From NCBI GenBank assembly GCA_900319225.1, contig ONNV01000006.1, positions 62,001-126,000 of the forward strand: DNA of 64,000 bases. Direction: 5' to 3'. Both the position numbers and the translations under genes were made by a program. This document shows positions 1 to 64,000 of this stretch, piece by piece. Numbering within the stretch: the stretch's first letter is position 1; every line of letters starts with the position of its first letter. The DNA comes from an uncultured Prevotellaceae bacterium. Its GTDB lineage: Bacteria > Bacteroidota > Bacteroidia > Bacteroidales > Bacteroidaceae. The notes below the pieces were generated by a model. That model worked only from the letters and a program-made list of their open reading frames with translations. It was not told the origin of the DNA and did no database searches.

Positions 1-33
1 AATCTCATATAAATATCATCCTACTCGTGGAAA

Positions 34-41
34 CAAAGATA
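34..41 (-). promoter_or_regulatory. -7 promoter box for a gene leaving the left edge
   Basis: The minus strand reads TATCTTTG, an exact match to the Bacteroidetes TAnnTTTG box. A minus-strand ATG at 6-8 lies 26 nt downstream and could start a gene that continues beyond the left edge. Only two codons of it are visible, so the product is unknown. Nothing else recognisable lies in 1-184. Confidence 0.4.
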
Positions 42-184
42 CATTAAAAAAAGTAAAAAACGCCCTGCGCCTATAAACAATCATGCATAGTGTCCGTCAT
101 TAGGTAAACAACGGAAAACACACACGTTATTTCAGTTAGCAACAAATGGATTTGAGATAACAGACAATAGTTTAGTAATTCAAG

Positions 185-216
185 GACGGTGCCGCCTGAC
201 AGAAGGTAGCACCGTC
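185..216. terminator. Hairpin terminator
   Basis: An 8-bp perfect stem (GACGGTGC / GCACCGTC) is followed on the plus side by a T-rich run (TGTCCTTTTT). It lies just beyond the stop of the minus-strand gene ending at 225. The T-run favours termination of plus-strand transcription coming from outside the window, but it may work in both directions. Confidence 0.55.
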
Positions 217-224
217 TGTCCTTT

Positions 225-902
225 TTATCTCTTTACTGAATATAATATCTCCGATGTCTCAACCTTACCCTTACGATAGGTGTCATGGCGGGCATAACCT
301 ATGCCGGGACAGTACCAGGTATCCGTTATCACTTCACGGTGATAACCCGGGCCTGACTCATCCCTGCGTTCCTTTACCACCATGCATTTGAAAGTGCCGC
401 CAGGCAAGGAGATGGTCTCCTCACGCAGCACCTTACGGTCATGAACGCGTACGGTATATGTCAACGGACCCACCTTGACCTTTGCAGTAACCGTGGGCAG
501 AGTATCACCCGGCTGCATATCGTACGGAAGGGCCGAGAAATCACCAGTGCCGGTAGCATTTACCCCTACACGGGCCTTGATATAAGATGCCAATGACTCA
601 CCCACATCTCCATGCACATTCCCCTCATCATCAACATATACGGTCTCCAGCACATCACTGTCATACAAAGGTTTACCGTTTACCTTAAGGAACCTGGATG
701 ATGTCGTCACCTTACGCTTACCGTCTACATCCTCAACACCGGTGACAGTGAGCATATGGCGCCAACAGAACTTGCCGTCTTTAACATATTTGCGCACATA
801 CTCCAACGTAGTACCTGCTCTGTCCGGAAAATAGCATTGCGCCTTAAGGCCACTGCAAGGAATGAAAAATATTAACAAAAAAGTTTTTATCCAAGTCCTC
901 AT
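225..902 (-). CDS. Secreted TapB/DUF3108-like protein
   Basis: This 225-residue exported protein begins with a signal peptide (MRTWIKTFLLIFF...GLKAQ). The body is beta-rich, with the pattern of TapB/DUF3108-type proteins: paired strands, an LPYDMQPGD turn and a conserved TWYCPGIGYARHDT segment near the C-terminus. That segment is commonly seen in Bacteroidales paralogues whose role is unknown. An upstream ATG at 923 is possible, but the start at 902 puts the signal peptide at the N-terminus and sits 18 nt after a TATTTTTG box (plus 921-928). The gene is single and diverges from the lipoprotein gene at 1030. The family call is tentative. Confidence 0.7.
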   Translation of the reverse strand: MRTWIKTFLLIFFIPCSGLKAQCYFPDRAGTTLEYVRKYVKDGKFCWRHMLTVTGVEDVDGKRKVTTSSRFLKVNGKPLYDSDVLETVYVDDEGNVHGDVGESLASYIKARVGVNATGTGDFSALPYDMQPGDTLPTVTAKVKVGPLTYTVRVHDRKVLREETISLPGGTFKCMVVKERRDESGPGYHREVITDTWYCPGIGYARHDTYRKGKVETSEILYSVKR

Positions 903-920
903 AATAACGGTTTGATTATG

Positions 921-928
921 CAAAAATA
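921..928 (-). promoter_or_regulatory. -7 promoter box of the gene at 225-902
   Basis: TATTTTTG on the minus strand matches TAnnTTTG and lies 18 nt before the chosen ATG. It forms a divergent pair with the plus-strand box at 964-971. Confidence 0.6.
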
Positions 929-963
929 GTTTTTTTTAGCAAACAAGCACGTGATAATATCAT

Positions 964-971
964 TACTTTTG
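964..971 (+). promoter_or_regulatory. -7 promoter box of the lipoprotein gene at 1030
   Basis: TACTTTTG matches TAnnTTTG and lies 58 nt before the ATG at 1030. It belongs to a divergent promoter region with the minus-strand box at 921-928. Confidence 0.5.
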
Positions 972-1029
972 TGTGAGTTTACCATCAGTGGCAAACGGCA
1001 TAATCCAAACAACTAGTAAAACGTAACCC

Positions 1030-1974
1030 ATGCAAAAATCCAAGCTATTAGGTTTTATAGCCGCGATGGTTATTGCCCAATCAGCCTGTAGCAACCTAAA
1101 AGACACTATTTCCGATATGCAGACCAGTGAACCTGTCCAGCTCATTGACAAAGGTCTTGAAATGGTCCTCTCATATAAGGAAGCAGGAGTCGCCATGAAA
1201 CAAACCGCTTCTTTTGAGCCGGCAGTTCATCAGTCCGTTCCCCCAGCCGACACAATCTGCATGTCATATTATGTAAGACAGTCTTTCCCCACCGTACAGA
1301 TAGCACAGTATGCATATCAGGAGGCTGTAGATTCACTGCCTGAGAAAGATATAAAACATATGAGGCTGGCCATGAACGGCACTGACGTCTCATATTACAT
1401 ACCCCAGTATGAGGGATCCACCAAATCCGTGGTCAGGACCTACATGAATCTTCTTTACAATACCCGCAAGCTCATGGAGGAAAACCCGTCACTGGACCAG
1501 GAGAGTCCCAACACCGGTTTCCATTTCCCCGACATATCAATCATCACACCCATTGATGATGAAAACAATTCAAACGGGACCGATGAAAACAACAACGATG
1601 ACAACGGCGATGATGACAAGAAGAGCTACGACCCTCAGTATTACGAATCCGAGGACGGTCTGCGCATAATATTCTCCTGGAACCAGTACACTATCGGCGT
1701 ACACCACTCATATGACGTACAGTTTGGCATCAGACAGAGATACGGACGGACAGACACCGTTTGTACCCAGTATCATGTAACTGACACATACAACAGCGTA
1801 CAGTACGCAGAATGGCAATACGAACTGATTGATTTCCTGGAACAGAGCAAATACCATTACATCCTTGACGGAGCCGTCATCACCTACAACGACCCTTTTG
1901 AGGTAGGCGTAAGCAAGGCCGTCATCAAGTACTATTTCCTGGATCTGCAGGACAGGCTGATCCGATTCCAGTAA
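1030..1974 (+). CDS. Hypothetical lipoprotein with an acidic linker
   Basis: The 314-residue product starts with a lipoprotein signal (MQKSKLLGFIAAMVIAQSAC), with the lipidated Cys at residue 20. The mature part has two related-looking halves, each with SYYV or HSYDV strands followed by QYAEWQYE-type helices (about 75-150 and 215-310). They are joined by an Asn/Asp-rich low-complexity linker near residues 175-200. Two copies of one small domain are therefore possible. It is probably exported and membrane-anchored. No known family is recognised and the function is unknown. It converges with the GH97 gene, leaving only 4 nt between the stops. Confidence 0.7.
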   Translation: MQKSKLLGFIAAMVIAQSACSNLKDTISDMQTSEPVQLIDKGLEMVLSYKEAGVAMKQTASFEPAVHQSVPPADTICMSYYVRQSFPTVQIAQYAYQEAVDSLPEKDIKHMRLAMNGTDVSYYIPQYEGSTKSVVRTYMNLLYNTRKLMEENPSLDQESPNTGFHFPDISIITPIDDENNSNGTDENNNDDNGDDDKKSYDPQYYESEDGLRIIFSWNQYTIGVHHSYDVQFGIRQRYGRTDTVCTQYHVTDTYNSVQYAEWQYELIDFLEQSKYHYILDGAVITYNDPFEVGVSKAVIKYYFLDLQDRLIRFQ

Positions 1975-1978
1975 CCCC

Positions 1979-3907
1979 TTATTTCGCAGCGCGTATCAGC
2001 ACGCATGCGCCACCACCCGGAGCAAGCGGCAACTCAATCACGCTCTTTCTGGTCACGGCCTTGGGAGCCTCCGTGCGCAGTGTCTCGCGGTTGGTCTGGT
2101 AGTGGGTGTCATCGGCATCGGTACTGATTGTAGCCGTAAACTTGCCGCGTTTGGGCAGGAAATCCAGAGGTACGCTCAGGGTGCGTGCATCCTCATTGGT
2201 CGCAGCACCAATCAGCCAGTCGCCGTCCTTGTTCTGACGGGCCATAACGATATACTCACCTATCTCACCGGCCAGAGTGATACTCTCCTGCCAGGGCTGC
2301 TTCTCAGCGCTCAGGAACTCCAGCAGTGACGGATATTTCTCATAATACTCAGGGATATCGGGAATGACCGTGGCACCGGACCATGTGATGAGCGTACGTG
2401 CAATCTCACCGGTAACCGTTGACGGCACCTCCTGGTTGTTGTCCTTACGGGTTGTCCTACCCTGATGCAACTCCAGGAAACCGTTGTTCTGGTCAATCGG
2501 GCCTGCCACCATATTTACAAAGGCCGATGTCACAAAAGTCTTGGGCTGGAAAATCTGGCGGCCGTCCAGCTGGGCCTTGCAGTACTCACGCGTAACGGCA
2601 TTGGGCCAGGTGCGCATCTGGCCGAACGGATGCACCGGATAGTCGTGATAATCAACCATCAGATGATGCTTGGCGCAAAGGGCCGTAATCTCCTGTGTCT
2701 TGCGGTTCTTCTGCTGCGCGTTACCGTTCATGAATCCGTACTTGACACCTGTGGCACCCCACGCCTCATACTGGGCCAGGGTCTCCTCAATGGGATAGTT
2801 GGTGCCGGCCACATCATTCAGGTAGAGCCAAACGCCCACGCCCTTATCCTTACCATATTTTATAATACGTTGAACGTCACGTGCCTTATCACCCTTGGTG
2901 GGGTCTGAATCCTTCTCAAACTCCGGGCCGTACCAGTTGGCATCAAGCACCAAGCCCTGGAAACCCTGCTCTGCTGCAAAGTCAATCATCTTGACCCACG
3001 ACTCATAGTTCATGCCGTAGCGGTAGCCCTCCCAGACAGCGCCGTCTATGCGCCAATCCCAAAGGTAAACGCCCGGACGAACCCAACTGAAATCCTGCTC
3101 CGGCTCCGGATTGAGCAGCTCCAGCAGGTGTGAGTCAACCAGGTCACCGGGAGTCTTGCCTATCATCAGGACTCGCCATGCACCCATGAACTCATCCTCA
3201 AAACCGGTAATCTTCTCAGTAATCACCTCAAAACGGGTAGATCCGGTCTCTGACTGCAGTCTCATGGGCCATCCGCCGGCGCTCAGATCGGCCTCATGGA
3301 GGGCCAGGTACAGGTCATCGGCCGCCTTTATGGTCATGACCGGCAGACGCTCGCCGTTGGCATCGGACAAAAGTTCCGGACCTACGTTATGACGCTCACC
3401 ATTATAGTACCATGCAGTAAAATCACCGGCAAAATTGAACTCAGTATGCTCATAAAGGTTGGAACCTTCATTCTTTGTCATTCTCTGGGGCCTCATCCTG
3501 AATGCCACGCCGTCATCATAAACGCGCACATCAAGCACCAGGATACCTGTCTGTACCGATGCACCTGCAATCTGGAAAGACTGCGAGTTATAGACATCCT
3601 TAACCACTGACCGTTTTCCCCACAGAGGTCTCCACACCTCCTTTATCTTGACAGGCTCAGACTGCTGTGGCATGATGGTTGCAATATCAAAGAAGTTGTC
3701 ATCACTGTGTGTAATGCCCATTCTGGACCAGTTTATAACAATCCTGCCATCTACAGATATACTGTATCTAAGATCTGTACCAATGACTCCGGTAAAACTG
3801 AAACTAACCCTGCCATCAGGTGATTTCAACTCATAAACCTGTGACTGTGCACTGATCTGACAAAGGAATGATACGGCCATCGCCGCAAGCAAAAGGATTC
3901 TTTTCAT
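1979..3907 (-). CDS. Glycoside hydrolase family 97 protein
   Basis: This is a 642-residue periplasmic alpha-glycosidase-like enzyme of the SusB/GH97 family, whose members cleave alpha-glucosides or alpha-galactosides. It has a signal peptide (residues 1-20), the N-terminal GH97 beta-sandwich (about 25-270), the (beta/alpha)8 barrel entered at YLWDWRIDGAVWEG (about 281-294), and a C-terminal beta domain. At the position where retaining GH97 enzymes carry a nucleophile Asp, this protein has Gly (VKYGF, 388-392), as in inverting SusB. HDY (421-423) and TRE (439-441) lie where acidic catalytic and calcium ligands are expected. Length and order are normal for the family. A TATCTTTG box (3931-3938) lies 23 nt upstream. 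Substrate cannot be read from sequence. Confidence 0.9.
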   Translation of the reverse strand: MKRILLLAAMAVSFLCQISAQSQVYELKSPDGRVSFSFTGVIGTDLRYSISVDGRIVINWSRMGITHSDDNFFDIATIMPQQSEPVKIKEVWRPLWGKRSVVKDVYNSQSFQIAGASVQTGILVLDVRVYDDGVAFRMRPQRMTKNEGSNLYEHTEFNFAGDFTAWYYNGERHNVGPELLSDANGERLPVMTIKAADDLYLALHEADLSAGGWPMRLQSETGSTRFEVITEKITGFEDEFMGAWRVLMIGKTPGDLVDSHLLELLNPEPEQDFSWVRPGVYLWDWRIDGAVWEGYRYGMNYESWVKMIDFAAEQGFQGLVLDANWYGPEFEKDSDPTKGDKARDVQRIIKYGKDKGVGVWLYLNDVAGTNYPIEETLAQYEAWGATGVKYGFMNGNAQQKNRKTQEITALCAKHHLMVDYHDYPVHPFGQMRTWPNAVTREYCKAQLDGRQIFQPKTFVTSAFVNMVAGPIDQNNGFLELHQGRTTRKDNNQEVPSTVTGEIARTLITWSGATVIPDIPEYYEKYPSLLEFLSAEKQPWQESITLAGEIGEYIVMARQNKDGDWLIGAATNEDARTLSVPLDFLPKRGKFTATISTDADDTHYQTNRETLRTEAPKAVTRKSVIELPLAPGGGACVLIRAAK

Positions 3908-3930
3908 AATTGGTTTTCATTAATCTGCAT

Positions 3931-3938
3931 CAAAGATA
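3931..3938 (-). promoter_or_regulatory. -7 promoter box of the GH97 gene
   Basis: TATCTTTG on the minus strand lies 23 nt before the GH97 ATG and matches the Bacteroidetes consensus. Confidence 0.65.
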
Positions 3939-3979
3939 AAAAAAAGGAGCCAAAGGGGCAAGGACGCAAAGGGATCGTT

Positions 3980-3987
3980 TAACTTTG
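3980..3987 (+). promoter_or_regulatory. -7 promoter box of the YdeI-family gene
   Basis: TAACTTTG matches TAnnTTTG and lies 21 nt before the ATG at 4009. It sits in a segment (GACGCAAAGGG-TCGTTTAAC) that recurs near 6383, so the promoter may have been carried by a repeat. Confidence 0.5.
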
Positions 3988-4008
3988 CGTCACTTTTGAG
4001 ATTATGTT

Positions 4009-4593
4009 ATGGAGGTAACCAATCTGCTTGACATTCATACGCGCGGGGAATTGTATCGGTGGTATGAGAAGAATCACGACAAAGTAAGTGATTTCTGGCT
4101 GCGCATAAACCGGGCAGAGGCCGATTGCCCCGGTGTGGTCCGATACGTGGACGCCGTCGAGGTGGCACTTTGTTTTGGCTGGATTGACAGCACCATGAAG
4201 CGAATCGATGACGGCAGACCCATACAGCATTTTACCCCGCGGCGCAAACGCAGCAACTGGTGCGAGCAGAATCTGGAGCGCTGCAGGCGGCTTGTCAGGC
4301 TTGGAGAAATGACCCCCGCCGGACTGGCTGTAGCACCTGATTTGGACCCCGCGCTGTTTGTCTTTGAAGACTGGTTGCTCAATGCCATCAGGGCCGATAA
4401 GCAAGCGTGGAAACATTGGCAGTCATTCCCCGAAGTCTACAAACGCATAAAAGCCGACCGGATCCAGCACTATCAGCATACCAACCGCCCCGAATACGCC
4501 CAAAAGACTCTGGAAAAACTGATCCAAGACACCCATAACGGCAAACTCCAATCCGGCTGGAATGATTTTGGCCGGCTTACCCCCGCACCTTAG
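4009..4593 (+). CDS. YdeI/OmpD-associated family protein
   Basis: The 194-residue cytosolic protein matches the YdeI/OmdA family pattern. It has an N-terminal segment with ELYRWYEKNHDKVSDFWLRI, the VRYVDAVEVALCFGWIDSTMKRID core (about 43-66), FTPRRKRSNWCEQN (about 74-87), and a C-terminal region ending in HNGKLQSGW. The family has been linked to stress and antimicrobial peptide tolerance, but the molecular activity is not settled. The final codons and the TAG stop (4591-4593) lie inside the first unit of the 83-bp hairpin array. The array has therefore supplied the C-terminal LTPAP residues, and the original C-terminus may have been slightly different. Confidence 0.85.
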   Translation: MEVTNLLDIHTRGELYRWYEKNHDKVSDFWLRINRAEADCPGVVRYVDAVEVALCFGWIDSTMKRIDDGRPIQHFTPRRKRSNWCEQNLERCRRLVRLGEMTPAGLAVAPDLDPALFVFEDWLLNAIRADKQAWKHWQSFPEVYKRIKADRIQHYQHTNRPEYAQKTLEKLIQDTHNGKLQSGWNDFGRLTPAP

Positions 4594-4967
4594 GGAGCCA
4601 CAACGCACGTAGAGCCATTTTCATCCCTAAGGTGAGCAGGAAATACGCTTTCTCGCGGGCTTACCCCCGCACCTTAGGGAGCCGCAACGCACGTAGAGCC
4701 ATTTTCATCCCTAAGGTGAGCGGAAAAATCGCCAGAACCTGCGCTACCCCCGCACCTTAGGGAAACAACACGCAGGTACGGCCTATTCTCTCCCTAAGGT
4801 GAGCAGGAAATTCGCTTTCTCGCGGGCTGCCCCCGCACCTTAGGGAGCCACAACGCACGTAGAGCCATTTTCATCCCTAAGGTGAGCTGAAAAATCGCCA
4901 GAACCTGCGCTACCCCCGCACCTTAGGGAAACAGAACGCAGGTACGGCCTATTCTCTCCCTAAGGTG
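4586..4967. repeat. Tandem array of five 49-bp hairpins, 83-bp period
   Basis: Five units each carry a perfect 11-bp inverted repeat (CACCTTAGGGA ... TCCCTAAGGTG) around a 27-nt loop. They lie at 4586-4634, 4670-4718, 4753-4801, 4836-4884 and 4919-4967, with a start-to-start spacing of 84, 83, 83 and 83 bp. Two loop types exist: units 1, 2 and 4 contain AACGCACGTAGAGCC, and units 3 and 5 contain AACGCAGGTACGGCC. Units 2+3 and 4+5 form a near-identical 166-bp higher-order repeat. The 434 bp between 4593 and 5028 hold no gene. Confidence 0.95.
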
Positions 4968-4977
4968 AGCAGGAAAT

Positions 4978-5027
4978 ACGCAAAACGCGCTGGGCCCGAA
5001 GGGTCGCTTTGACTTTCCCCCTTTGCG
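4978..5027 (+). repeat. Dispersed repeat, copy 1
   Basis: The segment ACGCAAAACGCGCT-GGCCCGAAGGG-CGCTTT, ending in CCTTTGCGTC, is repeated at 6416-6488 in the same orientation. The two copies flank the DUF4832-type gene, and copy 1 runs directly into that gene's stop codon. Confidence 0.7.
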
Positions 5028-6350
5028 TCACTTTGAGAAACCAATACTCTGCGAAGGGAGGATGTAGTCCGATTCTATGTGAATGTCGGAGCCTGCTGCG
5101 GGAATCTCAATCCGGAGTTCCTGACCGGGCAGCAGACCTTTCAAAGATGTTTCGGAGCGGACGCCACCCACTGCAAAATATGCATCCCTATACAGAGGCG
5201 CCACACCTTCATTGCACACCAGCAGACGCGTTGCCAGACCATTTGTCTGACACTGTTTTACCACAAACCGGTAACCCGTTGCAATAGAACCGGCGCGGAA
5301 CAGTTCTGGTGTTGCCACGCCACCGTGAGGAGCATCATTGGCAATCATAAACGTAATATGGTATTTGGCCGACTGCTCCGCCCAGGTATGCCCGTACATG
5401 CCGGCAGGGTTCAAAAAGTTACGCTGGTCATTATCCGAATAATAGCTAATCTCGCCGCCGCAAATACCTGTCTGCCAACGAGTTCCGCGTCCTATTTTAT
5501 TCCAGCACTGTTCATTGTAACCGTCGCCCGAACCAATCTCGTGGTTCTTGTGCATGAAAGAGTCGTCAAACAATCCAAATTGCAAAGCCATCAGCTGTGC
5601 ATCGGTCGTAACAGGAGAATGACCGGCCGATGAAGCATCGATCGAAACAGCCCACGGAATGTCGCACATCACGGTGTCCAGATGCTCAAAAAACCGTTTC
5701 TGGAACTCCATGGACGGGAAATTGTGCCCCAGATTATATGTGGAGCCATAGATATGATACTCAGCCCAATGGCCGAACCCCACCTCAACGAACGCCAGGC
5801 GCGGATCCTTAGCGTATCGCTGTGCAAAATCAGCATAGAATTGCAAGGTAAAACGCTGCAGCTCGGCATTGCTCCAATCGGCATACCAGGTGGGTCCGTC
5901 GCCGCCCGGGTTGGCGGCGTAAGTCTCCTTATAATCAGGCAATTGCTTGATGTACTGTGGGACTGCAGTCGTGCCTCGGTTGCCGTCCACGTCCCTACCC
6001 GACGGATACTCGTATCGGAACCTTGCTATAAGCTGATGCCCGCGTCCGGCTACATCGGCCAAAAGGTTCTCAAACCAGCTCCAGTCATACTGGATCGTTC
6101 CGTCATCGGCCCGACCGGTCACCACCTTGCAGGGCAGGCAGTACGAGAACTCCAACTGGATGGTCTTCCCGTACTGCGCGTTACGGTTGCGGGCCTCATC
6201 GGGCCAGAGCACCAGACCCGTCATGGGCTGCACGCCTGTATCCTGCGGCTGAAGTACCACATCACGCCATCCGGCACTTTCTACAATTTTCTGCGAGCAT
6301 GCGCACAAGCACGTCGCGCAAAAAGCCAATGTCAGAAAAATCCTTCTCAT
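5028..6350 (-). CDS. DUF4832/DUF4874-type lipoprotein
   Basis: The 440-residue product starts with a lipoprotein signal (MRRIFLTLAFCATCLCAC), giving a lipidated Cys near residue 18. The ATG at 6350 is chosen over one at 6389 because it places the signal first and lies 17 nt after a TACCTTTG box (6367-6374). The N-terminal two-thirds is a TIM-barrel-like region resembling glycosidases: QLIARFRYEYPSG, then FVEVGFGHWAEYH with a possible catalytic Glu, then DIPWAVSIDASSAGHSP. The C-terminal quarter is a beta domain, the layout known for DUF4874-DUF4832 proteins. A role in glycan processing is inferred only. The stop lies at the end of a dispersed repeat. Confidence 0.8.
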   Translation of the reverse strand: MRRIFLTLAFCATCLCACSQKIVESAGWRDVVLQPQDTGVQPMTGLVLWPDEARNRNAQYGKTIQLEFSYCLPCKVVTGRADDGTIQYDWSWFENLLADVAGRGHQLIARFRYEYPSGRDVDGNRGTTAVPQYIKQLPDYKETYAANPGGDGPTWYADWSNAELQRFTLQFYADFAQRYAKDPRLAFVEVGFGHWAEYHIYGSTYNLGHNFPSMEFQKRFFEHLDTVMCDIPWAVSIDASSAGHSPVTTDAQLMALQFGLFDDSFMHKNHEIGSGDGYNEQCWNKIGRGTRWQTGICGGEISYYSDNDQRNFLNPAGMYGHTWAEQSAKYHITFMIANDAPHGGVATPELFRAGSIATGYRFVVKQCQTNGLATRLLVCNEGVAPLYRDAYFAVGGVRSETSLKGLLPGQELRIEIPAAGSDIHIESDYILPSQSIGFSK

Positions 6351-6366
6351 CAATCCTGTTTTGAAG

Positions 6367-6374
6367 CAAAGGTA
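6367..6374 (-). promoter_or_regulatory. -7 promoter box of the DUF4832-type gene
   Basis: TACCTTTG on the minus strand lies 17 nt before the ATG and matches TAnnTTTG. Confidence 0.6.
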
Positions 6375-6415
6375 ATAAAAGTGACGCAAAGGGGTCGTTT
6401 AACAATGCGTCATTT

Positions 6416-6488
6416 GACGCAAAACGCGCTCGGCCCGAAGGGACGCTTTTACCAAGCGAAGCGACTAAAAGAAATACCCCTTTGCGTC
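6416..6488 (+). repeat. Dispersed repeat, copy 2
   Basis: This copy matches 4978-5027 in order (ACGCAAAACGCGCT, GGCCCGAAGGG-CGCTTT, CCCTTTGCGTC) but carries about 25 extra bases (ACCAAGCGAAGCGACTAAAAG) between the parts. A weaker relative (CCGCTCGGCTCCGAAGGAGACGCTT) lies at 36680-36708 inside a disrupted palindrome. Confidence 0.65.
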
Positions 6489-6605
6489 TGACTATTGAGG
6501 CCCGGTTTGTGGAGATTGAACCGGATGACGATTGACTTATTGGGCTTTTTTAATGATGCAGGGACGATCGTGGTGGCCGCCCCTGCTATGTTTATAATTT
6601 GAGAG

Positions 6606-7253
6606 TTATGGACGATTGCAGACCGCACGGACAGTGCAGCCGTTGAAACGGCGGGTGCTCTTGAAGTTGGTATGTGCTATAAGACGCGGGGTGAAGCGCA
6701 GGCAATAGGCATTATCGGGCACGAAAAGGCTTTGGGAAGACCAATAGTAGCCCTCTTGGCCGCCGAGCATGTGTCTGGAGCCTGTATAGATGCCAGCCGC
6801 AGGCAGGAAGATGGAATTGCCATTAGGGCCTGTGACACGGTAGCCCGGGTTGGGGTCATCTTCTACCCAATCCCACTGGCATTTCCTGGTCAGCTCCATC
6901 AGTTCATCGTAGAGAGGAGTACGCCAGCTGCTGCCCATCATCACGGTTGCCACGTCATCATCCGGTTCAAGAACGGTCTTGCCGTCGGGCACAGTGAGGA
7001 CCTCGTCAGGATTATAGGCGTAGTATTTGGTTGGTGAGCAGAAATCGCCGGTACAGAAGCGGTAGTTTGACATGAGATACTCACTCTTGGGTTCCAGTTC
7101 CCCCCACGATACAAAGATGCCGGGAGAGCCGGGGCTGTCGGCTCCGACGTTGCGGTCAGCCCATAAGACACTGAGCCCCAGGTCAACCGCATGCTGTGCA
7201 TACATGAGGTGTGCCAGCAGCAGGGATAAGACGGAAGAAAGGATACGTTTCAT
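6606..7253 (-). CDS. Secreted FISUMP-domain protein
   Basis: The 215-residue exported protein has a signal peptide (MKRILSSVLSLLLAHLMYAQ) followed by the Fibrobacter-succinogenes-major-paralogous-type domain. Its hallmarks are visible: AVDLGLSVLWADRNVGA at the N-terminus, ISWGE-type FVSWGELEP, then SSWRTPLYDELMELTRKCQW, LPAAG, and YYWSSQS near the C-terminus. Such domains occur in many secreted Bacteroidetes and Fibrobacter proteins and are thought to be C-type-lectin-like; no activity is established. The ATG overlaps the stop of the CotH gene by 4 nt (ATGA, 7250-7253), so the two are one operon. Confidence 0.8.
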   Translation of the reverse strand: MKRILSSVLSLLLAHLMYAQHAVDLGLSVLWADRNVGADSPGSPGIFVSWGELEPKSEYLMSNYRFCTGDFCSPTKYYAYNPDEVLTVPDGKTVLEPDDDVATVMMGSSWRTPLYDELMELTRKCQWDWVEDDPNPGYRVTGPNGNSIFLPAAGIYTGSRHMLGGQEGYYWSSQSLFVPDNAYCLRFTPRLIAHTNFKSTRRFNGCTVRAVCNRP

Positions 7254-8689
7254 CTGACAAGTGTTTTTTTGTTGCCCTGAATGTACAGGCCTTTGGAGTT
7301 AAAGTAAGGATATTGGCCTACATACCGGCCCTGCATGTCATAGACGGGGTTAGAGGCATCATCCTGAACCGGGCTGATGACGCCGGTGATGTATGGTGTA
7401 AGCAGTTCATCAAGACGCTGGTGGTTGGCACTGTACCATTGGACCATATAATCAGCCTCATCACGGGCGGTCTCTCCAAGTGTGACAGGGTTGTAGTTCC
7501 ATGTGTCACGCTCATTCTGCCACGCCCCGGTACTATCAAACAAATCAGCGTAACCGTAGATGAGCTCTGATACGTTATTGACTGACAACACTCCGTCACG
7601 CAGCTGCGCCCACCTGTTGGCAAGCGCCGTGACAAAGCCCAGGTCGGGGTTCTGCAACAGCCGCCTGAACGGAATGACCTTGCTCCAGTTGGACTGGCCC
7701 ATAAGCGTGTTGACATCAATGAGCGGAACACCGCAATAGGTTGCGCCGAAGCTGTGGTCCATATCCCATGGGGTGATGATGAAGCGTTGTGCGGCGGTGA
7801 AGTCCTGCAGGCTGAGATAGCTGTTCTTATAGCCCATATCGGCCACGCCTGCCACAAGGGTAAGCAGATACAGGTCAACCAGGTTATCCCAATAGAAGTG
7901 CTGACGGACCAGGTCCGGATAATCTTGATCAGGGGTGGTGTCCCATGGGACATCCATGAGCTGACACAAGGGGTCCCACACATGGGCAGGATATTGATTG
8001 GGATATTTGACCTCCCAGGCGTTCCATGAGCTGTCGCCTGATTGAGGCTGGGTGCCATCAGTCTTAAGGAAGCTGCCGCTACCGAATGACTTGCACTTGT
8101 AGATGACACCCCTTACCTGTGAGTCTTTAGTCTTCTTGACTCCAAGCAGCTTGCGGTTAACACGGTCTGTCATGCAGTAAAGACCGCTGTAGCGGCCATC
8201 GGTCCACACCTGCACGTATGTGCCGGTTATGCCGTGACGGCCATCCGTTTCTGTGGCATACGGCAGGCGCGAGTAGCTGTTGAACAGTTCCATGGCTATG
8301 CGGTTGCGTATATGAGAACGGTCAACACTGGCTGCATCAAGATTGATCTTGCTGTCTGTACGCCCAAGTCCAGGCAGGAGGACATCACGCTCTGAATCAG
8401 TTTCATCATTGATGAAGGCTATCTTCATGGATTTCTTGTCATACAGTATAGAGGTTGAGCCGCGCCAGGTTACTAGGCAACGGTACCGGTCACGTGTGTC
8501 ACTGACAGTGTCACGGATTGTGAAGGTGGCTGTGACAGGTCTGTCGGCATTGATGGTTCCGCTTATGTTGTCAAGGAAGACCTGATGCAGCGCCATGCCT
8601 GCTGATGTGCCGGACTGCGCCTGTATGCGATGCAGGCCCCAGGGGAGGATAAAACAAGCGAACAGGGACATCAGTCTGATATATTTCAT
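7250..8689 (-). CDS. Secreted CotH-like kinase family protein
   Basis: The 479-residue protein has a signal peptide (residues 1-24) and a CotH kinase-like fold. Landmarks are the N-terminal WRGSTSILYDKKSMKI strand (75-90), GLYCMTDRVNRKLL (169-182, the nucleotide-binding strand and hinge), a NLVDLYLL helix (269-276), and WDMDHSFG (308-315), which matches the WDLD-SFG metal-binding motif of the family. CotH of Bacillus phosphorylates spore-coat proteins; secreted Bacteroidetes members have unknown targets. The tail (VYDMQGRYVG ... GLYIQ) resembles short C-terminal domains on many Bacteroidales exported proteins. A TATCTTTG box lies at 8723-8730. It is the first gene of an operon with the FISUMP protein. 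Confidence 0.85.
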   Translation of the reverse strand: MKYIRLMSLFACFILPWGLHRIQAQSGTSAGMALHQVFLDNISGTINADRPVTATFTIRDTVSDTRDRYRCLVTWRGSTSILYDKKSMKIAFINDETDSERDVLLPGLGRTDSKINLDAASVDRSHIRNRIAMELFNSYSRLPYATETDGRHGITGTYVQVWTDGRYSGLYCMTDRVNRKLLGVKKTKDSQVRGVIYKCKSFGSGSFLKTDGTQPQSGDSSWNAWEVKYPNQYPAHVWDPLCQLMDVPWDTTPDQDYPDLVRQHFYWDNLVDLYLLTLVAGVADMGYKNSYLSLQDFTAAQRFIITPWDMDHSFGATYCGVPLIDVNTLMGQSNWSKVIPFRRLLQNPDLGFVTALANRWAQLRDGVLSVNNVSELIYGYADLFDSTGAWQNERDTWNYNPVTLGETARDEADYMVQWYSANHQRLDELLTPYITGVISPVQDDASNPVYDMQGRYVGQYPYFNSKGLYIQGNKKTLVR

Positions 8690-8722
8690 ATTCTACAATA
8701 TTGTGACAGACTTTTAATAACC

Positions 8723-8730
8723 CAAAGATA
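8723..8730 (-). promoter_or_regulatory. -7 promoter box of the CotH-FISUMP operon
   Basis: TATCTTTG on the minus strand, 33 nt before the CotH ATG, matches TAnnTTTG. Confidence 0.6.
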
Positions 8731-8755
8731 GGGATTTTTGTGAAAAGGAAAGGCG

Positions 8756-8989
8756 TTAGTGAGGTAATCTTTGCCAATTGTTTCTATATCCTGTAAGCTC
8801 ATCTATCAGACGGTAGCGGATGGTTACGGAGTCACCTACTCCAGTAGAAGGTGTTATCTCCAGAACCTCAAGGGCTGCTGAGGGGATTAGGCTGGTAGAA
8901 CCTCTGCTATCGGCATAATTCGTCGATAAAGCACTGTATCTGTAGCAGCCCTTCCAGAAACCGGAGGTTCGAGATTCGGAGTGTTTGGT
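8756..8989 (-). pseudogene. Possible 3' remnant of a degraded gene
   Basis: A minus-strand frame of 78 codons is open from just after two adjacent TAG codons (8990-8995) to a TAA at 8756-8758. It reads like real protein, for example SLIPSAALEVLEITPSTG followed by VTIRYRLIDELTGYRNNWQ, but contains no ATG, GTG or TTG start in a sensible place. It is most simply the 3' end of a gene whose 5' part is lost. No family is recognised. A 7-bp stem (CCGGAAA / TTTCCGG, 8999-9022) lies beside the broken end. This is the main content of the 418-bp gap 8690-9107. Confidence 0.35.
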
Positions 8990-9107
8990 CTACTACAGCC
9001 GGAAAGTCGAAAGATTTTCCGGTCCCACCTGGCCCAAAAAACTTGTCGTGTTGAGATTGCAAGAATATCAATTATTTATATATTTACACCGACATATCAG
9101 TAATTGT

Positions 9108-10745
9108 ATGAAACTCAGTAAAGACCAGGTCCGGATCATTAAGTCGGGCGCCCTCTATGCATGTACCGTCATTGTGTTTTATCCTTTGGCCATGCTCGCA
9201 TTGGGCAAGGCCATGTCATGGAGTGACTTTTTTGTATTCGCCGGAATTATGATTGCGATTGTGGCCCTTCTCGGGGCTTTTCTGGTCATCGGGTCCAGAA
9301 CACCTGACAAAATCATGAAACGGTTTGCTTTCTTTTTTAGCATGATGATTGTTATGACACTCACAGGGTGTGATAACAACGATCTTGATGTTACGTATAA
9401 CACCAAAGAAGACTCAGAGGAGTTCATCATCCCCCATACTGTTCTCAGCATGGAAAGTTATTCTCCCGACGTTTTTTGCGATAGAGTCCAAAGCAATAAA
9501 TACATGCAGAGTCAACTAGGGGACAATGAGATTGCTAATAAAATCCTTTCTGGAGCCATTAAGACTTTGGTCGGACTACGAAAGCCCCAAATGGACAAGA
9601 CCTTTGCCAAACAGTCAGCAAACAACAGCTGCTGGCAGGTACAGACGTGCACTTTCAGCTACGAGAGTGTCTCGGTCAGCGGAAAACCCATCACCCTGTC
9701 TGGACGCATCACCTTCCCCAATGCCAAGGATGGCAGTGGACACAAGGTGAAATCGCTGTCACTCTATGTGCATTATTTCCTTGATAAAGATGTAGTCCCG
9801 AGTCTTTCACTGTCACCTATCGATTTGCGCTATCTGTTTGACTCGGCAGTCATTGAGCCCGACCTTGAGGGTTACGGGACGTCGGAAGACCACCCTTACT
9901 GTGGATTCTCCATGCTCGCTCAGGCACGACAGACCGCTGACTGTATGCTGGCTGCTATCGACATTCTGAAGGAGAATGGTGTGGAGCTCATTGAAGGCGG
10001 ACACACCACGGGCTGGGGCTACTCGCTTGGTGGCCCGATAGTATTGGAGTTTGCCCGGTACTACGACAAGCAACTATCAGCCAGCCAACGGAAAACAATC
10101 AACCTGACATCAGTATATTCCGGAGGTGGCCCATTCCTTTTAGACAGGATGATTGAACTTCTCAATGTTGACAAGAACCTTTATGCCAGAACTTTACGTT
10201 ACCTCCCGCACTTCCTTAGCAGTATCCCGGAAGAAGAACTGGGCGGTTACCAGCTACGTGATTTCTTCCCCGCCTGGATGCATGAGACGGAAGTAACGAT
10301 TAACGGCGAGACCATGAGCTTCTTCGAATCGGTGGTGAACAACAAGAGTTTTGGTGGATCATGGCCTTCGGAATTGGGCTTAAGCCAGGATGTACTCTAC
10401 AACCACTTCGCTGCCGACATGTTTACAGCCGAGTCCTCATTAGACCTGAGTCATCCCAAGACCGTGGCCCTGCTGAACGCAATAAAAAAACAATTCGACT
10501 GGGCTGACTGGATGCCATCGGCCAACATTTACTTGTCACACGACCCTAACGATAAGAACATTCCCTATAAACAAACGCAGGAACTCTATGAGCAACTAAA
10601 ACCATCAGGCAAGGTATTCTGGCGTAAGACTAGCGCCGGTCCGCTAGGACTGGTTTGGGAAGCTCACCCTGCCAGCACCCTTATGGCCTGTATCTACGCT
10701 ATACTGTACAAAGAGCCACAAGAAGCTTTCCGACGAGGTCTTTAG
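9108..10745 (+). CDS. Secretory-lipase-like alpha/beta hydrolase lipoprotein
   Basis: The alpha/beta hydrolase domain carries the nucleophile elbow GYSLGG (Ser306), an acidic loop (SHDPNDKNIPYKQ, Asp as the likely second triad member) and an EAHPAS His near the C-terminus. The layout resembles secretory (LIP-type) lipases. From the ATG at 9108 the protein is 545 residues and begins with two membrane helices. A second in-frame start at 9315 (Met70) would give a 476-residue lipoprotein with its own signal and lipobox (MTLTGC, Cys88). Either the hydrophobic leader was fused to an older lipoprotein gene, or the true start is internal. The weak box TATATTTA (9079-9086) precedes 9108. Substrate is unknown. 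Confidence 0.75.
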   Translation: MKLSKDQVRIIKSGALYACTVIVFYPLAMLALGKAMSWSDFFVFAGIMIAIVALLGAFLVIGSRTPDKIMKRFAFFFSMMIVMTLTGCDNNDLDVTYNTKEDSEEFIIPHTVLSMESYSPDVFCDRVQSNKYMQSQLGDNEIANKILSGAIKTLVGLRKPQMDKTFAKQSANNSCWQVQTCTFSYESVSVSGKPITLSGRITFPNAKDGSGHKVKSLSLYVHYFLDKDVVPSLSLSPIDLRYLFDSAVIEPDLEGYGTSEDHPYCGFSMLAQARQTADCMLAAIDILKENGVELIEGGHTTGWGYSLGGPIVLEFARYYDKQLSASQRKTINLTSVYSGGGPFLLDRMIELLNVDKNLYARTLRYLPHFLSSIPEEELGGYQLRDFFPAWMHETEVTINGETMSFFESVVNNKSFGGSWPSELGLSQDVLYNHFAADMFTAESSLDLSHPKTVALLNAIKKQFDWADWMPSANIYLSHDPNDKNIPYKQTQELYEQLKPSGKVFWRKTSAGPLGLVWEAHPASTLMACIYAILYKEPQEAFRRGL

Positions 10746-10752
10746 TGGCCAT

Positions 10753-10783
10753 TGTGGAAAAGGGGACAGTCCCCTTTTCCACA
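10753..10783. repeat. REP-like palindrome, family A, copy 1
   Basis: This is a perfect 31-bp palindrome with 15-bp arms (TGTGGAAAAGGGGAC and its complement) around a single central base. It lies 8 nt after the hydrolase stop. Related copies lie at 11038, 30703, 33472, 34224 and 37772. Confidence 0.9.
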
Positions 10784-10913
10784 TAAATAATTGTTTTAAA
10801 GTTTGGTAGTTTAATCAAAAGTGCTTTTCTTTGCATCAAGATGTGAGTTGCATATAGGCGCGATAACTTCAAGCTCCGCAACCATCAGTATATTAGAGCC
10901 GTTGGTCGAGTAC

Positions 10914-11036
10914 CTACGGCTTTAATTCGTTTATAAAGAATTCTATCTCTCTTCGAGTCTGTACTAGGGCATTCACAACAACAGCATTCCCGTTAAAAAC
11001 AATATAACAGGCCTCCATCATGCCGCTTACAAAATC
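10914..11036 (-). pseudogene. Remnant of a small gene between two palindromes
   Basis: On the minus strand a coding-like stretch runs from the palindrome at 11038 to a TAG at 10914-10916, with ATGs at 11021 and 11018. It includes EACYIVFNGNAVVVNALVQT followed by RREIEFFINELK. A frame change near 10910 continues into another coding-like stretch (LMVAELEVIAPICNSHLDAK) ending at 10811. It looks like a small gene broken by a frameshift and trapped between two copies of the palindrome. The family is unknown. Confidence 0.3.
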
Positions 11037-11037
11037 A

Positions 11038-11066
11038 GTGGAAAAGGGGACTGTCCCCTTTTCCAC
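11038..11066. repeat. REP-like palindrome, family A, copy 2
   Basis: Perfect 14-bp arms (GTGGAAAAGGGGAC and complement) flank a central T. Together with copy 1 at 10753 it brackets 254 bp of gene debris. Confidence 0.9.
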
Positions 11067-11113
11067 ACAATTCAACATTGCAAACACTTAGTATTTGCAA
11101 TGGTAACATTTTT

Positions 11114-11121
11114 TATCTTTG
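11114..11121 (+). promoter_or_regulatory. -7 promoter box of the TSCPD gene
   Basis: TATCTTTG ends 8 nt before the ATG at 11130, so the mRNA would be nearly leaderless. Confidence 0.6.
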
Positions 11122-11129
11122 CACCCAAT

Positions 11130-11384
11130 ATGAAACACATACAATACAGAACAAAAGGAACCTGCTCACTAATGATAGACGTAGTGGCCAGTGATGACGA
11201 TGTAATCCAGCAGGTAGCATTCCTGGGCGGCTGCAACGGCAACCTCCAGGGTATAAGCCGCCTAGTAGCCGGCCAAAAGATAGACGATGTGATAGCCCGC
11301 CTCAACGGAATAGACTGCGGCGGCAAAGGCACCTCCTGCCCTGACCAGCTCTGCCGCGCCCTGGAGCAGCTCAAAGCACAGTAA
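11130..11384 (+). CDS. TSCPD domain protein (TIGR03905-like)
   Basis: The 84-residue protein is a stand-alone TSCPD domain, named from the conserved TSCPDQ segment near the C-terminus (here GKGTSCPDQLCRAL, about 64-77). The rest also fits: YRTKGTCS at the start, then GGCNGNLQGI and IDCGGKGTSC, giving several Cys residues that probably bind a metal. TSCPD domains also occur at the C-terminus of ribonucleotide reductases; the role of the free form is not known. Met at 11130 is chosen over 11100 because the upstream codons overlap the TATCTTTG promoter box. It converges on the PNPOx-like gene. Confidence 0.85.
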   Translation: MKHIQYRTKGTCSLMIDVVASDDDVIQQVAFLGGCNGNLQGISRLVAGQKIDDVIARLNGIDCGGKGTSCPDQLCRALEQLKAQ

Positions 11385-11419
11385 AAAGTGCACGGGAGCC
11401 CCGCCCAGCTGCATCAAGC

Positions 11420-11863
11420 TTAATGCTTACCAAACGGATCAAGCACCCGGAAACCGCCCGATGCCCCATCATAGTGCCTGAAAGTAGGCGGATTGGTAGC
11501 CAAGTCATAGTAATCCAGATTCTCAATCTCCACACTGAAATAAGCCAGATCCTGAACCCTACTGTAAAGCCGCTGCAGAATCTCATTGCCGCGATAAATC
11601 CGCTTCTGAGTAGCCGCATCATCCACAAACCGTGCGCACCCGCTGATACGGACCGATACATCCCCCCTGAACGCCAGAATCTCCACCGCCGGATTCCCCT
11701 GCAGCTCCGCATACACCCGCTTGTGCGGCCCCGTAGCAAACAACAGCCTGCCACTCTCAATACCCATCACCTGGAACGCCCTAACCTTAGGCTTCCCATC
11801 CTCACCCACCGTGGCCAGCGCCAGGTCCCGGTTCTTCCATATAAAATCCAGAATCTCTTTCAT
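11420..11863 (-). CDS. Pyridoxamine 5'-phosphate oxidase family protein
   Basis: The 147-residue cytosolic protein has the split-barrel flavin-binding fold of PNPOx-like proteins. It shows the opening MKEILDFIWKNRDLALATVG, the strand GKPKVRAFQVMGIESGRLLFAT, KRVYAELQGNPAVEILAF and RISGCARFVDD. Its short length and missing C-terminal substrate residues separate it from PdxH. It is more likely an FMN- or F420-type small oxidoreductase of unknown substrate. The start at 11863 is preferred over 11941 because the upstream residues read through a promoter-like TTAATTTG at about 11880-11887. Confidence 0.8.
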   Translation of the reverse strand: MKEILDFIWKNRDLALATVGEDGKPKVRAFQVMGIESGRLLFATGPHKRVYAELQGNPAVEILAFRGDVSVRISGCARFVDDAATQKRIYRGNEILQRLYSRVQDLAYFSVEIENLDYYDLATNPPTFRHYDGASGGFRVLDPFGKH

Positions 11864-12008
11864 ATGCTTGGTTTTGGGGCAAATTAAGTGATTCTTGGCC
11901 GATGATGCAACGGGGGCAGGTCCGTAATTAAAATTGTTCAAATGTTAGTTATAGTGTACTTGTACAAAATAAAAGGCTCCATTTTCCACATCTTTTCACC
12001 CTTTTATT

Positions 12009-12016
12009 TATTTTTG
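12009..12016 (+). promoter_or_regulatory. -7 promoter box of the hsd locus
   Basis: TATTTTTG matches TAnnTTTG and lies 21 nt before the hsdM ATG. It is the only strong box seen before hsdM and probably drives the whole restriction-modification operon. Confidence 0.6.
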
Positions 12017-12037
12017 TAGGATAAGATATTTCAACAT

Positions 12038-13543
12038 ATGGCGAAGACAAACACAGCTGATGTAGGATTTGAAAAACAGATCTGGAGTGCAGCAGACGTT
12101 TTGAGAGGAAGCATGGATGCGTCTGAGTACAAGCATGTAGTACTTGGATTGATTTTCCTTAAGTACATATCTGACAGATTTGAGCAGAAGTACAATGAGC
12201 TTGTAGCTGAAGGTTACGGCATGGAGGAAGACAAGGACGAATACACTAGTGCAAATATATTCTGGGTTCCACAGGATGCCCGTTGGGAAGTGATTGCAAA
12301 CGCAGCCCACACTCCGGAGGTTGGCATTAAGATTGACAATGCCATGCGTCTGATTGAGAGCGAGAACGTGCGCCTGAAGGGAATCCTGCCTAAGAATTTT
12401 GCACGTCCTGAGCTCAACAAGCAGCGTCTGGGTGATGTGGTGGACCTGTTCACCAATATCAACATGAAGGAGCACGGCGACAGTAAGGATATTCTGGGCC
12501 GTACGTATGAGTACTGTCTGTCAATGTTCGCATCACAGGAAGGCAAGAATGCCGGTGAATTCTATACCCCCTCTTGTATAGTTCGTACTCTGGTTGAAGT
12601 CTTGAAGCCATATCACGGCCGTGTATTTGACCCTGCCTGCGGTTCCGGAGGTATGTTTGTACAGAGCGCCAAGTTTATTGACCGACATCACGGAAGGATA
12701 AACGATATATCTGTGTTTGGCCAGGAGAGCAATCCTACCACTTGGAAGATGGCCCACATGAATCTGGCTATACGCGGAATTGATGCAGATCTGGGCGAAT
12801 CCAACGAGGACTCTTTCCTGCACGACCAGCACCCCACCCTTAAGGCTGATTTTGTTATGGCCAACCCACCGTTCAACATGAGCGACTGGGGCGCAGATAA
12901 GTTGCAGGAAGATGTACGCTGGAAGTATGGAATCCCGCCAGCCGGTAACGCCAACTTTGCCTGGCTGCAGCACATGATACACCACCTTTCACCGGTTGGT
13001 AAGATTGGTATGGTGCTGGCCAACGGTTCACTGTCATCACAGAGTGGCGGTGAAGGTACCATTAGAGAGAACATCCTTAAGGCTGACCTTGTGGAGTGCA
13101 TTGTGGCTCTGCCCAGCCAGCTATTCTACTCTACCGGCATACCGGTATCACTGTGGTTCCTTAACCGAGCTAAGAAGCAGCCCGGTAAGACTCTGTTTAT
13201 TGATGCACGTAACCTTGGAACAATGGTTACACGCCGCCTGCGTGAGCTTACCGAGGATGATATAATGAAGATAGCCGGCACATACGATAAGTATGTGGCT
13301 GGCGAGCTGGAGGATGAAAAGGGATTCTGCGCAGTGGCCACACTTGATGACATTGCCAAGCAGGATTATATCCTTACCCCCGGACGATATGTAGGCATTG
13401 CCGAGACGGAGGATGACGGTGAGCCATTTGAGGAGAAGATGACCAGACTGACCAGCGAGCTGTCAGACCTGTTTAAGCAGTCACACGAGCTGGAGGATGA
13501 GATTCGCAAACAATTAGCATCCATTGGATTTGAACTAAAGTAG
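12038..13543 (+). CDS. hsdM: Type I restriction-modification DNA methyltransferase subunit HsdM
   Basis: The 501-residue N6-adenine methyltransferase is the modification subunit of a type I system. It joins HsdS to methylate host DNA, and HsdS plus HsdR to cut unmodified DNA. The N-terminal helical domain includes LKYISDRFEQKY. S-adenosylmethionine motif I is DPACGSGGMF (about 198-207) and the catalytic motif IV is NPPF (about 276-279). The C-terminal tail (SELSDLFKQSHELEDEIRKQL) is the helix that packs against HsdS. Length is normal. Base composition is host-like, in contrast to the AT-rich hsdS genes downstream. Confidence 0.95.
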   Translation: MAKTNTADVGFEKQIWSAADVLRGSMDASEYKHVVLGLIFLKYISDRFEQKYNELVAEGYGMEEDKDEYTSANIFWVPQDARWEVIANAAHTPEVGIKIDNAMRLIESENVRLKGILPKNFARPELNKQRLGDVVDLFTNINMKEHGDSKDILGRTYEYCLSMFASQEGKNAGEFYTPSCIVRTLVEVLKPYHGRVFDPACGSGGMFVQSAKFIDRHHGRINDISVFGQESNPTTWKMAHMNLAIRGIDADLGESNEDSFLHDQHPTLKADFVMANPPFNMSDWGADKLQEDVRWKYGIPPAGNANFAWLQHMIHHLSPVGKIGMVLANGSLSSQSGGEGTIRENILKADLVECIVALPSQLFYSTGIPVSLWFLNRAKKQPGKTLFIDARNLGTMVTRRLRELTEDDIMKIAGTYDKYVAGELEDEKGFCAVATLDDIAKQDYILTPGRYVGIAETEDDGEPFEEKMTRLTSELSDLFKQSHELEDEIRKQLASIGFELK

Positions 13544-13582
13544 TATTTTGGTCCTCTTTGTTAAACTTAAAACAATGAGGAT

Positions 13583-14575
13583 ATGAAAGAAACTTTTATC
13601 ACCCAGATTACCGAAGCGATGTCCGGAACACTAACAGTAGATCAAATGACCCAGTTGAGCAGCGTCTTACTGCAGACACTGTCCAGCTATACGCTCATTG
13701 CTGATGGAGATAAGGTCCAGGAGGATATTATCTCCAACAACCGCCTACTGGAGATATTCCTGTCAGCAAAGCTTGTAGAGGGATGCTCACAGAAAACCAT
13801 CAAGTATTACGAGACCACCATACGGCAGCTGTTCCGTTACATGCCTAAAGCCGTTAAGGAATATACAACCGATGACCTGAGAGCATATCTGGCTGTATTC
13901 CAGAAAAAGCACAAGTCCAGCAAGGTAACCATAGACAATATACGCAGGATATTCTCATCATTCTTCTCCTGGCTGGAGGATGAGGATTTCATCCTTAAGA
14001 GTCCTGTACGCAGGATCCACAAGGTTAAGACCGGCGAGCAGGTAAAAGAGACCATATCCGATGAGAATATGGAAATACTGCGTGACAACTGCAAGAACAT
14101 ACGTGACCTGGCCATAATAGACCTACTCTCCTCTACCGGTATGCGCGTGGGTGAGCTGGTAAAGCTGAACCGTGCCGATGTAAACTTTCAGGAGCGTGAA
14201 TGCATTGTGTTTGGCAAGGGCAACAAGGAACGCATGGTATATTTCAATGCCAGAGCCAAGATACACCTGCAGCAGTACCTTAAGAGCCGCAAGGATAAGA
14301 ACCAGGCGCTGTTTGTAACGCTTGACAAACCGCACGAGAGACTGCAGATATCCGGTGTTGAGGTACGCTTGCGCCAGCTGGGCCGTAGCCTGAAGGTGCC
14401 ACGCATACACCCGCATAAGTTCCGCCGCACACTTGCCACTATGGCCATAGATAAGGGAATGCCCGTAGAGCAAGTACAGAAGCTCCTGGGACACGTAAAG
14501 ATCGATACAACCATGCGCTATGCCATGGTGAATCAAACCAATGTGAAACTATCACACCGCAAATTCTTGGCCTGA
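13583..14575 (+). CDS. Tyrosine recombinase embedded in the hsd locus
   Basis: The 330-residue XerC/D-like integrase has an N-terminal SAM-like DNA-binding domain (about 50-150, TIKYYETTIRQLFRYM) and a complete catalytic domain. The catalytic residues are Arg in TGMRVGEL (near 187), Lys in GKGNKERMVYF, H-x-x-R in HPHKFRRTL (near 277), His in LLGHVKIDTT and the Tyr nucleophile in MRYAMVN (near 309). Similar enzymes next to Bacteroidales hsdS genes switch specificity modules. Its TGA overlaps the ATG of the next hsdS fragment by one base (TGATG at 14573-14577), so the two are translationally coupled. The sequence is intact with no missing catalytic residue. Confidence 0.9.
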   Translation: MKETFITQITEAMSGTLTVDQMTQLSSVLLQTLSSYTLIADGDKVQEDIISNNRLLEIFLSAKLVEGCSQKTIKYYETTIRQLFRYMPKAVKEYTTDDLRAYLAVFQKKHKSSKVTIDNIRRIFSSFFSWLEDEDFILKSPVRRIHKVKTGEQVKETISDENMEILRDNCKNIRDLAIIDLLSSTGMRVGELVKLNRADVNFQERECIVFGKGNKERMVYFNARAKIHLQQYLKSRKDKNQALFVTLDKPHERLQISGVEVRLRQLGRSLKVPRIHPHKFRRTLATMAIDKGMPVEQVQKLLGHVKIDTTMRYAMVNQTNVKLSHRKFLA

Positions 14576-15309
14576 TGAATACTACATTCAACATATCAAG
14601 GCCTAAGCGGCATGTTTTCTCTGCTAGAAAGAAGCCGAGAAATCATAATTTAGAGGAACAGGCGAAGACTCTTTATAAGTCTTGGTTTGTTGATTTTGAG
14701 CCGTTTAAAGATGGAAAATTCATTGATTCTGAACTCGGATTGATACCTGAGAACTGGGCTGTAGGAACTATATATAATATCTGTGATATATATTATGGAG
14801 CTCCTTTCAACTCTACATTATTCAATTCCGAGAAAAAAGGCTTACCGTTGATTAGAATAAGAGATTTGGCAAAGCAAGAAGCAGGGGTTTACACAGAAGA
14901 GATCCATCCTAAAGGAAGGCTAACTAATAAGGGTGACATTCTTGTCGGAATGGATGGGGAGTTCTCAATATACATATGGGGAGGAATATCTTCCTGGATT
15001 AATCAACGAATTTCTTGTTTTACACCTAAGGAAGGCTATAGCCATTTTTATCTAACTGAAACTTTACGTCCGCAATTGAAAGCAGTTGAATCTTCTGAGG
15101 TAGCTACAACAGTTATCCATATAGGGAAGAACGACTATGATAAGTTCCACTCCATTATCCCGACTCAATTTGTATTAGAAGCGTTTTATAAACTTACAGA
15201 GCCCCTTTACGGGCAATATGTGGATAACTTGATAGCGAATCAAAACTTGACAGCTTTACGCGATTCCTTATTACCCCGATTAATGAGTGGTACATTATCA
15301 ACTAATTAA
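14575..15309 (+). CDS. hsdS: Partial HsdS: carboxy-type specificity module
   Basis: The 244-residue product holds only the second half of a specificity subunit: the central conserved helix (NLEEQAKTLYKSWFVDFEPF, about 24-43), one target recognition domain (about 60-190) and the terminal helix (NLTALRDSLLPRLMSGTL). The first 20 residues (MNTTFNISRPKRHVFSARKK) are unlike any HsdS and simply read into the repeat AAATCATAATTTAGAGGA at 14640-14657. The first recognition domain has therefore been cut away exactly at the repeat. It probably serves as a silent or donor module for recombination with the complete hsdS at 15328. AT-rich. Confidence 0.85.
   Translation: MNTTFNISRPKRHVFSARKKPRNHNLEEQAKTLYKSWFVDFEPFKDGKFIDSELGLIPENWAVGTIYNICDIYYGAPFNSTLFNSEKKGLPLIRIRDLAKQEAGVYTEEIHPKGRLTNKGDILVGMDGEFSIYIWGGISSWINQRISCFTPKEGYSHFYLTETLRPQLKAVESSEVATTVIHIGKNDYDKFHSIIPTQFVLEAFYKLTEPLYGQYVDNLIANQNLTALRDSLLPRLMSGTLSTN
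14640..14657 (+). repeat. hsdS junction repeat, copy 1
   Basis: The sequence AAATCATAATTTAGAGGA is identical at 15846-15863, and its first 12 bases recur at 18223-18234. AAATCATAATTT is an imperfect inverted repeat, as expected for a tyrosine recombinase core. Similarity to copy 2 continues downstream for about 100 bp through the conserved central helix. Confidence 0.8.
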
Positions 15310-15313
15310 TCTG

Positions 15314-15333
15314 TTAAATTCTCATTTATGGAA
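15314..15333 (+). repeat. Module boundary repeat, copy 1
   Basis: TTAAATTCTCATTTATGGAA covers the ATG of the complete hsdS. It is matched at 17696-17714 (TAAATTCTCATTTATGGAA) and, more loosely, at 16561-16580 (TAAATTCTCATATCTATGAA). All three sit at a stop/start junction between cassettes. Confidence 0.7.
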
Positions 15334-16563
15334 GAGTGGAAAAATGATATACTGATTAATCTTCTTGATGCCTTGATAGATTACAGAGGAAAGACCCCGA
15401 AGAAAACGTCTTCTGGTATTCCATTGGTAACAGCCAAGATAATTAAAGGAGGAAGTCTGCTTCCATATGAAGAATATATTGCATATGAGGATTATGATAC
15501 ATGGATGGTAAGAGGACTACCTTTGCCAGGAGATGTAGTAATGACAACAGAAGCACCATTAGGAGAAGTTGCATTATTAGGTTATGACAAAGTAGCACTT
15601 GCTCAAAGAGTTGTTACCCTCAGGGGAAAGAAAGGAGTTCTTTATAATACATTCTTAAAGTATTTTCTACAGTCTGAGATTGGTCAGAAAAGATTATCTG
15701 CAAGAGAAACTGGCACCACTGTTACTGGTATTAAACAATCTGAATTAAGGAAAATCGAAATAACTTACCCTAACTATCAAACCCAATGCCGTATAGGCTC
15801 AATACTAAAATCATTGGACGACAAAATTGCTCTTAACAATCGCATAAATCATAATTTAGAGGAGCAGGCACAGGCTCTGTATAAGTCTTGGTTCGTTGAT
15901 TTTGAGCCTTTTAAGGATGGAAAGTTTATCGACTCAGAGATTGGCGTTATACCAGAGGGTTGGGAGATCAAAACACTTGAACAACTAACATCAAAATTTG
16001 GAACAGGATTAAACCCGAGAAAGAACTTTATATTAGGCCTTGGACAAAACTATTATGTTACCATTAAGAATATGGGTAACAATCGTGTTTATTTGGATGA
16101 CAAATGTGATAAGATAAACAATGAAGCTTTAGAAAAGATTTCAAAACGATCAAAGTTAACAAAAGGAGATTTGCTATTTTCAGGTATTGGTACAATTGGA
16201 AGAGTTGCAGTCGTTGATGAAGAACCCGTTAACTGGAATACCAGTGAATCTGTATTTAATATGCACCCAAGTAAAGAAGTATCTACTGTTTTTTTACGAC
16301 AATTACTACTAAGTGATATTTTTCAGGATTATGTTAATCGAAATGCTCAAGGTGGAGTACAACAAGGCATTCGTATGGCATCACTAAAAGCTTATAAATT
16401 GTCATTACCTAATAAATATGTTATGAGGCAGTTTGATAATGTAATAAATCCTATCATAGACCGAATTAATAACAACAATAAACAAATTGACCAGTTATCA
16501 TCACTGAGAGATTGCCTGCTACCACAACTTATTTCTGGAAAAGCAATAATACTCAACGAATAA
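15328..16563 (+). CDS. hsdS: Type I restriction-modification specificity subunit HsdS (complete)
   Basis: The 411-residue subunit sets the DNA target of the HsdMSR complex. It has two target recognition domains (about 5-165 and 215-380). A central conserved helix separates them (LNNRINHNLEEQAQALYKSW, about 170-189), and a second conserved helix closes the protein (IDQLSSLRDCLLPQLISGKA). It is the only full-length hsdS in the locus and so the one likely to act. The central helix contains the junction repeat at 15846-15863. The gene starts at a TAAATTCTCATTTATGGAA-type boundary motif also seen at 17696. AT-rich, suggesting the recognition domains were acquired by exchange. Confidence 0.92.
   Translation: MEEWKNDILINLLDALIDYRGKTPKKTSSGIPLVTAKIIKGGSLLPYEEYIAYEDYDTWMVRGLPLPGDVVMTTEAPLGEVALLGYDKVALAQRVVTLRGKKGVLYNTFLKYFLQSEIGQKRLSARETGTTVTGIKQSELRKIEITYPNYQTQCRIGSILKSLDDKIALNNRINHNLEEQAQALYKSWFVDFEPFKDGKFIDSEIGVIPEGWEIKTLEQLTSKFGTGLNPRKNFILGLGQNYYVTIKNMGNNRVYLDDKCDKINNEALEKISKRSKLTKGDLLFSGIGTIGRVAVVDEEPVNWNTSESVFNMHPSKEVSTVFLRQLLLSDIFQDYVNRNAQGGVQQGIRMASLKAYKLSLPNKYVMRQFDNVINPIIDRINNNNKQIDQLSSLRDCLLPQLISGKAIILNE
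15846..15863 (+). repeat. hsdS junction repeat, copy 2
   Basis: This copy sits inside the complete hsdS at the central conserved helix. It shares upstream sequence (AACAATCGCAT) with copy 3 at 18223 and downstream sequence (AGAGGA-CAGGC) with copy 1 at 14640, so it is a composite of the two half genes. Confidence 0.85.
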
Positions 16564-16580
16564 ATTCTCATATCTATGAA
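16561..16580 (+). repeat. Module boundary repeat, copy 2 (diverged)
   Basis: TAAATTCTCATATCTATGAA spans the hsdS stop and the yhcG start. It matches the boundary repeat at 15314 and 17696 apart from a 2-nt insertion and one change. Confidence 0.5.
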
Positions 16581-17697
16581 AGATAGCCATATGAAAAAAA
16601 AGATTGAAGAGATGCCATCGTTTGTATATCGTGACAGAATGATTGCAGACAAAGATTATTTAGTTTGGCTGGAAGATGTAAAAACAAGATTCAACCAATG
16701 CCAATTTAAAACATCAGTCCATGTAAACACAGCTATGCTTGAGTTCTACTGGAGTATTGGTCGGGACTTGGTTGCATTGCGTGCCGAAGAACGATGGGGA
16801 ACTGGAGTCGTAAAGCAGTTTGCTCTTGATTTGCATCAGGCATTTCCAGATGCTAAAGGCTTTTCTCTTACGAATGTAAAATACATGAAACAGTGGTATT
16901 CTTTTTATTATGAACACCGAACAAAAAGCCATCAAGTTGGTGGCCAATTGACAAAAACAGAAAAAAGCCACCAAGTTGGTGGCCAATTGGAGATGCCCAA
17001 AGAATTTGGGATAGTACCTTGGAAACATCATGTGTATATCGTTTCCAAGAGCCAAACGTATGAAGAAGCAGTATTCTATATAAACAGAGTTGCAACAGAA
17101 GGATGGAGCCGTGCCTTTTTGGAACATCAAATGTCCTCCAACTTCTTTAAGATACAAGGTTCGGCTATCACAAATTTTGATCAGGCATTACCAGTATCAC
17201 AAAGCAATTGTGCAAAAGAATTACTAAAGAAGGAGTATGATCTGAGTTTCATTACAGCAGATGAGGTAAAGAAGGAAAAAGATCTGGAAAACGCCTTAGC
17301 TAATAATATTACTCAGTTCCTTTTGGAATTAGGCAAAGGGTTCTCTTATGTTGGTCGTCAAATGGAATTACAGACACCCGGAGGCCAAACATTTTTTCCA
17401 GACTTGGTATTCTACCATATACCTCAGCACAGATATGTTGTAATTGAACTGAAAGCTGTTAGGTTTGTTCCTGAATTTGTAGGTAAACTCAACTTCTATG
17501 TAACGGCTGCCGACAAACTACTGCGTGGTGAAGGAGATAATCAATCCGTAGGACTTCTTATTTGCAAGTCTACAGACAAGACAATAGTAGAATGGTCATT
17601 GCAAGATATTCAGAAGCCTTTAGGTATTGCTTCCTATCAGTTACAGGAAGTTGTTGAACGCACCATTGCAGAAATTGAAATGAAATCAAACGTGTAA
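16576..17697 (+). CDS. DUF1016/YhcG-type PD-(D/E)XK nuclease
   Basis: The 373-residue protein matches the YhcG/DUF1016 family. It has an N-terminal helical DUF1016_N region (AMLEFYWSIGRDLVALRAEERWG, then FSLTNVKYMKQWYSFY) and a C-terminal nuclease-like core with PDLVFYHIPQHRYVVIELKA (about 275-294), the D...ExK signature. Proteins of this family are often found inside type I restriction loci, but their function is not established. A 13-residue tandem repeat containing KSHQVGGQL (16923-16950 and 16962-16989 in DNA) lies between the two regions. Only 12 nt separates it from hsdS and 10 nt from the next fragment, so it is in the same operon. An alternative start is Met6 at 16591. Confidence 0.88.
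   Translation: MKDSHMKKKIEEMPSFVYRDRMIADKDYLVWLEDVKTRFNQCQFKTSVHVNTAMLEFYWSIGRDLVALRAEERWGTGVVKQFALDLHQAFPDAKGFSLTNVKYMKQWYSFYYEHRTKSHQVGGQLTKTEKSHQVGGQLEMPKEFGIVPWKHHVYIVSKSQTYEEAVFYINRVATEGWSRAFLEHQMSSNFFKIQGSAITNFDQALPVSQSNCAKELLKKEYDLSFITADEVKKEKDLENALANNITQFLLELGKGFSYVGRQMELQTPGGQTFFPDLVFYHIPQHRYVVIELKAVRFVPEFVGKLNFYVTAADKLLRGEGDNQSVGLLICKSTDKTIVEWSLQDIQKPLGIASYQLQEVVERTIAEIEMKSNV
16923..16989 (+). repeat. 39-bp tandem repeat inside yhcG
   Basis: Two 28-bp near-identical segments (one difference) start 39 bp apart and encode KSHQVGGQL twice, separated by a TKTE linker. The 39-bp period keeps the frame, so copy number could change without breaking the gene. Confidence 0.85.
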
Positions 17698-17714
17698 ATT
17701 CTCATTTATGGAAA
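17696..17714 (+). repeat. Module boundary repeat, copy 3
   Basis: TAAATTCTCATTTATGGAA spans the yhcG stop (TAA) and the start of the hsdS fragment. It is identical over 18 bp to 15316-15333. Confidence 0.8.
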
Positions 17715-18244
17715 AAGTATTACTAGGAACTCTAACTCAAAGAAAGATTGGATATGGTATTGTCCAACCTGGGGATAGTATTCCCAATGGTGTTCCTGTA
17801 ATTAAGGTTAATAATATCATTTCAGGGTTACATGATATTAAAGATTTAGACACTACAAGTAATGAGAATAGTCTTAAATACGTTAGGACCAAACTAGTTG
17901 GTGGAGAATTGCTTGTTAGCGTTGTTGGAACTATTGGAAGAACCGCAATTGTTCCACCATCTTTTGCTGGATGCAATATTGTTAGAGCTGTTGCAATGAT
18001 AGATATACCCAATCCCGAAATGGCACTATGGGTAAAATACTATATTGATTCTCCTAGTGGAATCAATTACATTAAAGAGAATCTAAATACAACAGTACAG
18101 CCAACATTGAATGTAAAATCACTGGTTGAAATGCCAATACCAATGTTTAAACCTGATTATATGCATAATGCAATAAAAACACTTTCAACTATTGATAAAA
18201 AAATCGAATTAAACAATCGCATAAATCATAATTTGGCGGCGTGA
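17708..18244 (+). CDS. hsdS: Partial HsdS: amino-type specificity module
   Basis: The 178-residue product contains one target recognition domain (about 3-155, with VPVIKVNNI and GELLVSVVGTIGRTAIV) and the start of the central helix (KIELNNRINHNL). It then stops at once (AA, TGA at 18242-18244). It ends at the AAATCATAATTT repeat (18223-18234), so it is the mirror fragment of the gene at 14575: a first half without its second half. Joining it to either carboxy-type module at the repeat would give a complete HsdS. It may also act as a half subunit, since some HsdS halves dimerise. Confidence 0.85.
   Translation: MEKVLLGTLTQRKIGYGIVQPGDSIPNGVPVIKVNNIISGLHDIKDLDTTSNENSLKYVRTKLVGGELLVSVVGTIGRTAIVPPSFAGCNIVRAVAMIDIPNPEMALWVKYYIDSPSGINYIKENLNTTVQPTLNVKSLVEMPIPMFKPDYMHNAIKTLSTIDKKIELNNRINHNLAA
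18223..18234 (+). repeat. hsdS junction repeat, copy 3
   Basis: AACAATCGCATAAATCATAA, starting 9 bases before this core, is shared with the complete hsdS. After AAATCATAATTT the sequence changes to GGCGGCGTGA and the frame closes, marking the break point of the half gene. Confidence 0.8.
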
Positions 18245-18297
18245 ACGTTATTTAGAATAAGGACATTAAACTGATAAACAAAGAATTACTATACAAT

Positions 18298-21200
18298 ATG
18301 TTTACTGAGGAAAGCTACGAGAATGCGCTGATTACCCTACTGGAGAATTTGGGGTATGAGCATCTGTATGGTCCGGATATAGAGCGTGACTATAAGGTTC
18401 CGTACTATGATGTGCAGCTGACCCATAGTCTGAGGATGGTGAATCCCACCAAACCTATAGAGGCTATTGAGGAGGCTAAGCGCAAGCTGCGCGACATTGA
18501 TACCGGCCCTCTGACGCAGAAGAATGAGAAATTCATGGAGTATCTGCAGAACGGTGTTGAAGTGTCTTATCTGGAGAAGGGAGATACAATCCACGATATA
18601 GTCTATCTGATAGACTACGAGCATCCGGACCGCAATACGTTCCAGGCTATCAACCAGTGGACCTTTGTAGAGAAATCTGAGAAACGTGCTGATATAATGA
18701 TATTTGTGAACGGTCTGCCATTGGTGCTGATTGAACTTAAATCACCGTCACGCGAGGAAACCGATGCATCAGCTGCTTACCGTCAGATAAGGAACTACAT
18801 TCAGGAGATTCCATCACTTTTCATATACAATGTATTCTGTGTGATGAGTGATATGACGCTCTCCAAAGCCGGTACCATTACCAGCAAGGAGGACCGTTAT
18901 ATGGAGTGGAAATCAAAGGACGGACTGGAGGAAACGAAGGACTTTATTGACTATGATACGTTCTTTGTGGGAATGTTTAAGAGAGACAGGTTCCTGGATT
19001 TGGTTAAGAACTTTACCTGTTTCAGTATTGATGAAGCTGGCTCAGCCAAGATACTGGCCGGATACCATCAGTACTTTGCCGTTAAGAAAGCCATTGACAG
19101 GACTGTAAGAGCAACCAACAGCGATGGTAAGATTGGCGTATTCTGGCACACTCAGGGAAGCGGCAAATCGCTGTCAATGGTGTTCTATGCGCATCTTATC
19201 CAGACAGTTCTAAATAAGCCCACAATCGTAGTGATTACTGACCGTAACGATCTGGATGACCAGCTTTACGGCCAGTTCTCAAAGTGTGAGAGATTCCTGC
19301 GCCAGAAGCCAGTACAGGCCGCAAGCCGTGAGAACCTGAGAGAGCTGCTGATGGGCCGCGAAGCAAACGGCATTATATTTACAACGATGCAGAAGTTTGA
19401 GGAGTCTGACGGCCCGCTGTCAGAGCGCCGTAACATTGTGGTGATGACCGATGAGGCCCACCGCGGACAGTATGGCTTTGAGGAGAAGGTGAATGCTCAG
19501 GGAAAGATAAGTGTGGGCTTGGCCAGAATCATTCATGACTCCCTACCCAATGCTTCTTTTATAGGATTTACCGGTACACCGATATCACAGAAAGACCGCG
19601 ATACCCAGGAGGTGTTTGGTGACTACATAGATATATATGACATGACTCAGGCTGTGAAGGACGGTGCCACTTGTCCGGTATTCTATGAGTCACGTGTAGT
19701 AAACCTGAAGCTGGATGAGGCAACAATCAAGCAGATTGATGCCGAATATGAGAAACTGGCTGAAGAAGGTGCTACCGGCCAGCAGATTGAAGAGAGCATG
19801 CATGAGATGTCACACCTGGAGGAGATTCTGGGTGCTCCGGAAACTATTGACTCGCTAGTGCGTGACATACTGAAGCACTACGAAGAGAACCGCCAGTATG
19901 AGCTTACCGGTAAGGCAATGATAGTGGCATTCTCCCGCCCCATTGCAATACGCATCTACAAACGCATTCTTGAGCTCCGTCCGGATTGGACTGAGAAGGT
20001 TAAGGTTGTTGTTACAGGCTCAAACAACGATCCTGAAGAGTGGCACGATATTATAGGCAACAAGCAATACAAGAAAGAGCTGGCAAAGAAATTCAAGGAT
20101 GATAAGGATCCTATGAAGATTGCCATTGTGGTGGATATGTGGCTTACAGGATTTGATGTGCCATCATTGGCCACCATGTATGTGTATAAGCCTATGTCCG
20201 GACATAACCTGATGCAGGCTATTGCACGTGTAAACCGTGTATTCTCAGGTAAGGCAGGCGGCCTGGTGGTTGACTATATAGGAATAGCCAAGGCCCTGAA
20301 GGAGGCTATGCGTGATTATACCAAGCAAGACCAGGAGAACTACGGTAACACCAATATCAAGGATACCGCACTGGTTAAGTTCAAGGAGAAGATTGAGGTT
20401 TGCAGTGACCTGTTCCATGGATTCAGCTACGCTAAGTTCCGCACCGGAACGGATGCTGACCGTGCCGAAATCATTAAGGGTGCTGTAAACCATATGCTGG
20501 CACCGGCTATGGAAGAGAAATGCGAGTCATTCCTGAAAGAGGCCCTACTCCTTAAGAACGCCGTTAGCCTATGCCGTAGTTTGCTGAATGAGGAACAGCG
20601 TTATGAATCTGCTTTCTTTGAGACCGTAAGGACATCGATAGGCAGACTCAAGAACATAAAGACTAAGGTATCAAAGAAGGAGATTAACGAGCGCATTGGT
20701 GAATTGCTTAAGCAGAGCATCAAGAGCGAGGGCGTGATAAACCTATTCTCGGACATCAAGGAGGAGTTCTCACTGTTTGATCCTGCATTCCTGGATGAAA
20801 TTTCCAAGATGAAGGAAAAACACATTGCTATTGAACTGTTGAAACGTTTGCTCAAGGAGCGTGTACACTTGTATGAGAGGACCAACCTGGTACAGGCACA
20901 GAAGTTCTCTGACTTGATCAATATGGCGCTCTCCAACTACCTGAAGGGATTGCTTACCAATGAGGAGGTTATCAAGGAACTGCTTGAGCTCGCTCAGGAG
21001 ATTGCCAAGAGTGAGAAGGTGGCCGACAGCCTGGGCCTGAATGCGGAAGAGAAGGCATTCTACGACGCACTTACACGCCCTCAGGCAGTAAAGGACTTCT
21101 ACACCAATGAGCAGCTGGTTAGCCTGACCAAGGAACTTACCGAGGAGTTACGCAAGAACCGCACCATAGACTGGCAGAAAAAAGAGTCTGCCCGCGCCGG

Positions 21201-21429
21201 CATGCGCTCCAAGGTTAAGCGCCTGCTTAAGAAATACAAGTATCCACCAGAAGAGGAACAGTCTGCGCTGGAGACCGTAATACACCAGTGCGAGCAGTGG
21301 GCTGACGTAAATCCGGACGAGTATAATGATTACGAAAACGGAGGTGCTGAGGTGAAGGAGTATAACATGGAGCCGGTTTATCATATGGCGGCTGAACCTG
21401 AGAAAGTAAAAATTGATAATAAAGATTGA
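18298..21429 (+). CDS. hsdR: Type I restriction endonuclease subunit HsdR
   Basis: The 1043-residue motor and nuclease subunit translocates and cuts unmethylated DNA. The N-terminal nuclease domain has the RADIMIFVNGLPLVLIELKS segment (D...ExK, Glu and Lys near 146-148). The superfamily 2 helicase has Walker A in HTQGSGKSLS (about 283-292), the DEAH box in MTDEAHRGQYG (about 385-388), motif III FTGTP, and the late motifs GFDVPSLATMYVYKP and QAIARVNRVF. A long helical C-terminal domain (DUF3387-like, from about 690) contacts HsdM/HsdS. The ATG follows a 53-nt gap without a clear promoter. GC content is host-like, as for hsdM. Confidence 0.95.
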   Translation: MFTEESYENALITLLENLGYEHLYGPDIERDYKVPYYDVQLTHSLRMVNPTKPIEAIEEAKRKLRDIDTGPLTQKNEKFMEYLQNGVEVSYLEKGDTIHDIVYLIDYEHPDRNTFQAINQWTFVEKSEKRADIMIFVNGLPLVLIELKSPSREETDASAAYRQIRNYIQEIPSLFIYNVFCVMSDMTLSKAGTITSKEDRYMEWKSKDGLEETKDFIDYDTFFVGMFKRDRFLDLVKNFTCFSIDEAGSAKILAGYHQYFAVKKAIDRTVRATNSDGKIGVFWHTQGSGKSLSMVFYAHLIQTVLNKPTIVVITDRNDLDDQLYGQFSKCERFLRQKPVQAASRENLRELLMGREANGIIFTTMQKFEESDGPLSERRNIVVMTDEAHRGQYGFEEKVNAQGKISVGLARIIHDSLPNASFIGFTGTPISQKDRDTQEVFGDYIDIYDMTQAVKDGATCPVFYESRVVNLKLDEATIKQIDAEYEKLAEEGATGQQIEESMHEMSHLEEILGAPETIDSLVRDILKHYEENRQYELTGKAMIVAFSRPIAIRIYKRILELRPDWTEKVKVVVTGSNNDPEEWHDIIGNKQYKKELAKKFKDDKDPMKIAIVVDMWLTGFDVPSLATMYVYKPMSGHNLMQAIARVNRVFSGKAGGLVVDYIGIAKALKEAMRDYTKQDQENYGNTNIKDTALVKFKEKIEVCSDLFHGFSYAKFRTGTDADRAEIIKGAVNHMLAPAMEEKCESFLKEALLLKNAVSLCRSLLNEEQRYESAFFETVRTSIGRLKNIKTKVSKKEINERIGELLKQSIKSEGVINLFSDIKEEFSLFDPAFLDEISKMKEKHIAIELLKRLLKERVHLYERTNLVQAQKFSDLINMALSNYLKGLLTNEEVIKELLELAQEIAKSEKVADSLGLNAEEKAFYDALTRPQAVKDFYTNEQLVSLTKELTEELRKNRTIDWQKKESARAGMRSKVKRLLKKYKYPPEEEQSALETVIHQCEQWADVNPDEYNDYENGGAEVKEYNMEPVYHMAAEPEKVKIDNKD

Positions 21430-21433
21430 TACT

Positions 21434-21550
21434 ATGACGAGAATTATCCGTTTGAGGAATAAGACCTTAATAATGGACATTGGACTGGGTACAGATTGTC
21501 TTTGTCTTGTAAGAAAAGGAAATCCAGACGATGCTCATCAATATGAATAA
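21434..21550 (+). CDS. Possible 38-residue small ORF after hsdR
   Basis: A frame of 39 codons starts 4 nt after the hsdR stop and ends at 21550 (begins MTRIIRLRNKTLIMDIGLG and ends DDAHQYE). Placement and composition are compatible with a real small gene or with the tail of a lost one. There is no recognisable family. The rest of 21430-21660 holds only the zorA promoter. Confidence 0.25.
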   Translation: MTRIIRLRNKTLIMDIGLGTDCLCLVRKGNPDDAHQYE

Positions 21551-21609
21551 CTCTCTCATTGTAAGTTCGGGAATCTCCACTAAATAAGGATGCTATTGCT
21601 TTAATTAAT

Positions 21610-21617
21610 TATATTTG
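21610..21617 (+). promoter_or_regulatory. -7 promoter box of the Zorya operon
   Basis: TATATTTG matches TAnnTTTG and lies 43 nt before the zorA ATG, in an AT-rich stretch. It is the only strong box before the four-gene operon. Confidence 0.6.
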
Positions 21618-21660
21618 CATTACTAATTATAAAACGACAGGGCCTAACTACTTAACGATT

Positions 21661-23550
21661 ATGACAACCATACTATCCTATTCAACCACCTTGACATATT
21701 TATTTCTAGCATTTATTGTCTTTGTATTCATACGCTTTTTGATACCACTTAGAAAAATCACAGCACCTAAGAAACTTATCATCAAATCACTTAAAAGTGA
21801 TGATATTCTTGGAGCATTCAATAAAACAAAACTTGAAGAGCTAGGTAATTTATATAAACGTGACATTACAACAATAACGCAAACCGAAAAAAAGACGAAC
21901 ACACCTGCGTCTTATTATTTTAATACTGAAAACATCACAAATGTCTATAACCTTAATCTAATTAAGCTTGACTCAGCTTCCAGCACATTGGTCGGATTAG
22001 GTTTATTGGGAACATTCTTAGGATTAACCTTAGGCATTATAGGATTTGACAGTTCAGATTCAAGCAACATACAACAAAGTATACAAAACCTCCTTGCAGG
22101 TATGGGTACAGCATTCTCTACATCTTTATTAGGAATGCTCTGTTCACTCATCTTTACAGCTATCTATAAAGCTAAAAGAGATAAGCTACACAAATGTTTA
22201 AATAGCTTCACTGAAAAACTTGATACCATTTATTTTATTGATGATAATGAGTTACAAGATTTAAACCAGTCGGCCCTAATTGACAGAATGATAAAGGCTG
22301 TACAGACTGAGTTGAACTCAAAACTATCATACAACAACGATGAAGGCGAAAATGTACCTATTGGAAATGCCGTAAGGGAGATTCTAAAAGAAAGCTATGA
22401 GCAATCTAAAGCGCTCAAATCATTCTCCACAGACCTTGCCATGGAGCTAAACAACGGTTTTGATGAAGTTTTGTCACGACAAATGCAGGCAAAGATATTA
22501 CCTCTTATGGAAAGCGTTGATGCTACTACAAAGGCTGTTATAGAACATATTGACCAGATGGCATCTACCGTATCATCACCAGCATCAAGTATGATGCAAA
22601 ATGTTGTTGATGAGTTGAAAAAGAGTATGGTTACAATTATTGAGGAGTTTAGGTCCAATATTTCTGGCTCTGCTACATCACAAATGGAAGCGCTAGCCAT
22701 GCAACTTGGTGCCGCTTCACAATCTATTGGCGAATTCCCAAGAAATATGGAACTCATCTCTAATACACTTCAAAATACGATTGAAGATGTAAGAACTGCC
22801 ATTACCGATATTAGTAACAATACGGCTAATGCTAATTCTGCAACGATGCAGCAGATGCAGGAACAAAGCAATCAGATGGTTGATAAACTTGCCGAGGCAA
22901 CGGATAAGATGGGTACATTCCTTAATAGCACTATTACCAATCTCTCTACATCTGTCCAGGATTCAATGAAATCTATCACTGAAGATGTTAGCAACAAACA
23001 GGCTGATTTAATAGCCCTTCAAGAAGGTACGACATCTCAAACCAAAAAACTACTCGAATCATTTAATGATGGGTTGGCACGCTTAGAAAAGATGAGTGAT
23101 TACATTATTGATGTGATGAACGGATTTAAACAAGCTCAAGGTGAGATTACACTTAGTACCGGTAACCTGAGAACCATCAGCAACGATATGAGGAATGCTA
23201 CAGAAACCTTCAATAAGGGCCAGCTTGAATACGCCGAAAGAATTAATCAGCTACAAATATCCAGTCAGAGAGGCATTGAGAAAGTTGAAGAGTTGTTGGT
23301 TAACTCCGGTCAAATGTCAGAAGAATATGCTCAAAAGTTTGATGTCATAAAACAGGGATTGACAAGCATATTCAGCCAGTTACAGAATGGTTTGGCAGAA
23401 TATAGTCGAACTGTACAGGCTACAACGCAAAAGTATCTTGATCAATATACTACCAATCTGACTCAAACGACAGATGCATTGTCTAGCACCATTCAGCAGC
23501 AGAATGATGTGGTTGAAATGCTTAATGAGATTCTAACACATAAGAGATAA
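21661..23550 (+). CDS. zorA: ZorA: MotA/ExbB-like stator subunit of Zorya
   Basis: The 629-residue inner-membrane protein is the ring subunit of the ZorAB proton-driven motor, which in known Zorya systems senses phage entry at the envelope. There is one N-terminal membrane helix (about 8-27). A MotA/ExbB-type pair follows: LVGLGLLGTFLGLTLGIIGF (about 109-128) and AFSTSLLGMLCSLIFTAIY (about 149-167). After residue 170 comes a very long, Gln/Asn/Ser-rich helical tail, the hallmark that separates ZorA from MotA or ExbB. The TAA stop overlaps the zorB ATG by one base, so the pair is coupled. AT-rich and distinct from the host genes. Confidence 0.93.
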   Translation: MTTILSYSTTLTYLFLAFIVFVFIRFLIPLRKITAPKKLIIKSLKSDDILGAFNKTKLEELGNLYKRDITTITQTEKKTNTPASYYFNTENITNVYNLNLIKLDSASSTLVGLGLLGTFLGLTLGIIGFDSSDSSNIQQSIQNLLAGMGTAFSTSLLGMLCSLIFTAIYKAKRDKLHKCLNSFTEKLDTIYFIDDNELQDLNQSALIDRMIKAVQTELNSKLSYNNDEGENVPIGNAVREILKESYEQSKALKSFSTDLAMELNNGFDEVLSRQMQAKILPLMESVDATTKAVIEHIDQMASTVSSPASSMMQNVVDELKKSMVTIIEEFRSNISGSATSQMEALAMQLGAASQSIGEFPRNMELISNTLQNTIEDVRTAITDISNNTANANSATMQQMQEQSNQMVDKLAEATDKMGTFLNSTITNLSTSVQDSMKSITEDVSNKQADLIALQEGTTSQTKKLLESFNDGLARLEKMSDYIIDVMNGFKQAQGEITLSTGNLRTISNDMRNATETFNKGQLEYAERINQLQISSQRGIEKVEELLVNSGQMSEEYAQKFDVIKQGLTSIFSQLQNGLAEYSRTVQATTQKYLDQYTTNLTQTTDALSSTIQQQNDVVEMLNEILTHKR

Positions 23551-24245
23551 TGAAGAAAAACAAGACTGTAAACCATGGCGATGAGGAAAATGTTTTTTCT
23601 CTATCGACTGGAGACCTGATGGCAGGCTTGCTGTTCATCTTTATACTTCTTTTGATGGGTGCGCTACTCCAAGTCCAGGAGAAAGCAGAACAAGATGAGG
23701 AGATAGTAAAGCGTTATGACGAAATCAAAACCCAGCTTTACATAGATTTGCAGGAGGAATTTAAAGAAGATCTTGTCGTGTGGAGGGCTATCATTGATTC
23801 CACGCTCTGCATTCGATTCCAGGAACCTTCGATGTTGTTTGATGAAGGAAAGGATGTTTTAAAACCCAAATTTCAAGAAATACTTGACGACTTCTTCCCG
23901 AGATATATTGCGGTACTAAATAGGCCCCAATATAGGGACAATATTGAAGAAATACGAATAGAAGGTCACACCAATAGCAATGGTGGTTACTATTCAAACA
24001 TGGAACTATCGCAAGATAGAACTCGTTCTGTACTACAGTATTGTTTTAGCTTAATGACAGACGAGGATGTTATGTGGCTTAAAGGACTTGTAACGGCAAA
24101 TGGATTATCATCAAGCCATCCAATACTCACTGGCGGTGGAGAAGAAGATAAAGAATTGTCTCGCCGTGTAGAATTCAGAGTAAGGACTAATGCAGAAAAG
24201 CAGTTGGAAGAGATTGCCGAAAAAAGATTTAATAGTAGAAAATGA
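23550..24245 (+). CDS. zorB: ZorB: MotB/OmpA-like stator subunit of Zorya
   Basis: The 231-residue protein has a short cytosolic tail, one membrane helix (about 23-41) beginning SLSTGDLMAGLLFIFI, and a periplasmic OmpA-like peptidoglycan-binding domain (about 130-220). Asp22 corresponds to the proton-binding Asp of MotB and ZorB. The OmpA-like domain is marked by IRIEGHTNSNGGYYSN...LSQDRTRSV and RRVEFRVRT. It forms the plug and anchor of the ZorAB motor. Its TGA overlaps the zorC ATG (ATGA, 24242-24245). The key Asp and the peptidoglycan-binding Arg and Asp are present, so the motor looks functional. Confidence 0.93.
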   Translation: MKKNKTVNHGDEENVFSLSTGDLMAGLLFIFILLLMGALLQVQEKAEQDEEIVKRYDEIKTQLYIDLQEEFKEDLVVWRAIIDSTLCIRFQEPSMLFDEGKDVLKPKFQEILDDFFPRYIAVLNRPQYRDNIEEIRIEGHTNSNGGYYSNMELSQDRTRSVLQYCFSLMTDEDVMWLKGLVTANGLSSSHPILTGGGEEDKELSRRVEFRVRTNAEKQLEEIAEKRFNSRK

Positions 24246-26263
24246 TGGATGCCTTCAATCTTCTCGGTTTAGACCGCAGCTTTCTGAGAGAGTTTCCAAT
24301 ACTGGCTAACCGTATTGATGATTCTCAGACAGAGAGGATTGTACGTCAAAACATAAAGAAGCTCGAAGAGATCGAAACACGTTCTCTAGCAAATGAGAAC
24401 CTAAACATACCTAAGTACTCTGTAGATGAAGTCCTTTATAAAATATCTATGTCTGCCAGACAAAATGACACCGAAATTGACAAATGGACCACTCGAGATT
24501 TACGCATTCTTTCCTACTATATAATGAGATTTCAGGATGACGACAATGCATACAAATACGCATTAACACTCCTGGATCTAAAATGGAAAAATCTATACTT
24601 CAACGGGTTAGTGTTTTATGTCCTGAATTCATGGAACATGATTAAACCTGATTTAAGAAAAAGCACATGCCAATTGATAATTAACAAGCTACGTGGTTAT
24701 AATGATGCAAACCGAAAATTCTTGCTGTATAAAAATCATGCAAACTATTTCGAGGAAGCAGGTCCAACACGCATGGCAACCCTTCTTTCCAGCAAACAGC
24801 AAGATGTAAAGGAAGCCCCATTGATATTAGGAAACAAGAAAATATCTATTGCCCAATCATATTATTCTGACGTTATTGTCAAATATGTTGAAAAAAATGA
24901 TGTTAGCCTTGATTATCTGGCAGAGTTATTTGAAAAACACAACTTAAATCGAACTAAGAAATTAGTTTTTGCAAATCTGGTCGAACAGGCAGACAGTGAT
25001 GGAGATACCTATAAACAAACCCAACTGAGCAACTTTATCAACAGGACCCTAGGGGATGTTACACTTCCTGCCACGTGGGCTCCATTCCCTGGTGCTACAG
25101 AAGATGAAGCGCAAAGACTAAAGCACGCCATGCAACTTGTTAAACAGTGGTTTACAAGAAGGGTCATTGAGACATTCTTTGAAGTGTGCGTACAAGATAG
25201 AGATAGAAAAAACTTTTGGCTAAAATATGTACCGCATATTAGTGGTTTTAAAATCGTTGGCTCAAGTTTGACAAAATACTCACTACAAAGTGACCCTAGA
25301 ACTGGTAATATTTTTGCAAAGCATTTTATCGAGACCAATTCAAAATATTCTGTAACAGCGGCACTTGTGTTGTCTATCAGGAATAAAGTATTTGTGGAAT
25401 TTTCCGATACCGGAGCTCTTTACGTCTATAATCAAGATAACGGTTATATTAGATTTTTGAAGACTGGAGTTAGGTACATAAATTCCACCAATGACCTCAA
25501 AAACACAAGTATGATTACGTTAATAGAAAACAATGACTATTACATTCGCCACCACCATGAAGGCAGAATGACACATCAAGGCTATTGGCAGAGCCGTTTA
25601 AATAGTTGGTTCAGGAATATTGTATTTAAAAATGATAACATACCTTATACCCCATTCTTTGAATCACCTGATGAATCCATTTTCAAAGCTCAAGAACTCC
25701 CTAAGCAAGAACCTATTAAAAGACCCGATAGACGAAGTGGAAACGAAGATGTACTTAACTACTATAAAAACGCAACTATAAAGCCAGCTATAGCTTCTAA
25801 ACCTGTTAATAGTTCAGCTATACAGTCTACAAATGCAGACATATCTACATATAAAAAATACACTCAGACTGCATTATTTAAAAATCTTGAATCAAAAGAA
25901 TCTACTTCTACACAACCTGCTACTCAGTACAGACAAAAACAAGCTAAATATGAAACTAATGTAAAATATGTAATCGCCAGCAGATGGGAGTTTAATAATG
26001 CATGCAGAATTGTCTGCAACATCAACGGTTATTACATTTATATCATTAATGGTCAACGCTACTATTTTCTCCAAAGCTTAATTGGTAAAGCACAACCAAT
26101 GGGCAGTCTCTGGATAAAAAAGCCTAACAAAGAAGGATGGACTGAAATAATCCATTATGTATTAGGTCAAGAACTATCAGTTGGCTATGTGAAGAAAGAA
26201 AATGGCAAACTAATCTATATGGAAGATTTAGACCTAGATGATCAATTAGTCCTTGAATTGTAA
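24242..26263 (+). CDS. zorC: ZorC: EH-signature protein of type I Zorya
   Basis: The 673-residue cytosolic protein follows zorB in the order expected for type I Zorya. In known systems ZorC binds DNA and works with ZorD. A helical N-terminal half is followed by the EH-signature region: FTRRVIETFFEVC (Glu near 311), NFWLKYVPHISGF, VEFSDTGALYVYN and HHHEGRMTHQGYWQSRL (His near 446). After residue 470 there is a Pro/Ser/Thr/Lys-rich linker (about 480-570) and an extra beta-rich domain of about 100 residues (about 575-673, with RWEFNNACRIVCNINGYYIY). That last part is not something I associate with ordinary ZorC. The second Met (24245) is an alternative start. Confidence 0.88.
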   Translation: MMDAFNLLGLDRSFLREFPILANRIDDSQTERIVRQNIKKLEEIETRSLANENLNIPKYSVDEVLYKISMSARQNDTEIDKWTTRDLRILSYYIMRFQDDDNAYKYALTLLDLKWKNLYFNGLVFYVLNSWNMIKPDLRKSTCQLIINKLRGYNDANRKFLLYKNHANYFEEAGPTRMATLLSSKQQDVKEAPLILGNKKISIAQSYYSDVIVKYVEKNDVSLDYLAELFEKHNLNRTKKLVFANLVEQADSDGDTYKQTQLSNFINRTLGDVTLPATWAPFPGATEDEAQRLKHAMQLVKQWFTRRVIETFFEVCVQDRDRKNFWLKYVPHISGFKIVGSSLTKYSLQSDPRTGNIFAKHFIETNSKYSVTAALVLSIRNKVFVEFSDTGALYVYNQDNGYIRFLKTGVRYINSTNDLKNTSMITLIENNDYYIRHHHEGRMTHQGYWQSRLNSWFRNIVFKNDNIPYTPFFESPDESIFKAQELPKQEPIKRPDRRSGNEDVLNYYKNATIKPAIASKPVNSSAIQSTNADISTYKKYTQTALFKNLESKESTSTQPATQYRQKQAKYETNVKYVIASRWEFNNACRIVCNINGYYIYIINGQRYYFLQSLIGKAQPMGSLWIKKPNKEGWTEIIHYVLGQELSVGYVKKENGKLIYMEDLDLDDQLVLEL

Positions 26264-26271
26264 TAGACATT

Positions 26272-29025
26272 ATGCTTAATCAAAACAAAACCGATAAAGG
26301 GCTTTTATTTTCAGCCAGTTGCAATGGCGCTGTTATTGGCTTTCATGAATGGCAATCAACAGACGATTGCATCTACTATTTTCCATTAGCCACCTTAGTA
26401 GACAATGGTTATGCCACTGTTACAGAAGATGGTTGTCTCGTACCATACGAGAACATCTATCTTATTGATGATGAAGATAGATATCTTCTAGGGGTGCCTC
26501 CTTTATATGATAAAGCTTTACGTTTACGTGGCGAAGGTATGCTTAACACTCCTTCTTTCAATTATAAACTAGAGTTCTTAAAAACTGCCCCCGATGGAGA
26601 TTTGATAAACTGTACTATTGATGGTAATATTGTTGAAACTGGGAATAATAGTTATCTCTTATCAGAAAGCCAATTTGAACTATTAAGGCAAGTCGAAAGA
26701 TTCAATAAAGAGGATGAATCAGTGAAAAACACAGATTATAACCTTCGGTCATTTGCCACAATAAAAGGTCTCGCCTTACAAGCAGAATGTACACTTGACA
26801 GTTATCTGTGCAATGAAAACGTTTACGTTCCGGATAAAATCAAGATAGAAGTTGGATTTGATGATCAGGGATTCACAGTAGAACCAGCTATCGACATAGA
26901 TGAAAACCATAAGTTTCAAGAATATTTTGAAAGAGGAAGGAAAGTACAAGGTCAGTACCCCTTACAAAGAGATAACGGAGAAAGAGTACGTGTTGTTTTA
27001 AATCCTGTTCAAAAAAATAATCTTGAGCAGTTAAAGACTACAGGAGGCAAGCATAAAACTCGTGAACAAATAAAGGAACTAACAGACCATCCTACCGAAT
27101 ATTTCGATCCTGACGTTTTTGATTTATCCGAATTATATAGTGATAGAGTTATTGAGATAGGTATATATAAGCCCAAATTCTATCCATTCATTTGTCCATA
27201 CAAATCTTGTTGGATAGCTGGAGCAACTGTTGAAACGCCCCAAGATGGAACAGCAAGAGTGACCATTGACAATGAAGAAGACCTTGATAAACTAAAGCAG
27301 AGTATCAGTATAGCAGAGAACCAAAAAAGTATTATAGTAGATTATAATGATACTCAAATAGATATTGACGATGCCAGATTTTTGGCAGAAATAGCAGAAA
27401 AGCAACTAAAGTGTCCTAGGGTTCCTATTAATACCGATGAAATAAAGCGAAAAGTACTTATTATTAAAGAGAATACTGAAGAGGTCGGTTTTGCCGTCAA
27501 CAATTATGACATAACCAATGAAGGCAATTATACACTTTACAAGAATCCATACCTAAGCCCTGATTACTCACTAAAAAAGCATCAAGAAGAAGGTGTTGCC
27601 TGGTTACAGTATTTATATCTAAACAAAGCCAGCGGTTGTTTAATGGCGGATGACATGGGTTTGGGAAAGACTCTCCAGATCCTGTATTTTATTGATTGGC
27701 ATTCAAGAAAGAACCCCAAACATAAGCCTTATCTCATTGTTGCGCCGGTCTCATTACTTGAGAACTGGGAAAAAGAATATAACCGTTTCTTTAAAGCACC
27801 ACGCTTAAACATAAATAGACTGACAACTCATGAAATACCTAGACAATACGACAAAGATGTTGTTGAGCTGATGCAACACATGGATATTATCCTGACAAAT
27901 TATGAGTCTTTGCGTATATCACAACTTAATTTCTGTGCTGTTGAATTTGATGTAGTAGCTTTAGATGAAGCTCAAAAGGTCAAAACACCTGGCACTATGG
28001 TAACCAATGCAGCAAAGGCATTAAAAAGCAATTTTAAAATAGCGATGACCGGTACACCTGTAGAAAATTCGTTACTTGATTTGTGGTGTATTATGGATTA
28101 TTGTGTACCAGGGCTATTGGGAAATGCAAGATCTTTTGCTGCTAGATATCAGAATCCCCTTAAAAACAAAGATATTGATATCGTTGAACTTGGAAATGAA
28201 GTGCATGAAAAACTGGGTATCTTCTTTATGAGGAGATTGAAGAAGGATGCTGCTAAAGACCTGCCTGAGAAGATAGAATTAAAAAAACAGACAGAAATGC
28301 CTACCACTCAAAAGAACATGTATAAGTCTGTTATAAACAGTTACGTATCTGGACAACAGCCCAACATGTTATTGACCATTATGGACATGAGAGAGGTATC
28401 AGAACATCCATTCCTATACAATTCAACGCTTGCTGATCACGAAACTGATGAATTGATAGATACTGCAGCACGATTGCAGGCAACAATATCATTCTTAGAT
28501 GACATAAAAAACAAGGAAGAAAAGGTCATCATTTTTGCTGAACGCAAGGAAACGCAAAGAATGCTTCAAAGGATCTGTTATGAACGCTATAGTTTGATAG
28601 CCAAAATCATCAATGGAGACACTCCTTCTCTTGTTGTGAGACAATATAATGGAAACTTATCTCGTCAAGCTAGCATAGATGAATTTCAATCAGAACCTGG
28701 TTTCAATATTATCATAATGTCTCCTATTGCAGCTGGTATGGGATTAAATGTTACTGCTGCTAATCACGTCATTCATTACAGCAGGCACTGGAATCCTGCA
28801 AAAGAAAGCCAAGCAACAGACCGAGCATATCGCATAGGACAAAATAAGGATGTGTTCGTATATTATCCTATGGCGGTATGTAAAGAGTTCAAATCATTCG
28901 ATGAGACACTGGATGAGTTGCTTTCACGAAAAACGACTTTGGCTACATCTACAATATTTCCAACAGAAAGAATTGAAGTGAATCAGGAAGAACTGGGACA
29001 GATGTTGTTTGGAGCAAACGAATAA
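26272..29025 (+). CDS. zorD: ZorD: SNF2-type helicase effector of Zorya
   Basis: The 917-residue protein has a large N-terminal region (1-430) of unknown fold and a C-terminal SWI2/SNF2 ATPase. Motifs are Walker A in MADDMGLGKT (about 458-467), DEAQ (about 565-568), MTGTPVENSL, and the late motifs GMGLNVTAANHVIHYSRHWN and QATDRAYRIGQ (about 840-855). In characterised type I Zorya, ZorD is the DNA-degrading effector activated after ZorAB signalling. No HNH domain of the ZorE kind is present, so this is type I. It starts 8 nt after zorC and ends the operon. It is distinct from HsdR in length and motif set. Confidence 0.92.
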   Translation: MLNQNKTDKGLLFSASCNGAVIGFHEWQSTDDCIYYFPLATLVDNGYATVTEDGCLVPYENIYLIDDEDRYLLGVPPLYDKALRLRGEGMLNTPSFNYKLEFLKTAPDGDLINCTIDGNIVETGNNSYLLSESQFELLRQVERFNKEDESVKNTDYNLRSFATIKGLALQAECTLDSYLCNENVYVPDKIKIEVGFDDQGFTVEPAIDIDENHKFQEYFERGRKVQGQYPLQRDNGERVRVVLNPVQKNNLEQLKTTGGKHKTREQIKELTDHPTEYFDPDVFDLSELYSDRVIEIGIYKPKFYPFICPYKSCWIAGATVETPQDGTARVTIDNEEDLDKLKQSISIAENQKSIIVDYNDTQIDIDDARFLAEIAEKQLKCPRVPINTDEIKRKVLIIKENTEEVGFAVNNYDITNEGNYTLYKNPYLSPDYSLKKHQEEGVAWLQYLYLNKASGCLMADDMGLGKTLQILYFIDWHSRKNPKHKPYLIVAPVSLLENWEKEYNRFFKAPRLNINRLTTHEIPRQYDKDVVELMQHMDIILTNYESLRISQLNFCAVEFDVVALDEAQKVKTPGTMVTNAAKALKSNFKIAMTGTPVENSLLDLWCIMDYCVPGLLGNARSFAARYQNPLKNKDIDIVELGNEVHEKLGIFFMRRLKKDAAKDLPEKIELKKQTEMPTTQKNMYKSVINSYVSGQQPNMLLTIMDMREVSEHPFLYNSTLADHETDELIDTAARLQATISFLDDIKNKEEKVIIFAERKETQRMLQRICYERYSLIAKIINGDTPSLVVRQYNGNLSRQASIDEFQSEPGFNIIIMSPIAAGMGLNVTAANHVIHYSRHWNPAKESQATDRAYRIGQNKDVFVYYPMAVCKEFKSFDETLDELLSRKTTLATSTIFPTERIEVNQEELGQMLFGANE

Positions 29026-29071
29026 GAAATAGGAACGACGATTACAAAGATTAATTGTACTTGTGAATATA

Positions 29072-29227
29072 ATGCCAGACAATTGGGCTGAAACAGCTGA
29101 CAGTCTCATCTTGACGGACATGATAATTGAAATCAGTGCAATGACGGTTATAGCGCAGTTCCTGTACCAAGCGTATCACTATAATCGATACCAAAATCAC
29201 CAACTGCCAACGCACTATAATCAGTGA
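29072..29227 (+). CDS. Possible 51-residue small ORF after zorD
   Basis: A frame of 52 codons 46 nt after zorD begins MPDNWAETADSLILTDM and contains an amphipathic or weakly hydrophobic stretch (IIEISAMTVIAQFLYQAYHY). It is on the same strand as zorABCD and could be a fifth, very small gene. There is no family match, and it may be chance in AT-rich DNA. The remaining intergenic sequence to 29267 shows nothing else. Confidence 0.3.
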   Translation: MPDNWAETADSLILTDMIIEISAMTVIAQFLYQAYHYNRYQNHQLPTHYNQ

Positions 29228-29267
29228 AAAACTATAATATGGAAATACGTGATGTAGATTATCAATA

Positions 29268-29519
29268 TCACAACAAGAACAATACTATGAAAGCCAATAT
29301 ATCCAAGAAAAAGCCAAAAGCAGTACCCTGGGATAACTCTAATACGATGCCAATTACTAATACAATTGCCCCGAACTTTAATGCAATACGTAATTCCTCT
29401 TTTTTAGGATCCTCAGCAGGCTTTTTGCCTGTAGATTTGGGTTTGGTAGTCCTTTTTACATCACCATTATTACCACCCTTCTTTGAATACATACTTGATG
29501 TAGGTTCCATATTCTCCAT
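29268..29519 (-). CDS. Small two-helix membrane protein
   Basis: The 83-residue protein has a polar Lys/Pro-rich N-terminus (about 1-44) and two hydrophobic helices: ALKFGAIVLVIGIVLELSQG (about 46-65) and FGFFLDILAFIVLFLL (about 68-83). It is unlike the opposite-strand frame, which has poor composition. It lies 60 nt downstream of the 23-codon membrane peptide gene at 29580-29651 on the same strand, and both are probably transcribed from the box at 29679-29686. Function is unknown. Its position suggests a regulated accessory of the defence island or a small envelope toxin. Confidence 0.55.
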   Translation of the reverse strand: MENMEPTSSMYSKKGGNNGDVKRTTKPKSTGKKPAEDPKKEELRIALKFGAIVLVIGIVLELSQGTAFGFFLDILAFIVLFLL

Positions 29520-29579
29520 AAAAACAATGTTTGGGACAAAGAATGTCGGCTCAACATACTCATTACAGTAAAATACTAG

Positions 29580-29651
29580 TTACCCTTTCCTAAAGTAACG
29601 CAGTACCTCACCACAAATCCAGAAAAAAGCACCAATGTAAATCAACAACAT
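29580..29651 (-). CDS. 23-residue membrane peptide
   Basis: The frame starts MLLIYIGAFFWI and ends VLRYFRKG, giving a single hydrophobic helix with a basic C-terminal tail. A clear TATTTTTG promoter box lies 28 nt upstream. A diverged copy of the gene and its 5' flank (GGACTATG then CTGATATACATTG) lies at 32108-32179, where the Cys codon TGT has become TGA. The alignment of the two copies shows codon-type conservation: WIxGEIL-YFR is kept while the DNA differs. That argues the frame is or was translated. Such peptides resemble small membrane toxins or regulators in size and shape, but no function is known. Confidence 0.5.
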   Translation of the reverse strand: MLLIYIGAFFWICGEVLRYFRKG

Positions 29652-29678
29652 AGTCCAATTCTTTAAAGGTTACTGGAG

Positions 29679-29686
29679 CAAAAATA
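29679..29686 (-). promoter_or_regulatory. -7 promoter box of the small membrane-protein unit
   Basis: TATTTTTG on the minus strand matches TAnnTTTG. It diverges from the WYL promoter at 29722-29729, and the inverted repeat at 29692-29718 fills the space between them. Confidence 0.6.
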
Positions 29687-29691
29687 TAAGG

Positions 29692-29718
29692 AAGTTGTAC
29701 CAAAACTTGATACAACTT
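29692..29718. promoter_or_regulatory. Probable operator of the WYL regulator
   Basis: A perfect 8-bp inverted repeat (AAGTTGTA - 11 nt - TACAACTT) lies between two divergent -7 boxes, 5 nt from one and 3 nt from the other. It therefore covers the upstream element of both promoters. This is the expected place for a repressor site acting on both the WYL gene and the membrane-peptide unit. That the WYL protein is the binder is inferred from adjacency. Confidence 0.6.
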
Positions 29719-29721
29719 ACA

Positions 29722-29729
29722 TATATTTG
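29722..29729 (+). promoter_or_regulatory. -7 promoter box of the WYL regulator gene
   Basis: TATATTTG matches TAnnTTTG and lies 31 nt before the ATG at 29761. Confidence 0.6.
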
Positions 29730-29760
29730 CCAAACAATATGACCTAATTACGTATAGATT

Positions 29761-30702
29761 ATGAAGATTCCATCTCTATTTAAGGAGTACATCTGGCTGA
29801 TTGAGACCATAAGAAGGAACGGCCGAATGACTCTGGCTGAGATAAGTGAGCTTTGGTGTCAGCAGGAGGAAACTGTCGGGCAGGAGCTGTCACGCACCAC
29901 ATTTAATCGGCACAGAGATTCAATCCTGGATATCTTTGGAGTGATTATTGAGTGCGACCGCAGGGACGGGTATCGGTATTATATAGAGAATGAGGAGGTG
30001 CTCCGTGAGAACAGCATACAGAACTGGATGTTCTCCACCCTGAGCGTAAGCAATATGCTGGAGGGGAATGCAGGCCTGCAGAACAGGATCCTGCTGGAAA
30101 GCATCCCCAGCGGAGACGACAAGCTGCGCCAGATCATTGATGCCATGCGTGACAACAGGCGCATCAGGATCCAGTATCATAAATATTCCAGCTCACAGTC
30201 CAAGCCATACACGCTGGAGCCTTATTGTCTGAAACTCTACAACAGGAGATGGTACATGCTCGTAAAGAAGGCCGATGCCCCCACCGCCACCGATGACACC
30301 GGCAAGAAAGGTGACCTGTTCATCTTTTCACTCGATAGGATTGAGAGTATTGAGCTATTACAGACCAAATTCACCGTCGATAAGAACTTTGATGCTGCTA
30401 CATTCTTTAGTGATTGTTTTGGAATTATGGTTGATGACAGCAAGAAGTCTGAGCGTATTGTATTGAGAGCCTACGGGCTGGAACCCCATTACCTCAGGGA
30501 CCTGCCCATGCACCACTCCCAGAAGGAAATAAAGAGGACAGATAGTTATACAGACTTTGAATTCAAGCTACGCCCCGCCCAAGATTTCATAGAACACCTT
30601 CTCTCCTTAAGTACCCGCGTAAGAGTCCTGGAACCGGCATGGCTGGTAAAGGAGATGCAGCAACGACTGAGGGATGCCTTGAATGCATATAATGAGAAAT
30701 AA
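29761..30702 (+). CDS. WYL-domain transcriptional regulator
   Basis: The 313-residue protein has an N-terminal winged helix (about 1-75, RMTLAEISELW ... LSRTTFNRHRDSI), a WYL ligand-binding domain (about 118-215, with NRRWYMLVKK carrying the W-Y-L-type motif near 164-167) and a C-terminal WCX region (RIVLRAYG ... RVLEPAWLVKEMQQRL). WYL regulators of this layout often sit in phage-defence islands and repress defence genes until nucleic-acid ligands appear. Here it flanks Zorya. It diverges from two small membrane-protein genes, with a palindromic operator between. A family A palindrome begins right at its stop codon. Confidence 0.88.
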   Translation: MKIPSLFKEYIWLIETIRRNGRMTLAEISELWCQQEETVGQELSRTTFNRHRDSILDIFGVIIECDRRDGYRYYIENEEVLRENSIQNWMFSTLSVSNMLEGNAGLQNRILLESIPSGDDKLRQIIDAMRDNRRIRIQYHKYSSSQSKPYTLEPYCLKLYNRRWYMLVKKADAPTATDDTGKKGDLFIFSLDRIESIELLQTKFTVDKNFDAATFFSDCFGIMVDDSKKSERIVLRAYGLEPHYLRDLPMHHSQKEIKRTDSYTDFEFKLRPAQDFIEHLLSLSTRVRVLEPAWLVKEMQQRLRDALNAYNEK

Positions 30703-30737
30703 AATGTGGAATTGGGGACTGTCCCCTTTTCCACATT
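30703..30737. repeat. REP-like palindrome, family A, copy 3
   Basis: A 35-bp palindrome with 17-nt arms around a central T has two mismatches (GGAATTGGGG against GGAAAAGGGG). It directly follows the WYL stop codon and may act as the transcription terminator. Confidence 0.85.
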
Positions 30738-30743
30738 ACTGCT

Positions 30744-30902
30744 ATGTTATTCTTTGATAGAGAAAAGGACGAGAACGACAACAGAGCCAGAAAAGTGGCC
30801 GACAGATATGGCGTTAAAGGTGAGTACAATGTCAGCTACAGGAACCGAGCAATCGGACATCAGGAAGAATTGAGTACCTTTGCGAAAAACAAACTAGTAT
30901 GA
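30744..30902 (+). CDS. Possible 52-residue small ORF
   Basis: The frame begins MLFFDREKDENDNRARKVAD, has good composition, and ends by overlapping the next ATG (ATGA, 30899-30902), as genuine coupled genes do. However, the promoter box of the next gene (TACCTTTG, 30875-30882) lies inside it and the start is only 7 nt after a palindrome. It could be a small charged protein or the 3' end of a lost gene. Confidence 0.35.
   Translation: MLFFDREKDENDNRARKVADRYGVKGEYNVSYRNRAIGHQEELSTFAKNKLV
30875..30882 (+). promoter_or_regulatory. -7 promoter box of the NifX-like/MBL operon
   Basis: TACCTTTG matches TAnnTTTG and lies 16 nt before the ATG at 30899. Confidence 0.55.
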
Positions 30903-31297
30903 AGTTGATTGCAATTCCTACTCGTGACGGGATGGTTGATGACCATTTTGGACACTGTGCGTATTATACTGTTGTTACTCTGGATGAGAAGGGTGAGATA
31001 CTGAAGCAGGAGCGTCTGGATTCACCCGAGGGGTGCGGTTGCAAATCGGACATTGCACGGGTGATGCAGGAGATGGGCATTACTCTGATGCTGGCCGGTA
31101 ATATGGGCATGGGTGCGTACAATAAGCTGACGGCCCACGGCATAGCTGTTATTAGGGGATGCCATGGTAAGGTGGATGATGTGCTTGGGGCTTACCTGAA
31201 TGGTGAGCTGAAGGATTCACTGGAGGCTTGTGACCACCACGATTGTGACAACCATGAGGAGAAGCCGGTGTTCATTGTTCCTAAGCTGGGCAAATGA
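30899..31297 (+). CDS. NifX/NifB-type iron-cluster-binding domain protein
   Basis: The 132-residue cytosolic protein matches the dinitrogenase iron-molybdenum cofactor (NifX/NafY) fold, with the opening IAIPTRDGMVDDHFGHC, LAGNMGMGAYNKL and GIAVIRGCHGKVDDVL. A Cys-Gly-Cys (PEGCGCKSD) and a C-terminal His/Cys tail (CDHHDCDNHEE) add likely metal ligands. In gut anaerobes without nitrogenase, such proteins are thought to bind or move iron-sulfur clusters. The stop overlaps the MBL start (ATGA, 31294-31297), a common pairing for this family. Confidence 0.88.
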   Translation: MKLIAIPTRDGMVDDHFGHCAYYTVVTLDEKGEILKQERLDSPEGCGCKSDIARVMQEMGITLMLAGNMGMGAYNKLTAHGIAVIRGCHGKVDDVLGAYLNGELKDSLEACDHHDCDNHEEKPVFIVPKLGK

Positions 31298-32094
31298 GGT
31301 GGACGGTATTGGTTGACAACAGGACGAATGACAGCCGTCTGGAGACGGAGCATGGCTTATCGGTCCTGCTGGAGACGGAGCGTCACCGGATTCTGCTTGA
31401 CACTGGGGCCAGCGATGCTTATATACGTAATGCCGAGCGTATGGGGATTGACCTGAGCGGGGTTGATTACGTGTTTATATCGCACGGACACAGCGATCAT
31501 GCAGGTGGACTTAAACATCTGGCAGAGGTTAACGACAAGGCAAGGATTATAGTTGCTGAAGAGGCTGTACACAGTAGGTTCTTTTCAAATAGAGGACAGC
31601 TGCACAGCATTACTGCAGAGTGGCCAAAGGAGATACGGGATAGACTGTTGTTTGCCGATGACTGCAGCCGGATATGTGACGACATACATATTATGACACA
31701 TATACCGCAGATACGCCCTATTCCTGAGGGGAACCGGTATCTGCTGGCTGAGAATGAGGACGGCGATTATGTGGCCGATGATTTTGGCCATGAAACAGCT
31801 CTGTACACGGACGGGCTGCTGTTTACGGGTTGCGCTCATAGCGGACTGGAGAATATCCTGGCGGCCTGCCACTACCCTGTTAAGACGGTTGTGGGCGGGT
31901 TCCATCTGCTTGATGACCATGAGACAGAACAGGAACTTTCCGATTTGGCCCACAGGTTGACAGAGGACTATCCCGATACACATTTTTATACCAGCCACTG
32001 CACTGGCGACAAGGTGTTTGCTACACTGAAAAAGATTATGGGCGACAGGATTGACGCTTTCAGTTGCGGCATGACAGTTATGATAAGGGGCTGA
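31294..32094 (+). CDS. MBL-fold metallo-hydrolase
   Basis: The 266-residue metallo-beta-lactamase-fold enzyme has the metal motif HGHSDHAGG (about 64-72), a second His in the GCAHSGLENIL segment (about 178-188) and a C-terminal SHCTG His. It resembles the RFAP-synthase-like/PhnP-like group that often follows NifX-like proteins. The substrate is not known. It is translationally coupled to the gene before it. Intergenic sequence after it carries a degraded copy of the 23-residue peptide gene. Confidence 0.88.
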   Translation: MRWTVLVDNRTNDSRLETEHGLSVLLETERHRILLDTGASDAYIRNAERMGIDLSGVDYVFISHGHSDHAGGLKHLAEVNDKARIIVAEEAVHSRFFSNRGQLHSITAEWPKEIRDRLLFADDCSRICDDIHIMTHIPQIRPIPEGNRYLLAENEDGDYVADDFGHETALYTDGLLFTGCAHSGLENILAACHYPVKTVVGGFHLLDDHETEQELSDLAHRLTEDYPDTHFYTSHCTGDKVFATLKKIMGDRIDAFSCGMTVMIRG

Positions 32095-32107
32095 CCCCAA
32101 TCCGTCA

Positions 32108-32179
32108 CTATTTATGATTCCTGAAGTACCCAAGTATTTCACCTCAAATCCAAATAAAAACGGCAATGTATATCAGCAT
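32108..32179 (-). pseudogene. Degraded copy of the 23-residue membrane peptide gene
   Basis: The region aligns with 29580-29651 from the conserved GGACTATG through the whole frame. The reading starts MLIYIAVFIWI, meets TGA (32144-32146) where the other copy has Cys, then continues GEILGYFRNHK to a TAG at 32108-32110. Both copies are on the minus strand, so the 2.5-kb segment between them is flanked by direct repeats. Either the TGA has killed the gene, or an 11-residue peptide is made. Confidence 0.5.
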
Positions 32180-32211
32180 AGTCCTATAGAATGAATGTTG
32201 TACGTCTTTAA

Positions 32212-32376
32212 TTAACCGAGCAAGACACTCAAGAACGATGCCGGGAGTAACACGTTAGGGAGCGAACGTGCATCGGCAAAGAACGGCGCGATTTCATCGG
32301 CCCTGTACCCTGCAATTCCGCAGCCTATGGGTGTGACCAGGAAGGTGAGTTCCGGGTGCTGTCGGGGGTTATTCGG
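32212..32376 (-). pseudogene. C-terminal fragment of an A1S_2505-like phage-associated protein
   Basis: A minus-strand frame of 54 codons reads HPELTFLVTPIGCGIAGYRA followed by DEIAPFFADA and NVLLPASFLSVL, the well-conserved C-terminus of the A1S_2505-type family (TxIGCGIAGF--EIAPLF). The family assignment is from memory. The N-terminal two-thirds is missing; upstream is the TGA at the end of the Fic gene. It is a gene remnant without a start codon. Confidence 0.55.
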
Positions 32377-32380
32377 TCAT

Positions 32381-33424
32381 TCATATTATTTCCCAATAGC
32401 CGTTGCGCTTTCCGTTCTTGCGCACAAGGAATCCTTTTTCCTGCAAACTGATTGTGATTCTCTTTACCGTTGCCAAAGACTTTCCTATAACCTCCTTTAA
32501 TTCATCCTGTGTTATTTTAGGATTATCGGTCACAGCCTTAAGTATGGCCAGTTCCTCAATAGAACATTTCAAAGTATCAAATTGAGACTTTAGAGACTCA
32601 ATGTTGACACTTTGGGATGAAATATGCATCTCTCGGTTTGAAAGCTTGTAGTTCTCACCCAATATGAGATTGCCAAAAAAGCGCATTAGATACTGGTCAG
32701 TAGCAGCAATTCCTTTAGAAAGGTCATTATAATTGGCACGGACCAACGCATTACGGAAATACCAGGAATGCTCCTTAAACAAATCATTGTCTATCTTAAA
32801 GCCAAAGCTACGAAGGTACTTTATGGTAAAGACAGCAATTGTACGGGTATTTCCCTCTCCGAACGCGTGTATCTGCCATATTCCTGAAATAAACTTGGCT
32901 ATATGGCGAACGGCATCCAGCGAGCTTACGCCTTGATATGAAAAAGCCCGTTCCTGGGCAAAATCATAATCAAGAGTTTGACGGATCATATATGCATCAG
33001 AATAAAGCACAGTCGCTCCATCCAGGATCCATTCATCTTTGCTGATGTTATAATCACGAATCTTACCGGCGAATTTATACACGCCCTTAAACAGACGCTT
33101 GTGTATGCTGATAAGATAATCCGGAGAGAATGTGAATGTATTTTCTGATAATATGGACGTGATTGCAGCCGATACCTTGTCAGCCTCTTCCGTGCGATGT
33201 TCTACCTGCTCTCGCGATGTCTTGGACTTGTAATAGCTGTCAATAAGGGAGCGTACGTCATCAATGGTGATGTCTCCCTCAATATGACGCTGAGCCGTTT
33301 CCATAAGATATTGAGACGGCTTGAGGCCATCTACATCCTGCAAACCGATAGCCGTCTGCCATATAAGAGCCTTCTCTGCCTGTGCCGGCTCTCCCTGTTT
33401 TATATATCTGTCAAAATCGCTCAT
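32381..33424 (-). CDS. Fic family protein with C-terminal winged helix
   Basis: The 347-residue protein has a Fic domain with the active loop HAFGEGNTRT (about 190-199), a variant of HPFxxGNGR in which the catalytic His, acidic residue and Asn are kept but the second Gly is Thr. Fic enzymes transfer AMP or related groups to protein hydroxyls. The C-terminal 70 residues (LAILKAVTDNPKITQDELKE ... GFLVRKNG) form a winged helix. The start at 33424 is chosen because the longer frame to 33607 reads through a palindrome and the promoter; a TATCTTTA box lies at 33436-33443. Target is unknown. Confidence 0.88.
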   Translation of the reverse strand: MSDFDRYIKQGEPAQAEKALIWQTAIGLQDVDGLKPSQYLMETAQRHIEGDITIDDVRSLIDSYYKSKTSREQVEHRTEEADKVSAAITSILSENTFTFSPDYLISIHKRLFKGVYKFAGKIRDYNISKDEWILDGATVLYSDAYMIRQTLDYDFAQERAFSYQGVSSLDAVRHIAKFISGIWQIHAFGEGNTRTIAVFTIKYLRSFGFKIDNDLFKEHSWYFRNALVRANYNDLSKGIAATDQYLMRFFGNLILGENYKLSNREMHISSQSVNIESLKSQFDTLKCSIEELAILKAVTDNPKITQDELKEVIGKSLATVKRITISLQEKGFLVRKNGKRNGYWEII

Positions 33425-33471
33425 ATTTCTAATTGTAAAGATAGCAAATTCCGGCCAATAAAACAAATGTG

Positions 33472-33502
33472 TGTGAAAAAGGGGACTGTCCCCTTTTCCA
33501 CA
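33472..33502. repeat. REP-like palindrome, family A, copy 4
   Basis: A 31-bp palindrome with 15-nt arms has one mismatch. It lies between the divergent Fic and methyltransferase genes, upstream of both promoters. Confidence 0.88.
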
Positions 33503-33534
33503 TTTTTTGCAACCCGGTTGCGCGGGCATCGGCC

Positions 33535-33542
33535 TAATTTTG
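33535..33542 (+). promoter_or_regulatory. -7 promoter box of the methyltransferase gene
   Basis: TAATTTTG matches TAnnTTTG and lies 27 nt before the ATG at 33570. Confidence 0.55.
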
Positions 33543-33569
33543 CTGCCAGAATAAACAATTGGAATGATT

Positions 33570-34232
33570 ATGGCAGACAAAATCAAAAAATCGTACAAGT
33601 TCAGCAAGAAGTTTTATGACGATGCGCTCACGCAGAGCAAATGGTGGAGCCGGTTGTATTTCAGGCTGCTTTGGGGCGGCACCAACGACAACGAGATTGC
33701 GCGCAGGGTGCTTGATTGGATCCCCGATGACTTTGACGGCAAGCTGCTCGACGTACCCGTGGGTACCGCTGTCTTTACGGCCGATAAATACAAGCGCATG
33801 ACAAAGGCGCAGATAACAGGTCTGGATTACAGCACGGATATGCTGGAGCGGGCTCAGGAGCGGTTGAGCGAGGCCGGAATCAGTAACGTAAAGCTGATGC
33901 AGGGTGACGTTGGCACCCTACCCTTTGACGACGGCACGTTTGATACTGTGCTCTGCATGAACGGCCTGCACGTATTCCCCGACAAGAGCCGGGCATATGC
34001 CGAGATAAGGCGCACCCTTAAGAAAGGCGGCGAGCTGCTGGCCTGCTTCTACATTGCCGGTCAGCTCAAGCGCGCCGATTGGCTGGCCAGGACCGTCATG
34101 GCCCGCATGGGATGGTTCACACCGCCATTTGACACGGCCGATGACGTTCGCCGCCGCCTGGCTCCCTACTACGACATCCAGGAATTATTCACCGACGGCG
34201 CCATGCTCTACTTCCGCGCCAGAAAAATGTGA
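33570..34232 (+). CDS. Class I SAM-dependent methyltransferase
   Basis: The 220-residue protein has a UbiE-like Rossmann methyltransferase fold: motif I LLDVPVGTAVFTADK (about 49-63, with Pro-Val-Gly-Thr in place of Gly-x-Gly), the acidic GLDYST, LMQGDVGTLPFDDGTFD (motif II/III) and LKKGGELLACFYI. The substrate cannot be told. The start at 33570 is preferred over 33564 (MIM-), though both are possible. The stop codon TGA lies inside the left arm of a family A palindrome, so the palindrome has set the C-terminus (RARKM). Confidence 0.85.
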   Translation: MADKIKKSYKFSKKFYDDALTQSKWWSRLYFRLLWGGTNDNEIARRVLDWIPDDFDGKLLDVPVGTAVFTADKYKRMTKAQITGLDYSTDMLERAQERLSEAGISNVKLMQGDVGTLPFDDGTFDTVLCMNGLHVFPDKSRAYAEIRRTLKKGGELLACFYIAGQLKRADWLARTVMARMGWFTPPFDTADDVRRRLAPYYDIQELFTDGAMLYFRARKM

Positions 34233-34262
34233 AAAAGGGGACTGTCCCCTTTTCCACATTTT
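34224..34262. repeat. REP-like palindrome, family A, copy 5
   Basis: A 39-bp palindrome with 19-nt arms and one mismatch contains the methyltransferase stop codon. It ends 2 nt before the next gene's promoter box. Confidence 0.88.
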
Positions 34263-34263
34263 G

Positions 34264-34271
34264 TACTTTTG
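34264..34271 (+). promoter_or_regulatory. -7 promoter box of the flavodoxin-domain gene
   Basis: TACTTTTG matches TAnnTTTG. It ends 8 nt before the ATG at 34280, directly after a palindrome. Confidence 0.6.
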
Positions 34272-34279
34272 CAAAAGAT

Positions 34280-34801
34280 ATGAAGCAGATCATTATATAC
34301 GCAAGCCTGCACGGGGCCGCCAAACGTTACGCCGAGCGGCTGGCTCAGATTACGGGCATCGAGGCCAGGAACTTCAAGGAAGTCAAGGACATAGCGCAGT
34401 TTGAGCGCATCATTTACGTGGGCGCCATCTACGCCGGCGGAGTCATGGGCCTTAAGAAGATGGCTCAAGGCTTCAGGGCCGGTCAGGAGGTGATCATCGC
34501 CACTGTCGGCATGACCGATCCCACTGACCCCGTATTCGTGAGCAACATCCGTGGCGCCATCCGTCAGTTGGTATCGGCCGATATCTGTAACGACGACAGA
34601 ATATTCCACCTGCGTGGCGCCATCGACTACGCCAAGCTGGGCCTGGGACATAGAATCCTGATGAGATTGATGTACTCCCAAGCCATTAAGACTCCCGATG
34701 ACAAACTGACCGCCGAATCCAAAGCCATCAAGGAAACCTACGGCCAGGCTATCGACTTTGTAAACTTTGATACCCTGAAGCCTGTGCTTGAAACACTCTG
34801 A
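34280..34801 (+). CDS. Flavodoxin-domain protein (HemG-like)
   Basis: The 173-residue FMN-binding protein is related to menaquinone-dependent protoporphyrinogen oxidase-type flavodoxins. It shows IIIYASLHGAAKRYAERLAQ (phosphate loop region), FERIIYVGAIYAGGVMGLKK and ATVGMTDPTD. The family moves electrons at the membrane or, as HemG, oxidises protoporphyrinogen. No heme genes are visible nearby, so the role is open. The longer frame from 34229 reads through a palindrome (GTVPFST) and is rejected. It ends beside a 33-bp-arm hairpin shared with the convergent protease gene. Confidence 0.82.
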   Translation: MKQIIIYASLHGAAKRYAERLAQITGIEARNFKEVKDIAQFERIIYVGAIYAGGVMGLKKMAQGFRAGQEVIIATVGMTDPTDPVFVSNIRGAIRQLVSADICNDDRIFHLRGAIDYAKLGLGHRILMRLMYSQAIKTPDDKLTAESKAIKETYGQAIDFVNFDTLKPVLETL

Positions 34802-34879
34802 AGGGAGCCAAAGGGGACGGTTCTATTTGGCCCCAATTTCAAAACCGGGGCCAAATAGAACCGTCCCCTTTGGCTCCCT
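34802..34879. repeat. REP-like long hairpin, family B, copy 1
   Basis: Perfect 33-nt arms (AGGGAGCCAAAGGGGACGG ... TTTGGCCCC) surround a 12-nt loop. The element fills the space between convergent genes and probably ends transcription from both sides. Related elements are at 36654 and 38719. Confidence 0.9.
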
Positions 34880-34888
34880 CTGATACCT

Positions 34889-35851
34889 TTATTTGTTTTT
34901 GAGGATAATCAGCTGTTTGTTGCGGGTAGAGAGCAGGAAGGGTTGCTTTCCTATCACTTTCAGGCCCAACACTCCCACCAGACTCTGTTTCTCACCCCTG
35001 TCCACATACATTGAAGGGGGAGCGAGTACAGTCTTAACAAAGCGGAACTTCTTATCGCCGATCTTTATTGTTGTTCGTCCCACTTTGGGGTGTTTACCTC
35101 CAACTTTGTTGACCGATGGACGAGTAAGGAATGGTTTGGCCTCTTCGGGCACTATGCATGGTTCCGCTCCTGTATCCAGGGCCAAACGGTATTGACGAGT
35201 CTTGAATCGGCTCCGAACCTGCGTTTCTACAAAAACCACATGGCTGGCTTCTTCCACCTGAACAGGAATGGTTGTCACTACTTTGAAAAACCTGGAGAGA
35301 ATACTATCTGTCTTATCAGGATGTATCAATAGAACGGACTTTCCTTTCCAATCAAACATTATGTCATAATTGACCCACTGAGCCATTCCAAAGACGCCAT
35401 GAGTACCACTGGTACCGCCGTAACCCAAATCCAGCAACGGCGCCATAACCGGCCCGGTCTCCAGTTCTCCGATCTTGATGTTGTCAATCCTGGCTATACC
35501 ATAAGACTCGTTTATCTTACCATGTGACTCAAATCCCAACAACTTACTCAGGCTGTCTCCTGGAGCAGCAGGGGCAAACTGAGAGTGGAGCAATGTCTGG
35601 GAACAGCCGGTATCAAACATGAAACGATACATGTTATTCCCGATACGCACCCTCACGAATGGCTGATACTCCAGCAGGCCTCTTTCAAGGCCAAGATGAA
35701 CTACATCGGGCCCATCAAAAACAGTGGTGAGCATGTCATACATGATGGAATCATTGACATCAGTCAGTCTTATTATGCCGTTCTGTGCACCAACCGGCAG
35801 TGTTAGTAACGCTAATGCAAACGATAGGATTACGGACTTGAAAGGTTTCAT
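34889..35851 (-). CDS. Retropepsin-like aspartic protease, secreted
   Basis: The 320-residue exported protein has a signal peptide (residues 1-22) and two aspartic-protease half domains, each with a DTG active-site motif: MFDTGCSQTLL (Asp80) and LALDTGAEPC (Asp226). A Gly-rich flap-like segment (LDLGYGGTSGTHGVFGMAQW) lies between. Two DTG motifs in one chain mean the active site could form without dimerisation. Its target is unknown. It starts 11 nt after the PIN toxin gene on the same strand and may be read from the toxin-antitoxin promoter. Confidence 0.85.
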   Translation of the reverse strand: MKPFKSVILSFALALLTLPVGAQNGIIRLTDVNDSIMYDMLTTVFDGPDVVHLGLERGLLEYQPFVRVRIGNNMYRFMFDTGCSQTLLHSQFAPAAPGDSLSKLLGFESHGKINESYGIARIDNIKIGELETGPVMAPLLDLGYGGTSGTHGVFGMAQWVNYDIMFDWKGKSVLLIHPDKTDSILSRFFKVVTTIPVQVEEASHVVFVETQVRSRFKTRQYRLALDTGAEPCIVPEEAKPFLTRPSVNKVGGKHPKVGRTTIKIGDKKFRFVKTVLAPPSMYVDRGEKQSLVGVLGLKVIGKQPFLLSTRNKQLIILKNK

Positions 35852-35862
35852 ATTTTTCCACT

Positions 35863-36276
35863 TTATTGTGTAATGTATTCTGATAAAATAGCAATCATTT
35901 CCGCGGGAGTCACCACAATTGGAGTTTTTGGAAAATGTTTAAGATTACCTGTTATAACATAAGCATCTTCTTTTGATAAAGCAACCTCATAGAATACGGC
36001 ATCATCAGAATCCGGAAATTCAAAATTGCTCGGTATCCGTGACGCCAAAAGCCCTTTTTGTCTTATAGAACTAATATAAAGATTCACTTTCTCTTCCGAG
36101 AAATGGAATGCCGGTCTGTTAAGTACCATCTCATATTCATTGATAATCTCTTCATTGTAAAGAGGGATTATCTGTCCATTCAAAAAAGCTTCAATAACCT
36201 GGACTGTGGCGGTATCGGATTTACTGGTCAACAAGGCTGAAACAAGGACATTCGTATCAATTACTGCATATATCAT
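35863..36276 (-). CDS. PIN-domain toxin
   Basis: The 137-residue PIN-domain ribonuclease of a type II toxin-antitoxin pair begins IYAVIDTNVLVSALL (Asp7 metal ligand). Acidic residues in NEEIINEYEMVL and FPDSDDAVFYEVAL complete the metal site, and AYVITGNLKHFPKT is the conserved C-terminal strand. It belongs to the putative toxin, PIN family (COG1569-like) group. It follows the RelB-like antitoxin by 3 nt. All catalytic acids are present. Confidence 0.88.
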   Translation of the reverse strand: MIYAVIDTNVLVSALLTSKSDTATVQVIEAFLNGQIIPLYNEEIINEYEMVLNRPAFHFSEEKVNLYISSIRQKGLLASRIPSNFEFPDSDDAVFYEVALSKEDAYVITGNLKHFPKTPIVVTPAEMIAILSEYITQ

Positions 36277-36279
36277 GGG

Positions 36280-36576
36280 TTACAGTTTTTTTCTTTCTGC
36301 TCTTGCTTTATTGATTTCTTGATTAATCTCTTCAAGTGTCATATCCTGTATTCCATTCTTTCTGGCCTCATCACGCAAGGCGTAGAATGCAGCCAGCCCA
36401 TCAATAGGTTCTACCTTGGGAGCCTTAATCTCAAAAGGAATACTTCTTGTCATAACCACAGCGTTAGCAAATATATTCATAGCCGTATTGGAGCTCATGC
36501 CAAACTCACTGCAGAGTTTGTCAAACGTCTGTTTTAATTGTGAGTCCATCCTCACTGTCATTGATACCTGAGCCAT
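36280..36576 (-). CDS. RelB/DinJ-type antitoxin
   Basis: The 98-residue protein has a ribbon-helix-helix N-terminus typical of RelB/DinJ (AQVSMTVRMDSQLKQTFDKL) and MSSNTAMNIFANAVV, then a C-terminal toxin-binding tail (MTLEEINQEINKARAERKK). The antitoxin neutralises the PIN protein encoded next to it and represses their shared promoter. The pairing of RelB with PIN rather than RelE is a known mixed type. The TATCTTTG box and inverted TTACGTCA sites lie just upstream. Confidence 0.88.
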   Translation of the reverse strand: MAQVSMTVRMDSQLKQTFDKLCSEFGMSSNTAMNIFANAVVMTRSIPFEIKAPKVEPIDGLAAFYALRDEARKNGIQDMTLEEINQEINKARAERKKL

Positions 36577-36589
36577 AATTAAATTAGTT

Positions 36590-36641
36590 TTACGTCACAA
36601 AGATATAATATTTCAATCATTATGACATCACATTGACGTAA
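36590..36641 (-). promoter_or_regulatory. Promoter and operator of the toxin-antitoxin operon
   Basis: TTACGTCA (36590-36597) and TGACGTAA (36634-36641) form a perfect 8-bp inverted repeat, with a third related site TGACATCA at 36623-36630. The -7 box TATCTTTG (36598-36605, minus) touches the first site. This is a fitting arrangement for autorepression by the ribbon-helix-helix antitoxin. Confidence 0.6.
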
Positions 36642-36653
36642 TATTATTCAGAG

Positions 36654-36740
36654 GGGCCAAATAGAAGGTTTAGCTCGACGAAGTCCGCTCGGCTCCGAAG
36701 GAGACGCTTGGCTTGTCCAAGAACCGTCCCCTTTGGCTCC
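36654..36740. repeat. Family B element split by an insertion
   Basis: GGGGCCAAATAGAA (36654-36667) and CCGTCCCCTTTGGCTCC (36724-36740) are the two parts of one family B arm. They are separated by 56 bp that include a copy of the dispersed CGCTCGGCTCCGAAGGAGACGCTT repeat. AGAA occurs on both sides of the insert, as a short target duplication would. Confidence 0.7.
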
Positions 36741-36745
36741 TTTTT

Positions 36746-37189
36746 TTATTCGATTTCGCTGGCATTCATGCTGTAATCGGATTTGAATTCGCTCTTCTTA
36801 GTGAAAACCATACCAAGAAAGCCTATGCTAACCCTGTCACGTCCGTTAGTCTCATCCACAAAGTATCCTACATTGAAAATGCCATAGTTCTTTACTACAA
36901 GAATCAAGTCAATGGCTGGTTCAACCATATCGATAAGTGATTGCGCCACGTCATTCAGGTGTTGACTATCCTCATCGGGCATGACCTCCTTAAAGATTGC
37001 CTTATATTCGCTTCTCAACGTTTTAACCTGTTTCTGTAACATTTCACTCATTATTTTCACTATCGAGTCACAGTGATGCTGTCTACTGGGACATGTGGCG
37101 ATAAGAATACCCAAAACCACAGCTACAATAATTGATACTTTCCAGATTCTTTTAAGGGAAAAGTTCTTAGTCTCAAGATTTTCAGTCAT
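36746..37189 (-). CDS. Small membrane-anchored protein, DUF4359-like
   Basis: The 147-residue protein has one N-terminal membrane helix (about 14-32, WKVSIIVAVVLGILIATCPS) and a soluble domain ending in NYGIFNVGYFVDETNGRDRV...IGFLGMVFTKK. That pattern resembles DUF4359-type proteins of Bacteroidales. It is probably anchored in the inner membrane with the domain outside the cytosol. Function is unknown. A TATCTTTG box lies at 37238-37245. Confidence 0.65.
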   Translation of the reverse strand: MTENLETKNFSLKRIWKVSIIVAVVLGILIATCPSRQHHCDSIVKIMSEMLQKQVKTLRSEYKAIFKEVMPDEDSQHLNDVAQSLIDMVEPAIDLILVVKNYGIFNVGYFVDETNGRDRVSIGFLGMVFTKKSEFKSDYSMNASEIE

Positions 37190-37257
37190 AATGCAAACAA
37201 ATATTTAGTAAAACATGTAATATGCAAACACCGGACACAAAGATAGTAAAATAATGG

Positions 37258-37326
37258 TTACACTTCAAAATCCAGGCAGCTTCGCTGGACGGTGTAGGGG
37301 CGGACTTTTGTGTCGGCCACGGCTAA
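37258..37326 (-). pseudogene. Duplicated 3' tail of the Dabb gene
   Basis: The minus strand reads AVADTKVRPYTVQRSCLDFE then V and TAA, the same residues as the C-terminus of the Dabb protein at 38412-38717, with several synonymous DNA differences. The fragment has no start. Its first two-thirds is read in another frame as the C-terminus of the membrane protein at 37265-37711. It marks a past duplication or recombination. Confidence 0.8.
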
Positions 37327-37711
37327 GAGAGGAGCCAAAGGCTGATTCGACCGCACCCAGGATGAAGAATATGTTGCTTAGGGCCACGAACCCCCAGATG
37401 TACCATTCCAGAACTATCCAAAGCATGAGTATAATGCCGCAAGCGAGTGCCATCTGATAGGCTCTGCGGTGGTTCTTAAAGAGCATTACCGCTGCCACTA
37501 TCTGTGTGATGCCGTTCACGGCCAGGAGCACAAAGCCTGAGGGGATGAAATTGCGGAAAAAGATATCGGGCCAGGGCATTTTGGCACGGAGCAGTTCAAG
37601 CATGGGTTCCCCGCCCCAGCTTGCGCCGGTTGGATCCACCCACATCATTACAGCTCCGGCAATTGCGCCTACTGCAATAAAGATTGTCAGTATTTTAAGT
37701 AAGGCTTTCAT
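37265..37711 (-). CDS. Four-helix membrane protein with a replaced C-terminus
   Basis: The 148-residue protein has four predicted membrane helices (about 4-22, 53-76, 82-100, 104-122) with the pattern of small DoxX-like or unassigned integral proteins. After AVESAFGSS the last 22 residues (LSRGRHKSPPLHRPAKLPGF) come from an out-of-frame reading of a duplicated Dabb gene tail. The natural C-terminus has therefore been lost. The ATG at 37711 is favoured over 37723 because the TACCTTTG box (37721-37728) lies between them. Confidence 0.65.
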   Translation of the reverse strand: MKALLKILTIFIAVGAIAGAVMMWVDPTGASWGGEPMLELLRAKMPWPDIFFRNFIPSGFVLLAVNGITQIVAAVMLFKNHRRAYQMALACGIILMLWIVLEWYIWGFVALSNIFFILGAVESAFGSSLSRGRHKSPPLHRPAKLPGF

Positions 37712-37750
37712 ATCGGTATACAAAGGTAAGGGATGTCATCAATAAATGAG

Positions 37751-37758
37751 TATTTTTG
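37751..37758 (+). promoter_or_regulatory. -7 promoter box of the flavoprotein-Dabb operon
   Basis: TATTTTTG matches TAnnTTTG and lies 67 nt before the ATG. A family A palindrome (37772-37810) therefore lies within the predicted 5' leader of the mRNA. Confidence 0.55.
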
Positions 37759-37771
37759 CATGTGGAAAAGG

Positions 37772-37810
37772 AAAATGTGGAAAAGGGGACTGTCCCCAAT
37801 TCCACATTTT
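37772..37810. repeat. REP-like palindrome, family A, copy 6, in a 5' leader
   Basis: A 39-bp palindrome with 19-nt arms and two mismatches lies between the -7 box at 37751 and the ATG at 37826. In RNA it would form a strong hairpin ending 15 nt before the start codon. A partial extra copy (TGTGGAAAAGG) precedes it at 37761. Confidence 0.85.
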
Positions 37811-37825
37811 ACATCAGGTTAGACT

Positions 37826-38398
37826 ATGAACATACTAATCATAAACGGAAGCCCCCGTAAGAAGGGCCTGGTATCACAGATGCTGGATATAATGCGCTGT
37901 GAGGCCGAGAACCGCGGTGACCGCGTGGAGACCGTGTTCACTAATGACCTCAACGTAAAGCCCTGCATAGGCTGTATGGTATGCCGCAGCAAGAACCAGT
38001 GCGTACTTGGTGAGGATGATTCACAACGTGTGATAAAGCTTTTGCAGCAGGCCGATGCCGTCATAATGGGCGCACCCTGTTACTGGGGCAACATTCCGGG
38101 CCAGATGAAACTGTTGTTTGACCGTATGGTATACGGCATGATGCGCGACACGCCACGTTTCCCGGAGCCGCTCCTAAAGGGCAAGAAATGCATTCTGCTG
38201 AGCACCTGCACCACTCCATGGCCCTGGAACGTATGGTTCAAGCAGTCTCGCGGTGCCATTCGCGCCATGCGTGAGATATGCCGATACGCGGGTTTCAAGA
38301 TTGTCATGACCATAGACCGCGGCGGTACAGTCATGCATCCGCAACTGACCGATAAAGACAAGGCCAAGTGCCGCAAAGCAATTTCGCTAATTAAATAA
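37826..38398 (+). CDS. Flavodoxin-family NAD(P)H-dependent oxidoreductase
   Basis: The 190-residue flavoprotein of the iron-sulfur-flavoprotein/NADPH-FMN-reductase group opens with ILIINGSPRKKGLVSQML (FMN phosphate loop). It has CIGCMVCRSKNQC (about 48-60), the Cys pattern of the family, and GAPCYWGNIPGQMKLLFDR (flavin ring loop). It probably carries electrons to a quinone, nitro compound or iron-sulfur partner. It is the first gene of a two-gene unit with the Dabb protein (13-nt gap). Confidence 0.87.
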   Translation: MNILIINGSPRKKGLVSQMLDIMRCEAENRGDRVETVFTNDLNVKPCIGCMVCRSKNQCVLGEDDSQRVIKLLQQADAVIMGAPCYWGNIPGQMKLLFDRMVYGMMRDTPRFPEPLLKGKKCILLSTCTTPWPWNVWFKQSRGAIRAMREICRYAGFKIVMTIDRGGTVMHPQLTDKDKAKCRKAISLIK

Positions 38399-38411
38399 AA
38401 CACAATAGATT

Positions 38412-38717
38412 ATGGTGAAGCACATTATTCTCTGGACATTGAATCCGGAGTTATCGGAACAGGAGAAAAAAGCCGTTAAGGCAGGTATCAAGGAGGGTCT
38501 TGAGGGACTGGTTGGAAAGGTTCCCGGACTGATTGACGTGAAGGTGCAGATTGACGGCCGTCTGGATTCATCAAACGCCGATGTCATGTTGGACAGCACC
38601 CTGGAGAGCTATGACGCCCTCAAGGCCTATGCCAAGCATCCCGCCCACGTAGCCGTTGCCGACACCAAAGTCCGCCCCTACACAGTCCAGCGCAGCTGTC
38701 TGGATTTCGAGGTGTGA
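38412..38717 (+). CDS. Dabb-family (stress-responsive A/B barrel) protein
   Basis: The 101-residue dimeric alpha/beta-barrel protein shows MVKHIILWTLNPELSEQEKK, VPGLIDVKVQIDG, SYDALKAYAKHPAHV and a C-terminal RPYTVQRSCLDFE strand. The family fold is known, but the substrate of most members is not. A second copy of its last 22 codons lies on the opposite strand at 37258-37326. A family B hairpin begins 2 nt after the stop. Confidence 0.88.
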   Translation: MVKHIILWTLNPELSEQEKKAVKAGIKEGLEGLVGKVPGLIDVKVQIDGRLDSSNADVMLDSTLESYDALKAYAKHPAHVAVADTKVRPYTVQRSCLDFEV

Positions 38718-38718
38718 A

Positions 38719-38798
38719 AAAGGAGCCAAAGGGGACGGTTCTATTTGGCCCCATCTTCAAAAAAGGGGCCAAATAGAACCGTCCCCTTTGGCTCCTTT
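38719..38798. repeat. REP-like long hairpin, family B, copy 2
   Basis: Perfect 34-nt arms (AAAGGAGCCAAAGGGGACGG ... TTTGGCCCC) surround a 12-nt loop. It follows the Dabb stop and probably acts as its terminator. Confidence 0.9.
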
Positions 38799-38855
38799 CC
38801 CACTTAAAAAACGTTAACACACACGTACGCGCGGAGTAAAAAGGTGTCAATTCTG

Positions 38856-38863
38856 TAAATTTG
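38856..38863 (+). promoter_or_regulatory. -7 promoter box of the RND efflux operon
   Basis: TAAATTTG matches TAnnTTTG and lies 31 nt before the ATG at 38895. Confidence 0.6.
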
Positions 38864-38894
38864 TGGTTCTAATAAGAAACCACTTCAATTCAAC

Positions 38895-39986
38895 ATGAAT
38901 AAGACAACCAAACGTGTGCTTATTGCCGTTATCGTGATAGGCCTTGCCGTATGGGGCATTATCAGTTTCAAACCTAAGAAAAACAGTGATATTCCTGCCG
39001 GACCGATGCCCGGAGCCATGGGAGGCCCTGCAGCAGCATTGGGTCGTGGCGGCCAAACCTTACTGGTGCGTCACGTGATCATGCAGCCCACAGAACTTGT
39101 GGACGGAATCAACATCAGCGGCAGCCTCATCCCCAATGAGGAGGTAAACCTCTCTTTTGAGACATCGGGCAAGATTACCGATATTTTCTTTGAGGAGGGC
39201 AGCAAGGTAAAGAAGGGTCAGGTTCTGGCCAAGATCAACGACGCCCCTCTGCAGGCCCAGCTCAAGAAGCTTGAGGCCCAGTATCAGTCAACAGAGGACC
39301 GTCTTGCCCGCCAGAAAGCCCTCTACGAGAAAGAGGCTGTAAGTAAGGAGGCATACCAGGAGGCCGAGGCCAACTTCAACAAGCTGCAGGCCGATATAGA
39401 AGAGTGCCGCGCCAAGCTGGACCAGACTGAGCTCAAGGCTCCGTTTGACGGAATCATAGGTCTGCGTCAGGTGAGCGTAGGTGCATATGCTTCACCCAGC
39501 ATAAACGTAGCCACACTTACCAACACAGAGAAACTCAAGGTTGAGTTCGCCATTCCTGAGCGTTACGCCGGAGTTCTGCAGAACGGCGCCAAGCTGACAT
39601 TCACGGTCGAGGGCATTGACGAGGTGTTCCACGCACAGGTATACGCCACCAACTCCAAGGTTGACCAGGGCACCCGCACCTATCTGGTTCGTGCCATCTA
39701 CGACAACGTTGGCGGCAAGCTGGTTCCCGGCCGATACGTAAGCGTCAATCTGAACACCCGCACATTCGATAACGCTCTGGCTGTCCCCAGCGAGGCAATC
39801 ATATCTGAGATGGGTATTGACAAGGTGTTCCTCTACAAGGCCGGCAAGGCCATTCCGCAGGAGATCACCAAAGGTCTGCGTACCGATGCCATGGTACAGG
39901 TGCTGAGCGGCCTCAACGTAGGCGACACCGTTATCACCAGCGGCACCATGCAGCTGCGTACCGGAATGAGGGTTGAACTCAAATAA
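38895..39986 (+). CDS. RND efflux periplasmic adaptor subunit
   Basis: The 363-residue membrane-fusion protein links the inner-membrane pump to the outer-membrane channel. It has an N-terminal anchor helix (about 7-24) and a lipoyl half-motif (EVNLSFETSGKITDIFFEEG, about 77-96). A short coiled-coil hairpin follows (about 115-170, AQLKKLEAQYQSTEDRLARQ), then the second lipoyl half (LKAPFDGIIGLRQVSVGAYA), the beta-barrel and the membrane-proximal domain. It is the first gene of a three-gene operon, 11 nt before the pump. Confidence 0.93.
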   Translation: MNKTTKRVLIAVIVIGLAVWGIISFKPKKNSDIPAGPMPGAMGGPAAALGRGGQTLLVRHVIMQPTELVDGINISGSLIPNEEVNLSFETSGKITDIFFEEGSKVKKGQVLAKINDAPLQAQLKKLEAQYQSTEDRLARQKALYEKEAVSKEAYQEAEANFNKLQADIEECRAKLDQTELKAPFDGIIGLRQVSVGAYASPSINVATLTNTEKLKVEFAIPERYAGVLQNGAKLTFTVEGIDEVFHAQVYATNSKVDQGTRTYLVRAIYDNVGGKLVPGRYVSVNLNTRTFDNALAVPSEAIISEMGIDKVFLYKAGKAIPQEITKGLRTDAMVQVLSGLNVGDTVITSGTMQLRTGMRVELK

Positions 39987-39997
39987 TCTCATGCCCG

Positions 39998-42900
39998 ATG
40001 AACATCTCTGAACTTAGTATCAGGCGCCCGGTACTTGCAACAGTACTGGTGCTCATAATAATACTGTTCGGTATCGTAGGTTACACCAGCCTGGGTGTCC
40101 GCGAGTACCCGTCGGTAGATAACCCCATCATATCGGTATCGGCCTCCTACCCCGGAGCCAACGCCGAGGTCATAGAGAACCAGATTACAGAGCCGCTGGA
40201 GCAGCAGATCAACGGTATCCCCGGTATCCGCTCGCTCTCATCGGTCAGCCAGTACGGAAGCAGCCGCATCACCGTTGAGTTTGAGCTATCGGTAGACCTT
40301 GAGACCGCCGCCAACGACGTGCGTGACAAGGTATCGCGTGCCCAGCGAATGCTGCCCCGTGACTGTGATCCCCCCACCGTATCCAAGGCCGATGCAGACG
40401 CAATGCCTATCCTTATGGTTGCCCTGCACTCCGATAAGCGCTCCCTGCTGGAGTTGAGTGAACTGGCCGATCTTGTGGTTAAGGAGCAGCTCCAGACCAT
40501 CCAGGACGTAAGCTCCGTTATGATCTGGGGTGAGAAACGTTACTGCATGCGCCTGTGGCTGGATCCCGTAAAGATGTCAGGTTACGGCATCACCCCCATG
40601 GACGTAAAGAGCGCGCTGGACAAGGAGAACGTGGAGCTGCCGTCAGGTACCATTGAGGGTAACACCACAGAGCTTGAGATCCGCACCCTGGGTCAGATGC
40701 ATACAACTGAGGAGTTCAACAACCTGGTAATCAAGCATGACGGCACCAAGGTAATACGATTCAGCGACGTAGGCCAGGCTGAGCTCAGCCCGCGTGACAT
40801 AAAGAGTTACATGAAGATGAACGGCATCCCCATGGTGGGTGTGGCAGTCACCCCACAGCCCGGTGCCAACCACATCAACATCGCCAACGCCGTTTATGAC
40901 CGCATGAAGCTGATGGAGAAGGACCTCCCTGAGGACGTGGGTTACGAGTACGGTTTTGACAACACCCGCTTTATCCGCGCATCAATCAATGAGGTTAAGG
41001 ACACTCTGTACGAGGCATTCATACTGGTTATATTCATCATCTTCCTGTTCCTGCGTGACTGGCGTGTAACCCTTATCCCCTGCCTTGTAATCCCGGTTTC
41101 AATTGTAGGTTCATTCTTTGTGATGTACCTGCTGGGATTCAGTATCAACGTGCTCTCAATGCTTGCGGTGGTGCTGTCAGTAGGACTTGTGGTGGATGAC
41201 GCCATCGTTATGACCGAGAACATCTACAACCGCATTGAGAAAGGCATGACCCCGCTGCAGGCCGGTATCGACGGCTCGCGTGAGATCCTGTTCGCCATCA
41301 TATCCACCTCAATAACGCTGCTCTGCGTATTCGTACCTATCGTATTCATGCAGGGCCAGACTGGCCGCCTGTTCCGTGAATTCGCGTTCGTGATTGCAGG
41401 CGCCGTGGTGATATCCACATTCGCCGCCCTTACATTCACCCCCATGCTCTCCACCAAGATTCTGGTGCGCCGTGAAAAGAAAAACGCCCTTTACGCATGG
41501 TCCGAGCCCTTCTTTGAAGGCATGAACAAGTACTACAGCAAGAGTCTGGAGTTCATTCTCAGGAACCGATGGATAACCGTTGCCACCATGGTTCTGGCAC
41601 TTGGATTCGCCGCCTGGATGTGGACCAAAACCCCGTCCGAGATGGCTCCTATGGAGGACCGATCACAGGTAACTGTCCGCACCCAGGGCCCCGAGGGTGT
41701 AACCTACGAGTACATGCGTGACTACACCGAGCGTATAAATGACGTTGTCGATTCAATCATGCCCGATGCCAAGTTCGTGACCGCCCGAGTATCAAGCGGA
41801 GGCGGTAACATACAGATCACCCTTAAGGATATCAATGAGCGCAGCTACTCACAGATGGAGGTGTTTGAGAAACTGAGCGCCGCCGTACGCCGTGAGAACG
41901 ATGCCCGTGCATTCGTGCAGCAGCAGTCATCATTTGCAGGCGGTCGTGGAGGTATGCCGGTACGTTACGTTCTGCAGGCCACCAATATTGAGAAACTGCA
42001 GGATGTGCTGCCCAAATTCCTGGCCCGCGTAAATGAGAACCCCGCCTTCCAGATGGCCGATGCCGACCTTAAGTTCTCCAAGCCCGAGGTCCGCATATCA
42101 ATCAACCGTGAGAAAGCCAACCTGCTGGGCGTAAGCACCCGTGACATTGCGCAGACCCTGCAGTGGGGACTGAGCGGCCAGCGTATGGGTTATCTGTACA
42201 TGAACGGAAAACAGTATGACATTATAGGTGAGATAAACCGCCAGCAGCGTAACACCACCCAGGCCCTCAAGTCCATCTACATGCGTAGCGGTAGCGGCAG
42301 CATGATACAGATGGAGAACCTTGTAGACCTTAAGGAGGATATCGCACCACCCCGCCTGTACCGTTACAACCGTTTTGTATCGGCCACCGTATCGGCCGGA
42401 CTGGGTAAGGGCTACACCCTTGGCCAGGCACTTGACGAGATGGACAAGATTGCCAAGGAGACTCTGGATGACACATTCCGCACCGCACTTACCGGTGAGT
42501 CAAAGGATTTCCGCGAGAGCTCCAACAGCCTGCTGTTCGCATTCGGTCTGGCACTGCTGCTTATCTATCTGATCCTGGCTGCACAGTTTGAGAGTTTCAA
42601 GGATCCGCTCATCGTGATGATCACCGTGCCTCTGGCTGTGTTCGGAGCGCTTGTGTTCCTGCGTGCCGGTGGGCAGACCATGAACATTTTCAGTGAGATC
42701 GGTATCATCATGCTTATCGGCCTTGTAGCCAAGAACGGTATCCTGATTGTGGAGTTCGCAAACCAGAAACAAGAGGCCGGAATTGACAAGTTCATAGCAA
42801 TCCGTGATGCATCAATACAGCGTCTGCGTCCTATCCTCATGACATCAACATCAACCATGCTGGGTCTGCTGCCGCTTATGTTCGCGCACGGTGAGGGCAG

Positions 42901-43033
42901 CGCCGGACGTGTAGCTATGGGTACAGCCGTTGTAGGCGGTATGCTTATATCCACATTCTTTACCATGTATATTGTTCCGGCCATATACAGCTACATTTCT
43001 ACTGACCGTAAAACCCGCAAGAAAAAGGAATGA
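39998..43033 (+). CDS. RND efflux inner-membrane transporter (AcrB/HAE1-like)
   Basis: The 1011-residue proton-driven pump expels drugs or other hydrophobic compounds. Twelve membrane helices are arranged as in AcrB, with the first at about 10-30. The large loops contain PGANAEVIENQITEPLEQQI. The TM4 proton-relay pair is in SVGLVVDDAIVMTENIYN (Asp-Asp near 400), and the TM10 Lys is in IGLVAKNGILIVEFANQ. Length and residues are complete. Its stop overlaps the next ATG (ATGA, 43030-43033). Substrate range cannot be read from sequence. Confidence 0.95.
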   Translation: MNISELSIRRPVLATVLVLIIILFGIVGYTSLGVREYPSVDNPIISVSASYPGANAEVIENQITEPLEQQINGIPGIRSLSSVSQYGSSRITVEFELSVDLETAANDVRDKVSRAQRMLPRDCDPPTVSKADADAMPILMVALHSDKRSLLELSELADLVVKEQLQTIQDVSSVMIWGEKRYCMRLWLDPVKMSGYGITPMDVKSALDKENVELPSGTIEGNTTELEIRTLGQMHTTEEFNNLVIKHDGTKVIRFSDVGQAELSPRDIKSYMKMNGIPMVGVAVTPQPGANHINIANAVYDRMKLMEKDLPEDVGYEYGFDNTRFIRASINEVKDTLYEAFILVIFIIFLFLRDWRVTLIPCLVIPVSIVGSFFVMYLLGFSINVLSMLAVVLSVGLVVDDAIVMTENIYNRIEKGMTPLQAGIDGSREILFAIISTSITLLCVFVPIVFMQGQTGRLFREFAFVIAGAVVISTFAALTFTPMLSTKILVRREKKNALYAWSEPFFEGMNKYYSKSLEFILRNRWITVATMVLALGFAAWMWTKTPSEMAPMEDRSQVTVRTQGPEGVTYEYMRDYTERINDVVDSIMPDAKFVTARVSSGGGNIQITLKDINERSYSQMEVFEKLSAAVRRENDARAFVQQQSSFAGGRGGMPVRYVLQATNIEKLQDVLPKFLARVNENPAFQMADADLKFSKPEVRISINREKANLLGVSTRDIAQTLQWGLSGQRMGYLYMNGKQYDIIGEINRQQRNTTQALKSIYMRSGSGSMIQMENLVDLKEDIAPPRLYRYNRFVSATVSAGLGKGYTLGQALDEMDKIAKETLDDTFRTALTGESKDFRESSNSLLFAFGLALLLIYLILAAQFESFKDPLIVMITVPLAVFGALVFLRAGGQTMNIFSEIGIIMLIGLVAKNGILIVEFANQKQEAGIDKFIAIRDASIQRLRPILMTSTSTMLGLLPLMFAHGEGSAGRVAMGTAVVGGMLISTFFTMYIVPAIYSYISTDRKTRKKKE

Positions 43034-44349
43034 AACCACATAGAATAACACTGGCTATTGCAGCCTTGGGCGTAGGTCTGGCCTCACAGGCCCAGATCAT
43101 GACACTTAAGGAATGCCTTGAGAACGGCATCAGCGAGAGTTACCAGATAAAGCTGGTCAGCATCTCTGAGCAGAAAGCCGCCAATAATGACTCATGGCTT
43201 TATGCCGGAGGTTTACCTACCCTGAGCGCCACCGGCAGTTACTCCGGATCACTTTCCAGCAATGATGCCGTCAAAGCGTCCGATGGCTCCACGCTCTCAA
43301 ACCGCAATGATCTGGACCAGACATTCAGCGCCCAGATCCGTGCCGATTGGACCGTGTTTGACGGATTCAGCATACAGGCCACACGCAGCCGTCTGGATGA
43401 GCTCCACAACCAGAGCACCATACAGACCCGCATCACCATTGAGGATTACATAGCCAGCCTTACCACCGAGTACTACAACCTGGTAAAGCAGACCATACAC
43501 CTCAAGAATCTGGAGTATGCCACATCACTCTCACGTGAGCGTCTGCGTATTACCAGCGAGCGTTATGACATGGGCGGAAACTCACGTCTTGACTACCAGC
43601 AGGCACAGGTATACTTTAATGCCGACAGCGCCAGGAGCCTTAAGCAGCATGAGTCGCTGGCATCGGCCAACATCCGTATAAACAGGCTCATGTCAAACCA
43701 GGACCTGCGTGCCGAGCATTTTGCGGCCGATACATCCATCACCCTGCTTACCGGACTCGATTACGAGTCTCTCTATGAGGATATGATGAGAACAAACGCC
43801 TCACTGCTGCGCGCCGAGAGCAACCGTACGCTGGCACAGCTGGACCGCCGCACCGTTCAGGCCCGCAACTACCCGTACCTTAAGGTCAACGCATCATACG
43901 GCGTGTCACATAACATCTACGGTAACAGCACCTACACCGAGCGCACCAACTGGGGACCGTCATTCGGCGCAACCGTGGGCATGAACCTGGTTACTGGTAA
44001 GCAGCGTGCGCAGGAGCGTAACGCCCGTCTGGATGAACTTACGGCCGATATCACCATCGAGCAGCTGGAGTTGCAGCTCCGCGCCAACCTGGATGATTTC
44101 TGGCAGGCTTACCAGAACAACCTGATGCTGCTGGAACTGCAGGAGCAGAACCTCAAGGCCGCTCAGGAGACAATGGAGATTGCACAGGAGCGTTACCTGC
44201 TTGGTAACCTCTCAGGTCTTGAGATGCGTGAGGCCCAGAAATCCCTCCTGGATGCCGAGGAGAGCCTCCTCCAGGCCCAGTACGACACCAAAGTCTGCGA
44301 AATCTCCCTCCTCCAGATCAGCGGCCGCATCACCCAATATCTGGAATAA
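43030..44349 (+). CDS. TolC-family outer-membrane channel
   Basis: The 439-residue outer-membrane efflux protein has a signal peptide (about 1-21, ...GLASQAQ) and two internally repeated helical/beta halves typical of TolC: LKECLENGISESYQIKL at the start, then ERYDMGGNSRLDYQQAQV in half one and ERYLLGNLSGLEMREAQKSL in half two. It completes the tripartite pump encoded by the two genes before it. A hairpin of the REP type begins 12 nt after the stop. Confidence 0.93.
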   Translation: MKPHRITLAIAALGVGLASQAQIMTLKECLENGISESYQIKLVSISEQKAANNDSWLYAGGLPTLSATGSYSGSLSSNDAVKASDGSTLSNRNDLDQTFSAQIRADWTVFDGFSIQATRSRLDELHNQSTIQTRITIEDYIASLTTEYYNLVKQTIHLKNLEYATSLSRERLRITSERYDMGGNSRLDYQQAQVYFNADSARSLKQHESLASANIRINRLMSNQDLRAEHFAADTSITLLTGLDYESLYEDMMRTNASLLRAESNRTLAQLDRRTVQARNYPYLKVNASYGVSHNIYGNSTYTERTNWGPSFGATVGMNLVTGKQRAQERNARLDELTADITIEQLELQLRANLDDFWQAYQNNLMLLELQEQNLKAAQETMEIAQERYLLGNLSGLEMREAQKSLLDAEESLLQAQYDTKVCEISLLQISGRITQYLE

Positions 44350-44361
44350 GGGGCACAATTG

Positions 44362-44460
44362 GGGCACAATAGGGACGGTTCTATCTGTGCCCTTAAGAAA
44401 TAGTTTCAATTAGTTGAATATAATCAAAAGGGCACAGATAGAACCGTCCCTATTGCGCCC
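44362..44460. repeat. REP-like long hairpin, family C
   Basis: Arms of 33 nt (GGGCACAATAGGGACGGTTC ... TGTGCCCTT) with one mismatch surround a 33-nt AT-rich loop. The core GGGACGGTTCTAT is shared with family B. It follows the efflux operon and probably ends its transcription. Confidence 0.88.
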
Positions 44461-44461
44461 A

Positions 44462-44569
44462 TAACGGTGTTCCGCCGTTACCCGGCCTGGAAGGCCGGCA
44501 AGCGAATGGAATGAGCGCGTTTGCGGAGCAAACTAAAAAAATGGAAGGGACCTCCGTCCCGGAGGTCCC
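44462..44569. repeat. Cluster of three short hairpins
   Basis: TAACGG/CCGTTA (44462-44480), CCGGCC/GGCCGG (44482-44498) and GGGACCTCC/GGAGGTCCC (44547-44569) follow one another in a gene-free stretch. Together with the family C element before and the terminator after, the 307 bp from 44350 to 44656 are almost entirely foldable structure. Confidence 0.75.
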
Positions 44570-44604
44570 GCTTCACCGCAGCTGCTAACTGATACCCTAC
44601 CAAC

Positions 44605-44642
44605 AATAAAGAAGGCGCAAATTTCTTTGCGCCTTCTTTATT
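44605..44642. terminator. Bidirectional rho-independent terminator
   Basis: A 17-bp perfect stem (AATAAAGAAGGCGCAAA and complement) with a TTTC loop has T-rich ends on both strands. It lies 14 nt beyond the stop of the histone H1-like gene and is the clearest intrinsic terminator in the window. Confidence 0.85.
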
Positions 44643-44656
44643 TGTTCTGTTAATTC

Positions 44657-44830
44657 TTACTTAGCAGCTGCGAGAGAAGCCTTACGGAACTCCTTCATGA
44701 GTTTCTCGAGCTCCAGAGAAGCCTTACGAGCACGTGTACCGGCAGCCTTGTTACCCTTCTCGATCTGTGAATTTGCATCCTTTGCAAATGCTGCATAAAG
44801 CTCAGCAGCCTCTTTCAAAATTTTCTCCAT
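44657..44830 (-). CDS. Histone H1-like protein
   Basis: This 57-residue basic protein begins MEKILKEAAELYAAFAKDAN, continues with QIEKGNKAAGTRARKASLEL and ends with KLMKEFRKASLAAAK. It matches the histone H1/Hc1-like small proteins conserved across Bacteroidales, which are Lys/Arg/Ala-rich and probably bind DNA. It has no cysteine and no membrane segment. A TATTTTTG box (44880-44887, minus) lies 49 nt upstream and a strong terminator follows. High expression is expected from this tidy arrangement. Confidence 0.85.
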   Translation of the reverse strand: MEKILKEAAELYAAFAKDANSQIEKGNKAAGTRARKASLELEKLMKEFRKASLAAAK

Positions 44831-44879
44831 AGTTGTTTGTTATTGAAATGATTATGATAAAATAAAATTCATACTGACG

Positions 44880-44887
44880 CAAAAATA
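44880..44887 (-). promoter_or_regulatory. -7 promoter box of the histone H1-like gene
   Basis: TATTTTTG on the minus strand matches TAnnTTTG and gives a leader of about 45 nt. The rest of 44888-45073 holds nothing recognisable. Confidence 0.6.
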
Positions 44888-45073
44888 ATACTAAATCCGT
44901 TTGTTGCAAAGATTACGCCCGCTTTTTTTAAAAAAAATGTCAAAAATTTCTATACAATGGGTAAAATAGTTCAAAATCGGCCCTGTAGAGCCCTTAAGCA
45001 ACACTTCCGTGTTAATTCAGAACATGCATTGGAATAATACATGGCCCCCTTGTCCAATCTGCGCAAAAATGAC

Positions 45074-45081
45074 TATTTTTG
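45074..45081 (+). promoter_or_regulatory. -7 promoter box of the DUF4468 operon
   Basis: TATTTTTG matches TAnnTTTG and lies 25 nt before the ATG at 45107. Confidence 0.6.
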
Positions 45082-45106
45082 TGGAGTATATAAAATAAGG
45101 TATGAT

Positions 45107-45697
45107 ATGAAGAAGATTTTACTGACAATAGCAGCACTTTTGGTTACCGCACTTAGTTTCGCTAAGGTTGCAGATGAGCTTAACCCCAAATACGGGAAAG
45201 GTGCCGTACCCCAGAATGAGAACGGAACCGTATACTTTACCCAGACTGCCGATATTCCCCAGGGTATATCAGAAGACCAGTGCTACGCAATCCTGCTCAA
45301 CTGGGCCAAGGGACGTTTCGCTCAGCCTTACGCACAGTCAGGACGTATCCTAAATGAGGATGCCGATGCCAAGCGTTTCATATTCCACGTAGACCAGAAG
45401 ATAGTATTCAAAAGCTCAGCATTCTCTCTCGATGAATCCAGAATCACATACAACTTCTCAGCAACGATAAAGGATGGCAAGTACACCTTGAAGATGACCG
45501 ACATCAAGTACCGTTATGAGGAGGGCCGTGAGGGATCAAAGACTTTCCCCGCCGAGGACTGGATTACCGATAAGGAGGCATACAACAAGAAAGGCTCCAA
45601 GTTCCTTAAGAGTACCGGCAAGTTCCGCGTAAAGACAATTGACCTTAAGGACATCCTGTTCATGACTGCGGCCGACGCCGTTTCAGCAAACAACTGA
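45107..45697 (+). CDS. DUF4468-domain secreted protein
   Basis: The 196-residue exported protein has a signal peptide (MKKILLTIAALLVTALSFA) and a DUF4468 (TBP-like fold) domain. Landmarks are GTVYFTQTADIPQGISEDQC (about 40-59), the helix AILLNWAKGRFAQPY, IVFKSSAFSLDESRITYNFS and the repeat-like ATIKDGKYTLKMTDIKYRYE. It is exported to the periplasm or envelope; the function of DUF4468 is not known. The ATG at 45107 is chosen over 45041 because the earlier one lies upstream of the promoter box. It is the first gene of an apparent operon with the J-domain protein and the porin. Confidence 0.82.
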   Translation: MKKILLTIAALLVTALSFAKVADELNPKYGKGAVPQNENGTVYFTQTADIPQGISEDQCYAILLNWAKGRFAQPYAQSGRILNEDADAKRFIFHVDQKIVFKSSAFSLDESRITYNFSATIKDGKYTLKMTDIKYRYEEGREGSKTFPAEDWITDKEAYNKKGSKFLKSTGKFRVKTIDLKDILFMTAADAVSANN

Positions 45698-45702
45698 TCC
45701 GT

Positions 45703-46113
45703 ATGTCGTCCAGCAAGGAACTGTACAACATACTGGGAGTGGACAGTGCTGCGTCCGATGCCGAGATCCGCAGCGCATACGAGCGTCTGATTGCCGAAAA
45801 CCCGGAGGGCACTCCCCTGCATGAGAGCATCGTGAGGGCATATACCATCCTGTCTGATATGGACAGCCGTGCCGCGTATGACATTACCGGTAAGGTAAAG
45901 AATGCCCCCAAACGCCGCCGCACCACCCCCGGAAACGGTATAGACAAGGCCCGATACACGCTTAACACCCTGTTCCTGGCCGGAGCGGCAGTTACCACGA
46001 TACTGTTCGTACTCCAGCTGAGCGGAACCCTCACCACCATGCCGTTCTACTGGGCATGCGGTGCATCACTGCTCATAAAGATTGCAGAATACATACTCAG
46101 ACTTATCCCCTGA
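45703..46113 (+). CDS. Membrane protein with a degenerate J domain
   Basis: The 136-residue protein starts with a J-domain-like segment (ELYNILGVDSAASDAEIRSA, then YTILSDMDSRAAYD, about 6-62). The HPD tripeptide needed to stimulate DnaK is missing; the loop reads AENPEGTP. A basic linker (KNAPKRRRTTPG) leads to two membrane helices (about 86-105 and 113-133). It is a type of membrane-tethered J-like protein that cannot be a normal DnaK partner. It lies 5 nt after DUF4468 and 1 nt before the porin start. Confidence 0.75.
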   Translation: MSSSKELYNILGVDSAASDAEIRSAYERLIAENPEGTPLHESIVRAYTILSDMDSRAAYDITGKVKNAPKRRRTTPGNGIDKARYTLNTLFLAGAAVTTILFVLQLSGTLTTMPFYWACGASLLIKIAEYILRLIP

Positions 46114-46114
46114 C

Positions 46115-48214
46115 ATGTCCATAAAGATACAGTTCAAGACCGTTATCGTGATGGCAGCCATGCTCGCTGGATTTGCCACTCATATCAGCGCACAGAGCAC
46201 CCTGTCACAGAATCAGGATGGGTTCAACGGTGAGACCATGGACGGTTTCATGAACATGGACCCCGACAAGGACTCGACCGTAGTGGAGCGTACCGTATCA
46301 AAAGAGTATCACCAGTGGACAATCAACACCAATACGGGTCTGCCCGACTCTATCGATCCCGATACACTGCACCACTCTTTCCATAACGTACATCTTACAG
46401 AGGGTATGCTGGGCACATACAGCCATCTGGGCAATATGGGTTCTCCCCGTCTGTCCAGGCTCTGGTTTGAGCGTGAGGATCCTGAGGATTTTATATTTGA
46501 CGCACCCTATGACTTCTGGGTAAAGAGCCCCGACCAGTTCCGTTTTACCGATACCAAATCACCCCATGTAAGCATTGACTACTACAAGGGCGGTAACAAA
46601 CGTACCGGCGAGGAGCATATCAAAGGCTATTTTGCAGCCAATTTCAACAAGAGGGTCGGCATTGGATTCGATCTGGATTACCAGCTGGGCCGCGGCCGAT
46701 ATGAGAACCAGGCCACGTCAATGTTTGACGCACGCCTCTACACCTACTACCGCGGTGACCTGTATCACATTTACGCAACCGTAAACCGTGACAACATGAA
46801 GATCACTGAGAACGGAGGCGTTCATGATCCCATATACATAACCAACCCTGAAGAGAAGGAGGAGGGCAAGAAGAGCTATGCCCCTGAGGATATCCCCTTC
46901 CGTCTCTATAACAACTGGAACAACATAAAGCACTCACAGGCCCTGGTAAACCAGGAACTCACCATAAAGACCACCACATACCGTACTGACAGCATAGGCG
47001 ATACGGTTTATACGTTTGCCCGTGACATAGAGTACGGAAAGCTGGCCCACACCTTTGAGATTGGTGAGCTGCGCCGCAGGTACATATTCTACAGCGTACC
47101 CGACGGCTTCTACGCCCACACCTATCTTAACAATGACTCGGTGGACAAGATGAAAAACTTCTATGTCAAAAACACCCTGTCACTGTCACTGCTTGAGGGC
47201 TCCACAAAATGGGCTCTGGCCGGCCTTTCCGGTTTTGCCCGATATGAGTACAACAGCTTTACCATGCCCGATACGCTGGGCAGCAGGAACGACGAGTACA
47301 TGCGCCGTTACAATGAGGGTAATTTCATAGTAGGTGCATCACTTGCAAAAGCACAGGGTGAGAACCTCACGTTCGGAGCCGAATTTGAGACTGTATTGCT
47401 GGGTGAGAACCTGGGAGATTTCTCTATAGACGGTGAGATGGAGCTGAGCTACCCTGTAATGGGGCACGATGCCAGCATAGGTGCATATGCCCATATATCG
47501 GCCTCTGAGACTCCGTTCTTCATGGCACTGCAGCACTCCACCTTTGCCTGGTGGGATAAGGAATTTGACAAGACATTCCGCACCCGGTTTGGAGGATCGC
47601 TTGAGATAGAGAAGACCGGCACCCGCTTGCAGCTGGATGTGGAGAACATAGCCAACTACGTGTACCTTAAGAATGAGGGCGGCACATATGTCACTCAGGA
47701 CCAATATGCCATAACGCAGCCCACCTACTCCATCACTGCAGCTCAGCACAGCGGTTCAATCCAGATACTGAGCGCCACGCTGCAGCAGAATTTCCAGGCC
47801 GGTCCGCTGCATTGGGACAACCATCTCACGTACCAGCTCTCGGGTAACAAGGATATCATTCCTCTGCCTACCCTGAACCTGTTCACTGATCTCTATTTCA
47901 AGTTCATATACTACAAGAGACTGCACATGGAGGTGGGAGCCAACGCGCTCTTCTTTACCCGCTACAACGCACCCGGCTACTGCCCTGCTGTGGGTATGTA
48001 CCATCTGCAGAGTGACAGCTACAAACAGGAGGTAGGCGGTTATCCGCTGATGACTGCCTATGTAAACTGTTTCCTGCGCGGAGTAAGGTTCTACATCATG
48101 TACTACCATGCCAATAACGGCCAGATGGGCAACCGTGACTCATTCATAGTTCCCGGTTATCCTGCCAATCCGAGCATGGTCAAGTTCGGTCTTAGCTGGA
48201 CGTTCTACGATTAA
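46115..48214 (+). CDS. Putative outer-membrane porin (Porin_10-type)
   Basis: The 699-residue outer-membrane beta-barrel has a signal peptide (about 1-26, ...FATHISAQ), an N-terminal segment (DTLHHSFHNVHLTEGMLGTY) and many alternating amphipathic strands such as GIGFDLDYQLGRGRYENQAT. It closes with FGLSWTFYD, with the terminal aromatic-rich strand of outer-membrane proteins. This layout is that of the Bacteroidetes putative porin family (PF14121-like). The start at 46115 gives the signal peptide first and a 1-nt spacing to the previous gene. Confidence 0.85.
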   Translation: MSIKIQFKTVIVMAAMLAGFATHISAQSTLSQNQDGFNGETMDGFMNMDPDKDSTVVERTVSKEYHQWTINTNTGLPDSIDPDTLHHSFHNVHLTEGMLGTYSHLGNMGSPRLSRLWFEREDPEDFIFDAPYDFWVKSPDQFRFTDTKSPHVSIDYYKGGNKRTGEEHIKGYFAANFNKRVGIGFDLDYQLGRGRYENQATSMFDARLYTYYRGDLYHIYATVNRDNMKITENGGVHDPIYITNPEEKEEGKKSYAPEDIPFRLYNNWNNIKHSQALVNQELTIKTTTYRTDSIGDTVYTFARDIEYGKLAHTFEIGELRRRYIFYSVPDGFYAHTYLNNDSVDKMKNFYVKNTLSLSLLEGSTKWALAGLSGFARYEYNSFTMPDTLGSRNDEYMRRYNEGNFIVGASLAKAQGENLTFGAEFETVLLGENLGDFSIDGEMELSYPVMGHDASIGAYAHISASETPFFMALQHSTFAWWDKEFDKTFRTRFGGSLEIEKTGTRLQLDVENIANYVYLKNEGGTYVTQDQYAITQPTYSITAAQHSGSIQILSATLQQNFQAGPLHWDNHLTYQLSGNKDIIPLPTLNLFTDLYFKFIYYKRLHMEVGANALFFTRYNAPGYCPAVGMYHLQSDSYKQEVGGYPLMTAYVNCFLRGVRFYIMYYHANNGQMGNRDSFIVPGYPANPSMVKFGLSWTFYD

Positions 48215-48240
48215 GTCAATCTATCCTTTTTCAATATACT

Positions 48241-49209
48241 ATGATCAGATGGGGTTTTATAGGATGTGGCGCAGTCACTGAAAAGAAAAGCGGCCCCGCA
48301 TTCGCCAAGGCTGAGGGCTCTGCAATAGAGGCCGTAATGAGCCGTGACAAGGCCAAAGCCCGCTCATACGCCGAGCGGCACAACATTAAGAAATGGTACA
48401 CCGATCCCATGGACATAATCGATGATCCCAAGGTCGATGCCATATATATCGCCACCCCGCCTTCATCACACGCCACCTACGCCGTCATGGCCATGAAAGC
48501 CGGCAAGCCCGTCTACATAGAGAAGCCCATGGCGCACAGCTATGATGAGTGCATGCGTATTAACCGCGTATCACGTGAGACCGGAGTGCCCTGCTTTGTA
48601 GCCTATTACCGCCGATACCTTCCCTATTTCCTCAAGGTCAAGGAGCTCATACCCCAGATAGGCAAACTCATCAACGTGCAGATTCGTTTTGCACAGCCTC
48701 CCAAGGAGCTGGACTACAACAGCACCAACCTGCCCTGGCGCGTCATCCCGGACATATCGGGCGGCGGTTATTTCTATGACCTGGCCCCGCATCAGATTGA
48801 TATGGTACAGGAGCTGTGCGGCTGCATCATTGACGCATACGGACTGTGCAGCAACCGCGGCGGGCTCTATCAGGCCGAGGACACGGTAAGCGCCTGTTTC
48901 AAGTTTGAGAACGGGCTGGTAGGTTCCGGCTCCTGGTGTTTTGTGGCCGATGAATCCGCCAAGGAGGACCGTATAGAGCTGATAGGTGACCAGGGAATGA
49001 TCTGCTTCTCGATATTCACATTCCAGCCCATTGCACTGCATGACAAGGACGGACGCCATGAGTTTGACATTCCCAATCCTGAGCATGTGCAGTTCCCGCT
49101 CGTACAGGCTGTGGTAGACCATCTGAACGGCAAGTCCACATGCACCTGTGACGGCATAAGCGCCACCCCCACCAACTGGGTGATGGACCGCATACTGGGC
49201 AAATTCTAA
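48241..49209 (+). CDS. Gfo/Idh/MocA-family oxidoreductase
   Basis: The 322-residue NAD(P)-dependent sugar or inositol dehydrogenase-type enzyme has a Rossmann domain (WGFIGCGAVTEKKSG, GxGxxT), the DAIYIATPPSSHATYA strand and the catalytic EKPMAHS Lys (near 96). The alpha/beta substrate domain contains GGGYFYDLAPHQIDM with the conserved Asp-x-x-x-His. All key residues are present. The substrate is probably a sugar derivative but is not readable. It lies 26 nt after the porin on the same strand and may share its transcript. Confidence 0.9.
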   Translation: MIRWGFIGCGAVTEKKSGPAFAKAEGSAIEAVMSRDKAKARSYAERHNIKKWYTDPMDIIDDPKVDAIYIATPPSSHATYAVMAMKAGKPVYIEKPMAHSYDECMRINRVSRETGVPCFVAYYRRYLPYFLKVKELIPQIGKLINVQIRFAQPPKELDYNSTNLPWRVIPDISGGGYFYDLAPHQIDMVQELCGCIIDAYGLCSNRGGLYQAEDTVSACFKFENGLVGSGSWCFVADESAKEDRIELIGDQGMICFSIFTFQPIALHDKDGRHEFDIPNPEHVQFPLVQAVVDHLNGKSTCTCDGISATPTNWVMDRILGKF

Positions 49210-49231
49210 AGTATCAGACTGATTAAAAAGA

Positions 49232-49260
49232 CTCCGGCCGGTCACCAAGACCAGCCGGAG
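49232..49260. terminator. Hairpin between convergent genes
   Basis: A 12-bp stem with one mismatch (CTCCGGCCGGTC / GACCAGCCGGAG) around a 5-nt loop lies between the oxidoreductase and the FadL-type gene. It probably terminates both, although a long T-run is missing. Confidence 0.55.
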
Positions 49261-49280
49261 CCAACCTAATTATCTCAAAG

Positions 49281-50747
49281 TCAGAAGTTCCATCCTACTG
49301 TAAACAGAACCTTATCTGTATTGTAATTGTAATTGACATCAATATTTGTAGCTCCCGGCTCATTGGTATTGAATACGCTGCTTCTTACGCCGTGAACATA
49401 AGCCAGGTCAAAGTAGAACTGGGTGCCGTCACGGTCGGGCTCTGAGCAGTAACCCAGACCGCAGGTATAGTACTTGGTCTTGCCAGGACGGTCATTCTGC
49501 CAGTCCATACGGTACTTATTGTTGAACTCAGAGTCTGAAAGGTTCACGTATGCGTTATCCTTGAACATTGACTCGCTCAGGCTGTAGCCGCCGCGCAGTG
49601 CCAGGTTACCTATATTCTGCTCAATACCGATCCTGAATGTTGAGAAATCCTTGTAGTCATTTGCACCCTGATACAGCATCTTGGTGTTGTTTACTGACAG
49701 TGATGAACGCTGTGTGAAGTTCTTCTCATACTCAGCACCTATGGCGGTATGACCGAATGTAAGACCTGCGCTCAGGTTCAGTTTCCAGGGTGAGGTGAAC
49801 TTGTAGTCGGTGTTGGGTGTGGGTGAGTAAGGCTCTCCGCTCTGTGCAGTTCCCTCATAGGCATACAGATAATCCTGATACTCAATGTTCTGTTTGAAAT
49901 ATGTGGGGGTCTTGATAGATGCGCCAAGTCTCAATCCCGGTACCGGACGGATGATTACACCGAATGCCATGTTCAGGCCGGATCCCTTTGCCGAGTTCAT
50001 CTTGTCAACCATGGTGTACTCAAATCTGTCACCGCCATAACCTTCCCACAGATAGCCGGCATCCTCATTGGCTACCTCATCCTCTGACGGATAATAATTA
50101 TAGAAACTGCTCTCTGACCATGTATCGGTAGACAGTATACCCAGAGTCCATCCCAGGTAGAGCATATCGGACAGGTTGCATGAAAGGTTGAAATCAAATG
50201 CGTTTATCTTGTTGCGCTGGCTCTCAGTGTACTGACGGTATACCACATACTCACGGGTAGGATCCGTACCGTCAGGGTCAAAGAACTTGTCCAGATAATC
50301 AAAAGTGCGGTCCATATTCTGCAGTCTGTGATATGAGAACCCGAAGTTCATATATCTGTCACCGCCATCATAACCTGAGAACACTACCGATACATTATCC
50401 AGGGACATGTTGATATCGGACTTAAGGTTTCCGGAGTAGTAATAGATACCGTTTGACAAACCCTGGTTGGCTGCGGTGTACTGCGGGTCCGTATTGGTGG
50501 ATGTTCCAAAGAATGAAATTGACGCGTTAAGGTCACTGGTGCGGTAAGTACCGATACCTGCCGGGTTATGTCCGATAACCGACGGGTCACTGCCCAGGGC
50601 GCTCATTGCGCCGGCCATACCCATGTAACGTGCGGTACCGTTAAGTTCCTCCTCATATAGTTTCGCTGCATCGAATGAGGTCTGTGCTCCTACTGACAAG
50701 CTTGCCGTCAAGGCTGCTACACTCATCAACAACTTACTGGTTTTCAT
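49281..50747 (-). CDS. OmpP1/FadL-type outer-membrane protein
   Basis: The 488-residue outer-membrane barrel has a signal peptide (residues 1-21, ...SVGAQ), the FadL-type N-terminus with YMGMAGAMSALGSDPSVIGHNPAG (a hatch-forming NPA motif, shown here only as key residues 42-65) and amphipathic strands throughout. It ends in VLFTVGWNF with a terminal Phe. Family members carry hydrophobic compounds such as fatty acids or aromatics across the outer membrane. The Ser-rich gene lies 58 nt upstream on the same strand, so both may be co-transcribed. Confidence 0.87.
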   Translation of the reverse strand: MKTSKLLMSVAALTASLSVGAQTSFDAAKLYEEELNGTARYMGMAGAMSALGSDPSVIGHNPAGIGTYRTSDLNASISFFGTSTNTDPQYTAANQGLSNGIYYYSGNLKSDINMSLDNVSVVFSGYDGGDRYMNFGFSYHRLQNMDRTFDYLDKFFDPDGTDPTREYVVYRQYTESQRNKINAFDFNLSCNLSDMLYLGWTLGILSTDTWSESSFYNYYPSEDEVANEDAGYLWEGYGGDRFEYTMVDKMNSAKGSGLNMAFGVIIRPVPGLRLGASIKTPTYFKQNIEYQDYLYAYEGTAQSGEPYSPTPNTDYKFTSPWKLNLSAGLTFGHTAIGAEYEKNFTQRSSLSVNNTKMLYQGANDYKDFSTFRIGIEQNIGNLALRGGYSLSESMFKDNAYVNLSDSEFNNKYRMDWQNDRPGKTKYYTCGLGYCSEPDRDGTQFYFDLAYVHGVRSSVFNTNEPGATNIDVNYNYNTDKVLFTVGWNF

Positions 50748-50805
50748 ATGCTTAAATATTTAATTATTCAATAATAGGATATACTGTTCACTAACTGTCA
50801 ATCTG

Positions 50806-52431
50806 TTACCTTCTGCTTGAAGGGCTGGCTGACCTTGAAGGGCCTGAGCTGCTGCCACCTGAGCTGCGGCTGGATCCGGAGCTGCTGCCACTGCTTACGC
50901 TGCGGCTGGGACCGGAGCTTACGCTGCTGCGTGATGAACTGCTGGAACTGCTGCTTGACGAGCGTGCAGAACTGCTTGAGCTGCTGCTTACGCTACGTGA
51001 TGTGCTGCTGGAGCTGCTGCTTACGCTACGTGATGTGCTGCTGTTTGAGCTGCTTACGCTGCGTGATGAGTTGCTGCTTGAACTGCTCACGGTGCGTGAC
51101 GGGCCACTGGTAGAGCTGCTTACGCTGCGTTGAGTTGAGCTGTTGGTGCTACTGTTGCTTACGCTACGCTGTGTTCCGGTTGTGCTGCGCTGTGTGCTGG
51201 CAGAACTGCTTGACTGGGCAGAGCCTGTATTGCTTCTGGATACCACACGTGTACCGTTGCTTGTTGCAGTACGGCTGGGGCCGCTGGTGCTGCTGGGACG
51301 GTCATATGTAGAACCTGATGACTGGGTGCTCCTGGATGTAGCGGAACTGCTGCTTACGCTGCGAGATGCGCTTGAACGGCTCTCAGTTGCAGGTGTAACG
51401 GTTCTTACTGCGGTGTTGTTGGTTGACCTTGATGCTACGCGTGCAGGTCCGCTTGCAGTTGAGCTGTTACGTGTCTGTACCCTGTCTCCCTCACGACCGG
51501 GATTGTCAGTTGATGCTCTGGCAATTGTCCTGGCTGCAGAGCTGCCGCTGCCTCCTGCGCTTCCGCTACGGTTAACCACACGGCTGGGGCCTGATGTACT
51601 TGATGCAAAACTGTCCGATGAGCGGCTCAGGTTCCTGTCCCATCCACCGCCGTTGATCCTGCGGTTGGGTACATAGGATGATGACCTGTTATCTACTATA
51701 TAGGTAGGTCCTGAGTAATAGTATACCGGTCTGTGATAGTATGATGCCCTGTAATGGAAGGGATCATAATACCATGAGTCATAATACCAGGGATCATAGT
51801 ACCAGGTATCATAGAACCAGGGATCATAATAATAGGTGTGTGAGTAGTACCAGTAACTGTCATCAAAATAATTGTCCCAGAATACTATATCCCAAAGGAT
51901 ATCGTCAACAATACTGTAATAGGGACGTGCGTGATGACGGAAACGGTACAGGCGGCGGGTCAGGTAGAAATCATCAACGGCGTCGCTGTAACCCTCGGCG
52001 TATGATGAACGGTCCTCCTTCTCATACTCATCAGATACATAAATGGTGTCATGTATGTAAACTGTGGGTACATCATCCAGTATCGATCCGTCCTCATACT
52101 GTATCTGACTTGTTCCGTATGTATATCGGCGGTTATACTCATCGGGATCACGGTCTACTATTATCTTAGGTGTAGTGGTGATGACGGGAGCAGCCTGAGC
52201 CGGTACGGTCTGGGCCTGTACAGTCTGGGACTGGATGGTCTGGGACTGGATGGTCTGGGCCGGTACAGTCTGAGCGGGTACCGTGCTGGAGGGTGTCCTT
52301 GTTATGACCGATGTTTCAGTTCCGGAAGACTGGTTTGACTTGTTCCTACCGGTTGAGTACAGGTCATTTCTCTGTGCACCGGCTGTCATTGTGACTGCCA
52401 TGAGTGCTATAAATAATACTGACTTTTTCAT
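50806..52431 (-). CDS. Secreted Tyr/Trp- and Ser-rich low-complexity protein
   Basis: The 541-residue exported protein has a signal peptide (MKKSVLFIALMAVTMTAGAQ). Then come VPAQT/IQSQT pentapeptide repeats (about 50-85) and a striking Tyr/Trp/Asp block (about 185-240, units like YDPWYYDSWYYDP). A Ser-rich second half follows (about 290-541), built from SVSSSSSSTSR-like and SGPSR-like units. No enzyme motif is present. The composition suggests an adhesive, crosslinkable or aggregating extracellular polymer. A TATTTTTG box lies at 52463-52470. The start at 52431 is chosen because the longer frame reads through that box. Confidence 0.75.
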   Translation of the reverse strand: MKKSVLFIALMAVTMTAGAQRNDLYSTGRNKSNQSSGTETSVITRTPSSTVPAQTVPAQTIQSQTIQSQTVQAQTVPAQAAPVITTTPKIIVDRDPDEYNRRYTYGTSQIQYEDGSILDDVPTVYIHDTIYVSDEYEKEDRSSYAEGYSDAVDDFYLTRRLYRFRHHARPYYSIVDDILWDIVFWDNYFDDSYWYYSHTYYYDPWFYDTWYYDPWYYDSWYYDPFHYRASYYHRPVYYYSGPTYIVDNRSSSYVPNRRINGGGWDRNLSRSSDSFASSTSGPSRVVNRSGSAGGSGSSAARTIARASTDNPGREGDRVQTRNSSTASGPARVASRSTNNTAVRTVTPATESRSSASRSVSSSSATSRSTQSSGSTYDRPSSTSGPSRTATSNGTRVVSRSNTGSAQSSSSASTQRSTTGTQRSVSNSSTNSSTQRSVSSSTSGPSRTVSSSSSNSSRSVSSSNSSTSRSVSSSSSSTSRSVSSSSSSSARSSSSSSSSSSRSSVSSGPSRSVSSGSSSGSSRSSGGSSSGPSRSASPSSRR

Positions 52432-52462
52432 AACCGTTCCGTTTTTGGGTTTGTTTCCAATG

Positions 52463-52470
52463 CAAAAATA
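52463..52470 (-). promoter_or_regulatory. -7 promoter box of the Ser-rich protein gene
   Basis: TATTTTTG on the minus strand matches TAnnTTTG and lies 31 nt before the ATG. Confidence 0.6.
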
Positions 52471-52529
52471 ATCAGGTAATAGTACCCGCATCACGGAAAA
52501 TCCCTAAAAGGGAAGGGGGAATTTCCTAT

Positions 52530-52616
52530 AATTGAGAATTGAGAATTAATACGCTGTACCTGCGTGGATACGCACCGGATGGCCAATTCTCAATTTTCAA
52601 TTTTCAATTCTCAATT
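52530..52616. repeat. AATTGAGAATT-type inverted repeat
   Basis: AATTGAGAATTGAGAATT (52530-52547) faces a longer run of AATTCTCAATT and AATTTTCAATT units (52585-52616). Such AATTGAGAATT runs are scattered through many Bacteroidales genomes. The element lies downstream of the GH25 gene, whose last codons it overlaps, and may act as its terminator. Confidence 0.75.
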
Positions 52617-53550
52617 CATTAAACTCCTTCTCCGTGCCACGGAATACATTGAAATCCGTGTATTCCCTGATGCCCTCCACACTGGCATGGTCAGTAAACT
52701 GCCAGAAAGCCCACGGTTTATCAGTCTCGGGGCGTACCACATAGTAATGTGCCACCCAGAAAGGATAGTTATCAAGGGCCGGATTATTAAGGTGTCTTTT
52801 ACGGAACTTGGTTGAGGCATAGATTATGGGCTTGACTCCGTAATGGGTCTCAAGCGCCTTGAGGAACTCCAGCAACTCACGTTGCAGGTCTCCCGAAGAA
52901 CGGCCGGAACGCTCCACGTCAACCACCGGAGCCAGGTCACCCTTCTGCAGCTTTACGGTGTTTATAAAGTGTTCAGCCTGTTTCTGCGGCGATACGCCGG
53001 GATCATAGAAATGGTAGACTCCGCATACAAAACCCACGGTCCGGGCCTCGCGGATATTATAGGTATACTCAGGATCGGTAAACGTGCTGCCCTCGGTCGC
53101 CTTCATTATCACGAACCTTATAGGGAACTCATTTACGGCCGATGAGAGCGCCGCATCACGCCAGTTTATCTGCCCCTGATGGTGGGATACGTCTATTCCG
53201 TAACAGAGGAATCCCGATGGCAGACATACTCCGTACTCCCTGGTTCCACGGCATGGGCGCAGACGATAAAAATATGGACGCAGGAACATGTAATAGGCAC
53301 CTACAGAGACAAGACCTATCATAAGGATTGTCAGTACCCAGTGCATCCAATCGGGTATGTAATAGTCCTTTACGGGCTGGACTTTCTGGCGTCCGGTGGT
53401 GCTTTTGGTTCTGGACGCAGCTGCGGTTTTGTGTCTTACTGTGTTTTTACGTGGTTTCTTTTTGCCGCCGAATAAAAACAGAAAGAAGGATTTCCGTTCT
53501 TTCTTATGAACGGAAGCCCTTCTTTTCCTGTTACCTTTATTTGTTGGCAT
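52597..53550 (-). CDS. GH25 family lysozyme, membrane-anchored
   Basis: The 317-residue muramidase cuts peptidoglycan glycan strands. A basic N-terminus (about 1-60, rich in Lys/Arg) precedes one membrane helix (about 70-90, WVLTILMIGLVSVGAYYMFL), which anchors it with the enzyme in the periplasm. The GH25 barrel follows: GIDVSHHQGQINW (catalytic-site Asp near 120), FVIMKATEGSTFTDP, GVYHFYDPGVSP, APVVDVERSG (acidic pair near 211-213) and WAFWQFTDHASVEG. The final residues (ELRIEN) are encoded in a dispersed repeat. The ATG at 53550 is chosen over 53559. Confidence 0.9.
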   Translation of the reverse strand: MPTNKGNRKRRASVHKKERKSFFLFLFGGKKKPRKNTVRHKTAAASRTKSTTGRQKVQPVKDYYIPDWMHWVLTILMIGLVSVGAYYMFLRPYFYRLRPCRGTREYGVCLPSGFLCYGIDVSHHQGQINWRDAALSSAVNEFPIRFVIMKATEGSTFTDPEYTYNIREARTVGFVCGVYHFYDPGVSPQKQAEHFINTVKLQKGDLAPVVDVERSGRSSGDLQRELLEFLKALETHYGVKPIIYASTKFRKRHLNNPALDNYPFWVAHYYVVRPETDKPWAFWQFTDHASVEGIREYTDFNVFRGTEKEFNELRIEN

Positions 53551-53560
53551 ATCGATCATC

Positions 53561-53672
53561 TGGGGACTGTTCCATCTGTGTCATTGGGGACTGTTCCATC
53601 TGTGTCATTTGGAACAAATGTCACAGTGGGACTGTCACCGTTGTGACAGGGGGACTGTCCCCAATGGGTCAC
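53561..53672. repeat. REP-like cluster, family D
   Basis: TGGGGACTGTTCCATCTGTG plus TCAT occurs twice in tandem (53561-53584 and 53585-53608). An inverted partner (GGAACAAATGTCACAGTGGGACTGTCAC) and TGTGACAGGGGGACTGTCCCC follow to 53672. The GGGGACTGTYCC core links it to the other palindrome families. It lies just upstream of the GH25 start. Confidence 0.8.
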
Positions 53673-53739
53673 TTCTTTGAACTTCGTTCGGGATTTGCTC
53701 GCCACGACAGAGCGAGCAAGCTCCCTCTGTTCGTTTGGC

Positions 53740-55389
53740 TTAACGCAAATGCTCCAGCTGCAAAGTCTTGGTAGGCTGGTCGCAAACCTCGGTGGGACCA
53801 AAGTACTGGATAGGACCGGGGTATACGAAGCAGGTCTCACGAGCCCACTCTGCGCGATGCTTAACGAACTCCTTGAAGGGAGCGCCGTCCAGCTCAACCA
53901 GAGCCTTGCGGATAACGGGCTTCATCTCACCGTTACGCTTCTCCATGTTCATCATCATGGTGATAGGTATACCACCTGCGATCCACTGGTCGGCAGGAGC
54001 AACGGTGTTCTTGATTGATGACATGTAACCGGTCTTGCCGGCAGCGATCAGCATTGATGCGTTGTAACCAAGGCTGTAGCAGTAGTCAGCATCAAAGTTT
54101 GACGGAGCTGCGCAACGGCCCTCGTAACCGCAGAAGTGATGCTGTGTGGAATACTTGCCAAGATACTTGCCATCCTTCTTCCACTCAGCCAGTTTAACGC
54201 CAACCATATCGGCCAGCAGCTGCTCGGTCTCAATCAGAGATACCTGTACGTTTCCGTGCGGGTCACGCTCCAGGGCAAGCTGACGGCTTACGCTCTCGGG
54301 CAGGCTCTGGAATATTGCAGCGTTCTCCTTAGAGAGCTTGCTAACGATGTACTGGATCTTCTTATCGGCCTGGATCATGTCAAACTCAGCCTGGTTTGCA
54401 GCCAGAACGTCATTCAGCTCGGCGATAAGCTTCTTGATGGCGGGGATGAACTCGATCAGGCCCTCGGGAACCAGGACTGTACCAAAGTTGAGGCCGCGTG
54501 CAGCACGGTCAGCAACAACCTGAGCGATATATGTTACTATGTCATCGAGAGTCTGGTTCTTAGCCTCAACCTCCTCACCTATAAGGGTTACGTTAGGCTG
54601 GGTCTGCAGAGCGCACTCCAGAGTTACGTGGCTGGCTGAACGACCCATCAGCTTGATGAAATGCCAGTACTTACGTGCAGAGTTGCAGTCACGCTCAATG
54701 TTACCGATGATCTCTGAGTAAACCTTGGTAGCGGTATCAAAACCGAATGAGGTCTCAATCTCGGTGTTCTTAAGGTCACCGTCAATGGTCTTGGGGCAGC
54801 CTATTACCTGAACGCCGGCGCCGATAGCCTTGTAGTACTCGGCCAGAACGCATGCGTTGGTGTTTGAGTCATCACCACCGATGATAACCAGAGCCTTGAT
54901 GTCAAGAGCCTTGAGGATCTCCAGACCCTTGTCAAACTGGTCCTTCTTCTCCAGCTTGGTACGGCCTGAACCGATGATATCAAAGCCACCGGTGTTGCGG
55001 TACTCGTCAATGATATCGGCTGTGAGCTCCATGTAGTTGTGGTCAACCAGACCGCCGGGGCCCAGGATGAAACCGTACAGCTTGTTGGCAGGGTTGAGCT
55101 TCTTGAGACCGTCAAACAGACCGGCAATGACGTTGTGTCCGCCGGGAGCCTGACCACCAGACAGGATAACACCTGCGTTCAGGGTCTTCTTGGCAACTGA
55201 ACCCTCTGTAGGCTCAAACTTAAGGTAGGGCATGCCGTAGGTGTTGGGGAAGAGCTTCTTAACCTCGTCCTGATCGGCAACTGACTGTGTGGGAGCACCC
55301 TCAACAGCCTTCAAAGCACCGCGGAGAGCCTGGGGAAGCTTGGGCTGGTAAGCGGCGCGTGCAATCTGTAATGCGCTTTTTGTACTCAT
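53740..55389 (-). CDS. pfp: Diphosphate-fructose-6-phosphate 1-phosphotransferase
   Basis: The 549-residue enzyme makes fructose 1,6-bisphosphate from fructose 6-phosphate using pyrophosphate instead of ATP, a reversible step of glycolysis in many anaerobes. The long-type PFP features are visible: GGQAPGGHNVIAG (about 79-91), GGDDSNTNAC (171-180) and PKTIDGDLKN (199-208). The second Asp of GGDD and the Lys of PKTIDGD are the residues that mark PPi rather than ATP use. The start at 55389 (MSTKSALQIARAAYQ) is chosen; the frame to 55548 runs into the preceding hairpin. No neighbouring glycolytic gene is present. Confidence 0.95.
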   Translation of the reverse strand: MSTKSALQIARAAYQPKLPQALRGALKAVEGAPTQSVADQDEVKKLFPNTYGMPYLKFEPTEGSVAKKTLNAGVILSGGQAPGGHNVIAGLFDGLKKLNPANKLYGFILGPGGLVDHNYMELTADIIDEYRNTGGFDIIGSGRTKLEKKDQFDKGLEILKALDIKALVIIGGDDSNTNACVLAEYYKAIGAGVQVIGCPKTIDGDLKNTEIETSFGFDTATKVYSEIIGNIERDCNSARKYWHFIKLMGRSASHVTLECALQTQPNVTLIGEEVEAKNQTLDDIVTYIAQVVADRAARGLNFGTVLVPEGLIEFIPAIKKLIAELNDVLAANQAEFDMIQADKKIQYIVSKLSKENAAIFQSLPESVSRQLALERDPHGNVQVSLIETEQLLADMVGVKLAEWKKDGKYLGKYSTQHHFCGYEGRCAAPSNFDADYCYSLGYNASMLIAAGKTGYMSSIKNTVAPADQWIAGGIPITMMMNMEKRNGEMKPVIRKALVELDGAPFKEFVKHRAEWARETCFVYPGPIQYFGPTEVCDQPTKTLQLEHLR

Positions 55390-55428
55390 TTGAATAGTAT
55401 ATTTGTTTAAATACCTCTTTAAATAGTA

Positions 55429-55462
55429 AGGGTGCGCAAATTTCGTCAAAATTGCGCACCCT
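55429..55462. terminator. Hairpin after the DUF3575-like gene
   Basis: AGGGTGCGCAA and its complement form an 11-bp stem around a 12-nt loop, 20 nt after the stop at 55482 and 40 nt before the PFP start. It is a likely terminator or leader structure; a T-run is not obvious. Confidence 0.5.
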
Positions 55463-55481
55463 TGCAAATAAAAGTTCGTTT

Positions 55482-56297
55482 TTAGAAGCGGTATATGATG
55501 GATGTATTTATATCGGCCGGCAGACCTACACCCCAGAACCACTCCCATACATTGTCGTCCTCCGAGAACTTCCAGTCAGACTTGCCGAAAACGTTCACAT
55601 CAAATCCCCAGTGAGAGTTTTTCCCGAACCATCCCTGGTAACCCAGACCAAAGCCGCAGCCTATGGCCATAAACATCTCGCCCTCTCTTACACCGGCTTT
55701 GCGCCACTTGTCATCAAGGTATTCCAGGTACCTGGCATCGGTTTTCTTTTCATCGGATGTAAGGCCGTTTATGTACTCCTTGTCAAGGGTGGTTACAAAG
55801 ATGTCAAACATCTCACGGAACAGGCCCAAGTCAACTCTTGCCACGCCGTAGAAACCGCGGCCGGGCTTGCGTCCGAAATAGTATCGGCCCTCGGGGCAAA
55901 GCATCACGCCCACATATTTGCGGTCCCACTCCACATCATAGGTCTTGCCGTCTATGCCGACCTCAGCATACCAATCCAGCGGATGGTCCTTTGACTTCCA
56001 GTTCACGTCCCTGGTTTTTCCGTCAATTCTGGCCGTGGCGGGCTGGTCCTCCTCGTCAAATACCGCCAGAATGCTGGAGCGGTTCACAAAATGAACCTGT
56101 GCCGATACACCGTATGAGAAACGGGTGTTTGTATAATGTTCCCAGACTATCTGGGGAGACATATAAGCAACTGATACAAGATCAACCTTTAAGCTATTGT
56201 TGTATTTGTCATAACCTTCTGTAAGAAGCGGCTTTATAGCCATCATAGACTGGCTCATGCAGAGCAGTGCAGCTATGGATAAAAGTGTCTTTTTCAT
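55482..56297 (-). CDS. Outer-membrane beta-barrel protein, DUF3575-like
   Basis: The 271-residue exported protein has a signal peptide (MKKTLLSIAALLCMSQSMMA) and a small beta-barrel: SLKVDLVSVAYMSPQIVWEH, YGVSAQVHFVN, then CPEGRYYFGRKPGRGFYG (a DUF3575-type strand-turn). It ends with VGLPADINTSIIYRF and a terminal Phe as in outer-membrane proteins. A charged insert (about 88-130, with two GIDGKTYDVEW/RIDGKTRDVNW-like repeats) is unusual. Function is unknown. A TATCTTCG-like box precedes it. Confidence 0.7.
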   Translation of the reverse strand: MKKTLLSIAALLCMSQSMMAIKPLLTEGYDKYNNSLKVDLVSVAYMSPQIVWEHYTNTRFSYGVSAQVHFVNRSSILAVFDEEDQPATARIDGKTRDVNWKSKDHPLDWYAEVGIDGKTYDVEWDRKYVGVMLCPEGRYYFGRKPGRGFYGVARVDLGLFREMFDIFVTTLDKEYINGLTSDEKKTDARYLEYLDDKWRKAGVREGEMFMAIGCGFGLGYQGWFGKNSHWGFDVNVFGKSDWKFSEDDNVWEWFWGVGLPADINTSIIYRF

Positions 56298-56416
56298 ATC
56301 GGATTTATTATTGTTGCCACGAAGATATGTAAAAAAATGTTATATTTAGCCTTCGGCTGAATAAAACTGCGCCTCGGAATAAAAAAGGTTTCCTTTTTTT
56401 TTCTCTCGGCTTGTAT

Positions 56417-56424
56417 TATATTTG
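56417..56424 (+). promoter_or_regulatory. -7 promoter box of the lipid kinase gene
   Basis: TATATTTG matches TAnnTTTG and lies 35 nt before the ATG at 56460. Confidence 0.6.
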
Positions 56425-56459
56425 CACGTTTTTACAAACTAACTGACCTTTTCAGGACT

Positions 56460-57356
56460 ATGCATTATTGTTTTATCATCAACAACGAACCCGGTAAAGC
56501 AGGCAACGCAGATATCATCCGTGCCGATATAGAGAAGCTTCCGGAAAAGATTGATTTTGAAATTTATCTTACAACCGCCCAGAAAACGGCCATTGACCAT
56601 GTCCGCGAATACTGCCAGGCAAACCCTGAGAAGGAGACCTGTTTTGTTGCATGCGGCGGTGACGGTACCATAAATGAGGTTGCCACCGGAATGGTTGGAG
56701 CCAAGAACAAGCATCTGGCCGTGCTGGCTTACGGCAGCGGCAACGATTTCATAAAGTATTATGAGGGCAAGGATTTCCGCAGCGTGGAAAATCTTGTAAA
56801 CGGCACCGCCCACAAGATCGATATACTTAAGGTCGGTAAGGACCATTATTCAATAAATGTCTGCAATTTTGGATTTGACTCCGTTGTGGCATCGACCGCA
56901 AACAAGCTGAGCCGCAAGGGCAACAAGAATCCCTACCGCTGGGGTATCGTCAAGGCCATTTTCTGCGGCCGATTCAACCCCATCAAGGTCAGCGCCGACG
57001 GTGAGGAGCTCAATCCCGGCAAGCGTATGCTGCTGTGCACCCTGGGCAACAACAACCACGTGGGCGGCGAGTTCTTCTGCTCACCCCGCGCCAAGAATGA
57101 CGACGGCCTGATTGAGGTATGCTACTGCAAGACCACCACTCTGATGGGATTCCTTGGTATGCTCAAGGTCTATACCCTTGGCAACCACCTGGATGACCCC
57201 AAGGTAAGCAAGCACTTCATCTACCGTCAGTCCAAGACAGTAGATGTTCACTCCGACAAGCAGATAGAACTCTGCCTGGACGGTGAAATGCTGGCCGGCA
57301 CCGATTTCCACATAGAAATCCTACCCCAAGCCATCAGCTTCATCATCCCCGCATGA
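56460..57356 (+). CDS. Diacylglycerol/lipid kinase family protein (YegS/BmrU-like)
   Basis: The 298-residue lipid kinase-fold protein has HYCFIINNEPGKAGNADIIR at the start, the nucleotide motif CGGDGTINEVATG (GGDGT at 66-70), LAYGSGNDFIKYY, and the C-terminal VHSDKQIELCLDGEML with the conserved DGE. It probably phosphorylates diacylglycerol or a related lipid at the inner-membrane face. The stop codon TGA (57354-57356) is the first part of a perfect-type 66-bp palindrome, so the palindrome may have set the C-terminus. Confidence 0.9.
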   Translation: MHYCFIINNEPGKAGNADIIRADIEKLPEKIDFEIYLTTAQKTAIDHVREYCQANPEKETCFVACGGDGTINEVATGMVGAKNKHLAVLAYGSGNDFIKYYEGKDFRSVENLVNGTAHKIDILKVGKDHYSINVCNFGFDSVVASTANKLSRKGNKNPYRWGIVKAIFCGRFNPIKVSADGEELNPGKRMLLCTLGNNNHVGGEFFCSPRAKNDDGLIEVCYCKTTTLMGFLGMLKVYTLGNHLDDPKVSKHFIYRQSKTVDVHSDKQIELCLDGEMLAGTDFHIEILPQAISFIIPA

Positions 57357-57419
57357 CCCAAAAGGGACAGTCCCCCTGTGCCATCGCGATGGCACAGGGG
57401 GACTGTCCCTTTCGGGTCA
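57354..57419. repeat. REP-like long palindrome, family E
   Basis: Arms of 33 nt (TGACCCAAAAGGGACAGTCC ... GTGCCATCG) with one mismatch meet without a loop. The GGGACAGTCCCCC core is the same as in the other families. It overlaps the lipid kinase stop codon. Confidence 0.9.
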
Positions 57420-57464
57420 TCGAAAATAAAAAGGATTCCCATTGCCCAAAATAAACCTTTTCAC

Positions 57465-57472
57465 TATCTTCG
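57465..57472 (+). promoter_or_regulatory. -7-like promoter box
   Basis: TATCTTCG differs from TAnnTTTG at one base and lies 23 nt before the ATG at 57496. Confidence 0.4.
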
Positions 57473-57495
57473 CATAAACATTAACCACTACTACT

Positions 57496-57795
57496 ATGGC
57501 AAGTCGCAGACAACTAAAGAAAGACATCAGTTATGTAATAGGTGACCTCTTCACCGAATGTCTCGTATCAAAAGAGCTGATCCCCGGTACAAACAAGGAT
57601 GAGGCCGATAAGATAATCGTTGAACTGCTCCGTATAGACAACGAGTTCATAACCCGCATCAGCCATACTGAGCCGGGCAATGCCAAGCAGTACTACAAAG
57701 CTCTCATCAAGGACTTCCAGTCCGGTATCACAAGTGTAGTTGACCGGATTGTCAAGCTCAAAGAGACCAAGGAGACCAAGAAGAAAAAGAGCTGA
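57496..57795 (+). CDS. Conserved-looking hypothetical protein
   Basis: The 99-residue cytosolic helical protein opens MASRRQLKKDISYVIGDLFT and has ADKIIVELLRIDNEFITRIS in the middle and a Lys-rich tail (KETKETKKKKS). No membrane helix or signal is present. It resembles small helical proteins seen across Bacteroidales, for which I know no function. It is followed after 21 nt by the amidase-like gene on the same strand. Confidence 0.75.
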   Translation: MASRRQLKKDISYVIGDLFTECLVSKELIPGTNKDEADKIIVELLRIDNEFITRISHTEPGNAKQYYKALIKDFQSGITSVVDRIVKLKETKETKKKKS

Positions 57796-57816
57796 TCCCC
57801 TCTATTTCCTTTTGAC

Positions 57817-60696
57817 ATGTTCCGGCGCGCTAGAGTCATCATGGCGGCGCTGTCCGTCATATTGTCCGTCAGTCTTAATGCACAGACGGACAATGCTGCT
57901 ATACGCGCACGCGTAAAGGACCATTTTGAACAGTACCAGTGCGACATAGACCTTAAGACCCTTAAGGTTGAGCGCACTGACATAAGCCGTAACGGCCGCC
58001 GTCTGGATATTTTCCTGAACCAGAATTTCAGTTACCAGCTGTTCCGTCATGAGCTGGTTGACTCCATCTACGCGGGCCTGCGCCGTGACCTGCCGTCCGA
58101 CATCAGGCGTTACAGCATAGGCATCCATACCGGCGGCAAGACCATAGAGAAGCTCATACCCAACTGGGCCCGACGTACCATGAGTCAGGACAATCTGTGG
58201 AACCAGACATTCTATGACGGCAAGCCCTGGGTAAGCAACGAGAGCAGCATCTACACCCCCAAGAAGGGCCTTACCAACATACATATGGCCGTCACTCCCA
58301 GCCACGGTCTCTACTATGACAATGAGGACGGCATGTGGGAGTGGCAGCGCCCGCCGCTGTACTGCACCCGTGAGGACCTGCTCACACAGTCATTCGTATA
58401 CCCCTACCTCATTCCCATGCTTGAGAACGCAGGTGCCGTGGTATACACCGCCCGTGAGCGTGACTGGCAGGTAAACAGCGTTACGGTAAAGAGCGGATCC
58501 GCCGGTTACAGGGAGGACGGCAAATGGTCCCGATACACAGCCGGAGGTTATTCGGCCGATTCACTCCGCATACTCCCCGACAGCCTGCAGGTAGATACCC
58601 GCACAGCGGAGTCCGGCAACGGCCCCGGCATACAGATGTCAACTGCATTCTGGATTCCCAACATACCGGAGGATGGTGATTATGCAGTTTACGTAACCTA
58701 TCAGTCAGACTCTACCAGCATCGACGATGCCCGTTACATAGTGTTCCACACGGGTGGTTCAACCACGTTCCGCGTAAACCAGCAGATGGGCGGCGGCACA
58801 TGGGTCTATCTGGGCACGTTCCATTTCAAGCAGGGACAGAACCCGCAGGGAATGGTCAGTCTGGACAACAGCAGTGAGATGCACGGTACAGTCAATGCCG
58901 ATGCCGTAAGGTTTGGCGGCGGAATGGCTACCGAGGTCCGTAACAACCTCAAGCTCACCGCCCCGCGTTACAACATGGGTGCCCGCTACTACACCAGGTA
59001 TGCCGGTGCCCCCGACAGCGTCTACTGCAAATATGACGGTGAGGATGATTACCGTGAGGATATCTGGACACGCCCGTATATGGCCAACTGGTTATCGGGA
59101 GGTTCCATTTTCAATAAGGCCAATCCGGGACTGGGCGTTCCGTTGGAGCTCTATTTTGCACTCCATACCGATGCCGGCTACACATACGGTGACACCCTGT
59201 ACGGATCATTGGGTATCTGCACCACTGATTTCAATGACGGTCTGCTGGGCGAAGGCCACACCCGTGACATAAGCCGTGACCTTACCGACATGGTCCTGAC
59301 AGGTCTTATCCGTGACCTGGAGCCTGCCATCGGACGCGAATGGATATACCGCGGCATCTGGGACAAGAGCTACTGTGAGAGCCGTGAGCCGCAGATACTG
59401 TCCATGCTGCTGGAACTTCTGTCACACCAGAATTTCCGTGACGTGGCTCTGGCGCTCAACCCCAACTTCCGGTTTACCGCATCCAGATCCATCTACAAGT
59501 CACTGCTCAGATACGTGAGTTTCATGCATGACCGCAGTTACGTGGTACAGCCACTGCCGGTTGACCATTTCTGCGTACGCCATACCGGCGGCCGTCTGGT
59601 TCTCTCATGGAAAGCCGTGGCCGATACGCTTGAGCCCACAGCCGTTCCCGGCGGTTACATAGTCTACACGGCCATTGATGACAACGGATTTGACGGCGGC
59701 ACGTTTACCCGCAACACCACCTACAGCATAATCCCGGAGCCTGACCACATGTACCGTTTCCGCGTGACTGCGGTAAATGAGGGCGGACAGAGCATGCCGT
59801 CCGAGACTCTTGCCGCCTACATTGCATCAGAGAGCAAGGGTACGGTCCTGGTGGTGAACGGATTCCAGCGTCTGAGCGGTCCGGAGGCAGTCATAACCGA
59901 CAGCACCCAGGGATTTGACCTGACACAGGACCCCGGCGTGCAGTATATGCGCTCTCCCATATTGAGCGGAGCACAGCAGATATTCAGTCTGGACTCGATA
60001 GACTCGGAGGAGGAGGTATCACTGGGTATGGGTGACGAGTCACTTAACGGCAGCCTGCTGGCCGGCAACACATTTGACTATCCCGTCATTCACGGACGCT
60101 CCATCGCGGCCGCAGGATGGTCATTCGTATCATGCAGCCGCGAGGCGGTCCAGGACAGCATCATCAGTTTCAATGATTACAAGGTGGTTGACTTGGTAAT
60201 GGGATTGCAGAAGCGTTCCCTGCAGGACACCATCTGCAATAAGGATTACGCAACATTCACCCCCGCCCTGATGCGTGCCGTCAGGAACTATCTGAACCGC
60301 GGCGGCAAACTGCTGTGCAGCGGATCATATGTGGGGGCCGACATGATATCGAAACTCAAGGATGAGTCATTTACAGCACAGGTACTGCACTACCGTTGGG
60401 AGGGTCCTCTGCCGTCACATACTGACAGCCAGATAAAGGGCATGCGCAGCAAGGCCAACATACGCCGCACAGCCAACAATGACGGTTACGGCGTAACCAA
60501 ACCCGATGTATTGAGTCCTGTGGGCATAGGACAACGCATGTTCACCTACACGGACAGCGGTCTATCGGCCGGTGTAGGATTCAAGGACCGCACCTGCGCC
60601 ACACTCACCCTGGGATTCCCGTTTGAGAGCGTGATCCAGACCAAGGAGCGTGACCGCATCATGAAAGCAGCACTCAATTATTTGACTGACAAATAA
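57817..60696 (+). CDS. Secreted amidase-like / xanthan-lyase-annotated protein
   Basis: The 959-residue exported protein has a signal peptide (to about residue 23; a second Met at residue 9 is possible) and an N-acetylmuramoyl-L-alanine-amidase-like fold. That fold is split by an inserted golvesin-type beta-sandwich. Zinc-site segments are MAVTPSHGLYYDN (about 157-169) and LYFALHTDAGYTYGD (about 445-459). The insert (about 225-365) contains FHTGGSTTFRVNQQMGGGTW and NADAVRFGGG. A Fn3-like domain (about 580-670) and a long C-terminal region follow. Homologues are often labelled xanthan lyase; that name is not supported by any lyase motif here. A role in cell-wall or glycan processing is likely. 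Confidence 0.8.
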   Translation: MFRRARVIMAALSVILSVSLNAQTDNAAIRARVKDHFEQYQCDIDLKTLKVERTDISRNGRRLDIFLNQNFSYQLFRHELVDSIYAGLRRDLPSDIRRYSIGIHTGGKTIEKLIPNWARRTMSQDNLWNQTFYDGKPWVSNESSIYTPKKGLTNIHMAVTPSHGLYYDNEDGMWEWQRPPLYCTREDLLTQSFVYPYLIPMLENAGAVVYTARERDWQVNSVTVKSGSAGYREDGKWSRYTAGGYSADSLRILPDSLQVDTRTAESGNGPGIQMSTAFWIPNIPEDGDYAVYVTYQSDSTSIDDARYIVFHTGGSTTFRVNQQMGGGTWVYLGTFHFKQGQNPQGMVSLDNSSEMHGTVNADAVRFGGGMATEVRNNLKLTAPRYNMGARYYTRYAGAPDSVYCKYDGEDDYREDIWTRPYMANWLSGGSIFNKANPGLGVPLELYFALHTDAGYTYGDTLYGSLGICTTDFNDGLLGEGHTRDISRDLTDMVLTGLIRDLEPAIGREWIYRGIWDKSYCESREPQILSMLLELLSHQNFRDVALALNPNFRFTASRSIYKSLLRYVSFMHDRSYVVQPLPVDHFCVRHTGGRLVLSWKAVADTLEPTAVPGGYIVYTAIDDNGFDGGTFTRNTTYSIIPEPDHMYRFRVTAVNEGGQSMPSETLAAYIASESKGTVLVVNGFQRLSGPEAVITDSTQGFDLTQDPGVQYMRSPILSGAQQIFSLDSIDSEEEVSLGMGDESLNGSLLAGNTFDYPVIHGRSIAAAGWSFVSCSREAVQDSIISFNDYKVVDLVMGLQKRSLQDTICNKDYATFTPALMRAVRNYLNRGGKLLCSGSYVGADMISKLKDESFTAQVLHYRWEGPLPSHTDSQIKGMRSKANIRRTANNDGYGVTKPDVLSPVGIGQRMFTYTDSGLSAGVGFKDRTCATLTLGFPFESVIQTKERDRIMKAALNYLTDK

Positions 60697-60708
60697 AACG
60701 CTTAAGCT

Positions 60709-61032
60709 ATGTACAACATTCAGGCAAATGAATCCGGAACACGCAGCATAAACGTGTCCGACGAGAATCTTGGAACTCTGCGCCGTTTTTCACTGCTCCA
60801 GTTCCTGGTTGACAGCAACGGCATCATCACAGAGCAGTCACTTGACAAGCTCAAGCTGACAGTACGTTCACTGCTCACCACCCCGCAGGGATCGGACAAA
60901 GCACTGCTTGACCTCTGCATTGACGTGATTTACCACCGTGACATGAAGGCTTTCGGTCTGAGGAACCTGATTGCCCTCTATGAGAAGTGGAACAAGGAGA
61001 ACCCTGAAACAGAAGCTCAGCCCGCAGAGTAA
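60709..61032 (+). CDS. Hypothetical protein
   Basis: The 107-residue cytosolic protein has a central helical region (LGTLRRFSLLQFLVDSNGII, then LKLTVRSLLTTPQG) and an acidic tail (NPETEAQPAE). No family is recognised. It lies 12 nt after the amidase-like gene and 2 nt before ygiQ, so the three are probably one operon. Confidence 0.75.
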   Translation: MYNIQANESGTRSINVSDENLGTLRRFSLLQFLVDSNGIITEQSLDKLKLTVRSLLTTPQGSDKALLDLCIDVIYHRDMKAFGLRNLIALYEKWNKENPETEAQPAE

Positions 61033-61034
61033 TC

Positions 61035-62831
61035 ATGGCGCAGTGGCTGCCAACAACCAAAAAAGAGTGTGAGCGTCTGGGCTGGGACCAGTTGGACGTG
61101 ATACTCTTTAGCGGCGACGCCTATGTGGACCATCCATCGTTCGGCAGCGCCGTGATAGGCCGTGTGCTTGAGTCACACGGCTACAAGGTTGCCATAATAC
61201 CGCAGCCCAACTGGCAGGATGACCTGCGCGATTTCAGGAAACTGGGGGCTCCGCGCCTGTTTTTCGGCGTATCGGCCGGAGCCATGGACTCCATGGTAAA
61301 CCGATACACGGCCGGCAAGCGCCTGCGTTCCGAGGATGCCTACACCCCCGACGGCCGCCACACCGGACGCCCAGAGTACCCGTCTATTGTATATACCAAG
61401 GCGCTCAAAAAGCTGTTTCCCGATGTACCTGTGGTACTGGGAGGCATCGAGGCTTCGCTGCGCCGTTTCACCCATTATGACTATTGGCAGGACAAGCTTC
61501 TGCCCAATATCCTGGAACTTAGCGGTGCCGATTACCTGACCTACGGCATGGGCGAGAAGGTGACCATTGCCCTGGCCGATGCATTCAGCGAGGGCCGCAT
61601 AGAGGATATCAAGTCCATACCTCAGGTGGCGTTCCTGAGCAAGGAAGTTCCAGGTGGCATAACTGACCAGGACAAGGTGCTGGCATCACATGAGCAGTGC
61701 CTTGCCGATAAGCGTAGCCAGGCGGCCAATTTCCGCATCATTGAGGAGGAGTCAAACATGATCTATGCCCACCGTATCATACAGCCCACAGGCAACCGGT
61801 ACGTTGTGGTCAACCCGCCCTATCCGCCGCTTACCACACAGGAGCTGGATGCCGTATATGACCTGCCCTACACCCGTCTGCCCCATCCGCGTTACAACGG
61901 CAAACGCATCCCTGCATATGAGATGATACGCCACTCGGTGACCATACACCGCGGCTGTTACGGTGGCTGCTCGTTCTGCACCATATCGGCCCATCAGGGC
62001 AAGCAGATTGTAAGCCGCAGCAAGGAGAGTATACTCAAGGAGCTGCGCAAGATTACTGAGATGGAGGATTTCAAGGGGTACATATCGGACCTGGGAGGTC
62101 CGTCGGCCAATATGTACGGCACAGGCGGACGCAACAAGGAGCTCTGCGCCAAATGCAAACGCCCCACATGCCTCACGCCCAAGGTCTGCCCCAACCTGTG
62201 CACTGACCTGACCGCCCTTACCGCACTGTACAAGGCTGCCGATAAGGTCCCCGGCATAAAGAAGACCTGCATAGGCAGCGGTATCCGTTATGACATCCTG
62301 CAGTACCGTGACCCTGACGTAAAGGCCGACAAGTCTCATCTGGAGTATGCCCGTGAACTTATAAGCCGACATGTGAGCGGACGCCTCAAGGTGGCACCCG
62401 AGCACACATCGGACTCAGTTCTGGCACTCATGCGCAAGCCGTCATTCATGCAGTTTGAGCAGTTCAAGAAAACATTTGACAAAGTAAACCAGGAGTGCGG
62501 ACTGCGCCAGCAGCTTATCCCCTATTTTATAAGCAGCCATCCCGGTTGCACTGAGGAGGATATGGCACAACTGGCCATATTGACCAAACGGCTCAACTTC
62601 AAGCTGGAGCAGATACAGGATTTCACGCCCACTCCCATGACCTTGAGCACCGAGATATTCTATACGGGCATCAATCCCTACACTATGCAGCCGGTATATA
62701 CCGCCCGCACCGAGCGTGACAAGCAGGCACAGCGTCAGTTCTTTTTCTGGTATGACCCTGCACAGCGTCACCGGCTCATCTCCGAGCTGCGCCGCATAGG
62801 ACGTCCAGACCTTATATCAAAACTTTTCTGA
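61035..62831 (+). CDS. ygiQ: YgiQ family radical SAM protein
   Basis: The 598-residue protein is a large radical S-adenosylmethionine enzyme. It has an N-terminal B12-binding-like region (LDVILFSGDAYVDHPSFGSA, conserved in YgiQ), then the cluster motif HRGCYGGCSFCTIS (Cys near 308, 312 and 315). After the barrel come four Cys in LCAKCKRPTCLTPKVCPNLC, possibly a second metal site, and the C-terminal YgiQ region with ITPTPMTLSTEIFYTG-like sequence. The reaction is not known. The start follows the preceding stop by 2 nt. Length fits the family. Confidence 0.93.
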   Translation: MAQWLPTTKKECERLGWDQLDVILFSGDAYVDHPSFGSAVIGRVLESHGYKVAIIPQPNWQDDLRDFRKLGAPRLFFGVSAGAMDSMVNRYTAGKRLRSEDAYTPDGRHTGRPEYPSIVYTKALKKLFPDVPVVLGGIEASLRRFTHYDYWQDKLLPNILELSGADYLTYGMGEKVTIALADAFSEGRIEDIKSIPQVAFLSKEVPGGITDQDKVLASHEQCLADKRSQAANFRIIEEESNMIYAHRIIQPTGNRYVVVNPPYPPLTTQELDAVYDLPYTRLPHPRYNGKRIPAYEMIRHSVTIHRGCYGGCSFCTISAHQGKQIVSRSKESILKELRKITEMEDFKGYISDLGGPSANMYGTGGRNKELCAKCKRPTCLTPKVCPNLCTDLTALTALYKAADKVPGIKKTCIGSGIRYDILQYRDPDVKADKSHLEYARELISRHVSGRLKVAPEHTSDSVLALMRKPSFMQFEQFKKTFDKVNQECGLRQQLIPYFISSHPGCTEEDMAQLAILTKRLNFKLEQIQDFTPTPMTLSTEIFYTGINPYTMQPVYTARTERDKQAQRQFFFWYDPAQRHRLISELRRIGRPDLISKLF

Positions 62832-62923
62832 CAACTCTTGCCCACTGTCCTTTTAACTTTTGGGATTGCCTGTTATATTCTTTACGACAACCCCGAATAT
62901 TGACACAAAACAAAATAAGGACA

Positions 62924-63784
62924 ATGAAAAAGTATTTGATGGCTGCCGCTCTGATTGCAGCAGTATGCGTTTCAGTAAACGCCAAGAAAAAGGAGGTAAA
63001 AGAGGTTCTGTTCGGTGTAAAATCCGGAATCATCACCATATCATCCGATATGGGTGACATGCCCGATTTCTCAACAATGACCGCACTGGGTGGCGGAAAC
63101 ATATCATTCGGTGACAGCACATTCCAGAATCTGATGAACAGTTTCAACCCCAATGATATGTCTGAGCAGATCTATTTTGATGACTACGGCCGCAAGACCG
63201 CCAGAATAACTGTTTACGGCGACAATATCACCCGCGTAATATCTGTAGGTGACACAACCTATACCATCAACGAGAAGGAGAATACAGCTACTGCAATGCC
63301 TATATTCGGCGGCGGACGTAACGGCCGTGGCGGCGGATTCGGCGGCGGATTCGGCATGGGTGGCGTTCAGATAGGTCAGATCGGAGACATTGACTGGATG
63401 AACCTGGACAAGAAAACCATTCGCCGTAACAAGATCAAGGAGCTGGGCGAGGAGCAGGTTGCAGGCGTTACCTGCAAGAAGTACTCAATGAGCCCCAGCA
63501 ACCAGATGGGATTCACACAGAACATTACAGTATGCGTATATAAAGGCATTCCTCTGTCAACCGTAACAGAGAGCGACTGGTCTACCACAAGCCAGACAGC
63601 CGTAAGCTTTATGGGCAATGCCAACTTCTCACAGTCATTCTTTACCCTGCCCGAGGGCTGCAAGGTCAGCCAGATGAACATGGGTGGTGGATTCGGCGGT
63701 GACTTCATGATGATGGGCGGCGACTTTGGCGGATTCGGCGGCGGATTCGGTGGCGGCTTTGGCGGCGGATTCGGCGGATTCTGA
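62924..63784 (+). CDS. Secreted glycine-rich protein
   Basis: The 286-residue exported protein has a signal peptide (MKKYLMAAALIAAVCVSVNA), a beta-rich body (about 25-120 and 160-250) and two Gly/Phe-rich low-complexity blocks: GGGRNGRGGGFGGGFGMGGV (about 126-145) and a terminal run of FGGG units. The strand GEEQVAGVTCKKYSM with VCVYKGIPLSTVTE resembles DUF4412-like secreted proteins that act on inner residues exposed at the surface; that link is weak. The ATG at 62924 is chosen over 62900 for signal peptide position. A terminator follows. Confidence 0.75.
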   Translation: MKKYLMAAALIAAVCVSVNAKKKEVKEVLFGVKSGIITISSDMGDMPDFSTMTALGGGNISFGDSTFQNLMNSFNPNDMSEQIYFDDYGRKTARITVYGDNITRVISVGDTTYTINEKENTATAMPIFGGGRNGRGGGFGGGFGMGGVQIGQIGDIDWMNLDKKTIRRNKIKELGEEQVAGVTCKKYSMSPSNQMGFTQNITVCVYKGIPLSTVTESDWSTTSQTAVSFMGNANFSQSFFTLPEGCKVSQMNMGGGFGGDFMMMGGDFGGFGGGFGGGFGGGFGGF

Positions 63785-63805
63785 TCCACACACATACTTT
63801 AGAAT

Positions 63806-63844
63806 AATAGGGCGGCTTTTATCCATAAGTCGCCCTATTGTTTT
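63806..63844 (+). terminator. Terminator of the Gly-rich protein gene
   Basis: AATAGGGCG and CGCCCTATT form a 9-bp stem (63806-63839) around a 16-nt loop, followed by GTTTT. It lies 22 nt after the stop. Confidence 0.65.
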
Positions 63845-63860
63845 ATGGGGGTAAAAAAAA

Positions 63861-63894
63861 TAAATGGCAGCCAACCTTACAAGACTGCCATTTA
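63861..63894 (-). terminator. Terminator for a minus-strand gene from the right
   Basis: TAAATGGCAG and CTGCCATTTA form a 10-bp stem. On the minus strand it is followed by a long T-run (TTTATTTTTTTTACC), so it would end a gene entering from the right edge. Confidence 0.55.
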
Positions 63895-63911
63895 TCCGGG
63901 GTCCATGCATC

Positions 63912-64000
63912 ATGAGTTATGAAAAGGAAAGAACTCAGGATACATTTGCGGACACCTTTTCATTCCAACATTGCCTTTACAACCAGAAATGTCGTCACGA
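63912..64000 (-). CDS. Possible partial gene at the right edge
   Basis: A minus-strand frame enters from the edge and ends at TGA (63912-63914), reading DDISGCKGNVGMKRCPQMYP followed by EFFPFHNS. The terminator at 63861-63894 just after it supports a real 3' end. With only 29 codons visible, no product can be named. It conflicts with a plus-strand promoter box TACATTTG (63941-63948) and an ATG at 63989, so the edge is uncertain. Confidence 0.3.
63941..63948 (+). promoter_or_regulatory. -7-like promoter box near the right edge
   Basis: TACATTTG matches TAnnTTTG. An ATG at 63989 lies 40 nt downstream, and a plus-strand gene could start there and leave the window. Confidence 0.35.

Follow-up and report, generated by a model that had tools for sequence, protein, structure and literature searches.

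Genes and sites at the locus

The window, as the whole stretch of DNA analysed here is called (64,000 nucleotides), holds a complete set of type I restriction-modification genes, hsdM, hsdS and hsdR, at one locus. Between hsdM and hsdR lie a tyrosine recombinase gene, whole and half hsdS genes and a nuclease gene, and the array is punctuated by two classes of short repeats, termed MID and END. The genes and sites are:

12038..13543, +: hsdM, type I DNA methyltransferase subunit (N6_Mtase, HsdM_N; PADLOC MTase_I)
13583..14575, +: XerA-type tyrosine recombinase, upstream and outside of the array (Phage_integrase, SAM-like domains)
14575..14639, +: "stub", the recombinase-side left flank, 65 bp up to the first site
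14575..15309, +: hsdS carboxy half C1 (3' half), a 244 aa open reading frame using the stub start (Methylase_S)
14640..14651, +: MID site 1, AAAT-CATA-ATTT
15315..15328, +: END site 1, TAAAT-TCTC-ATTTA, its last base opening the hsdS start codon
15328..16563, +: complete hsdS, N2-C2, 411 aa (Methylase_S; PADLOC Specificity_I)
15846..15857, +: MID site 2, at which N2 joins C2; TAAAT-CATA-ATTTA at 15845-15858
16561..16574, +: decayed END-like copy, TAAATTCTCATATC, overlapping the hsdS stop
16576..17697, +: cargo gene, DUF1016/YhcG PDDEXK nuclease, 373 aa (YhcG_C, DUF1016_N; PADLOC PDC-S02)
17695..17708, +: END site 2, TAAAT-TCTC-ATTTA, starting in the YhcG stop codon and reaching one base into the N3 start codon
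17708..18244, +: hsdS amino half N3 (5' half), 178 aa (Methylase_S, 22.1 bits against a cut-off of 22)
18223..18234, +: MID site 3, the last in the array, with the hsdR-side flank to its right
18298..21429, +: hsdR, type I restriction subunit (HSDR_N, SWI2_SNF2, T1RH-like_C; PADLOC REase_I)

A preliminary description of this DNA had recognized a 3' half (14575-15309), a complete hsdS (15328-16563) and a 5' half (17708-18244) that break or join at one common site. The three pieces are real and all lie on the + strand, and the site at 14640, 15846 and 18223 is in each case an exact copy of AAATCATAATTT, all on one strand. Two features had been overlooked: the YhcG gene (16576-17697), which separates the complete hsdS from the 5' half, and a second direct repeat, TAAATTCTCATTTA, which precedes each amino half (15315 and 17695). 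The recombinase had also been described as embedded in the array; in fact it lies upstream of the first site, beside the array and outside the part that could be excised. Its reading frame is open, it scores 240.5 bits against NCBIfam model NF040815 (cut-off 220), and it has the motifs TGMR, GKGNK, HKFR, LLGH and TMRY, which we take to carry the catalytic residues. The start codon of the stub overlaps the recombinase stop.

The window has exactly three copies of the MID 12-mer AAATCATAATTT, against 0.03 expected by chance, and none of 100 shuffles reached three. The whole assembly (2.53 Mb, about 85% complete) also has three copies, all in the array, and a search for orphan cassettes elsewhere in this assembly found the MID core nowhere outside the array. 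MID and END have the arms TAAAT and ATTTA in common and differ in the 4-bp spacer, CATA in MID versus TCTC in END. The general pattern TAAATN4ATTTA is found in four places in the assembly, three of them within the array, as compared with one place for the backward control pattern; the first and last MID are absent from this set because each is without one outer arm base.

The sites delimit two units, [C1, N2] and [C2, YhcG, N3], with the recombinase and 65-bp stub outside them on the left and hsdR on the right. When the stub, N2 and N3 are joined at MID to C1, C2 and the hsdR flank, all nine combinations are in frame and have no internal stop. Symbolic enumeration of excision followed by reintegration gave two full-content arrangements using MID alone (N2C2 and N3C1), one using END alone and four using MID and END together (N2C2, N3C2, N2C1 and N3C1); loss of a circle gave a chromosome without a complete hsdS. 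The four pairings of target recognition domains (TRDs) proposed in the preliminary description can thus be reached when both site classes are used, whereas the MID sites that it had recognized give only two.

Related loci in other genomes

Relatives were collected by a recombinase-based scan with one genome per species, and the best 80 of 438 loci were kept. All loci were found via the recombinase, so arrays lacking one are invisible to this survey. The gene order hsdM, recombinase, hsdS pieces, hsdR is the same in the loci of the window's lineage (the window, L006-L059 and L061), as far as each contig carries the parts. Pieces of hsdS are present in 43 of these 56 loci, with none on the opposite strand.

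In a maximum likelihood tree of 86 recombinase sequences, with layout labels assigned by us, 57 rows fall into one clade with the window (support 100/100). Direct arrays, not all of them complete, account for 35 of these rows, and in a further 8 the array opens with an END site; 2 loci are empty, 1 row is a virome contig and 11 loci are too truncated to be judged. No inverted layout was seen among the 46 rows open to judgement. The other 29 rows comprise all 18 loci labelled inverted and 11 others.

The spacer is uniform within the locus in all 33 loci that have at least two hinge sites with exact arms (GATA in 18, CATA in 10, GGCA in 2, GACA in 2 and CGCA in 1); a looser automatic definition of the hinge arms, which includes off-hinge matches, gave uniformity in 25 of 37 loci. 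The 33 loci have 98 forward MID sites, and no reverse MID with the locus's own spacer was found in 55 loci. END, which is intergenic and is kept as TAAAT-TCTC(or TCCC)-ATTTA, has 79 forward and no reverse copies in 54 loci.

A family-wide search found the recombinase at E <= 1e-100 in 35 of 399 genomes. It yielded 34 regions, 16 of which duplicate earlier loci by recombinase sequence. Among the 18 others, two, 75-76% identical, show alternating direct MID and END sites. The remaining 16 are 58-65% identical; three of them have inverted pairs of known spacers, six a forward site on either side of the recombinase, and seven are unclear or without a known-spacer site. Of the six with such flanking sites, one (L192) comes from the window's own genus. 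Scans of IMG/VR gave five stretches with the MID pattern and 17 recombinase loci, L110 being a further example laid out in this way. No circles were noticed among the IMG/VR loci, which is a weak test since these loci were cut from longer contigs. Fourteen of 20 truncated loci examined end at most 130 bp downstream of a site; these contig ends were not counted as evidence of activity, because repeats alone can break assemblies.

Cargo was assigned by similarity to representatives checked with Pfam. In the 35 complete loci, the commonest array genes other than hsdS encode Fic/DOC proteins (12, or 11 on a strict count, as the gene in L054 was put inside the array by default where the sites have imperfect arms) and YhcG nucleases (6). 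An Abi_C-like gene follows the last site, outside the excisable part, in 15 of the 35 loci (Pfam checked in L036).

Rearranged arrays among relatives

Several relatives differ from one another in ways that resemble the products expected of exchange at the sites. The order of the two units in Phocaeicola faecium (L036) is the reverse of that in Bacteroides sp. ET71 (L042): positions 13595-15964 of L036 match 11060-13425 of L042 at 99.6%, and 11060-13067 match 13413-15420 at 99.1%, with both blocks starting at the core, whereas the flanks of the two loci are only 93.7% and 89.2% identical. The second block has a differing amino half at its end and four mismatches within 60 bp to the right of the core, so more than one event must have occurred and the pair is not a pure permutation.

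Two loci are empty. In Prevotella micans (L033), a single MID stands between the stub and the hsdR side, and homology to the array L034 stops 1 bp past the first MID and restarts 11 bp before the last. Prevotella ihumii (L038) likewise has one MID, with the stub on one side and hsdR on the other, but does not correspond exactly to a product: on the right, alignment to L034 begins only at 15024, some 650 bp beyond the last MID. Both are nested in the array-bearing clade, and loss is therefore likelier than an original empty state. A search of the two genomes (G037 and G038) for cassettes elsewhere, using the MID pattern with at most one mismatch, found none.

A third comparison, of near-isogenic contigs, involves exchange at both site classes. 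L043 has the order C0, YhcG, END, N1-C1, END, N2, hsdR. L086, whose recombinase protein is identical to that of L043, reads C0, YhcG, END, N2, MID, after which C0 starts afresh for 124 bp; this join of N2 through MID to C0 would be the junction of either a circle or a tandem. It is the only such junction among the loci examined, and the window shows none. L127 has the order C1, END, N1, MID, hsdR and matches L043 at 99.97% over 3,359 bp on the hsdR side, at 100% in N1 and at 97.8% in C1. Taken together, the three orders imply that N1 and N2 have swapped places through exchange at END and MID. L086 and L127 are scaffolds from one series of faecal virome records, and they may be chimeric: L086 has 131 bp missing where two pieces of scaffold were probably joined, and L127 begins with 1.45 kb that comes from elsewhere and matches in C1 at only 97.8%.

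More widely, arrays have 53 blocks in common (at least 350 bp and 80% identity). The hsdR flank accounts for 18 of them; of the other 35, 15 occupy the same unit and 20 occupy different units. Blocks with one end at the core are found, for example, between L026 and L028, L011 and L014, L012 and L016, and L032 and L034. L006, of the same genus as the window, has an identical recombinase and flanking DNA 92-95% identical, with different TRDs; of the DNA bounded by the outermost sites, nothing aligns to the window except the YhcG gene, the hinges and an END stretch. Searches for further near-isogenic contigs, in a phage collection and with four other arrays as query, returned only short or partial matches. 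Most of these comparisons are between species, and some of the exchanges may thus reflect horizontal transfer and homologous recombination.

Proposed mechanism and alternatives

The site anatomy, its uniqueness in the assembly, the reading frames, the conservation in the lineage and the product-like arrangements in relatives all point in one direction: units of carboxy half, cargo and amino half are probably excised and reintegrated, mainly by the neighbouring XerA-type recombinase. The excision and reinsertion through direct repeats suggested in the preliminary description is, on the anatomy and on the arrangements in relatives, the best-supported mechanism. The recombinase would act on directly repeated sites with arms TAAAT...ATTTA in two spacer classes, MID inside each hsdS at the joint of the halves and END at the start of the amino half. 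Exchange between two MID sites would release a circle of carboxy half, cargo and amino half, and reintegration of the circle at another MID would create a new amino/carboxy pairing and hence a changed DNA target, while END sites would allow exchange of amino halves and whole hsdS genes. The form expressed in the window would be N2-C2, with N3-C1, N3-C2 and N2-C1 within reach, and loss of the circle would leave no complete hsdS and turn the system off. The recombinase itself would not be excised and would stay behind upstream of the first site. Under this mechanism, the window's own recombinase is the presumed catalyst, the array is presumably active in this organism, and methylation should change with the pairing. 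One observation from the pneumococcal tvr system counts against this explanation: some rearrangement there persists without the recombinase.

The alternative that survives best, which we nevertheless consider unlikely, is that RecA-type homologous recombination and horizontal exchange shuffle the halves, with the hinge being a coding constraint and a mere stretch of homology. Other type I systems are known to exchange TRDs by homologous recombination, and there is homology to work with: in the window, the first and second hinge copies match at 77% over 137 bp, MID flanks have up to 60 exact bp in common in some loci (56-60 bp between the first and second site), and 15 of the 35 in-array blocks keep their unit. 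The first and last sites, however, have only 12-19 exact bp in common (14 loci checked), too short for ordinary homologous recombination, and yet the empty locus L033 joins there. END is intergenic and is still kept in its TAAAT-TCTC(or TCCC)-ATTTA form. The single spacer per locus (33 of 33) also argues for site-specific exchange, though gene conversion could produce the same, and an intact recombinase stands beside every array, though by construction, as the search was made with the recombinase.

Site-specific excision and reintegration also has to be weighed against the idea that the array is a static relic, with half genes left by old duplications and a recombinase that no longer acts here. 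The decay of the third END copy (16561) would fit such a history, as would the empty L033, which indicates that arrays can be lost. This reading is somewhat less probable again: the recombinase is open with its motifs intact, the three cores are exact, all combinations are in frame, and L006 carries other TRDs despite its identical recombinase and closely similar flanks. A classic inverting shufflon, as in SpnIII/ivr or the other part of the recombinase family, is highly improbable, for inverted site pairs do occur in relatives at about 59-66% identity but the orientation of MID (55 loci), END (54 loci) and hsdS pieces (43 lineage loci having them) led us to reject inversion.

If excision and reintegration is active, the array would give gut and rumen bacteria a reversible switch with as many as four DNA targets to choose from, plus an off state, and phage defence, gene flow and the methylome would be affected. 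The two-spacer design also predicts which junctions form and which never form, and swapping a spacer would be expected to reroute exchange. A broader and more tentative possibility, perhaps one to be doubted at present, is that the fixed recombinase and first site form an integron-like platform that captures and releases half-specificity circles with their cargo (YhcG, Fic/Doc), both within the cell and between species, and that two orthogonal spacer classes make every amino/carboxy pairing reachable. If so, the unit blocks of L036 and L042 (>99% identical, against 89-94% for the flanks) would be recent circle transfers.

Comparison with known systems

Excision and reintegration of hsdS segments through direct repeats is established in the pneumococcus for SpnIV/tvr, the translocating variable restriction locus (Croucher 2014, PMC4263131; Kwun 2018, PMC6265443), so the contrast drawn in the preliminary description with a pneumococcus that uses inversion was incomplete. 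For Streptococcus pneumoniae, one report describes circles, dependence on the repeats and on TvrR, and two core-sharing repeat classes (PMC6265443). The likeness to the locus described here is close: in both, a type I array of N- and C-type TRD segments lies between hsdM and hsdR, all repeats have one orientation, two repeat classes have a common core, and a tyrosine recombinase is present. The arrangements are those predicted from circle excision and reintegration. The pneumococcal circle also carries a Doc-like gene, TvrT, which is reported to restrain the recombinase gene (PMC6265443, PMC4263131), and Fic/Doc-family genes are in the excisable part of several relatives of the window.

There are also differences. 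In tvr, the recombinase and a toxin-antitoxin pair are inside the circle, while here the recombinase is upstream (it ends at 14575, and the first site is at 14640), an order kept throughout the lineage as far as the contigs carry these parts. The tvr TRD segment beside hsdM is immobile. The repeats of tvr are about 18 bp and about 70 bp with a core of about 11 bp, whereas the two classes in the window are short palindromes whose arms are the same and whose 4-bp spacers differ, and in place of the Phd-Doc-like pair beside the tvr recombinase the window has YhcG as cargo. With its recombinase outside the array and short palindromes with different spacers, the locus is classed as a variant of excision and reintegration, not as a tvr locus.

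The arms TAAAT/ATTTA recur in SsuCC20p of Streptococcus suis, for which XerD-dependent TRD shuffling at TAAATCATCATTTA is reported (PMC10790761). A Lactococcus plasmid locus (L090) has a recombinase 63% identical to the window's, and its sites carry the TAAATCATCATTTA 12-bp core. Both of these loci have inverted site pairs and a recombinase between hsdS pieces, unlike the window. SpnIII (ivr/cod), with PsrA/CreX, likewise changes HsdS halves with the help of a recombinase, but through inverted repeats and inversion. The loci of the REBASE survey of duplicated hsdS (PMC7394358) also change HsdS halves by inverted repeats, unlike here; the survey, in the part available, sought inverted repeats, and a search of that kind would therefore overlook a direct-repeat lineage across Bacteroidota. 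The open-access literature searched yielded no account of direct hsdS arrays in this phylum. Phase-variable type I systems have been reported in Prevotella intermedia and Porphyromonas gingivalis, with the layout undescribed in the available part of the report (Haigh 2017, PMC5690328), so part of the finding may be known to specialists.

Integrons offer an analogy only, in that a fixed recombinase heads an array of units that excise as circles. The unit boundary in the window, in contrast, falls inside a gene and the recombinase is not IntI by model score; membership was rejected, with 65 bits against a cut-off of 265 for the integron integrase model TIGR02249. The principle, then, is known from SpnIV tvr, and what is new here is the recombinase outside the array, the two spacer classes and the presence of such arrays in a lineage of Bacteroidota.

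Genomic neighborhood and short repeats

Zorya-like defence genes occupy window positions 21661-29025, immediately 3′ of the hsdS array locus; the array locus may be part of a defence island. Within that interval lie:

ZorA-like gene: MotA/ExbB
ZorB-like gene: OmpA; PADLOC ZorB2, 252 bits
EH_Signature protein gene: weak likeness to ZorC
917-aa open frame: resembles an SNF2-type helicase, judged by eye

The window also carries two short repeats. A 30-nt near-palindrome, GTGGAAAAGGGGACAGTCCCCTTTTCCAC, occurs in two copies (10753-10782 and 11038-11067) with a spacing of 255 nt. Inside the YhcG nuclease gene there are two copies of a 28-nt repeat (16923-16989), which start 39 nt apart and are therefore in frame.

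Relatives of the locus

Two relatives from a near-isogenic set of three contigs, MT839915 (L086) and MT836838 (L127), are both named “Bacteriophage sp.”; they are bacterial restriction-modification contigs despite the name. In MT839915 the sequence returns to the start of its first hsdS piece (a circle or tandem junction); we infer that small circles enriched during virome preparation would account for this contig. The third member of the set, L043, and L086 encode identical recombinase proteins; L043 is a locus of the Bacteroidota lineage on a contig binned as Clostridia, probably a binning error. In another relative, L165, hsdM homology (375-3514) falls in two pieces with a gap of about 1.6 kb, as if the gene had been interrupted by an insertion.

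Other layouts occur. In a sub-lineage of several loci (L046-L056; genomes mostly rumen Prevotella-like), the first site past the recombinase, where one was seen, is END (the direct site that precedes each amino half in the window), followed by complete hsdS genes. Another locus (L192), from a genome of the window's genus (G031), encodes a recombinase of the same family in a different layout, flanked by one forward site per side. This arrangement is nearer to the pneumococcal tvr locus (SpnIV).
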